Below, piece after piece: positions 1-33,322 of a DNA stretch of 33,322 nucleotides. Position numbers and translations under genes: made by a program. The notes beneath the pieces are model-generated. The model worked only from the letters and a program-made list of their open reading frames with translations, had not been told where the DNA came from and did no database searches. Positions within the stretch are counted from its first letter, which is position 1, and every line of letters begins with the position of its first letter. The stretch comes from a candidate division KSB1 bacterium (GTDB taxonomy: Bacteria > Zhuqueibacterota > JdFR-76 > DREG01). The stretch is from NCBI GenBank assembly GCA_022566355.1, contig JADFJB010000043.1, positions 1-33,322 on the forward strand, in the 5' to 3' direction.

Positions 1-1842
1 AGTTACAAAGGCATCACTACCTATTCCCTTAGTACCATCAATTGGATTTGTTAAAGGAAAGTCAGATGAGAAGGTTTCGCCAGTCACATATGCATTTCCT
101 GAAGAGTCCACAGCTATGTCGTTTCCTACATCGATACCGCTGCCACCAAGGTATGTGGAGTAGACAAGGATCGTGCCTGTGGCGTTAATCTTTGCCACGA
201 TGGCGTCGAAGGAGCCTCCCAGGGTCCCATCAATGGGAGAGACGGTGGGGAAGTCGTCGGAGAAGGCCTGGCCAGAAATATACGCGTTTCCACTGGGGTC
301 TATAGCAATGTCCCAGCCGCGATCGACGAATCCTCCACCCAGATAAGTAGAGTAAACGAGGCTACCCCCGGAGGCATCGATCTTGACGATGATGGCATTC
401 TCTGTGCCATTCAGGGTCCCCTGGATGGGAGAGACTGTGGGGAAGTTGGTGGACCTGGTCGACCCGGTAAGATAGACGTTTCCATCACCGTCTACCACGA
501 TCCCGTGGCCCCGGTCGCTACCGGTTCCACCAAGGTAAGTGGAATAGACCAGCGCTGAGCCTGTGGGATCCAACTTCGTTACGAAGAGATCGCTGGTACC
601 ACCAAAATTCGGCTGTAAGGGATTCATTAGAGGAAAGCCTTCATTAACCGCGGTATTGGGATCATCGAATGATTGGGTCTCACCTACTACATAGGCATTG
701 CCGGAAGCGTCTACTGCAATGCCATAGCCGACGTCGGCCTCACTGCCGCTGAGATAGGTAGAATAAACGAGAGCTGTGCCTGAGGGATTTATCTTAGTCA
801 CGAAAACATCAGAAGGATCGGAAAAACTTCCTCCCACGGTATCAAATGCACCGGCGGTCGTAGGAAAATCGTTGGATGAGGTCATACCTGTCACATAGGC
901 ATTCCCAGAGGCATCTACTGCAATGTCGTAGCCTTCATCAGTGCCGTTTCCACCTAGAAATGTAGAGTAGTTGATCACCGGGTCGATTATTAAAGGGCTA
1001 CTGGTATCATACATACCTACTTGAAATCCCACTTGATATTTGCCATGCATTACATAATGTCCGGCAATTGCTTGTTTAGTACCATCGGGCTCTTGGTAGA
1101 TGAAGGGTTTCTTTAGGTAGATAATGCCGCCGGCTGTGTACAGAGCGAGGTTACCTTGCGGATCTATCTCAAGATAGTCCGCACCCTTAAAACCAAGATT
1201 GATAACTTGGGGATCAGCTCCTGGGGCGACGATGAAGTCGTACTCCAGTTGCCTCTGGTTGCCATAGTAGATCAGATCCACTCCTGGATAGATATCCTCG
1301 TAATGCACTTTCGTGAAGTTTGGTACAGCGGTTCGCCACTTCTGTGGATCGTTGCCGATAAAGTAGTTGCTCTTGCCGGGCAGTTCTTCTAAGCCTGTCA
1401 CGCGTGGCTCGGAGTTGGCACCAACGAGCTGCATGCGTAATACAGTGGATTTCGAGCTTGCGCCGTTTGATATGGAATCATCAAAGGGGGTATAGGTTTC
1501 GGATTCCGGATTTTCTGAAGTTATCTTCTCTGTTGGCAGTTTAAGTCCCGATTCCCGTTCTTCGATTTCAGGTTTCCGCAATGATAACACTGCCTCGTTA
1601 GAGGTTAGAAACAGAGTGTAGCCACCACCTCTAGAGAGGAACTTCACCTTATCATCAGCCTGTCCCTGGTTAGCTTCAAAGTGCATGGGTATTTTGCCGT
1701 AGGTCGCAATCACCCGTGTTTTGGCTGTTTGAGCCGGATTTGAATCAAAGACACTTCCATCACTGATCTCTTGGTCCGGATAAGAAACCCAGAGTACAAA
1801 TCCAACAATAATCAAAACGCAAGTAACGATTCGTTTCTTCAT
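1..1842 (-). CDS. Secreted SBBP beta-propeller repeat protein (3' end outside window)
   Basis: The minus-strand frame is open from ATG at 1842 to the window edge (614 codons, C-terminus missing). A short signal peptide or membrane anchor (MKKRIVTCVLIIVGFVLW) is followed by the N-terminal domain usually found before SBBP repeats, with landmarks FEANQGQ (about residue 61), YFIGNDP and YPGVDLIYYG. From about residue 290 come repeats of about 60 residues built on the pattern D-x-SGNAYVTG ... FPT ... VTKI-x-x-x-G-x-x-LVYSTYLGG, the seven-bladed propeller signature. Such proteins are exported surface or extracellular proteins of unknown ligand. The start is supported by AAGGTGG eight bases upstream. 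The repeat part (about 100-1400) is visibly richer in G and C than most of the window, either from Gly/Asp-rich repeats or from transfer. Confidence 0.88.
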   Translation of the reverse strand, partial: MKKRIVTCVLIIVGFVLWVSYPDQEISDGSVFDSNPAQTAKTRVIATYGKIPMHFEANQGQADDKVKFLSRGGGYTLFLTSNEAVLSLRKPEIEERESGLKLPTEKITSENPESETYTPFDDSISNGASSKSTVLRMQLVGANSEPRVTGLEELPGKSNYFIGNDPQKWRTAVPNFTKVHYEDIYPGVDLIYYGNQRQLEYDFIVAPGADPQVINLGFKGADYLEIDPQGNLALYTAGGIIYLKKPFIYQEPDGTKQAIAGHYVMHGKYQVGFQVGMYDTSSPLIIDPVINYSTFLGGNGTDEGYDIAVDASGNAYVTGMTSSNDFPTTAGAFDTVGGSFSDPSDVFVTKINPSGTALVYSTYLSGSEADVGYGIAVDASGNAYVVGETQSFDDPNTAVNEGFPLMNPLQPNFGGTSDLFVTKLDPTGSALVYSTYLGGTGSDRGHGIVVDGDGNVYLTGSTRSTNFPTVSPIQGTLNGTENAIIVKIDASGGSLVYSTYLGGGFVDRGWDIAIDPSGNAYISGQAFSDDFPTVSPIDGTLGGSFDAIVAKINATGTILVYSTYLGGSGIDVGNDIAVDSSGNAYVTGETFSSDFPLTNPIDGTKGIGSDAFVT

Positions 1843-1887
1843 TTTTATCACCACCTTGTTTATAGTCTGAGCTTCAGCGAAATCGAT

Positions 1888-1948
1888 TAGTGGAGCGGGG
1901 AATCTCGGTTGCAGCTTCTGATGTTCGGTGCAGTTTAGCTCTCCACTA
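1888..1948 (-). promoter_or_regulatory. Possible structured 5' leader of the SBBP gene
   Basis: TAGTGGAG (1888-1895) and CTCCACTA (1941-1948) are perfectly complementary and enclose 45 bases. The enclosed part holds two similar segments, CTGCACCGA and CTGCAACCGA, in the transcript direction. The structure ends about 45 bases before the ATG of the SBBP gene. It matches no riboswitch I recognise. It may be a leader RNA fold or a large operator dyad. Confidence 0.35.
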
Positions 1949-2336
1949 CAGAATGCCAACTAAACTATAAGAAACTTGTTATTATGAAAAAGTCAAGTAA
2001 ATAATTTATCTTAAAAATTTATCTTAAATGGGCTTGTGGATCGTAAAAAATCTTGCCTTTTATAAGATTTCCAGTTGATTTTAAACTAGAGAAGTAGCCG
2101 GCTTACCATATCGCATAGTACTAGTTTAGAAATCTAAAGTCAACGATTTTATTGCCGTTATTTGGATGTTTGGAAGAGATAGATAATCTTTCAGAATATA
2201 GACATAGTTAATTGTGGTCGGATAATAGTGGTTTATAAAAAATGAAAGTAAAATCGTGTGCATTCTTCTTTTAGAAAGTTTCGCTAATGTTCGTCATTAT
2301 TTGTCCCTATTTGTCCACATTTTCCCTCACTCTAAT
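1949..2336. other. AT-rich intergenic stretch, nothing recognised
   Basis: No coding frame, RNA or clear repeat is seen. A weak minus-strand promoter-like TTGACT occurs near 1993-1998 but no well-spaced -10 box goes with it. The promoter of the SBBP gene is probably in this stretch. Confidence 0.4.
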
Positions 2337-2364
2337 AAAAAAGGCTCGCCATATGACGAACCTT
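2337..2364 (-). terminator. Rho-independent terminator (minus strand)
   Basis: Read on the minus strand, a 10-bp stem (AAGGTTCGTC / GGCGAGCCTT, two G-U pairs) with loop ATAT is followed directly by a T run (complement of the A run 2337-2342). No intact gene lies upstream. The nearest candidate is the tRNA-like T-arm at 2393-2419, so this probably ended a former tRNA transcript. Confidence 0.65.
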
Positions 2365-2392
2365 GTATCTTACTTTTATTGAACTTACCTTA

Positions 2393-2419
2393 GTAACGGT
2401 GTAGGATTCGAACCTATCC
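2393..2419 (-). other. tRNA-like T-arm fragment
   Basis: The minus strand reads ATAGG-TTCGAAT-CCTAC followed by a seven-base acceptor-like tail. TTCGAAT is a canonical T-loop and four of five stem pairs hold. No D-arm, anticodon arm or 5' acceptor strand is found upstream, where a REP-like repeat begins instead. Together with the terminator just downstream this looks like the 3' end of a broken tRNA gene, possibly an old integration or recombination site. Confidence 0.35.
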
Positions 2420-2446
2420 GCCAGTAGGGAGAGAAGTGATCTACGT

Positions 2447-2506
2447 ATATGGTAGGAGATTGCCACTTCGTCGTTCGAATTCGTCTCAAGGCTCCTCGCA
2501 ATGACA
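2447..2506. repeat. REP-like intergenic palindromic repeat
   Basis: The stretch begins GGTAGGAGATTGCCAC, ends GCTCCTCGCAATGACA and has TTCGAA near its centre. It matches the widespread bacterial intergenic palindrome whose ends read GAGATTGCCAC and CTCGCAATGAC. Such repeats are non-coding. The open frame that crosses it (2385-2735, minus) is low-complexity and Lys/Arg-rich, and is not a gene. Confidence 0.6.
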
Positions 2507-2519
2507 CTGTTATAGATGT

Positions 2520-2700
2520 TTGTTTTTTTTGCTTTGTGCCTCTGTGCCTTTGATCCTTTGTGCCTTTCTTTTTCATTCGTCCCTGCGGAACTTCTCCTTT
2601 TTTTTCATTCTGTTCCCAGGAATAAATTCCTGGGCTATTTTCGTTTCTCCTGTTCCCCGTTTTTGTTTTTTCCGTCTGCCGTTTCACGTCTTTATGCTCT
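2520..2700. repeat. Low-complexity intergenic repeats with a palindrome
   Basis: Three copies of a TTTGTGCCT-like unit lie at about 2529-2570. A perfect inverted repeat CCCAGGAA-TAAA-TTCCTGGG occupies 2615-2634. The T- and C-rich composition and these units resemble dispersed intergenic elements found beside REP-type repeats. The overlapping plus-strand frames are compositional artefacts. Confidence 0.45.
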
Positions 2701-2734
2701 GCCATGAAACCGAGAATGTTTACGGCTACTTGCA

Positions 2735-2905
2735 CGAACTATTCGTCTTTCCGAACCACATGGCAACCAGTCCGGCTTGCTCACCGACTCTGTTGTGATG
2801 ACCCACAATCTTGGCACCATTGCCAAATCTGAAATTGAACGCAACATCGGTGTTCTCCCGATGAAGTACATCGATTCTGCATTGCGTCACACATTGGCAT
2901 TGTGA
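2735..2905 (+). pseudogene. MazF/PemK-family toxin, C-terminal remnant
   Basis: One plus-strand frame ending at TGA 2903-2905 reads ...SGLLTDSVVMTHNLGTI, then AKSEIERNIGVLP and IDSALRHTLAL. This is the C-terminal half of a MazF/PemK-type endoribonuclease (GLTxDSVV, a conserved N-x-x-TI, and the terminal ALRxTLxL). The frame is closed by a stop at 2705-2707, so the N-terminal half with the substrate-binding core and the start is absent. No antitoxin gene is seen upstream. It is a dead fragment, oriented opposite to its neighbours and lying in repeat-rich DNA. Open frames on the other strand over the same bases are shadows. Confidence 0.6.
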
Positions 2906-3234
2906 TTCGGATTTTTCCAAACTCACCTGCATTTGTCCATATTCTTGCCGGTTCTGCAGAAATCAGTATTTCAGGGAAAGATTATCAAGTAATCGAGGGC
3001 GATTGATCCAACTTTCCGCAAATGAAACGCATGCTTTAAGTCAATTACCCGGTTCAAATGTTACTGACGATGATTTAGGAATAAATACAATTTTCTGGTA
3101 TCCATTGATTTCATAAATACATCAGTACTATTTGGGGCGAAGTATTTTTCACAAAAAGACAAAACCCATCTGAATTATGCTAAAGAAGTGGAAGCCTCAA
3201 AAATTTTGAGAATTATTTTAAAAATGCTTCACCA
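2906..3234. other. Intergenic, no gene seen
   Basis: Nothing coding is recognised. A perfect 7-bp inverted repeat CTCAAAA / TTTTGAG (3196-3210) lies just past the stop of the 3235-4545 gene. It could fold as a weak AT-rich terminator, but no T run follows it on the minus strand. Confidence 0.4.
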
Positions 3235-4545
3235 CTACCTAAGTAAAGTCATTTTAAGCGAAACCTGCTTCTCATGAGATTTAAAACTATACGTATAAAT
3301 GCCAGAGCTAACCGGAATGCCACTTGCATTTTTCCCATCCCATACAAAAAAGAACTTGCCAGGGTTATTAACGGTGGTTTTCAGCCTGGTTACTTCCCTG
3401 CCTAAAATGTCATAAATAACCATCTCAACGATGCCGGCTTGTTTAGCTTCAAAGCCAATTTCCGTATACCCATTAAATGGATTTGGATAGTTTTGCCTAA
3501 GAACGAAATTATCAGGAATGATGGCTTCCGTAATGGTTTCCGGATCGGGAAGTTCCAGCATATTGCCATCCAAACTCTTCAAGATGACAACATACATGTT
3601 ACTGTTATCATTACCGAAATTACCGCCTATTGTCACAGACCCAGCAACAAAATCTTTGCTGTAACAGCGAAATCTGGTATTATTTTGATCTTTAATGACC
3701 AAATGATCATCATTCCAATTTTGCAGCCAGGTTGGCAACTGTGCAATTCGCTCGTCATAACCAACAAACACCCTAACCGTTTCTTCAACTTTGAATGTTA
3801 GAAAATTGGGATCGGTACTGAACTTATCGTTATTGGCAGTCTTTATCCATGTTTGATCTTTCAAACCATCCGGCACTTCTGCTAATTTAAATGAACGATC
3901 GATATAGTATTCATCTCCTACGGAAAGCCGTGAAGGTCTATAAGCGGTTTTGTTAATCGATTTTACAATTACCGCCCCATTAAACCTATATTGGATTGTA
4001 TAATTTTCCGGAATCGCATTTTGGGCTAAATCAGTCATATTCCTAAAAGATAAGTTATAGTTAATATTTTCCTGGTGAGTGTCTGTATCCAGCGTAACCA
4101 ATAAACCGGAGTCGTCTACATACACATTACGGACATTTATCATCGGGAAAATAACATAATTATCGAGTCCGGATAAACCATTAACATCCATTTTCTCGCT
4201 GAAATAAATCTTTATTTGGTCTCTTGATGCAAGCTCCATTCTCTCTATGTATGGCGGGGCATTGTCAGAAAAACTGTAATCATATTTAAATGGCTGCGCC
4301 ATTTCAAGTTGGCTGATATCTTTTACACCGGAGACCGTTAAAGTATAATCAAGGTTAGCATGGTGTTCCCCTGTTTGCAGTGTGACCTTTTGCTGGTTTT
4401 GATCAACAACGACATCTAAAACCTCCACGTATGGACTAATCGAGTAATTTCCTTTATCATCTACAGAATTGTAATCCATTTTTTCAGAATAAATCACTGA
4501 TATGGTTTGTCTATTAACAGTTTTGACATCAACAACACTATTCAT
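3235..4545 (-). CDS. Surface protein with SbsA Ig-like domains and C-terminal sorting domain (5'-truncated)
   Basis: This 436-residue frame starts inside a domain. Residues 3-80 and about 92-190 are two Big_5/SbsA-like Ig repeats, each with the S-EKMD element (VIYSEKMD, IYFSEKMD). A linker region of unclear fold follows. Residues 344-436 are a FlgD-like Ig / Por-type sorting domain with NYPNPFN, IYDILGREV and WDGKNASG. Proteins of this type are exported through Sec and attached by the C-terminal tag, yet no signal peptide is present. The frame has an in-frame TGA only 13 codons before the ATG, and no good ribosome binding site exists. The N-terminal part appears to have been lost, so this is probably a truncated gene or pseudogene. 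Domain identity is firm, the ligand unknown. Confidence 0.72.
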   Translation of the reverse strand: MNSVVDVKTVNRQTISVIYSEKMDYNSVDDKGNYSISPYVEVLDVVVDQNQQKVTLQTGEHHANLDYTLTVSGVKDISQLEMAQPFKYDYSFSDNAPPYIERMELASRDQIKIYFSEKMDVNGLSGLDNYVIFPMINVRNVYVDDSGLLVTLDTDTHQENINYNLSFRNMTDLAQNAIPENYTIQYRFNGAVIVKSINKTAYRPSRLSVGDEYYIDRSFKLAEVPDGLKDQTWIKTANNDKFSTDPNFLTFKVEETVRVFVGYDERIAQLPTWLQNWNDDHLVIKDQNNTRFRCYSKDFVAGSVTIGGNFGNDNSNMYVVILKSLDGNMLELPDPETITEAIIPDNFVLRQNYPNPFNGYTEIGFEAKQAGIVEMVIYDILGREVTRLKTTVNNPGKFFFVWDGKNASGIPVSSGIYTYSFKSHEKQVSLKMTLLR

Positions 4546-4962
4546 AAACCTTATAACTGTTATCCAAGAAAAGATTATTTCACCCTATTTTCATGCTTAA
4601 CATTCTGCTTTTTAATATGTATGGACATAGATCCCGTCACGCGACGGGATGACATAATTGGAAGTTTTAAGCTTAAAAACATGATTCATGAATTATCCAG
4701 GTTAATTAACTCAGTAGGAATGAGCTATCCCCAGATTTGAGTTATCCTCGTATCGGATCTATGCTTAATTAATTATTGTAGAAATGAAGTTCCCTTATTT
4801 GAACATATCCGCCGGCTGACGGATACATAAAAAATGTAAGTACATATTTTTTTGTAAATTTTCTTTATCCTGTTTGAATACTATTGAAGAGTAAGTACGC
4901 ATTATAAGATGAGCCATATCGTTCATTTATCTTTTCACCGGCAACTCTCAAAGTATTTCCAA
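4546..4962. other. Intergenic region with two short hairpins
   Basis: No gene is seen on either strand. ATCCCGTC-ACGC-GACGGGAT (4631-4650) is a perfect 8-bp hairpin. TATCCG...CGGATA (4807-4825) is a 6-bp one. Neither has a T run. A repeat end shared with the element at 9062-9262 lies at 4683-4712 and is listed separately. No signal-peptide coding sequence for the truncated 3235-4545 gene is found here. Confidence 0.5.
4683..4712 (+). repeat. Solo end of a dispersed inverted-repeat element
   Basis: The stretch ATTCATGAATTATCCAGG followed by TTAATTAA closely matches the right end of the element at 9062-9262 (ATTCATGAATAGTGCAGG, then TTAATTAA) and, in reverse complement, its left end. No partner end is visible within the intergenic region, so this is a solo or decayed copy. 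Confidence 0.45.
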
Positions 4963-6033
4963 TCAATTATTGTTTTTACGCCATGACGGATGTGTTATTG
5001 AAAATTGAGAAACTTTATAGTTCAATACACGAGATGATATTCCTAATATGGCTGCTGCATTCTTTTGTACATAATTACAGGTTTCCAGGGCTTTGAGAAT
5101 CACTTGTTTTTCTGCCTCTTCAAGTTTCAATGTTTTTAAAGTCAGGACTCCGTTTTCTCTATTTCTACGATCTTTTCCTCCTGCAGCGAAATATTCCTCA
5201 CCCTTCATTGGCAATTCATAAGGCGTGATTTCACAATTATCTTCTGTAAGCAGTACCGCCCGTTCGACCAAATTTCGTAATTCCCTGATATTGCCATTCC
5301 AATTAAGGTTTTTCATCAATTTGACGGTTTCATTTGAAAATCCGGGTATGTTTTTCCTTAATTCACGAGAAAATTTTCTCAGGAAAAAATCCGCTATTAA
5401 TGGTATATCTTCGAGTCTTTCTCGAAGCGGCGGTATATGAATATTGACCACATTAATCCTGTAGAATAAGTCGGCCCTAAATTTACCTTCTGCAATAGCC
5501 TGATCAATGTCATGGTTGGTTGCGCTTATAATCCTGACATCAACTTTAATGCTTTTATTGCCCCCTACCCTGGTGAATTCTTGATTCTGTAAGACACGCA
5601 ATATTTTTGCTTGCGTCGATATCTCCATATCACCAATTTCATCAAGAAAAAGAGTCCCCTTATCCGCCATTTCAAATTTTCCAGGACGTGCCTGGTAAGC
5701 CCCGGTAAAAGCTCCCCTTTCGTGGCCAAACAACTCACTTTCCAGTAAGTTTTCAGGCAAGGCAGCACAGTTTACTTGAACATATGGAGAAGTAGACCTT
5801 GGACTAATAAACTGGATTAAATTAGCGATTAGTTCTTTACCTGTTCCAGTCTCCCCTTGAATAAGAACGCTGGCATTGCTCTTTGCAACCTTTTTAATAA
5901 GCGCAAAGATCTCTTTCATTTGTTGGCTTTTACCCACTAAAGGGTAATGATTATCAAAGCCTAATTTTTTCCAGTCTTTGCCATTTTGGTCTTTTTCCGC
6001 GTTATTTTTGGATTCTTTCAATATACTCTTCAT
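4963..6033 (-). CDS. Stand-alone sigma-54-dependent transcriptional activator (AAA+ and Fis-type HTH)
   Basis: The protein (356 aa) is a bacterial enhancer-binding protein that remodels the sigma-54 RNA polymerase using ATP. The AAA+ domain spans about residues 30-265: Walker A GETGTGKE (60-67), the sigma-54 contact loop GAFTGA (107-112), Walker B GTLFLDE (126-132), and the arginine-finger region FRADLFYRIN. The C-terminal end (about 305-345) is a Fis-type HTH (NAAAILGISSRVLNYKV). The N-terminal 30 residues are polar and contain no receiver, PAS or GAF domain, so there is no built-in sensor, as in PspF. GAAGGG nine bases before the ATG supports the start. Targets are unknown and no clear -24/-12 promoter was found nearby. 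The gene appears monocistronic. Confidence 0.92.
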   Translation of the reverse strand: MKSILKESKNNAEKDQNGKDWKKLGFDNHYPLVGKSQQMKEIFALIKKVAKSNASVLIQGETGTGKELIANLIQFISPRSTSPYVQVNCAALPENLLESELFGHERGAFTGAYQARPGKFEMADKGTLFLDEIGDMEISTQAKILRVLQNQEFTRVGGNKSIKVDVRIISATNHDIDQAIAEGKFRADLFYRINVVNIHIPPLRERLEDIPLIADFFLRKFSRELRKNIPGFSNETVKLMKNLNWNGNIRELRNLVERAVLLTEDNCEITPYELPMKGEEYFAAGGKDRRNRENGVLTLKTLKLEEAEKQVILKALETCNYVQKNAAAILGISSRVLNYKVSQFSITHPSWRKNNN

Positions 6034-6220
6034 AATTAAAACCCTTCTAACATACCCTCACTCACCACCTCACTTCCTAAATTGTTATCGGATTTTTTGA
6101 GCAAACATTAAGTTACAACATGAGATTGATTTGAAATGATACAATTCAGTCTAAACCCGACAAAAATAGCCCTTTTATTATCAGAATAATCAAGAAAGGC
6201 ACGCCTCTATCCCCCTTGTT

Positions 6221-6988
6221 TTATTTATTTTTGAGTTGTAGAATGCGTGGAAGTTCGAGCTTGGATTTTAGCAATAAATTTGTATTAGAAAAAAAGTTTT
6301 CTTTGGTTCCATCAAAAACGATTTTTCCTTTATCCAAAGCAATAACACGATGAACCAATTTGTAAATGAAATCCATATCATGGGATGCAATAATTACAGT
6401 TCGATTTTGATCGTGAAATTTATTGACTAGCTTGCATATGATTTGAATTCCCGAATAATCCAGGGCAGAAGTTGGTTCATCAAGAATGATGATTTCCGGT
6501 TCCATAACCAGGATACTGGCAATCGCAACCCGTCTTTTTTGACCCTCGCTTAACTTAAATGGAGATTGCTTTTTTTCATCAACAGAATTCAATTCCAGTA
6601 AGTTAAGGACATTTTCAATTTTAGCGTGGATTTCGTCTTCTGCCATACTGCAATTCCGCAATCCAAAAGCAATTTCATCGAAAATGGTGTTTTCAAAAAA
6701 TTGCATTTCCGGAAACTGGTTCACAAGTCCAATCTTTTGTGGCAAATTTTGAGTTGCCTTCACTTTGCTAGATAGAGTCTGGCCTTCAAGTAAAACTTGT
6801 CCATTAGCGGGCTTCAAAAGTCCTTTCATAACCTGAATTAGAGTTGTCTTTCCTGAACCACTTGCGCCTACGATTCCAATTAACTCACCCTGTATGACCG
6901 TTAAACTAATATTAGATATTGTATCAATAGAATTTTTCTGACCCAATCCCTGGTATTTGAAAAAGATATTTTTTAGTTCAAGTATCAT
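6221..6988 (-). CDS. ecfA2: ECF-type transporter ATPase, second subunit
   Basis: ABC ATPase of the CbiO/EcfA family (255 aa) that would power vitamin or metal-ion uptake with a T component and a substrate-binding S component. Seen: Walker A GASGSGKTT (41-49), Q-loop Gln91 in VNQFPEMQ, signature LSEGQ (146-150), Walker B IIILDEP with catalytic Glu171, H-loop His203. The signature has Glu where LSGGQ is usual. The start overlaps the stop of ecfA1 by four bases (ATGA), so the two are translationally coupled and presumably form a heterodimer. No ecfT follows. The next gene, after a 187-bp gap, is the sigma-54 activator. The substrate cannot be told. Confidence 0.87.
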   Translation of the reverse strand: MILELKNIFFKYQGLGQKNSIDTISNISLTVIQGELIGIVGASGSGKTTLIQVMKGLLKPANGQVLLEGQTLSSKVKATQNLPQKIGLVNQFPEMQFFENTIFDEIAFGLRNCSMAEDEIHAKIENVLNLLELNSVDEKKQSPFKLSEGQKRRVAIASILVMEPEIIILDEPTSALDYSGIQIICKLVNKFHDQNRTVIIASHDMDFIYKLVHRVIALDKGKIVFDGTKENFFSNTNLLLKSKLELPRILQLKNK

Positions 6989-7740
6989 TCAAAAACCGGA
7001 TCAGCTAAATACTCTACCGGAGCCCCTATCCCTAATTCACACAGCTTTGTTGAATTTTTAAAAACACTGTCCGGGTTGTCATCAAATAGTATTTTCCCGT
7101 TTGACAAAATCAATAAACGATCTGTATAAAATGTTTCAGCCGGATATTGGGTAATTAAAATTGATGTGATCTGTTGAAATGGATACTTATTTTTCTTGAA
7201 TATATAGTCCAAAACCATTCTCCTGGAAAATGGATCCAACAGTGAGGTTGGTTCATCTAAAATTAAGTAAGAAGGCGCCATTGCCAGTACCGAAGCCAGC
7301 GCCAACAATTGTTTTTCTCCGCCGGATAACTTGTTTGGTGAATGGTTTCTGAAATGCTCGAGGTTGAATACTTTGAGAAACTGATTCACATTTGCATGCA
7401 TCTTATCAGGATCAACCTTGAGGTTTTCCAGGCCAAAAGCTATTTCCCGCTCAACCGTTGTACTAACAATTTGATTGTCCGGGTTTTGGAAAACTATGCC
7501 AACTTTTTTACGGATATTTTGGATTTCTTCCTGATTCGTGGTATTCAGACCATCCACAAGAACATCTCCCTGGTTGGGTATAAGTAGGCCATTTAAACAT
7601 TGTGCCAAAGTACTTTTACCAGACCCATTGCTACCCATGATACTTACGGACTCCCCTTTCTGAATCGATAAAGATAATTCATTGAGAACGAATTGAGAAC
7701 TATCTGAATATGAGAATGATAGGTTTTTGCAGCTTATCAT
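6985..7740 (-). CDS. ecfA1: ECF-type transporter ATPase, first subunit
   Basis: ABC ATPase (251 aa) of the CbiO/EcfA family. Walker A GSNGSGKST (36-44), Q-loop FQNPDNQ (84-90), signature LSGGE (138-142) and Walker B YLILDEP with Glu163 are intact. The H-loop position carries Gln198 (ILITQYPAE) instead of the usual His. The FQNPDNQ motif is typical of ECF ATPases rather than general ABC exporters. It lies 11 bases after waaA and overlaps ecfA2. It has no clear ribosome binding site of its own and probably depends on coupling to waaA. Confidence 0.87.
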   Translation of the reverse strand: MISCKNLSFSYSDSSQFVLNELSLSIQKGESVSIMGSNGSGKSTLAQCLNGLLIPNQGDVLVDGLNTTNQEEIQNIRKKVGIVFQNPDNQIVSTTVEREIAFGLENLKVDPDKMHANVNQFLKVFNLEHFRNHSPNKLSGGEKQLLALASVLAMAPSYLILDEPTSLLDPFSRRMVLDYIFKKNKYPFQQITSILITQYPAETFYTDRLLILSNGKILFDDNPDSVFKNSTKLCELGIGAPVEYLADPVFE

Positions 7741-7751
7741 AGAGGATTATT

Positions 7752-9056
7752 CTATTCGGTTGATTCCAGCATGGTTAAAATTTTTTGGCTGATTCTTTCT
7801 GTCGCTCCTTGATTCTCTTCGACAAGATTTCGTGCTCTCTTACCTGCTTCTTTACAACTATTTCGATTCGAAAAAAATCCACATAAATGAAAGTAAATAT
7901 CATCGGAATTTCGAACCAAAAATCCGGCTTCTCGCTTTTGTAACTCCAGTGCATCCGGTGAATTCAAAATACGCGGACCAAAAAGTACGGGAATTCCATG
8001 CGCTGCCGGCTCCATAACATTGTGTACACCAGGGCCGAAACTACCCCCAACAAATGCCACATCTCCATAAAAATACAAATTGGCAAGAAGACCCATTTTA
8101 TCTACGATCAATATTTGATGGTTCGATAATTCCTGATCCCTTTTTTCATATGAAAATAAAATCGGTCTAATCCCAGCCGATGAAAATTGACTGGCTAACT
8201 CATTCAAATGATTTTCTTTTAGTTCGTGGGGGACCAAGATCACAAACAAATCGGTAAATTTTTTGAACATTTGAATCAGGGCCGGGATAAGGTGCTTCTC
8301 ATCAGAAGCCCACGTACTTCCAGCGACAAAAACCATTCGACCTTGCAATGCTTGTTCGGATATTAATTCTGATTTTATTGATTCGTTAGCCCGGTTTAGT
8401 ACCTGATCATACCTTGTGTCACCAAGAATTTGAATACCTGACTTAACTGGTAAAATTCGATTGAACCCATCAGCATCGAATTGACTTGCGGGAGCAATAA
8501 AATTTATACTAGAAAAAGAAGCTTTAAAGAAATTTCGAACGAGAGGCATCGTCATCTTTGAATCACCCGGCATAGTGCCGTTTACTAACATTGATGGAAT
8601 TTTTCTACTCGATAATGCCCACACCAGGTTTGGCCAGACATCATGTTTTGAAATTACTAATAATTTTGGCTTTAACATATTTAAAAATTTCCGAATCGAT
8701 GGGATTGTATCAAAGGGCAGGTAGATTTTTAAGTTATAATCCGATTTTGAATTTACGTTTTCAAATCCAGAAGGTGAAAAAAAGCTAACAACAATTGAAT
8801 AATCCGATTTTTTTTCTCTGATCGTTCTTAATACAGGTCTAATTTGTTCAAACTCACCCATTGAGGCACAATGAAATAAAATACACTTCTTTTTATTTTG
8901 TTGATCCGAGATATAAGAACTTAGTATTGGCAATGAATTTTTACGTCCGTGTAAGCCTTGCTTAACTTTGGGGCTGAATAAAGCTGCAACATATGCGCCA
9001 ATGTAAATGATTGGAATTACAAAAATATTGTAGATTATGAACCAGAATATCTTCAT
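7752..9056 (-). CDS. waaA: 3-deoxy-D-manno-octulosonic acid transferase (Kdo transferase)
   Basis: WaaA/KdtA transfers Kdo from CMP-Kdo to lipid A precursor at the cytoplasmic face of the inner membrane. The 434-aa length is usual. An N-terminal membrane anchor (residues 1-27) is followed by the glycosyltransferase N domain with HCASMGEFEQ, which holds the family's catalytic Glu (Glu68 here), and SKHDVWPNLVW. The CMP-Kdo-binding half has AGSTWASDE and FVGGSFGPGVHNVMEPAA. Its presence implies an LPS-type outer membrane. It leads the operon waaA-ecfA1-ecfA2. No Shine-Dalgarno sequence is seen. The five bases between the ATG and 9062 abut an inverted-repeat element, which supplies the whole leader. 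Confidence 0.95.
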   Translation of the reverse strand: MKIFWFIIYNIFVIPIIYIGAYVAALFSPKVKQGLHGRKNSLPILSSYISDQQNKKKCILFHCASMGEFEQIRPVLRTIREKKSDYSIVVSFFSPSGFENVNSKSDYNLKIYLPFDTIPSIRKFLNMLKPKLLVISKHDVWPNLVWALSSRKIPSMLVNGTMPGDSKMTMPLVRNFFKASFSSINFIAPASQFDADGFNRILPVKSGIQILGDTRYDQVLNRANESIKSELISEQALQGRMVFVAGSTWASDEKHLIPALIQMFKKFTDLFVILVPHELKENHLNELASQFSSAGIRPILFSYEKRDQELSNHQILIVDKMGLLANLYFYGDVAFVGGSFGPGVHNVMEPAAHGIPVLFGPRILNSPDALELQKREAGFLVRNSDDIYFHLCGFFSNRNSCKEAGKRARNLVEENQGATERISQKILTMLESTE

Positions 9057-9061
9057 TAGTA

Positions 9062-9262
9062 GTTAATTAAATTTAACCTGGATAATTCATAGCCACCAAG
9101 ACTCAAAGACACAAAAGCTTTAAAAAATAAAGGTTAAGTAAGATTGATTTTTTATATTGACCGAAAATTGGTTCATAGTAATCTTCTTTATAACTTTAAT
9201 AGTTTTAGTGACTTAGAGTCTTTTTGGCAAAAATTCATGAATAGTGCAGGTTAATTAATTAA
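9062..9262. repeat. MITE-like inverted-repeat element before waaA
   Basis: Outer ends: TTAATTAAATTTAACCTG (from 9063) against, in reverse complement, TTAATTAATTAACCTG (ending near 9262). Inner arms: GCCACCAAGACTCAAAGACAC (9092-9112) against GTGACTTAGAGTCTTTTTGGC (9208-9228), 17 of 21 positions matching in inverted orientation. The element is about 200 bp, non-coding and AT-rich. It fills the gap between the GT9 gene and waaA and ends five bases from the waaA start codon. A related solo end is at 4683-4712. Confidence 0.55.
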
Positions 9263-9332
9263 TTTAATTTAACTTAAAATAAAAAATAAAATTAAGTTGG
9301 TTAAGGATTGGAAACAAATGCTTTTATACTAT

Positions 9333-9467
9333 TTAGCTTAGTCTAATAATTTGTTTGACAGCATCAAAAACCCGGCTAGGGTCAATCTCTTTCATGCAGC
9401 GAAAGTGTCCTTTTGGACAGCGGTTTGAGCCATGGTATGAACAGGGTCGGCAGTTTAGATCCGGGTG
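9333..9467 (-). pseudogene. 3' continuation of the GT9 gene beyond an in-frame TAA
   Basis: Reading on in the same frame past TAA 9468-9470 gives 44 codons to TAA 9333-9335, with CRPCSYHGSNRCPKGHFRCM and then EIDPSRVFDAVKQIIRLS. This is the normal Cys-rich C-terminus of family-9 glycosyltransferases. Adding it brings the protein from 298 to 343 residues, the usual family length. The stop therefore interrupts a single ancestral gene rather than marking its end. Confidence 0.75.
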
Positions 9468-10364
9468 TTAAATGATCTTATATTCGCCCCAGGATGGAAA
9501 AAATCCGAATTCCTTTACAGTCGGGCCAAAAATGGCAATTACTCTACATTTCATAGCAACCGCAATATGTAAAACTCCCGTATCGTTCGAAATTACCAAA
9601 TCACAGCTTTGTAACACTGCAGCGATCTCTAAAAGTGTGGTTTCACCGCATAAATTAATCACATTCTTATGAATGTATTTTTTGATGTTTTCACAAACTT
9701 CGATATCGGTTTTTCCCCCGACTAAAATGATTTTGGCTTTTTTAGAACTTTGCAATTTTTCAATTAATTGAACAAAATAGTCTTGTGGCCACATTTTAGT
9801 GTTCCTCCCAGCGCCAGGAGCTATCGCAATCCGCAATTCCTCACCATCAAAAGGGACTTTCAATTTAATTTTCTCTTTGATTGAATCCGGTACATAAATC
9901 TCAGATGCTAGCGATTGCCAATTCATCCGGAGTTTATGAAAAGCAATAAAGTATCTTTCAGGTATTGTTTCAGGTATTTTATGATAAAGGTTAAATTTGA
10001 AATATGTCAGGAAAAATCTTTGAACTGCAAATTTCTTATATCTATAAACCTTATTAGCCCTGGCCAAAAATGAAATCATATAACTTCGCCAATGCTTTTG
10101 AAAATCGAAAAGAATAGAGTAATTCCTTCTGCGAACATCAAGAGCGATCTTGAAGACCTCTGCTAAACTCGGAGATTTGGGAAGTAAAATGATATTTTTG
10201 ATAAATGGGTTATGCTGAACCAGGTCCTGAAAATCCGATCTCGTTAAAAAGTCAATTTCAACTTCCGGATTTTGATCATGAAACAAATGTATTAACGGCG
10301 ACAACAATACAATATCGCCGATGGCGCTTAATCGGACAAATAAAACCCGATGTACGGATCCCAT
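9468..10364 (-). CDS. Glycosyltransferase family 9 (heptosyltransferase-like), truncated by in-frame stop
   Basis: The 298-aa product resembles ADP-heptose:LPS heptosyltransferases, which add heptose to the LPS inner core in the cytoplasm. Seen: N-terminal VRLSAIGDIVLLSPL, the loop APGAGRNTKMWP (near residue 190), VGGKTDIEVCE, LCGETTLLEIAAVL, SNDTGVLHIA and FGPT. TAA at 9468-9470 cuts the protein before its conserved Cys-rich tail, which continues in the same frame to 9333. It follows the UDP-glucuronate decarboxylase gene by 26 bases and precedes waaA, consistent with a surface polysaccharide role. Whether it adds heptose or another sugar cannot be decided. No strong ribosome binding site is seen, so coupling to the upstream gene is likely. 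Confidence 0.85.
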   Translation of the reverse strand: MGSVHRVLFVRLSAIGDIVLLSPLIHLFHDQNPEVEIDFLTRSDFQDLVQHNPFIKNIILLPKSPSLAEVFKIALDVRRRNYSILFDFQKHWRSYMISFLARANKVYRYKKFAVQRFFLTYFKFNLYHKIPETIPERYFIAFHKLRMNWQSLASEIYVPDSIKEKIKLKVPFDGEELRIAIAPGAGRNTKMWPQDYFVQLIEKLQSSKKAKIILVGGKTDIEVCENIKKYIHKNVINLCGETTLLEIAAVLQSCDLVISNDTGVLHIAVAMKCRVIAIFGPTVKEFGFFPSWGEYKII

Positions 10365-10390
10365 AAAGATGAAGTTTTAGTTATGATTGG

Positions 10391-11323
10391 TTATTTTATC
10401 TGAGAACGAAACCATGAAATTGTTCGTTTAATGCCCTCTTCAACGGATACTTGTGGTTCCCATCCCAATTTTTCTTTTGCCAGAGAAATATTAGGTTGAC
10501 GAACTTTAGGATCGTCAACTGGTAAAGCTTTATTGACAATATTTGAATTGCTATCGGTCATTTTTATAATTAATTCAGCCATTTCACGAACCGTCATTTC
10601 ATGTGGATATCCGATGTTCACAGGTTCATTATAATCTGAAAAAAGAAGCCGGCAAATACCTTCCACGAGATCATCCACATAACAAAAACTTCTTGTTTGT
10701 GATCCATCGCCAAATACGGTAATAGGTTCGTTTGCCAAGGCCTGTGGAATAAACGCAGGAATAGCTCGTCCATCACTTTTGCGCATTCTGGAGCCATATG
10801 TATTAAAAATTCTGACAATCTTTGTATCCAAACCATGATTCCGGTGATACGCCATGGTTATGGCTTCTGCAAAGCGTTTTGCTTCATCATAAACTCCCCT
10901 GGGACCTATCGGGTTTACATTTCCCCAATAATCTTCCTTTTGCGGATGGACAAGCGGATCACCATATACTTCAGAAGTCGATGCAAGAAGTATTGTTGCC
11001 TGTTTTTCTTTCGCCAAACCCAATACCTTATGAGTGCCTAATGCACCAACTTTAAGGGTTTGAATTGGAAGTTGCAGATAGTCTAATGGGCTTGCAGGAG
11101 ATGCAAAGTGTAAAATGTAGTCAATTGGCCCTGCCAAAAATATATACTCTGTAACATCGTGTTTAATAAATTTGAACGATTCTCCTTGGAGATGTGCAAT
11201 GTTTGTGGAATCTCCTGTTGATAAATTGTCCATACAAATTACTTCGTGTCCTTTATTCAGAATATATTCACAGAGGTGGGATCCTAAAAATCCGGCGCCG
11301 CCTGTAATCAATGTTTTTGGCAT
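10391..11323 (-). CDS. UDP-glucuronate decarboxylase (UDP-xylose synthase)
   Basis: Extended short-chain dehydrogenase (310 aa) that converts UDP-glucuronate to UDP-xylose with bound NAD+. Seen: Rossmann motif GGAGFLG (8-14), [11 protein letters not shown] (72-82), typical of UXS rather than of dTDP-glucose dehydratases, STSEVYGDP (115-123) with the catalytic Thr/Ser and Glu, YDEAK with Tyr145 and Lys149, and [10 protein letters not shown]. It is a soluble bacterial-type enzyme with no membrane anchor. GGAG eleven bases before the ATG supports the start. The GT9 gene follows by 26 bases, so the pair probably makes and transfers surface sugars. Other NDP-sugar epimerases are less likely because of the ASPASP motif. 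Confidence 0.9.
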
Positions 11324-11515
11324 TAAATCTGAACTCCAATTATTTATAATTTTATTTTAAAGGTCATATTATAAATCATCGTCAAATATTTGTATTTCTT
11401 CACAAAGTTTGGGGTTAAATTAGCCCTTGTATTTAAGAAAACTTATTTTGGAATTTACTTATTGAAATATGTTAGAATGTGCGGTTCAAATTAATAAAGG
11501 GGAGAAAAGCAACAT

Positions 11516-12490
11516 CTAACTACTTCGAACTGCAACAAACTCCACTATATCTTCGAGGGATCTTTTGTAATCACTTTCCGGAAAAGGGGCAATTATAGAT
11601 AAAGCTTTCTCAATGAATTCGTTAGCACGCTCACGTGCATAATCAACACCACCTGAATTAATAACCAGGTTTTTTATTTCATCCACATCTTTTTCTGTTT
11701 TATTCTTATCTATAAAATTTTGCAGTTTAGAGGAATTAATTTTACCATTTTTATTAATGGTATAAATTAATGGGAGGGTAATTTTATTTTGCTTTAGGTC
11801 ATTCCCGCCGGGTTTTCCGGTTATATCTTCATCTCCGATATAATCCAGTAAATCATCCTGAATTTGGAAAGCACATCCCAGGTAATTTCCAAAATCCCAG
11901 AATCGATCCGAGTCTATACCATTATAGTTTGATCCGACAATAGCACCTATTTGGCAAGATGCAGATATTAGTGAAGCCGTCTTATCGGAAATCATTTGGA
12001 AATAGCTTTGTTCATCAGTTTGCAAATTTTGACTTTGCTGTACTTGCAATAGCTCACCTTCACTCATTCGAGTAGTAACTTTTGCCAGGACTTTATTAAT
12101 CTCGGGAGCTTCAAGATTCATCATTTTATTGAGTGCTTGTGCAAAAAGAAAATCACCAACCAGTACAGCAATCTTATTATTCCAAACCGAATGAACACTG
12201 GCTCCGCTTCGTCTTAAATTGGATTGATCGACCACATCATCATGGATCAGGGTTGCTGTATGGATTAATTCAATAATCTGGGCAGCTTCAAAACCATTGT
12301 CATCTAAGTTACCCATTAACCTGGCGATAAGAAATACTAATCCGGGCCTAAGGCGCTTCCCCTTATGCGCTGCAATGTATAGAATCACTTCATTCAGCAA
12401 TTCAACTTTGGTTTCTAAAGATTGGAGAAATTTTTCCTCAAAGTGCTGAAGATCATGTTTAACCGGCAGTATAATTCTAGATAATTCCAC
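11516..12490 (-). CDS. Long-chain all-trans polyprenyl diphosphate synthase
   Basis: The 324-aa isoprenyl synthase condenses isopentenyl diphosphate onto an allylic primer to make a quinone side chain (octaprenyl or heptaprenyl type). Seen: GKRLRPG (44-50), first Asp-rich motif DDVVDQSNLRR starting at 84 and second Asp-rich motif DDLLD (212-216), followed by GKPGGNDLKQNKITLPL. Residues just before the first motif are small (HTATLIH), with no bulky chain-stopping residue, which favours a long product over farnesyl or geranylgeranyl diphosphate. It stands alone, with 192-bp gaps on both sides. The exact chain length cannot be read from sequence. Confidence 0.9.
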   Translation of the reverse strand: MELSRIILPVKHDLQHFEEKFLQSLETKVELLNEVILYIAAHKGKRLRPGLVFLIARLMGNLDDNGFEAAQIIELIHTATLIHDDVVDQSNLRRSGASVHSVWNNKIAVLVGDFLFAQALNKMMNLEAPEINKVLAKVTTRMSEGELLQVQQSQNLQTDEQSYFQMISDKTASLISASCQIGAIVGSNYNGIDSDRFWDFGNYLGCAFQIQDDLLDYIGDEDITGKPGGNDLKQNKITLPLIYTINKNGKINSSKLQNFIDKNKTEKDVDEIKNLVINSGGVDYARERANEFIEKALSIIAPFPESDYKRSLEDIVEFVAVRSS

Positions 12491-12682
12491 TAACTCTCCA
12501 TTTATAGATAGGCTAAGATTGCATAATGTAATGATTATTCAATCGCATGTCAAATAAAAAGAGGCAATTCATTTGAGAGCAATACAATTCTCAAACTTGT
12601 GATTTAACAAATAATTCTCTTAAAATTTGAACCCAAAATATGATCAAGGGTGAATAAAATTGTTCAAGAAATCAAACCAATC

Positions 12683-13048
12683 TTAAATAAGCATATTAAT
12701 GGTTTTAATTAAATTATCGAAGTCAATCGGTTTGACTATATAGTTTTCAACCCCTAGTTTTGTCAAATCTTGTAAGACCTGGATTCCTGCGCCGGACATT
12801 ACAATTAACCTGGATATAGGTATGAGTTCTTTAAGTGATTCGATCAGCTTAAACCCATCTATACCAGGCATGATTAAATCCGTAAGAATGACTGAAAACT
12901 GCTTTTTTTGTGCGAGTTGTAATGCGGAATTACCACTATTACAAGCAGTAACTTTATAACCCCGACGTTCAAAAAGTTCCTGGAGAAGAGAAAGGATTTC
13001 AGGTTCGTCCTCAACTACAAGAATCTCAATGGGTTTGGTTTTTTTCAA
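12683..13048 (-). CDS. Single-domain response regulator (receiver only)
   Basis: A 121-aa CheY-like receiver. Acidic pair Glu13/Asp14, phospho-acceptor Asp57 (ILTDLIMPG), Ser85 at the conserved Thr/Ser position and Lys106-Pro107 (YIVKPID) are all present, so it should be phosphorylatable. There is no output domain. It is the last gene of a four-gene signalling operon, 15 bases after the receiver-PAS kinase, and probably acts as a phosphate shuttle or by protein contact. Confidence 0.9.
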   Translation of the reverse strand: MKKTKPIEILVVEDEPEILSLLQELFERRGYKVTACNSGNSALQLAQKKQFSVILTDLIMPGIDGFKLIESLKELIPISRLIVMSGAGIQVLQDLTKLGVENYIVKPIDFDNLIKTINMLI

Positions 13049-13063
13049 CTAATGCTTCTTTCA

Positions 13064-14866
13064 TTAGCACGATTTTCCGTTTGTCGGCAACTTAACTGTA
13101 AAGACAGTTCCCTTTCCTTCAGTGCTTGTTACTGATATTTCCCCGCCTTCACGCTTAATGATGGAGTGGGAAACATACATTCCCAGGCCGGTTCCTTCAC
13201 CCAAAGCTTTCGTTGTAAAAAATGGCGTGAATATATTTTTTATATGGTCTTTTGGAATGCCGTAACCTGTATCTCCAATTTTTATTTTTACCCAATTATC
13301 CACTAAATCCGTATTAATTTGTAATACTCCCCCATCCGGCATTGCATGAATCGCATTGATTATGATATTTAGAAAAACTTGCTTTAACGAATCTAATCCC
13401 AGGTAGACATTTTGAACACTGCCATAGTGTTTTATCACTTCAATATTCTGTGAATGTAAATCTTTCTCAATAAGGGAAAGGGTTTTGTCGATTGTTTTGT
13501 TGATATCAATTCTTTCTTGATCTTTAGGAGAATGCCTGGAAAACTCCAGAAGATTATTAATGATATTCGATGCACGTTTAACGTTTCGTTTTATGATCTC
13601 CAATTTAGAATTAATATCGTCATTACCGTTTTCCAAAACATCAGAAATACAATATCGTGCTGTTTCGATTATATTGAGCGGATTTCTTAATTCATGAGCT
13701 ACACCAGATGCCAATAGCCCTATAGTAGCTAATTTTTCAGATTGAATAAGCGAGCGCTCAATATTTTTCTGGTCAGTGACATCATGGCTATATTCAATGA
13801 TGTTTTCAAGCTGGCCTTCCAAATCAAACATTGGGTATGTCCATACGTGGAATACCTTCTCATTCCTGGAAATTTCCGAAAATTCTGAACTTTTACTTAT
13901 AAATGTTCTATTTATTACTTCTTCATCAACTGGCAAACTGAGTGAAACAAGCTTATCACATTCCATCCCTAGCACCTTCTCAGGCGTTGTATTTAACAAA
14001 CTCGCAACTTTTTCATTTGCCATCACTACTGTTTTTTCAAGGTCAAAAACTAAAATGTTATCCGTAATTCCATCAAACATAGCTTGGAGCTTTTTTTTGC
14101 TTTCTTTTATCAAACGGTGGAGATACAAAATTTCTGTAAGATCTTTGGCAATACCAATAATTTTTTGATTACTGTCTTTTTCTTGAAGGATTGAAAAAGA
14201 AAGTACAAAATTTAAGATTTTTCCCTTTTTGTCTTTGAATTCAAATTCATAGTTCCCTTCACTAGGCTGTCTTAGGATCTGGGATACCGATGCATGATCG
14301 TGCCGGTCTGACAGTAAGATGAAAAATGGTTTCTGTAAAACTTCCTTTTCCTTATATCCTAATTTGGAAATCTGAGGATTTACAAATTGAATATTAAATT
14401 CGCTATCCAGGGAAAAAATGAAATCATCAGCTTTCTCAACAATACTACCCAGGAATTCTTCTTTTGCGCGAAGTTGCTGCTGTAACCGCTCTCTAACGAT
14501 AACCGCTTCGATCACTTTCGGGAGTGATGAGAGATAATTCCCTTCCTTTATCACATAATCCGCCGCACCGTTTTTCATGGCTTCAACAGCTACTTTTTCA
14601 TCCCCTTGAGCAGTAATAATAATCACAGGGTATCTTATATTGAGTTTGCGTAATTTGATTAAAACATCCAAGCCGGAGTAATCCGGTAATTTATAATCCA
14701 AAATTACAGCATCATAATAATTTTCTTTACATTGTTTAATACACTCTTTGCCCACATAAGAAAATGTTGTTGAAAATTTATTCGATTTTTTCGAAAAAGT
14801 AATTCGCATTAATTCTACTTGATCCGGATTATCCTCAACAATAAGTATTTTATAAGCCATTACCAC
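13064..14866 (-). CDS. Soluble hybrid sensor histidine kinase: receiver-PAS-PAS-HisKA-HATPase
   Basis: 600 aa. Receiver at residues 5-122 with Asp57 (VILDYKLPD), Thr85 and Lys107, where the usual KP is KE. PAS1 about 138-255, PAS2 about 262-375. The H-box HELRNPLN gives phospho-accepting His391. The ATPase has the N-box IINAIHAM, G1 DTGYGIP, F-box FTPFFTTK and G2 GEGTGLGM. No membrane segment is seen, so sensing is cytosolic. An N-terminal receiver means that phosphate from another kinase can control this one, which fits its place behind two more kinases in the operon. GTG at 14866 lies seven bases after AAAGGA. An in-frame ATG at 14860 is the alternative start. Confidence 0.9.
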   Translation of the reverse strand: MVMAYKILIVEDNPDQVELMRITFSKKSNKFSTTFSYVGKECIKQCKENYYDAVILDYKLPDYSGLDVLIKLRKLNIRYPVIIITAQGDEKVAVEAMKNGAADYVIKEGNYLSSLPKVIEAVIVRERLQQQLRAKEEFLGSIVEKADDFIFSLDSEFNIQFVNPQISKLGYKEKEVLQKPFFILLSDRHDHASVSQILRQPSEGNYEFEFKDKKGKILNFVLSFSILQEKDSNQKIIGIAKDLTEILYLHRLIKESKKKLQAMFDGITDNILVFDLEKTVVMANEKVASLLNTTPEKVLGMECDKLVSLSLPVDEEVINRTFISKSSEFSEISRNEKVFHVWTYPMFDLEGQLENIIEYSHDVTDQKNIERSLIQSEKLATIGLLASGVAHELRNPLNIIETARYCISDVLENGNDDINSKLEIIKRNVKRASNIINNLLEFSRHSPKDQERIDINKTIDKTLSLIEKDLHSQNIEVIKHYGSVQNVYLGLDSLKQVFLNIIINAIHAMPDGGVLQINTDLVDNWVKIKIGDTGYGIPKDHIKNIFTPFFTTKALGEGTGLGMYVSHSIIKREGGEISVTSTEGKGTVFTVKLPTNGKSC

Positions 14867-14924
14867 CCATAATTCCTTTCAAAATAAAACTACCACTTCA
14901 CATCTTAGTCAATAAAACTTAAAT

Positions 14925-17900
14925 TCAGGAACCGCTTTTAGGGATTGAAAAATAGAAACACGTTCCTCTGCCTTTTCGGGATTCAAGCCAAACACGACCA
15001 TTGTGTTTTTCGATAATTTTCTTAACGATGGTCAAACCCACGCCGGTTCCTTCTACCCCTTCAATTTCTTTTAAGGACTGAAACAGTTCGAATATCTTGT
15101 CATGAAATTTTTTTTCTATCCCAATTCCATTATCTCTTACGAAAAATAAAAAGAAATCATCATCTATTTTATGTCCGATTTCAATCTTTGGATTCGGATT
15201 ATCTCCAATGTATTTAATCGCATTATCAATTAAATTTGTAAAAACTTGTTGAATGCGATCCCAGTCACAATTCATCTCAGGAAAATCATTCGGATATTGG
15301 ATCTTTATTTCTTTTTTTTGAATTTGAAACTGTAGATTGGAAATTGTTGTTTTTACAATTTCATTAATATCAATCATTTCAAAGGGAGTTGCGATACGAC
15401 CTATTTTTGAAAGCTCCAATAAATCCTGGATGAGGTTTTCCATTTGCTTAATATTTGCATTGATCCTGTCTAGATAATGGATCCCCTCAGGATCGAGCTT
15501 ATCGCTAAATTCACTTTTAAGAATAGTTGAAAATCCCAATATTGAAACGATAGGCGATTTAAGATCATGCGAAACCGAAAAAACAAAATTTTCAAGCTCC
15601 TCATTCACCTGCGATAACTTCTCCGAATTTATTTTAGTCTCTTCAAACAAACGGGCATTTTCAATTGCACTCGCTAATTGACTTGCTAAAGCCTCAAAGG
15701 CATAAAGATCCCGCTTGTCGAAGCCTTTTTTTCTATCCGAATAGAGACATAAGCATCCGTTCACCCGCTCAACAATTTTCAGAGGAATGCACAACAAGGA
15801 TCCTGCAGCAGGAAATCCGTTTTCTAATTCTCCTTCACTGGTAAAATCTTTGATCATTGTGGTTTCTGCCGTGCGAATGGTAAGAGCAATTGGATTCCGT
15901 TGATGTTGATCTACAAATTCAATTTTAGGAATTTTTGAACTTACACCTGACTGGGATTGTAATGTGGCAGATTTCGTCTCTCGATCGACGAGGTAGACTG
16001 ACACTGAATTATAATTAAAAATATCTTGAATCGATGCAGTCACGGTTTTCAACAATTTGTCGGGATCAAGTGTGGAAGAAATCTTCTTTCCAACTTCATT
16101 AACCATGGCAAGCTGGGCTGCCCGTCGTCTTTCGCTTTCATATAACCTGGCGTTTTCTATAGCAATTGCAGCTTGATTTGCAATGGTATCCAAAAGTTTA
16201 ATTTCTCGGTCATCAAAGCGATGGATTTCATCTTTGTAAACCCCAAGCACTGCGATGGTTTTGCCACGTGAAATTACCGGCACTCCAAGATAAGATCGGA
16301 GATTGCTTGCTGGCAAGGAATTTGATAAAATGCTATTTTTTGAATTATCTCCATGCAAATCTTCAATAACTAGGGGTCGTTGTTCTTTAATAATTTTCTC
16401 TACTTTAGGCCATAAAGAAAATTCCATAGTAGAAGATGTATCATTTACATCTGAGGAAAAACGGCTGGGAGTATTCACTTCACCAACAAACCAGATAGTA
16501 CATATTTTAGCGTACATTACCGTAGCCGCGGCTTTAACGATTAAATCTAAAACCTCCCTAATATTCAAGCTCGAAGATATGGTCTTGCTTACGTCTTCAA
16601 GAGCTGAAAGCTCTTTTAGTCTTAACTTTGCTTCTTGATACAATTTGGCATTTTCAAGTGCGGTTGCAACTTGTCCGGCGATTTGTTTAAATAGTGTTTG
16701 TTGTGTATTGTTATAAGCATTAAGCTCAACTTTACCGATACTAAATGTCCCCAGGTACTTATCTTTAGAAAGCAAAAGAACATTTATTTTTGATTGTAAT
16801 TGATTCTCGATCTCTAATTTCGTTTCGTATACTGAATCCTGAATATTCTCTGAATTTTGTATGTTTTTCTTACAATCGGGTGATAAATTCAACCATCCAA
16901 CCGATGATCCCCTTAACCTATGCCAATATCCTTTTTGTAATCTCCTTCCAATTTGCTCGGAAACAAGACAGAAGATATTCAAATTATCACTATCTTCATC
17001 AAATAACGAAATTGACATATAGTCGAAATTAATAATTTTCTTTACTTCAAAGGTAACGGTTTCGATAACTTCCTTAAGTTCTAAGCTTGAATTGATTGAA
17101 TTTGTAATTTCGTTAATTGCTGATATTTGATCAGCTTTTTCCTGGTAATCTTTGTAGAGGCGGGCATTTTCAATAGAAATAGAAAGATATGTAATGGCAG
17201 TCCTCAGGAAATCGATCTCATCTTCGGTAAATTTTTTCGGCTTGTCATAATAAACATTAAAAACGCCAACCGAAATATCTCTCGGAATCATGGCTAAAGA
17301 AAGTAATGCTCTATAGCCGATCCTTTCCGCAATGGGCCGCCATTGACTAAAGCTATCTTCAGTTAGAATGTTCTCAACTTTTAAAGTTTTATTCTGTTCA
17401 TTTACTAAATCGTAAGGACCTTCTTCAATTCCGATACGCCAGGGTTGATCAATAAGTTGAATTTTATCTGGTGGAGTTTTATGAGCCTTATACATCTTCA
17501 ATCCACCAACCTCATCTTTGAGAAAAATTGAAACAAAACTTGCATTACAAACAGAAGCTATTTTCAGCATCGTTAAATCGATAATTTCATCAAGATTCAA
17601 TGCGGATGCTATGGTCTGGCCAACCTCCATTAAAGCCAATAGTTCTTCATTTCTTTTGGTGTTATCACTTTGGACTTGATCTTTCAAGTCATGATAATAG
17701 GCGATGCAATATTGTTTGTAAAAATTTTCTTCTTCTTGAACCAACCTACAAAGCCGAATGTCGACCATGACTTTCCAGCCATTTTTTTGAATAAGCGCAA
17801 ACTCATTAATCTCGGTTTGATGCTCAAATTCCAATCTTTGTATTTCCAGGAACAACAATGGTAATTCATCCGGTTGATGTAAATCATCGATACTTAGTTT

Positions 17901-18113
17901 TTCGAGCTCCGATTTTGTATATCCGGTTAGATTTGCAGCTGTTTGGTTGGCTCTAATTATATCCCGGGAATTAGCATCGATAACAAATATGCCTTCTTCT
18001 ATATTTTCCAAAAAATGGAAAAACCGGTTGAGATAGTCCTTTACAGAGAAATTCTTTTGTTTTTCCGAAAGCACCCCTAATGTTTCCCGTTCTAAGTCAA
18101 TTTTTTGCTTCAC
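14925..18113 (-). CDS. Soluble multi-GAF sensor histidine kinase: PAS-GAF x4-HisKA-HATPase
   Basis: 1062 aa. PAS about 30-145 (IFVIDANSRDIIRAN), then four GAF domains at roughly 165-318, 335-490, 507-656 and 672-822, each ending in a coiled signalling helix with the repeated element IENARLY or close (ENAKLY, ENARLF). Kinase: H-box SVSHDLKSPI with His849, N-box FTNLIDNAIKY, G1 DNGIGIE, G2 GTGVGLTI. No membrane segment and no chromophore-binding Cys pattern are seen, so ligands are unknown (small molecules or redox are typical for GAF). The kinase core closely resembles that of the upstream 18153-19769 gene, suggesting duplication. Gaps of 39 and 58 bases to its neighbours indicate one operon. 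Confidence 0.9.
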   Translation of the reverse strand: MKQKIDLERETLGVLSEKQKNFSVKDYLNRFFHFLENIEEGIFVIDANSRDIIRANQTAANLTGYTKSELEKLSIDDLHQPDELPLLFLEIQRLEFEHQTEINEFALIQKNGWKVMVDIRLCRLVQEEENFYKQYCIAYYHDLKDQVQSDNTKRNEELLALMEVGQTIASALNLDEIIDLTMLKIASVCNASFVSIFLKDEVGGLKMYKAHKTPPDKIQLIDQPWRIGIEEGPYDLVNEQNKTLKVENILTEDSFSQWRPIAERIGYRALLSLAMIPRDISVGVFNVYYDKPKKFTEDEIDFLRTAITYLSISIENARLYKDYQEKADQISAINEITNSINSSLELKEVIETVTFEVKKIINFDYMSISLFDEDSDNLNIFCLVSEQIGRRLQKGYWHRLRGSSVGWLNLSPDCKKNIQNSENIQDSVYETKLEIENQLQSKINVLLLSKDKYLGTFSIGKVELNAYNNTQQTLFKQIAGQVATALENAKLYQEAKLRLKELSALEDVSKTISSSLNIREVLDLIVKAAATVMYAKICTIWFVGEVNTPSRFSSDVNDTSSTMEFSLWPKVEKIIKEQRPLVIEDLHGDNSKNSILSNSLPASNLRSYLGVPVISRGKTIAVLGVYKDEIHRFDDREIKLLDTIANQAAIAIENARLYESERRRAAQLAMVNEVGKKISSTLDPDKLLKTVTASIQDIFNYNSVSVYLVDRETKSATLQSQSGVSSKIPKIEFVDQHQRNPIALTIRTAETTMIKDFTSEGELENGFPAAGSLLCIPLKIVERVNGCLCLYSDRKKGFDKRDLYAFEALASQLASAIENARLFEETKINSEKLSQVNEELENFVFSVSHDLKSPIVSILGFSTILKSEFSDKLDPEGIHYLDRINANIKQMENLIQDLLELSKIGRIATPFEMIDINEIVKTTISNLQFQIQKKEIKIQYPNDFPEMNCDWDRIQQVFTNLIDNAIKYIGDNPNPKIEIGHKIDDDFFLFFVRDNGIGIEKKFHDKIFELFQSLKEIEGVEGTGVGLTIVKKIIEKHNGRVWLESRKGRGTCFYFSIPKSGS

Positions 18114-18152
18114 TATTTCGTTTGTTTAATTTATTTCTATCTATCGATAGAA

Positions 18153-19769
18153 TTAGTTGTTATTTACCTTCGGTAAAGTGAAATGGAAAATTGTGCCTTG
18201 CCCTGGTTTTGATTCCACATAGATTTGACCACCATGGTCTTCAATAATTTTTTTTGTAACAGCCAGGCCAATACCGGTTCCTTCCACATGTTCCATTTGT
18301 TTTGTCCGGTAAAAAGCATTGAATATTTCCTCCTGGTCAGATACCGGAATACCGACGCCATTATCCTTAACAAAAAATTCAAATTCACCCGAACGGCGTT
18401 TTACACCAATTTCGATCACTGCTTGCTTACCATTGCCATGGAATTTGATTGCGTTGCTAATTAAATTGGTAAAGACCAATTTAAGATTTTTTGAATGGCA
18501 GACAATCTTTGGGAAACGATCCGGCAAAATTAGTTTTATCTTCTTATTCTCAATCTGGTATCGAAATTCTTCTACAGCTTCTTTCACAATTTTGCCAATA
18601 GACTCATTACTTGTCTCAGTATCTACTTTACCAACCCGTGATAATTCCAACAAATCCTGGATCATCTTTTCCATTAACTCAATGTTGGCGACCAATCGGT
18701 CAAAGTAATGCTTATTCGTATTCGAAAAATTTTTATAGACTTCTTGTTTCAACAACGAAGCATATCCCAGGACAGAGACAATTGGGGATTTAAGATCATG
18801 TGAGACAGAATATACAAATTCTTCCAGTTCTTTTTTCTTCTGGATTAATCTTTTTTCAGCCAGGAAAAGTGAGGTTTTATCCCTGAAAATCCATAGTAAG
18901 ATTTCTCTTTTTTTACTTCCATGAAGAGGTAAACTTGAGATAGATAATTCCAGCTGCAGAATTCTTTTCGGTGAAAGTTGGATAGGTATTTCATAATTAA
19001 TTAACAATCCCTTATTCCTTACTTTCTGAATCGCAAGTTCCAACATAGATTCTTTTGAACGGTCCAACTGGAAAATATCACTACCAATTAAAGAATAAAT
19101 CTTACGTCTAAATAATTGGATAGCTTGTTTGCTGGCATACAATATTTTCCCCAATTTATCTGTGACAAAAATTGAATCTGTAGTAAATTCAACGACACTT
19201 TGAATCAGTCTTTTTAGCTCTTTTATATCTTCATCAAGAACTGAATTGTATAACATATAAGCAAAGAAATCACCTAAGCTCAATAATTTATTTTGCCTAA
19301 CAGTCCCTATGCTGTTGGTACGATTATAAAACACACTAAGGATGCCAATCACCGGTCTGTCTCTGTTCATCAAAGGAATAATTGCACAGCTCTTGAAGCC
19401 TTCGTCCAACCAGAGTTTTTTTCGGCTTTTAGGTATATTGGGATCCTTTTCGATGTCTTGAAATATCCACGGTTCTCTTTTAGGCAACCAGGATCGAATT
19501 CTCCGGTCGATGGGTAAGTTTTCTCTTCGTAATGATAAATTCTTATATCCTAAAGCCACACCTGAAGTAAGCTTGTCTTCCTCGACCATTCTAACGCTAC
19601 ATGCCCGCGCTTGCATTGATTTTTTAACAATTTCCAATAGATCCGACATAAAAAGGTCCCGATTGAAAAAGATATCTGTCTGCTGTAGGAAAACATTAAA
19701 AAGCGGGCCTTGCTCTTCTAATGTGGACAATTCCGAATATTGATTACTTGATTGGGTAGGTTTTTTCAT
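18153..19769 (-). CDS. Soluble sensor histidine kinase: GAF-PAS-HisKA-HATPase
   Basis: 538 aa. GAF about residues 30-180 (FKSCAIIPLMNRDRPVIGIL is the typical GAF core), PAS about 187-305, H-box SVSHDLKSPI with phospho-accepting His324, N-box FTNLISNAIKF, G1 DNGVGIP, G2 GTGIGLAV. It has no membrane segment. It is the first gene of the four-gene signalling operon. The 256 bp upstream are AT-rich, and I could not fix a promoter there. Its kinase module is very similar to that of the 14925-18113 gene (SVSHDLKSPIVS and IQDLLELS are shared), so the two are paralogues that could phosphorylate the same receivers. Confidence 0.9.
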   Translation of the reverse strand: MKKPTQSSNQYSELSTLEEQGPLFNVFLQQTDIFFNRDLFMSDLLEIVKKSMQARACSVRMVEEDKLTSGVALGYKNLSLRRENLPIDRRIRSWLPKREPWIFQDIEKDPNIPKSRKKLWLDEGFKSCAIIPLMNRDRPVIGILSVFYNRTNSIGTVRQNKLLSLGDFFAYMLYNSVLDEDIKELKRLIQSVVEFTTDSIFVTDKLGKILYASKQAIQLFRRKIYSLIGSDIFQLDRSKESMLELAIQKVRNKGLLINYEIPIQLSPKRILQLELSISSLPLHGSKKREILLWIFRDKTSLFLAEKRLIQKKKELEEFVYSVSHDLKSPIVSVLGYASLLKQEVYKNFSNTNKHYFDRLVANIELMEKMIQDLLELSRVGKVDTETSNESIGKIVKEAVEEFRYQIENKKIKLILPDRFPKIVCHSKNLKLVFTNLISNAIKFHGNGKQAVIEIGVKRRSGEFEFFVKDNGVGIPVSDQEEIFNAFYRTKQMEHVEGTGIGLAVTKKIIEDHGGQIYVESKPGQGTIFHFTLPKVNNN

Positions 19770-20025
19770 TAATAATCTAAAATCTATCTTTCCAGTAATT
19801 TAACCTAAAATTAATCCATTACCCAACTAAAATCAAGAGAATTATCTATATTAAAGCAATTTAATATTTCATAACTCTTTAATATTCAAATAGATACAAT
19901 TTTAAGTTTTTGTAACATTTCGGTTGTGTTCGTAGTAACTCATAAAGAGTCCAAATCCTCGTCTATTTACTTGGTTATATTGATGTTACAACAGGAAGAA
20001 AAAAGAGTTGTTAAACGGGCAATCT

Positions 20026-21045
20026 TCAGCTATTGATGTGATGGTAGTTACAGATTATTTCTTTGAATTCTTCAATCACGTTATTCAACGGCCGCCTGAC
20101 TAACGCTCCGGAAGCATAAGGATGCCCACCACCCCCGAAGGATTGGGCTAATTCATTAATTGAAATCGAACCATTTGAACGAAAACTAATTTTGGTTAAA
20201 GACTCCTCAATCTCTAAAAAGAGAATGCTGACTTCAACATTTGCAATCCGCCTGGAAAAATCTGATAATCCATCCGTTTCGGATGGAGCAAGGTCATATT
20301 TTTTCAACATCGCCCTGGTAATTGAGCACCAGGCAACTTTGGAATCACATTCAAACTGTATATTTGAAAGAATATCAGCTAGTAATTTAATTTTGCCTAA
20401 GGGTTCTTGCTCATAAACTTCCCGGTAAATCTTATAAGTATCTATATTTTGCTCAATGAGAATACCAGCCATTTTATGGCTATTCACCGTAGTATTTGAA
20501 AAGCGAAAACCTCCGGTATCTGTGAGGATAGCCGTATACAATGCTGAAGATATTTCCTTTGAAAACTCGACTCCCAAAGCATCTAATAAAAGAAAAACTA
20601 TTTCTCCTGTTGATGAAGCGTTGGGATAATTGATATTTATAGCGCCAAATTTCTCCTTAGATGGATGATGGTCAATACAAATAATTGGAATTTCATGTTT
20701 TCTTAAATCAGCACCAAGCTTTCTCAACCGATCCCATTCGCTTACATCAAATACAAAGCAGCACTGGGCCCGAGTTATAATTGATTCATGTTCAATTGAA
20801 CTGTAGTCTGTTATAATATTATCATGGTTCAAAAAATCATACTGCCTTGGAACAGGATTGTGATTAAATATATTAACCTGCTTACCTCTTTCTTTGAGTG
20901 CATAATATAATCCCAACTCACTACCCAAGCCATCTCCGTCCGGGTGAACATGTGTCGTCAAAATAAATTTGTCATTATTTTCAATGAGATGTTTAACCGC
21001 TTCGATTTCATCCGATTTTAAATAATTATCGAGTTCTAAATGCAT
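20026..21045 (-). CDS. nrnA: DHH-family oligoribonuclease / pAp phosphatase, NrnA-like
   Basis: 339 aa. NrnA-type enzymes degrade nanoRNA dinucleotides to mononucleotides and dephosphorylate 3'-phosphoadenosine 5'-phosphate (pAp) in the cytoplasm. Seen: motif I HVHPDGD (32-38), an Asp in VFDVSEWD (near 100), the DHH signature (125-127, IDHHPS), and the C-terminal DHHA1 substrate motif GGGGHPYASGA (from 304). All expected metal ligands appear present. It is the last gene of the tatC-dcd-PHP-MBL-nrnA run, 38 bases after the MBL gene. The alternative, a different DHH phosphoesterase such as RecJ or a cyclic-di-AMP hydrolase, is less likely because of the short length and the motif set. Confidence 0.9.
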   Translation of the reverse strand: MHLELDNYLKSDEIEAVKHLIENNDKFILTTHVHPDGDGLGSELGLYYALKERGKQVNIFNHNPVPRQYDFLNHDNIITDYSSIEHESIITRAQCCFVFDVSEWDRLRKLGADLRKHEIPIICIDHHPSKEKFGAININYPNASSTGEIVFLLLDALGVEFSKEISSALYTAILTDTGGFRFSNTTVNSHKMAGILIEQNIDTYKIYREVYEQEPLGKIKLLADILSNIQFECDSKVAWCSITRAMLKKYDLAPSETDGLSDFSRRIANVEVSILFLEIEESLTKISFRSNGSISINELAQSFGGGGHPYASGALVRRPLNNVIEEFKEIICNYHHINS

Positions 21046-21083
21046 TCTGTAATAATTCCGATTATGAAAATAAATAAAACCTG

Positions 21084-21713
21084 CTATTGCAGGAAAGGGT
21101 TAAATTGCCTTTCTAGGCCAATTGTGGTTGAATCGCCATGGCCTGGATAAACTTTCATATCATCATCAAGAGGAAACAATTTGGTTTTAATCGAGTTGAT
21201 TAATTGCTGATAATCGCCGCCAGGCAAATCAGTTCGTCCAATCGATGACTGAAAAAGGGTGTCCCCTACAAATATTGTTTTTCCAATTTGAAAACAACTT
21301 CCGCCGGGTGAATGGCCAGGTGTATGTAATACTATTATTTCCAATCCAATTAATTTTAAAACATCGCCATCGTTAAACCAATCGGTTACTACCGGAACTT
21401 CTATTGGTGGTAAACCAAACATCATAGCTTGTGATGGAGCATTCTGCAATAGCAATTCTTCAGCACAATGAGCGTAAACAGGCAGATCATATTCGTTAGA
21501 TATATTAGAAACAGCCATAATATGATCCAAGTGGCCATGAGTTAGCAATATTTGTTTTGGATTAACGTTTTTTTCCTGGATTGTGCGCTTAATAAGTTCA
21601 GGCTCGTCCCCTGGATCGATGACAATTCCCTGCTCAGTTGTAGGATTTTTTACCAGATAACAATTAGATGCAAAAGGGCTTACTTCTAATTGGGTAATTT
21701 CCAGAATTTCCAT
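21084..21713 (-). CDS. Metallo-beta-lactamase-fold hydrolase (glyoxalase II-like)
   Basis: A soluble single-domain MBL hydrolase of about 209 aa. The metal-binding THGHLDH, a second His in HTPGHSPGG, the bridging Asp in FVGDTLF, and the final His in YPGHGDST are all seen. The family cleaves thioesters or related substrates. Enzymes of this small type are usually called hydroxyacylglutathione-hydrolase-like without a proven substrate. I place the start at ATG 21713. A longer frame starts at TTG 21743, overlapping the PHP gene's stop, but neither start has a clear ribosome binding site. It is translationally close to the PHP gene upstream and to nrnA downstream (38 bases). Confidence 0.85.
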   Translation of the reverse strand: MEILEITQLEVSPFASNCYLVKNPTTEQGIVIDPGDEPELIKRTIQEKNVNPKQILLTHGHLDHIMAVSNISNEYDLPVYAHCAEELLLQNAPSQAMMFGLPPIEVPVVTDWFNDGDVLKLIGLEIIVLHTPGHSPGGSCFQIGKTIFVGDTLFQSSIGRTDLPGGDYQQLINSIKTKLFPLDDDMKVYPGHGDSTTIGLERQFNPFLQ

Positions 21714-21739
21714 TTGAGAATTTATAAATTTCAATAAAG

Positions 21740-22591
21740 TCAAGAGCTAATCAATCTACATTTCATATCTTCAACAAATCGATAAGGTACGCTCTTTTTA
21801 CCAAGACAGCATTCACCATTTTTTATTGTATGAAAATCAGAGCCACCGCTGACCAACAGATCATAATTGATGGCTAAATTATACAATTTACTCACATCAG
21901 CCTCTGAAAACCTCGGGTGATGAATTTCCAGGCCATCCAGGCCATCTTCTATATATTTTTCAAGCTGGTTCTCGTTTAGATTTGGTTGAGGATGTGCTAG
22001 AAAAGATATGCCACCGGCAGTATGGATGAGTTCCATAGCCTCTTTTGACGAAATTGGATAATTCTGAACAAATGCCGGTTTATCGTATCCCAGAAACCTC
22101 GCAAAAGCTTCTTCAAAAGACAGTACATAACCCTCTTCGAGTAAGATTTCGGCAATATGGGGTCTTCCGATTGCACCAGGGCCTGCTTTTTCCAGGACAA
22201 CATCGAGCGAAATATCGATTCCAAGATTGCTTAGCTTTATTATGATTTTCTGAGCACGCTCGAAGCGATCCGTCTGTAATAGTTTGATATAGTTTTGTAA
22301 ATCCTTGTTATTGATATCAATGAAATAGCCCAGCATATGAAAACAATTCTCATCTTCTACACAACTCAATTCAATTCCGGCAATAACTTCAAGATCATAT
22401 GATTTTGCGATTTTCTGCGCTTCCGAGATCCCGGCTATTGCATCATGATCGGTGATACTTATGGCTTGCAACCCTGCAGCAACCGCTTTTTCAACGATTT
22501 CAGCGGGGGTAAAATCTCCGTCTGAATTATTTGTGTGAATGTGAAGATCGGCCAGACCGTCTTCATCACTCACTCTCGAAGAGTTATGCAT
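21740..22591 (-). CDS. PHP-domain phosphoesterase (RNase AM / 3',5'-nucleoside bisphosphate phosphatase type)
   Basis: 283 aa, full length for the YciV/TrpH family, which removes 3'- or 5'-phosphates from pAp and 5' RNA ends. The four PHP metal motifs are present: DLHIHT (15-20), SITDHD, a long insert with GRPHIA, FLAHPQ, and GGSDFH near the C-terminus. It starts ten bases after dcd and meets the MBL gene end to start. Having this and NrnA in one operon suggests shared handling of pAp or RNA degradation products. That link is inference. Confidence 0.88.
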   Translation of the reverse strand: MHNSSRVSDEDGLADLHIHTNNSDGDFTPAEIVEKAVAAGLQAISITDHDAIAGISEAQKIAKSYDLEVIAGIELSCVEDENCFHMLGYFIDINNKDLQNYIKLLQTDRFERAQKIIIKLSNLGIDISLDVVLEKAGPGAIGRPHIAEILLEEGYVLSFEEAFARFLGYDKPAFVQNYPISSKEAMELIHTAGGISFLAHPQPNLNENQLEKYIEDGLDGLEIHHPRFSEADVSKLYNLAINYDLLVSGGSDFHTIKNGECCLGKKSVPYRFVEDMKCRLISS

Positions 22592-22601
22592 AATTTTTAA
22601 T

Positions 22602-23156
22602 TTATACTTTTGATAGAGTTACATCCAACTGAGCCTGGTATTTGCCTTTCTTTGCTGCATAGCTTGTTTCACAATCTTCATCGCTTTCAAAGAATAAAAC
22701 CTGGGCGATGCCTTCGTTCGCATAAATTCTTGCAGGTAATGACGTTGTATTTGAAACCGAAAGCGTTATGTATCCTTCCCATCCTGGTTCTAATGGAGTA
22801 ATATTCATGATAATTCCGCAACGAGCATATGTTGACTTTCCAACACAAATGGTCATAACTTTCTCCGGAATTCTAAAATATTCCACAGACCTTCCCAGGA
22901 TAAATGAATGGGGGGGAATAATGCAGACATCACCTTTAAAATCCACCAATGAATTTTGATCAAAATTTTTAGGATCGACGATTGTATTGTTGACATTCGT
23001 AAATATCCTAAATTCATCAGCAATCCTCAGGTCATAACCGTAAGATGAAACGCCAAATGAAATTACACCCTGGCGAACTTGTTTTTCTTCAAAAGGTTCA
23101 ATCATTTTTTTTTCAAGAGCCTGTCTTTTGATCCATCTATCCGGTTTTATTGACAT
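22602..23156 (-). CDS. dcd: dCTP deaminase family protein with altered active-site residue
   Basis: 184 aa, usual length. The family deaminates dCTP to dUTP as a trimer for dTTP synthesis. Seen: [10 protein letters not shown] (106-115), [13 protein letters not shown] (120-132), [14 protein letters not shown] (145-158), GKYQ near the end. The residue that corresponds to the catalytic Glu138 of the E. coli enzyme (in IVLEF there) is Ser133 here (ITLSVSN). The codon TCG differs from a Glu codon at two or more positions, so a simple read error is unlikely. The protein may be inactive, use another base, or serve a different reaction. It lies 25 bases after tatC and ten before the PHP gene. Confidence 0.88.
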
Positions 23157-23181
23157 CTAATTCTCCAATGTAGTCTAATAT

Positions 23182-23952
23182 TTAACTAGCAGCTAATAAT
23201 TCTTCTTGTTTCTTTCTTTTCCTGTATGCTAAAACTGAAATCCCAATACTAATTTCGTACAATACTAAAAGTGGTACGGCCAACAATACTTGGCTGCCAG
23301 GATCAGGAGGGGTTAAAAAGGCAGATAAAATAAAAATAATGATTATACCATACCGCCGATATTTTCTTAAAATTTTCGGACTTAGCAAGCCAATTTTTGT
23401 TAAGACAAATGAAGCTACCGGCAATTCAAAAACCAATCCGGCTACCAGAATAATTTGGACAGAAAATCCAATGTACTCACTAATATTAATTGTAGGCTTG
23501 ATCGTTTCTGTTCCAAGTGAATATAAAAATGGCAAAATGAATGGTAGCATCACAAAATATGCGAAACTAATACCTAGCAAAAAACACAAAGTTGAAAAAG
23601 TTACAACCGGCCAAATAATCTTTCTTTCTTTTGAAAGAAGTGCCGGGGATATAAATTTCCAGATTTGATAGAAGATAACGGGAAATGCAACGATGATTCC
23701 GGCAGTGATAGAAACACCCATACGAACGAGTAACATTCCGGCGGGTTTTAAGAAAACCATCTCGGGTGGATTTGCAAGATTATTATTTGGTAATGTGAGT
23801 ATATCAATAATGTATCCTGATAATGGAAATGCACAAAGCATTCCGATTACCACTGCCAACATACTTTTAATGAGGCACCATCTTAATTCTTCCAGGTGCT
23901 GCAGAAAAGACATCTCTTTCTTTTTATTATTTTTAGATTGATTTTGATCCAT
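23182..23952 (-). CDS. tatC: Sec-independent protein translocase subunit TatC
   Basis: 256 aa, six hydrophobic segments, standard size. TatC is the inner-membrane receptor for twin-arginine signal peptides. The cytoplasmic N-terminus carries the conserved FLQHLEELR (16-24). Later segments include FPVIFYQIWKFISPAL and the conserved FLTPPDP in the last third. No tatA/B gene is next to it, so its partners must lie elsewhere. It opens the operon that continues with dcd, PHP, MBL and nrnA. Two terminator hairpins stand upstream, leaving only about 50 bases before the ATG for a promoter. Confidence 0.95.
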   Translation of the reverse strand: MDQNQSKNNKKKEMSFLQHLEELRWCLIKSMLAVVIGMLCAFPLSGYIIDILTLPNNNLANPPEMVFLKPAGMLLVRMGVSITAGIIVAFPVIFYQIWKFISPALLSKERKIIWPVVTFSTLCFLLGISFAYFVMLPFILPFLYSLGTETIKPTINISEYIGFSVQIILVAGLVFELPVASFVLTKIGLLSPKILRKYRRYGIIIIFILSAFLTPPDPGSQVLLAVPLLVLYEISIGISVLAYRKRKKQEELLAAS

Positions 23953-24001
23953 AGTTCATAGTTTGTTAAAAAAATGAAATTTAATGTAGGAAGGAAGGTT
24001 C

Positions 24002-24025
24002 AAAAAAACAACACCAAACATGGTG
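24002..24025 (-). terminator. Second Rho-independent terminator before tatC
   Basis: On the minus strand CACCA-TGTT-TGGTG is followed by TTG and a T run (complement of the A run 24002-24008). It is in tandem with the stronger hairpin at 24043-24075 and closes the transglycosylase unit. Confidence 0.6.
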
Positions 24026-24042
24026 CTTTGTCTTATGAAATA

Positions 24043-24075
24043 TAAAAAAAGGCCATTGATTCACTCCAACGGCCT
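24043..24075 (-). terminator. Rho-independent terminator of the transglycosylase gene
   Basis: On the minus strand a hairpin with AGGCC / GGCCT and TTG / CAA pairs around one mismatch (24050-24075) is followed by seven T residues. It lies 24 bases past the stop at 24099. Confidence 0.8.
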
Positions 24076-24098
24076 ATAATTCGCATTAATTTAGGAGA

Positions 24099-24797
24099 TT
24101 ATAAGCTTGCGTTTTGAAACTCCTCGTATAATTTCTTAACGAAAGGAATATAATTTTCTGTTTCTTTATGAAGTATTCCCTTGGCTTTATTATTGACAAG
24201 CCATAATGCCGCACGCTTTTCCCCACCATTGTAAGCTGCCAATCCTCCATCGATTCCATAAATTTCTATCAGGGTTGAAAGGAATCTACAACCAAGCCGC
24301 AAATTATAAATCGGATCATATAAAACTTCTTCAGCACTGGTCCAGGTCATTCCTTCTTCGGCAGTTAGATAAATCCCGGTCACCGGCATTATTTGCATAA
24401 TACCCATTGCGCCTGCCTTGGATGTCACCATTGGATCCCACACGCTTTCATGCGTTATTGTCGCACAAATTAAATCTACCTGTAAATTCGTATATTTCTG
24501 ACTAAGCGTATAAATTTCATCCGCAATCTCATATTTCGTATTTGAAGGCAAGCTACTATTATAACGGTCAATAATACTCATAATCTTTTGAATATTATAT
24601 TGGCGTACGCTATCAATATTCATTGCTGCTTTCAAATCCATGAGTGCTAATTCTAATCCTTGTATTTGATGCTGATTTTTTTCGATTTCAAAGAACTTTA
24701 TAGAAAATCCTGCAATCGAAATAAACAGTACAAATATGGCGCCTAACAACAGAATGTTTTTATATCTGTTGATCATATTTGTTTTTTTTCGTTTCAT
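24099..24797 (-). CDS. Membrane-anchored lytic transglycosylase (SLT domain)
   Basis: I place the start at ATG 24797 (232 aa), six bases after a strong AAGGAG. A longer frame from 24836 has no such site. One N-terminal membrane segment (NILLLGAIFVLFISIAGFSI) anchors the protein, followed by a short coiled stretch and a Slt70-type catalytic domain: THESVWDP with catalytic Glu117, KAGAMGIMQIMP, and AAYNGG. It cleaves the MurNAc-GlcNAc bond of peptidoglycan in the periplasm, leaving 1,6-anhydro ends. It is a single-gene unit with tandem terminators behind it. The leader is long, about 230 bases from the best promoter, and contains two terminator-like hairpins. Confidence 0.9.
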   Translation of the reverse strand: MKRKKTNMINRYKNILLLGAIFVLFISIAGFSIKFFEIEKNQHQIQGLELALMDLKAAMNIDSVRQYNIQKIMSIIDRYNSSLPSNTKYEIADEIYTLSQKYTNLQVDLICATITHESVWDPMVTSKAGAMGIMQIMPVTGIYLTAEEGMTWTSAEEVLYDPIYNLRLGCRFLSTLIEIYGIDGGLAAYNGGEKRAALWLVNNKAKGILHKETENYIPFVKKLYEEFQNASL

Positions 24798-24930
24798 ATT
24801 ATTCTCCTTAAATATTTGAATAAAATTGAAAAACAACCACTACTAACGTAGGAATATCTTTATGGTTCCAATATTAATCGCGCTAAATCGAGAAAGTAAA
24901 AAACCATTATTTTTCATCGTCAATTGTTTC

Positions 24931-24958
24931 TTAAAAAATAAGCCTGATTTTTTCAGGC
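24931..24958 (-). terminator. Terminator-like hairpin in the transglycosylase leader
   Basis: On the minus strand GCCTGA-AAAAA-TCAGGC is followed by TTATTTTTT. It stands 134 bases before the transglycosylase ATG and behind a good promoter, so it could attenuate the gene or end a short RNA. Confidence 0.6.
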
Positions 24959-24999
24959 CTCATAATATTTTCGCAATCGATTAACGATATTTAATAGAG

Positions 25000-25028
25000 A
25001 AAAAAATGCTCCTCCGAGTTTTTGGAGC
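25000..25028 (-). terminator. Promoter-proximal terminator-like hairpin
   Basis: On the minus strand GCTCC ... GGAGC (11-base loop) is followed by ATTTTTTT. It begins within about ten bases of the expected transcription start of the promoter at 25034-25062, which is unusual for a normal gene end and suggests a short RNA or an attenuator. Confidence 0.5.
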
Positions 25029-25033
25029 TATTA

Positions 25034-25062
25034 TAAATAAGACAAAACGAAATTGATGTCAA
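25034..25062 (-). promoter_or_regulatory. Sigma-70-like promoter of the transglycosylase leader
   Basis: On the minus strand a perfect TTGACA (25057-25062) stands 17 bases before TATTTA (25034-25039). An overlapping TATAAT (25030-25035) is also present. It points toward the two leader hairpins and the transglycosylase gene. Confidence 0.55.
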
Positions 25063-25067
25063 GTATT

Positions 25068-25113
25068 TTACAACATGTTGATATAAGTTAATAAATATTA
25101 CAATATGTTGATA
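25068..25113. promoter_or_regulatory. Duplicated operator-like direct repeat
   Basis: TTACAACATGTTGATA (25068-25083) and TTACAATATGTTGATA (25098-25113) match at 15 of 16 positions and start exactly 30 bp apart, about three helix turns. Each contains a near-palindromic AACATGTT-type core. They lie just upstream of the minus-strand -35 box and before the plus-strand pseudogene, so a regulator could have controlled both directions. Confidence 0.45.
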
Positions 25114-25129
25114 ACTCGCCGTGAATTAT

Positions 25130-25722
25130 TATCATTCCTTACAAGAAAAAACCAAAGAAATTGACAAAGGAGCATTTGGAATTTATGGTAATTAGATGTG
25201 GAGCTATAGAAATTTTCATATTGGAATATATGGAAATAAGAGATCGACAAGTTTAAATTTTCTCACATTAAAAAAGAATGACCTTATTTATGTGTTTAGC
25301 ATGCCAGAGAATACTTCAGTCTCTGACTTCAAAAGGAGTTTACTAAAAAGTAATTGTTCAACATTCAAGAAATTCAGATTATCCAATGGACGAAACCCAC
25401 AAAGAGGGCTTTAATAAACTTTAATTCAATGGATGGAGATAAATTAAAAATTCCGCTAATAAACAGGGATGATTATTGAGCACTATCGAAATTAACATCC
25501 TTAATGTCAGAGGAGTTCGTGAATATTCTTGAGAAAAATAGAGATATTGTTCTGGACAATTTCTCAAACTCTATCTACTCTTCTTGGTAAAAATGGTCTT
25601 TTTTAGATTCCTTCATCGGGAATAACTACTACTTACTTATGTCATTGATTGGTCATAGTCTGATTATGCAATCGTGCCTAAGTACTCTTGTTCATAAATA
25701 CGGTGACGTAAAATCATGCTGA
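25130..25722 (+). pseudogene. Unrecognised degraded coding sequence
   Basis: Protein-like reading frames on the plus strand are broken by stops and a frame change. One frame has a TAG at about 25193, then reads on from ATG 25196 to TAA 25412-25414 (72 residues, with NDLIYVFSMPENTSVSDFK). A second frame from about 25429 runs to 25722 through TGA 25477-25479 and TAA 25588-25590 (MSEEFVNILEKNRDIVLDNF, later YYLLMSLIGHSLIMQSCL). The composition is that of a real protein, but I recognise no family. An AAAGGAG near 25167 precedes a short ATG frame, so a translation start once existed. Its 3' end overlaps the tail of the IS630 remnant. Confidence 0.4.
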
Positions 25723-26184
25723 TAATTTTAATGAAACAGGTTCAACTTCAGTCAATTTCCTCATTAATTTTGCCAAATCATTTTTATTGAATTTCCATTC
25801 AAAAGGTTTGGCTATATTTTGATAATATCTTTGAAAATCAAATATCGTTTTTCTTAATTGTTCTTTAGAAGTAAAATAATTAGGTGTCAAAATTTTTCGT
25901 TGAATGATTGAAAAATAGATTTCAATTTGATTTAACCAACTTGCATGAATTGGCAAATGAACCAAAACAATTTGAGGCCACTTTTCTTTTGTTCTATTAA
26001 CGGAGGATTGACCTCTATGCGAGGAACCATTATCAACAATCCAAAAGATTTTTCGTGCAGAGCAATAGGGTTCTTTGGACATTACATCGGACACAAGGCG
26101 TTCAAACGGTTTTATACCCGTTTTTTCTTCACAGCGTCCGAAAATTTTGGCACGATTGATATCCCAAGCTGCTATGTAATTCAA
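25714..26184 (-). pseudogene. IS630-family transposase, C-terminal remnant
   Basis: 156 residues from a TTG start represent only the second half of an IS630 DDE transposase: NYIAAWDIN, then Asp51 in WIVDNGSSHRG, ASWLNQIEIY with Glu88, and the tail KPFEWKF. The first catalytic Asp and the N-terminal HTH region are missing. In the same frame upstream, a TGA near 26203-26205 separates HRRGSL from any earlier sequence. I found no clear terminal inverted repeats. It is an inactive insertion-sequence relic that marks this part of the window as recombined. Confidence 0.75.
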
Positions 26185-26459
26185 GGAACCCCTTCGGTGT
26201 CACGTCCTGCCATAGGTTGACACCTTGGAGTAAACAATAAAGTTATCCACAAAAAGAAAGAAGAAAAGAAAAAAGAACCAAAAAAGAAAAACTACGACTA
26301 CTAACTGTCAACTTTTTTCAGGACGACACTTATTTGTTTAGAATCTAGAATTTAGGATTTCGAATTTTAAACCAAAGCGGGACGGGGGTGACATACTCGG
26401 GATTTTCGGACAGCCTGAAAACATTCGGAGTGACATTTGGGTAGTTCACCGACAGCCTG
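26185..26459. other. Intergenic region with short repeats
   Basis: No gene is seen. GGTGTCA (26196-26202) and TGACACC (26218-26224) form an inverted pair at the broken edge of the transposase. Two similar 24-base units, CGGACAGCCTGAAAACATTC and CCGACAGCCTGTTAATTTCC with following GGAG, lie about 58 bp apart (near 26405 and 26450). The second overlaps the stop of the amidohydrolase gene. Confidence 0.4.
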
Positions 26460-27761
26460 TTAATTTCCGGAGCTCGACATAGCCAGGTAGTCCAGCAGAA
26501 GCATCGTCATGGTTTTCATGCCAATAGGCACACAGGAATTATCAGCCATGAAGTTGGGTGTATGATGGCCTCCGGACTCCGTGCCCGGCTTTACCATGCC
26601 AAGCCGATAGAAAAAGCCAGGCACCTCATTGGCAAAATAAGCAAAATCTTCACCACCCATAGTAGGTTCGATTTCGAGGACATTTTCTTTGCCGACAACT
26701 CTTATTAACGTTGGCACCATTTTTTTTGTCAATTCGAGATTGTTGATTGTTGCGGGGGTTCCACGATTGTAGTTTAATTCATAGGTCCCGCCATATCCTT
26801 TGGTAATGCCATCAACAATTTCAGTCATACGTTTCTCGACCTTGTCCCTGGTATCGGGATCATAGGTTCTTACCGTTCCTTCAAGATAAACCTCAGCCGG
26901 TATGATATTGAAGCGATCGCCGCCACGGATGATCCCAACTGTGACAACACTTGGCTGCAGGGGATGGAGGCTACGGGATCGAATCGTTTGCAGGGCCATT
27001 ACCACCTGCGAGGCCATCACAATAGGATCGATAGATTCCTGCGGCTGGGCGCCATGGGCTTGTTTGCCAAGTATTTTGATGATAAATAGATCGACTGCAG
27101 CGAGGGCAGGTCCTGGTGTGTAACCCAATTTACCAGACTCCATTGAAGCATAGGAATGCAGACCAAAAATTGCACTGGGACTTGGATCGTTAAAAGCGCC
27201 TTCCTCTAACATCAGGGCTGCACCGCCTTCTTCACCCGGAGGTGGACCTTCTTCGGCTGGCTGAAAGATAAACTTCACTGTTCCATGGATTTCATCTCTA
27301 AGCTCGGCCAAAATTGAAGCGACACCGAGTTGTACCGATGTATGGATATCGTGTCCGCATGCATGCATGACGCCAACTTCATTGCCAAGGTAAGTGGTTC
27401 TTACTGTCGATTTGAATGGATAAGGTGTATCTTCAGTCACAGGCAGGGCATCCATATCGGCTCGTACTGCCACAACTGTGCCGGGTTTTCCGCCTCTTAA
27501 AATGCCGATTACGCCGGTATGTGCAATTCCCGTTGTAACTTCTATGCCAAGTTTTCGCAAGTGATTGGCAACCAGTTCAGCAGTTTTGAATTCTCGGTTG
27601 CCAAGCTCAGGATTTTGATGGATTTGTTCTCGAATTTTAATGGTCGCATCAGCGTACTTTTCCACCAGTTTGTTAACCTTGTCCAATTGTGCAAATGTTG
27701 AAAATGGTGTGAAGAGTGTTATTAAGACCCCTAACAAAATGAAAGGTTTGAATTTGTTCAT
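26460..27761 (-). CDS. Secreted M20-family amidohydrolase (aminoacylase / IAA-amino-acid hydrolase type)
   Basis: 433 aa with a Sec signal peptide (cleavage expected after STFA, residue 24). M20D metal-dependent amidohydrolases cleave N-acyl amino acids or related amides. Seen: HQNPELGNREF (48-58), the conserved AVRADMDALPV (98-108), metal ligands in MHACGHDIH (132-140), PAEEG with Glu170/171, the dimerisation-domain element GKQAHGAQP, and MGGEDFAYF and GGHHTPNF at the C-terminus. All catalytic residues appear intact. A periplasmic location suggests scavenging. GGAG eight bases before the ATG supports the start. It is the only complete metabolic gene in an otherwise decaying stretch and is somewhat less AT-rich than its surroundings. 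Confidence 0.92.
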   Translation of the reverse strand: MNKFKPFILLGVLITLFTPFSTFAQLDKVNKLVEKYADATIKIREQIHQNPELGNREFKTAELVANHLRKLGIEVTTGIAHTGVIGILRGGKPGTVVAVRADMDALPVTEDTPYPFKSTVRTTYLGNEVGVMHACGHDIHTSVQLGVASILAELRDEIHGTVKFIFQPAEEGPPPGEEGGAALMLEEGAFNDPSPSAIFGLHSYASMESGKLGYTPGPALAAVDLFIIKILGKQAHGAQPQESIDPIVMASQVVMALQTIRSRSLHPLQPSVVTVGIIRGGDRFNIIPAEVYLEGTVRTYDPDTRDKVEKRMTEIVDGITKGYGGTYELNYNRGTPATINNLELTKKMVPTLIRVVGKENVLEIEPTMGGEDFAYFANEVPGFFYRLGMVKPGTESGGHHTPNFMADNSCVPIGMKTMTMLLLDYLAMSSSGN

Positions 27762-27867
27762 ATTATTTCTCCGGTTAAAGTTTAAAATGACTCACTTGAG
27801 ATTGTTCTGTTTACAAAGTGTTTGAATTGATTTTTTGTATATCCAGGAATTTGAGTCCATATATCCA

Positions 27868-28002
27868 TCATTCGGTTTTCTTAGGAATATTATAATCAAC
27901 GTTTGTGCGATAATCTTCGAGTAAATGCTCTGCAAAATAACACCACATCATGCGTTCAAAATAGGGTGTGCAATCTCCAAAAGATATTACACAATCTGCA
28001 AG
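27868..28002 (-). pseudogene. C-terminal fragment, possibly of an S9-type peptidase
   Basis: A minus-strand frame between TAA 28003-28005 and TGA 27868-27870 reads 44 protein-like residues, including FERMMWCYFAEHLLEDYR and NVDYNIPKKTE. It looks like the end of a secreted hydrolase, perhaps an S9 prolyl-oligopeptidase-like enzyme, whose matching N-terminus may be the ORF at 29056-29244 in the same orientation. The assignment is from memory of family style and uncertain. The rest of 27762-28173 shows no gene. Confidence 0.3.
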
Positions 28003-28173
28003 TTATATTTTCAAAATGCATGTTTAAGAATAATATGAAAATGACAAACCGTTTTTTTGACTTCTTCAGGTTAAATGTACTGTCCAATGTGACCTCCCAG
28101 TTGGGACACGTTCAGGAGGTATTCATCTTCACCGAATTCTTTAAATAATTTTATGGTAATGCTAAAGTATTGA

Positions 28174-28521
28174 TTAGACAATTAAGCCCGACATCTCAAG
28201 AATGCGTTGGGACCATTGATTAGATTCATTCGCCAATTTATTTCGCCAATTGTCGTTAGACCACTCGTTATGAGATTGCAGACTCCATAGTGCTAATTGA
28301 ATTTGAAGTTCAACCAATTCTGCGCTTTCCAGGATATTTAAGTCTGCTGCAGTCCATTCAATGAACCATTTACTCTCAAACAAAATACTTAAAACCACAT
28401 CCCGATGTCCTTCATTCTTTGAAAAACTTCCTAAACGTGCTAAATTCGCTGCTAATCCGCCTAATCTGATAGGAATCGGATCTCTCATAAAACGTGAACG
28501 AAGACTTTCAAGTTTTGTCAT
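28174..28521 (-). CDS. Conserved-looking hypothetical protein paired with the DUF5674 gene
   Basis: 115 aa, helix-rich and soluble, with an Arg-rich start (LESLRSRFMRDPIPIRLGGL) and several Trp residues in the second half. I recognise no catalytic motif. The start overlaps the stop of the DUF5674 frame by four bases (ATGA), so the two were expressed together. I recall similar proteins beside DUF5674 genes in other bacteria, cyanobacteria among them, but cannot verify it. A two-gene unit of small proteins recalls toxin-antitoxin or adaptor pairs. No function should be assumed. Confidence 0.6.
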   Translation of the reverse strand: MTKLESLRSRFMRDPIPIRLGGLAANLARLGSFSKNEGHRDVVLSILFESKWFIEWTAADLNILESAELVELQIQLALWSLQSHNEWSNDNWRNKLANESNQWSQRILEMSGLIV

Positions 28522-28769
28522 TCATTCTCCAAAAGTTGTCTTATAATATTTTCAACTTGATGTTTAATAACCGAGTCTTGAATAGTCATCGAGCGATTCT
28601 TTTGCTTTGGACGAATGTTAATAAGAGCTTCAAATTCTATGCTTTGCGTACCAGGTATCCAATTTGCTCCCCAAATATCTTCCTGATTACTACCTTCTTG
28701 CATTAGTTCTCCTTCACAATCTGCATGCATTTGTCCACCGCCAGCCAAGATCCCTAGTTGTATATCCAC
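28518..28769 (-). CDS. DUF5674-family protein, main part (frameshifted gene)
   Basis: 83 residues from GTG 28769: VDIQLGILAGGGQMHADCE, then a stretch with IWGANWIP, FEALINIRPKQKNRSM and VIKHQVENII. The GGG-MHADCE and NIRPxQxNRSM elements identify the small family I know as DUF5674, function unknown. The normal N-terminus is encoded directly upstream but one frame off (28770-28854), so as sequenced only this part could be made, from an internal GTG without a good ribosome binding site. Confidence 0.65.
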   Translation of the reverse strand: MDIQLGILAGGGQMHADCEGELMQEGSNQEDIWGANWIPGTQSIEFEALINIRPKQKNRSMTIQDSVIKHQVENIIRQLLENE

Positions 28770-28854
28770 GTGCTAATTTGATTAATGGATCCAGTTCTTC
28801 AAGCATTTCTTCGATTTGATTCTTTGTTGCCTTTTGTGATATTATATGGATCAT
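28770..28854 (-). pseudogene. 5' part of the DUF5674 gene, separated by a +1 frameshift
   Basis: From ATG 28854 the frame reads MIHIISQKATKNQIEEMLEE and LDPLIKLA, matching the N-terminus of the family. Then one extra base (28770, C on the coding strand) shifts it out of frame before VDIQLG. Removing that base restores a continuous protein of about 111 residues. Confidence 0.6.
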
Positions 28855-28990
28855 TATTACTTTGTTTTTTCGTGATGAGATTAAAGCTTAATAAGAAAGT
28901 CTCCATTTCCAGAATTCATAATTTACACAATTATGGTTTATAAGGAAATATTTTTTTGGAAATGGGAGTTTTTTCAAATATACCTTATGC

Positions 28991-29115
28991 TTATCCTTCC
29001 CTCCCAACACCCAACGCATCTGCAGCCCGGTTAATGTAATTAAACCAGGATGCAATCAGGGTAATTTGTAATATTGCCGTATCGTCAAAACCAACCGATC
29101 TAAGCTTTTTTCCGC
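28991..29115 (-). pseudogene. AhpD / carboxymuconolactone-decarboxylase-like C-terminal fragment
   Basis: A minus-strand frame ending at TAA 28991-28993 reads [19 protein letters not shown], then [18 protein letters not shown]. This is the end of an AhpD-fold peroxidase-related protein (GFxDxAIL ... FNxxNRxADALGV). An in-frame TGA a few codons upstream and the absence of the CxxC part show that it is a fragment. It overlaps the tail of the ORF at 29056-29244 in another frame. Confidence 0.6.
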
Positions 29116-29244
29116 TAATTCAAAGTTAGCTTTTTGTGCGAAAAGTGAGGTTACCGGAACCGCCAGTAATAAATTGAATAAACTAAAATAGAAAACTATA
29201 TTTCGATGGTGTGAATTAGAATTCAGACGATTATTAATTTGCAT
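29056..29244 (-). pseudogene. N-terminal fragment of a secreted protein, possibly S9 peptidase
   Basis: 62 codons with a real translation start: AAAGGATG seven bases before the ATG, then a signal peptide (IVFYFSLFNLLLAVPVTSLF, cleavage near FAQK) and [25 protein letters not shown] resembles the mature start of secreted S9 (DPP IV-like) peptidases in FCB bacteria. The frame then runs out-of-frame into the AhpD-like fragment and stops. The rest of the enzyme is gone. Confidence 0.45.
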
Positions 29245-29416
29245 GATTTATCATCCTTTTAGTTTGGAAATTGGTTGAAAGTTTACTCTAATTCATTTTG
29301 ATTTAATTTTGGGGAAATATGAAATCGAATCTTAATTTTTCATTTGCTTAAATTTTGCGATTAGGAAGCCATAGGATATTAATAAAACAATATACATTTT
29401 AAACACACATTTGAAA

Positions 29417-30865
29417 TCATTTTTTTGCGATTGTTGATTTACCTGATCCTGATAATCCGGTTAACCATATTACAACTGCCTTATGGCTGTTCTTCTCTTC
29501 CCGCTTGTTAAGAGGTACGGCAATTTCTTCTCTTGTCACATTAGTTGCCCGATCTACAACACCCGCAACGCTCAATTCCGACTCAAGTGTTTCTTCAAGG
29601 CTTCGTAATGGTTCCCTTATCATACCTACCGCAACTGTAAAATTAGTGTCAGGGTCAATCAAAATAAAACTACCTGTCCCGCGATTTTTATTGTAGCTGT
29701 CAAACATTATCGGCTGCGTCGCATTTATCTCTATGCGGCCAATCTCATTTAACCCTAAAGTCTTGGCTTCTTTACGGTGGAGAGTGTTTACATCAATCAT
29801 ATAATCTAATTTACTGACAAAAGCCTTGGTTGTTTTTGTTGAATGTTTGATAAGATAGTTTTTTCCTATTTGTAAAGGTTCGTCCCACATCCAGCAAATA
29901 ATAGCGTCAAAATTTCTATTGATCTGCGGAATGTTGTGCTCCCGAACAATCATATCCCCTCTACTAATGTCAATCTCATCTTCAAGGGTCAGGATTACCG
30001 AAAACGGCGCGCTTGCTTCCTCAAGATTACCATCAAAAGTAACAATCTCTTTAATTTTTGATCTTTTGCCTGACGGTAATATTGCCACCTCTTCGCCCAC
30101 CGCAATAGTACCCGAAACAATCTTTCCCGCGTAACCACGAAAATTAAGATCAGGCCTGATCACATATTGCACCGGAAACCTGAAATCTACAAGGTTGAGA
30201 TCAGAACTGACATGCACATTTTCCAAAACATGCAGAAGTGTAGGCCCGTCATACCAAGGAGTATTGGAACTTTGGACAACAACATTATCTCCTTTAAGCG
30301 CTGATAGAGGAATGTATGTGATGTCGTTTATTTCAAGTTTTCGGGAGAATTCATCATACTCGTCAACTATTGACTGGTATACATCCTGCGAATAATCAAC
30401 CAGATCCATTTTGTTGACGCCTACCACCAAATGAGGCACCTGTAAAAGACTGGCTATAAAACCATGTCTTTTTGATTGTTCTAAAATTCCATTACGGGCG
30501 TCAATAAGAATTATTGCAAGGTTTGCAGTGGAAGCTCCGGTCACCATATTACGTGTGTACTGAACGTGTCCGGGTGTATCTGCGATAATAAATTTCCGTT
30601 TAGACGTCTGGAAATATCGGTATGCGACGTCAATGGTTATTCCTTGTTCACGTTCAGCGGCAAGGCCATCGGTAATAAGCGCCAGATCAACCTCGTCTTC
30701 TCCTTTACGTTTCGCAACCTTTTTAATCGCATCAAGTTGGTCATCATATATATTGTTAGTTTCGGAAAGCAATCTGCCTATCAATGTTGATTTGCCGTCA
30801 TCCACACTGCCAACCGTAGTAAACCTGAGAAGTTCGGCATGTCCTTCATAATGATCAGGTTTCAT
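29417..30865 (-). CDS. cysN: Sulfate adenylyltransferase large subunit, with truncated APS-kinase domain
   Basis: CysN is the GTPase that drives ATP sulfurylase (CysD) to make APS from ATP and sulfate. I choose ATG 30865 (482 aa), four bases after cysD. A longer frame from 30925 lies wholly inside cysD. G1 GSVDDGKST (19-27), switch ITIDVAYRYF, DTPGH and NKMD are intact, followed by the two EF-Tu-type beta-barrels. The last residues, VVIWLTGLSGSGKSTIAKK, are the start of a CysC APS kinase including its P-loop. TGA follows at once. No other frame downstream continues the kinase, so a CysNC fusion (normally about 630 aa) has lost its kinase half by deletion or recombination. Confidence 0.92.
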   Translation of the reverse strand: MKPDHYEGHAELLRFTTVGSVDDGKSTLIGRLLSETNNIYDDQLDAIKKVAKRKGEDEVDLALITDGLAAEREQGITIDVAYRYFQTSKRKFIIADTPGHVQYTRNMVTGASTANLAIILIDARNGILEQSKRHGFIASLLQVPHLVVGVNKMDLVDYSQDVYQSIVDEYDEFSRKLEINDITYIPLSALKGDNVVVQSSNTPWYDGPTLLHVLENVHVSSDLNLVDFRFPVQYVIRPDLNFRGYAGKIVSGTIAVGEEVAILPSGKRSKIKEIVTFDGNLEEASAPFSVILTLEDEIDISRGDMIVREHNIPQINRNFDAIICWMWDEPLQIGKNYLIKHSTKTTKAFVSKLDYMIDVNTLHRKEAKTLGLNEIGRIEINATQPIMFDSYNKNRGTGSFILIDPDTNFTVAVGMIREPLRSLEETLESELSVAGVVDRATNVTREEIAVPLNKREEKNSHKAVVIWLTGLSGSGKSTIAKK

Positions 30866-30869
30866 GCGT

Positions 30870-31775
30870 TTAGAAGTATCCTTCCTTTTTCTTTTCTTCC
30901 ATTGAGCTATCTGACCCATGATCAATTATTCGGTTTTCCCGTTCGGATTTCTTTACTGACTCAAGCTCTGTTATTATTTCATCTATTGTGACAGCCGAAG
31001 ATCGAATTGCCCCTGTGCATGGCATACAACCCAGACTCCTGAATCTGCACTTCACGTCTTCAACTTTCTCGCCCGATTGCAATACAGTATTGTCGTCATA
31101 TGGCACCAAAATACCGTTTCTATCTACAACCTTACGTACCTGCGCGTAATATATCGGAACGATTGGTATATTTTCAATCTTCAGATAGTGCCACACATCC
31201 TGTTCCGTCCAATTACTCAAAGGGAAAACTCTGATAGATTCACCTTCATTAACAAGGCAATTATAAATATTCCAGAGTTCGGGTCTCTGGTTCTTCGGAT
31301 CCCATTGTCCAAACTTATCACGAAAAGAGAACACCCGCTCTTTTGCTCTGGACTTCTCTTCATCCCTGCGCGCGCCGCCAAAAGCAGCGTCAAATCCATG
31401 TTTTTTAAGCGCGTCTAAAAGACCCTGCGTCTTTAATTTAGCGCAACATTTATCTGTTCCAACTTTTGCGGGATGAATGCCTTTGTCAATCCATTCCTCA
31501 TTTTTCTCCACAATGAGTCTCGCGCCAACCTCTTTCACGAACTTATCACGGAATTCAATCATCTCTGGGAATTTATAGCCTGTGTCGATATGCATTAGAG
31601 GGAAAGGGATTTTGCCAGGATAAAAAGCCTTTTGTGCCAAACGCAGCATTACTCCAGAATCTTTCCCTATAGAATAGAGCATAACCGGTTTCTTTAACTC
31701 GGCGGCAACCTCTCTAATGATATGGATAGATTCTGACTCAAGCTGTTTTAGATAAGCAAGATTGATATTGTTCAT
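30870..31775 (-). CDS. cysD: Sulfate adenylyltransferase small subunit (ATP sulfurylase catalytic subunit)
   Basis: 301 aa, normal length. PP-loop SIGKDSGV (35-42), [26 protein letters not shown], and the C-terminal Cys motif region [13 protein letters not shown] are all as expected. CysD binds ATP and sulfate and forms APS with CysN, whose gene starts four bases downstream. The start codon lies only 15 bases from an inverted-repeat element at 31791-31915. The ribosome binding site is weak (GGA six bases upstream). Confidence 0.95.
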
Positions 31776-31790
31776 TTTTTATCCGTTATC

Positions 31791-31915
31791 AGTGTGATTT
31801 ACACACCCTGCGCACGCAGTCCATCCCTCTTAGAGGGGAATAAAAACAATTAATTTTAAGCTCAAAAGTCCCCTCTAACAAGAGGGGATTTAGGGGTGTG
31901 TTACCGGATTACACT
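31791..31915. repeat. MITE-like inverted-repeat element between aprB and cysD
   Basis: 125 bp. The ends AGTGTGATTTACACACCC and (reverse complement) AGTGTAATCCGGTAACAC match imperfectly. Inside are two strong hairpins, CCCTCT / AGAGGG (near 31824-31837) and CCCCTCT-AACA-AGAGGGG (31870-31887). It is non-coding and resembles a widespread family of intergenic elements with CACACCCCT ends and CCCCTCT/AGAGGGG arms. It may form a strong structure in the aprAB-cysDN message. Confidence 0.65.
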
Positions 31916-31947
31916 TAACAATTACAACACCCCGACACCCTGATTCC

Positions 31948-32316
31948 TTATTTATCAGAATGTTCATTTATCAGCACAGGACATCCCTGTTTGTCACGAT
32001 CAATCCATGACTTAATTCTAAACTCTTCAATCCGGCCATTTGAGTATTTAAGCTGCCAGATTGTTTCTCCTTTAGAAACTCTTGCTTTTAAAGAAGAACC
32101 ATTTCCACCTATTTGCAACGGCAGTCTTAATTCAATTGCATGCATTGGGCACACCTTTACACATGCGGCGCAAACCCAGCAAGCGCCCTGATCACTAATA
32201 CTTGCCTTTCCATTACCATTACGCAAAAGCAGATTTCCGGGACAAATTCTTTCACACATGGATTCTTTCCTTTTGCCGCATCCATTACATTTGTCTTCGT
32301 CGATATATATACTCAT
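31948..32316 (-). CDS. aprB: Adenylylsulfate reductase subunit beta (two 4Fe-4S clusters)
   Basis: 122 aa. Cluster I ligands Cys10, 13, 21 and 25 (CNGCGKRKESMCERICP) and cluster II Cys46, 49, 52 and 56 (CWVCAACVKVCP) match the AprB pattern, as does the C-terminal beta-sheet tail (IWQLKYSNGRIEEFRIK). It carries electrons to the FAD of AprA for reduction of APS to sulfite and AMP. The start overlaps the aprA stop by four bases (ATGA). A generic ferredoxin is less likely, given the tail and the neighbour. Confidence 0.88.
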   Translation of the reverse strand: MSIYIDEDKCNGCGKRKESMCERICPGNLLLRNGNGKASISDQGACWVCAACVKVCPMHAIELRLPLQIGGNGSSLKARVSKGETIWQLKYSNGRIEEFRIKSWIDRDKQGCPVLINEHSDK

Positions 32317-33322
32317 TTCATTAAATCCCTTTTAATAATCTTTATTTTTCCACTTTCAGTATCACGAACAGAATTTATGTGCTTCAACCAGTATTTATCA
32401 TCGCGTTCCGGAAAATCTATACGTGTTTGATAACAAGGCCATCTGGTTTCTCGCCGATAATAAAGATGTTCGACTAATACCTGGGCAACTTCAAGCCTGT
32501 CAATTAACTCCAAACCGCTGACCAACTCCTGGCTGTCTCTTGCGTCAAGCTGTTTAACATGCCCCACGAGTTCAACTAAAAAATCACGCGCCAGTTTTAA
32601 TCTTTTTTCATTAAGTTCATAATTTGTTGATATACCACCCGCATATTCGTCCATAATTTTTTGCAGACGTTCTTCCATTTCACGAGGGTGTAAACTGTCG
32701 TGATTGTGATTACCGAAAGGAGCCGTTACCCGTTCCATCTCTTTTTTTACACATGATTCATCAGCCGCGCAATAATCAAAATCTTTAATGTCTTCCAATA
32801 TTGTTTTTACAGCAATCCTCGCTTCCACCCACGCGCCGCTCGCATATTTTTTCGGGGAACCGCCTGTGACGTCACCTGCGGCATACAAGCCCTTGATGGT
32901 TGTTCGGCGATGAACGTCAATCCAATACCCTGCCTGAGAATGCCCACCCTCTACAAATGGTTCTGTTCCGCATATCTCAACACAACTAAGTTTCTTGCCC
33001 AAGCCTTCTGCCGCCCACAAAAGCACTATTGACGGATTCATACTAAGGAAATCTTCTCTTAGTTTTCTTCTCTCATCATCATCTAAATGAGATATATCTA
33101 AATAGCATGGACCCCTTCCAGCCTTATCTTCCAATATCGTGGCATAAAGCCTGTAAGGAGTAATGCATTTACGTCCACCAAAACATTCATATCTTTCAGA
33201 TAAATATGACTCTCCAATAGCATTTACCTGCTTTGCGCCAACACCTATTGCAAGAGTGCCTGTTGGTGCGTTTACGTCTTTGACGCGAAGGGCAACAAAC
33301 CCATTTTACAAACTGGTAATTT
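32313..33322 (-). CDS. aprA: Adenylylsulfate reductase subunit alpha, C-terminal part (5' end outside window; in-frame stop near edge)
   Basis: The FAD subunit that reduces APS to sulfite and AMP. Open from 33305 to the stop at 32313-32315 (about 330 residues): FVALRVKDVNAPTGTLA, CITPYRLYATILEDKAGRGP, then GLYAAGDVTGGSPKKYASGA (FAD-binding) and the helical C-terminal domain. These match AprA of the type found with aprB and cysDN. TAA at 33306-33308 interrupts the frame, yet ITSL just beyond it still fits the family (usually TSFEMRF), so the stop is inside the gene. The premature stop lies 15 bases from the window end and could be an end-of-contig error. It overlaps aprB by four bases. Confidence 0.85.

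Follow-up and report, generated by a model that had tools for sequence, protein, structure and literature searches.

A conserved receiver-kinase hub with replaceable partners and a predicted two-tier kinase cascade in a candidate division KSB1 bacterium

Introduction

Where does a phosphoryl group go in a gene cluster that encodes three soluble histidine kinases and a stand-alone receiver, with no output domain among them, and in what order do its kinases act? The question is raised by a locus in the window, by which we mean the whole stretch of 33,322 nucleotides analysed here (contig JADFJB010000043.1 of assembly GCA_022566355.1, from a candidate division KSB1 bacterium). The answer that we favour, to which sequence comparisons lead us to give a probability of about 0.6, is a two-tier cytosolic kinase cascade ending in the lone receiver.

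Results

Four minus-strand open reading frames lie head to tail and are defined here by their reading frames and Pfam matches: K1 (18153..19769), a soluble GAF-PAS histidine kinase of 538 aa; K2 (14925..18113), a soluble PAS-GAFx4 histidine kinase of 1062 aa; K3 (13064..14866), a receiver-PAS-PAS-histidine kinase of 600 aa that forms the conserved hub; and a lone receiver (12683..13048) of 121 aa, which trees further identify as an NtrC-type receiver lacking an output domain, and as a probable substrate of K3. The GAF domain of K1 (PF01590) scores 23.3 bits against a cut-off of 22.4, its PAS domain is weak (PF00989, 21.8 against 22.6), and its kinase core consists of HisKA and HATPase_c. To the same two core domains K2 adds a PAS domain and four GAF_2 stretches, and K3 a receiver and two PAS domains. 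All three kinases retain intact H, N, G1 and G2 boxes, and the cores of K1 and K2 are 47.6% identical over 229 aa, with nearly identical H boxes. The lone receiver consists of a receiver domain only, with neither a sigma-54 AAA+ domain nor an HTH detected by Pfam in its 121 aa. A simple Kyte-Doolittle scan reveals no membrane span in the four proteins (peak 19-residue mean 1.68), which at E<=0.01 also have no Pfam match to the HTH, GGDEF or EAL families, or to the Hpt domain of classical phosphorelays. An earlier note on this DNA had described a four-gene phosphorelay at 13064-19769, a cytosolic module of several kinases with seven or more PAS/GAF modules, two near-identical H boxes, no membrane segment and no output domain. 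Its inventory stands, with nine PAS/GAF modules counted across K1, K2 and K3; the four genes are present, but the lone receiver lies outside that interval.

By their coordinates, successive genes of the cluster are separated by 39, 58 and 15 bases, a spacing compatible with a single transcript; a scan counted 33 promoter-like sites against 38.4 in shuffles, and 11 terminator-like sites against 6.6 (sd 2.8). The arrangement is not a product of chance, because it recurs in relatives. A DHH-DHHA1 phosphoesterase gene upstream (20026..21045) and a polyprenyl synthetase gene downstream (11516..12490), both on the minus strand, are conserved neighbours that serve as flank markers and are not claimed as parts of the pathway.

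Among 82 genomes of the phylum, 46 have a single K3 match at E<=1e-75 (G011, where the cluster extends past the contig end, was entered as K3-negative), and 41 of the 45 mapped copies have the DHH phosphoesterase upstream and/or the polyprenyl synthetase downstream. The window K3 fits the orthologous group so delimited: receiver-PAS-(PAS)-kinase, one strong match per genome, beside one or both flank genes. A scan of a contig collection with K3 returned three distant matches. The H box AHE(L/I)RNP is kept in 44/44 readable copies, the N and G boxes in all readable copies (43/45; G003 and G030 are cut) and the receiver aspartate in 43/44, and helix 1 of the phosphotransfer region is frozen, with E at +10 and R at +13 in every one of 43 readable copies. 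At 37 of the 45 mapped loci no receiver or regulator was found beside K3, so that K3 has either another partner there or none. K3 is the constant hub of the locus, preceded by a sensor slot and followed by a receiver slot, both with exchangeable occupants.

The sensor kinases that precede K3 vary among genomes and are decayed or missing in some. In 31 of the 45 mapped clusters K3 is preceded by a kinase-type gene and no receiver besides that of K3 was found; of these 31, three are degenerate, and contig ends truncate some of the clusters. This count supports kinases acting in series. The receiver trees have few columns and many open forks, and the second of them, in which the K3 receiver does not group with R1, lends no phylogenetic support to transfer from K1 or K2 to K3. 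R1 is a second lone receiver with one receiver domain, located between K2 and K3 in G002, G005 and G006, and not seen in G000 or G001. A likeness in helix 1 between R1 and the K3 receiver was observed and is not counted as evidence. Three points raised by the earlier note are supported by these comparisons: that the kinases act in series through the N-terminal receiver of K3, that gene order is conserved, and that relatives might hold a conserved fifth gene, R1 being such a gene in three of them.

The lone receiver was found in six genomes, all of one order, and is without an output domain in all six. By tree position it is an NtrC-group receiver, sister to the receivers of NtrC-type regulators, and the kinase tree mirrors this placement: the K3 clade (100/98) joins its sister kinases (100/95) at 99/94, and the lone receivers (97/86) join the receivers of those kinases' NtrC-type regulators at 94/89, a join found again in a second receiver tree at 87/80. 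Each of the sister kinases in G000, G001, G002, G005 and G006 is followed by an NtrC-type regulator, and the nearest paralogs of the K3 core and the lone receiver within the same genome are an adjacent kinase and regulator of this kind, for which we take NtrB/NtrC-type to be a suitable name. Since the lone receiver is sister to receivers whose kinases form K3's sister clade, it most probably represents the cognate receiver of K3, minus the sigma-54/HTH part. When a profile of five lone receivers was searched against the 82 genomes, the sixth came first and four of the next five matches directly follow a K3-type kinase; also among these five is the receiver of G061, which belongs to another kind of kinase and counts against the pairing.

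In one family, f20 (G076 and G077), an NtrC-type regulator directly follows K3. The earlier note had counted a DNA-binding regulator in the operon of relatives, lost only here, as evidence against its reading. This objection applies in part: f20 does have one, and the sister kinases are each followed by one, but its absence is not particular to this genome, being common to all six with the lone receiver. The G077 cluster lies away from the DHH/polyprenyl-synthetase site, and the G076 contig is too short to tell. The lone receivers and the two f20 regulators are not firmly joined in the trees: the first puts the regulators with another regulator (91/67), and the second gives 81/46. An ortholog of the f20 regulator was also considered as a phylum-wide partner in trans and rejected, the query matching 82/82 genomes; among the matches listed, G076 (60%) alone is set off from the rest, which start at 51%. 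A broader search for partners in trans took in 20 receiver matches from 19 K3-positive genomes without the lone receiver. Ten of the 20 stretches contained another kinase gene, in no case one with the helix motif of K3, and no kinase gene was seen in the remaining 10; some receivers were masked by longer antisense reading frames, and some stretches stop at contig edges.

Short orphan receivers in three of these stretches (L137, L139, L140) led to TR, an orphan receiver of ~155 residues with a conserved hydrophobic C-terminal tail (G000:C31:7894-8358), in which N133, I140, P141 and W143 are invariant in 18 aligned members and W134 nearly so. Because K3's helix is frozen in copies that mostly have no adjoining receiver, one would expect K3 to have a conserved partner encoded in trans. 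TR is present in 38/46 K3-positive against 6/36 K3-negative genomes (Fisher 1.8e-9, ignoring kinship) and, within the three mixed families only, in 13/16 against 1/5 (p=0.025). At E<=1e-40 it occurs in 40 genomes, in a nearly perfect match to the presence of K3; a profile search then recovered four more full-length members, divergent ones that all come from K3-negative genomes, and the match weakened. TR lies near the sister pair in four of eight TR loci checked, which counts against K3 as its donor, and directly follows another receiver-kinase gene in G077. Other kinases may be its phosphate donor, and the shared occurrence may be a mere reflection of descent; we treat it as a lead and not as a result. 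A tentative and rather doubtful proposition is that K3 is an ancient hub which normally signals through TR, a membrane-tethered receiver encoded elsewhere, and that the window's lone receiver is a later, soluble, second output.

Alternative wirings

Several other wirings could be drawn from the same parts. In a true phosphorelay the K3 core would be mainly a phosphotransfer station, taking its phosphoryl group from a receiver and handing it to the lone receiver, and the order of parts is indeed that reported for the Red locus type, T1-R1R2-T2-R3, whose T2 is described as receiving phosphoryl groups from R1 and as apparently unable to autophosphorylate, in the part of the account available (PMC3018481). 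The retention of N and G boxes throughout K3 leads one to expect an ATP-using kinase instead, and we consider this wiring unlikely. Slightly less likely still is a convergence of parallel inputs, with K1, K2 and K3 all phosphorylating the lone receiver directly and the K3 receiver acting as a phosphate sink. The four genes do form one cluster, and no other free receiver occurs in it besides the lone receiver; however, K1/K2-like kinases also stand before K3 where a cluster contains no free receiver, and K1 and K2 form a clade of their own, separate from K3 and its sister kinases (100/99), whereas the lone receiver tracks the K3/sister side.

The close paralogy between the lone receiver and the sister NtrC-type regulator (L097), on both the kinase and the receiver side, would also suit a buffer, in which the lone receiver competes with or drains phosphate from that regulator elsewhere and the cluster tunes sigma-54 transcription indirectly. 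Such cross-talk seems improbable: the sister kinases have G, N or S at +10 and I or V at +13 of helix 1 in 9/9 cases, against E and R in K3, a difference that suggests insulated pairs. The earlier note named as candidates a partner-switch or chemotaxis-like target and the sigma-54 activator in the window. No partner-switch or chemotaxis family was found among the 27 of 36 window reading frames scanned with Pfam (the other nine are plus-strand). The receiver-less sigma-54 activator at 4963-6033 is a very improbable output; G002, G005 and G006 have its block kdtA-ABC-ABC-activator at the corresponding position, with an activator 63-68% identical, but the AAA+ domain of the window activator begins at residue 32, six genes of other functions separate it from the lone receiver, and G032, outside the order, has K3 with no activator matched in the 30 kb of sequence around it. 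As a direct target it was rejected, having no receiver and a link by position only.

Proposed mechanism and significance

In the two-tier cascade that we prefer, K1 and K2 would sense internal signals through their PAS/GAF domains and autophosphorylate, as their intact boxes suggest; their target, judging from gene context, would be the N-terminal receiver of K3. Together with the two PAS domains, this receiver would tune the kinase core of K3 itself, which would autophosphorylate and then, as the mirrored paralogous pairs imply, phosphorylate the lone receiver (12683-13048). Once phosphorylated, the latter would probably act by binding another protein or by competing for phosphate. Phosphorylation of its receiver may switch K3 either on or off; in the CheA3-CheS3 system such phosphorylation is described as turning the second kinase off (PMC3868531).

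The interest of the locus is threefold: 1) a receiver-kinase hub, with one strong match per genome, keeps its position on the chromosome through much of a phylum, and the sensor kinases and output receiver around it are exchanged, decayed or lost; 2) kinase-in-series wiring, experimentally known in a chemosensory cluster, would also exist in a plain PAS/GAF version; 3) mirrored kinase and receiver trees predict phosphorylation partners, and point to the receiver of a transcriptional regulator surviving alone as output.

Comparison with known systems

The K3 core and the lone receiver resemble NtrB/NtrC-type pairs in that their sisters are a kinase and an NtrC-type regulator encoded side by side, but differ in that the lone receiver is without AAA+ or HTH and K3 carries an N-terminal receiver. 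The RedCDEF locus of Myxococcus xanthus reportedly encodes no DNA-binding output either. Red likewise combines a pair of kinases with stand-alone receivers at a single locus, but its kinases are connected through a separate protein with two receivers (PMC3018481), whereas in the window cluster the connecting receiver is part of K3 itself; no gene for such a separate protein is present in the window cluster, R1 of the three relatives has one receiver, and the boxes of K3 are intact where the second Red transmitter apparently does not autophosphorylate. EpsW, also of M. xanthus, offers a model for output without DNA binding, being described as a lone receiver that acts by protein contact; it differs in being driven by the Dif chemosensory system, with EpsZ as target (PMC12802240, in the part available).

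Closest in wiring is Che3 (CheA3-CheS3-CheY3) of Rhodospirillum centenum, in which, according to the accessible part of the report (PMC3868531), the first kinase phosphorylates the N-terminal receiver of a second, receiver-PAS-type kinase, and only this second kinase phosphorylates a lone receiver without an output domain. Che3 is described there as a chemosensory cluster with MCP, CheW, CheR and CheB, none of which was found in the window cluster or among the 27 of 36 window reading frames scanned with Pfam, and CheS3 as having two receivers and an HWE-type kinase core; the first kinases here are PAS/GAF kinases. Lacking chemosensory parts, the cluster is therefore regarded as Che3-like and not filed as a Che3 member. 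The shared plan is plain in K3, with its N-terminal receiver and PAS domains, and in the lone receiver that follows it, and the predicted cascade would work as Che3 does, minus the chemotaxis parts.

Gene order and surroundings

Three soluble histidine kinases and a receiver-only gene lie head-to-tail on the minus strand: K1 (18153-19769; Pfam GAF-PAS-HisKA-HATPase_c), K2 (14925-18113; PAS-GAFx4-HisKA-HATPase_c), K3 (13064-14866; receiver-PAS-PAS-HisKA-HATPase_c) and the lone receiver (12683-13048; receiver only), with no membrane span detected in any of the four by hydropathy scan. The interval proposed in an earlier note covers the kinases but omits the lone receiver. Upstream genes in the window encode a DHH phosphoesterase, a metallo-beta-lactamase-fold protein, a PHP protein, a dCTP deaminase-like protein, TatC and a transglycosylase; downstream are a polyprenyl synthetase, an epimerase, GT9, a kdotransferase, two ABC ATPases and a receiver-less sigma-54 activator, the last four (4963-9056) retaining their order in G002, G005 and G006. 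Elsewhere in the window are a GTP-binding CysN-like ORF (29417-30925), possibly a shortened or shifted fusion, whose C-terminal match to the APS kinase profile covers profile residues 1-19 only, and a 156-aa fragment of a DDE_3 transposase (25714-26184).

The fifth gene that the earlier note proposed to look for in relatives is present in G002, G005 and G006, where a second lone receiver (R1) sits between K2 and K3. R1 is absent from G000 and G001; a 337-base gap separates K2 from K3 in G003, and in G004 the two sides fall on separate contigs.

Conservation of K3 and the series arrangement

Searching 82 genomes of the phylum with K3 gave a single match per genome at E<=1e-75 in 46, and 45 of these loci were fetched and mapped (G059 was left out, and several stretches stop at contig edges). 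Both flanking genes, DHH phosphoesterase upstream and polyprenyl synthetase downstream, were found at 20 of the 45 loci, DHH alone at 11, the synthetase alone at 10 and neither at four (G034, G076, G077, G079). The H-box motif AHE(L/I)RNP is kept in all 44 readable copies, and the receiver aspartate in 43 of 44, a count that omits the degenerate-looking receiver of G040. The two altered receivers belong to genes at L050:6959-8803 (Asp to Glu in G013) and L062:6952-8418 (G040, where Pfam returned no receiver match), and both may be unphosphorylatable.

The slot before K3 is more variable, holding K1 and K2, a K2-like kinase paired with a short kinase lacking sensor domains, or just one gene (513 to 1025 residues). 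In three genomes of family f7 (G021, at L075:7441-10038, with counterparts in G017 and G009) the upstream protein has a kinase core without recognisable H, N or G boxes; in G021, the one case run against Pfam, GAF and PAS domains were matched and no kinase. No upstream kinase was found in G026, G063, G047 or G064, though the fetched stretch extends to DHH. Outside the window's order, many genomes carry immediately before DHH a protein of ~700 aa with two-component-regulator-propeller repeats (L036:1364-3502 and relatives, labelled G712), which is absent from the window.

Gene context gives good support to the proposal that the kinases act in series. A kinase-model match lies upstream of K3 in 31 of 45 clusters (including the three degenerate f7 proteins, and with some clusters cut by contig ends), with the K3 receiver as the sole receiver found between the flanks, such that the simplest reading makes it the upstream kinase's target. 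Context is a basis for this reading rather than proof, and the receiver scan can miss receivers beneath longer antisense ORFs, as happened in G004. Phylogeny adds nothing here, K3 receivers forming their own clade without grouping with R1.

Partners of K3 and the question of output

Genome-wide, Pfam profiles identified 63 receivers and 33 HisKA domains; a paralog census of fetched regions plus the window yielded 60 receiver and 31 kinase-core matches. Within that census the nearest paralog of the K3 kinase core is a kinase in L097 (44%, 174 bits; next 131). For the lone receiver, the best match within the genome is the NtrC-type regulator adjoining that same kinase (69 bits). Such sister pairs of kinase and NtrC-type regulator occur at L097:9739-11857, L128:1344-3456, L129:3047-5956, L125:71-3015 and L126:3692-6664. 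The sister kinases of G002, G005 and G006 carry an N-terminal receiver, with the regulator directly after; those of G000 and G001 span just ~254 residues, the G001 copy at a contig edge. In a kinase tree sampling 15 of 43 available K3 copies, the K3 clade (100/98) and the sister-kinase clade (100/95) join at 99/94, and in the receiver tree a node at 94/89 unites the lone receivers (97/86) with the receivers of the sister regulators, a grouping recovered in a second tree at 87/80. A profile built from five lone receivers and searched against the 82 genomes next retrieved the sixth, followed in order by G005:C66, G006:C168, G077:C231, G061:C145 and G076:C642; the receivers scored in 75 genomes outside the order add up to ~3,850. 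Four of these five sit directly after a K3-type kinase, and that of G061 after another kind. Paralogy, mirrored trees and profile ranking together point to the lone receiver as the probable partner of K3.

The earlier note also described a relay without output, open to refutation by a DNA-binding regulator in relatives' operon that had been lost only here. This description holds at the locus in the window, but elsewhere the kinase family of K3 has ties to NtrC-type outputs. In family f20 an NtrC-type regulator does follow K3 (G076, G077), a partial refutation on the note's own terms; the output-less lone receiver is common to six genomes (G000, G001, G002, G005, G006 and, beneath an antisense ORF, G004). 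The G077 cluster has neither flank gene nearby, the G076 contig is too short to judge, and the f20 regulators show no firm grouping with lone receivers in receiver trees.

The K3 interval yielded no additional receiver or regulator at 37 of 45 mapped loci (the automatic scan gave 38, from which G004's hidden receiver was deducted). Although so many loci lack one, all 43 readable copies of K3 have E(+10), R(+13) and Y(+14) in helix 1, and a conserved partner in trans is therefore likely; in all nine sister kinases +10 is G, N or S and +13 is I or V. The most promising lead is TR, a ~155-aa orphan receiver (L105:1895-2359, equivalent to G000:C31:7894-8358) whose hydrophobic C-terminal tail is strongly conserved (alignment A2, 18 members; 19-residue mean 2.31). 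Of the 82 genomes, 44 have a full-length TR, strong in 40 and divergent in 4; 38 genomes have both K3 and TR, eight K3 only, six TR only and 30 neither, in a tally that ignores kinship and has no control gene. TR lies near the sister pair in four of eight TR loci checked (G037, G061, G065, G066), and directly after another receiver-kinase gene in G077. The G065 copy is close to CstA-like and phosphoglucose-isomerase-like genes.

Proposed mechanism and precedents

Architecture, conservation, intact catalytic residues and mirrored pairing are established here. On these grounds K1 and K2 would phosphorylate the receiver of K3, K3 would phosphorylate the lone receiver, and the latter would act through protein contact; EpsW is an example of a lone receiver able to act directly on an enzyme (PMC12802240). 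The nearest working precedent is CheA3-CheS3-CheY3 of Rhodospirillum, where the first kinase phosphorylates a receiver of the second, thereby switching it off, and the lone receiver is phosphorylated by the second kinase only (PMC3868531). The Red pathway offers a second analogue (PMC3018481).
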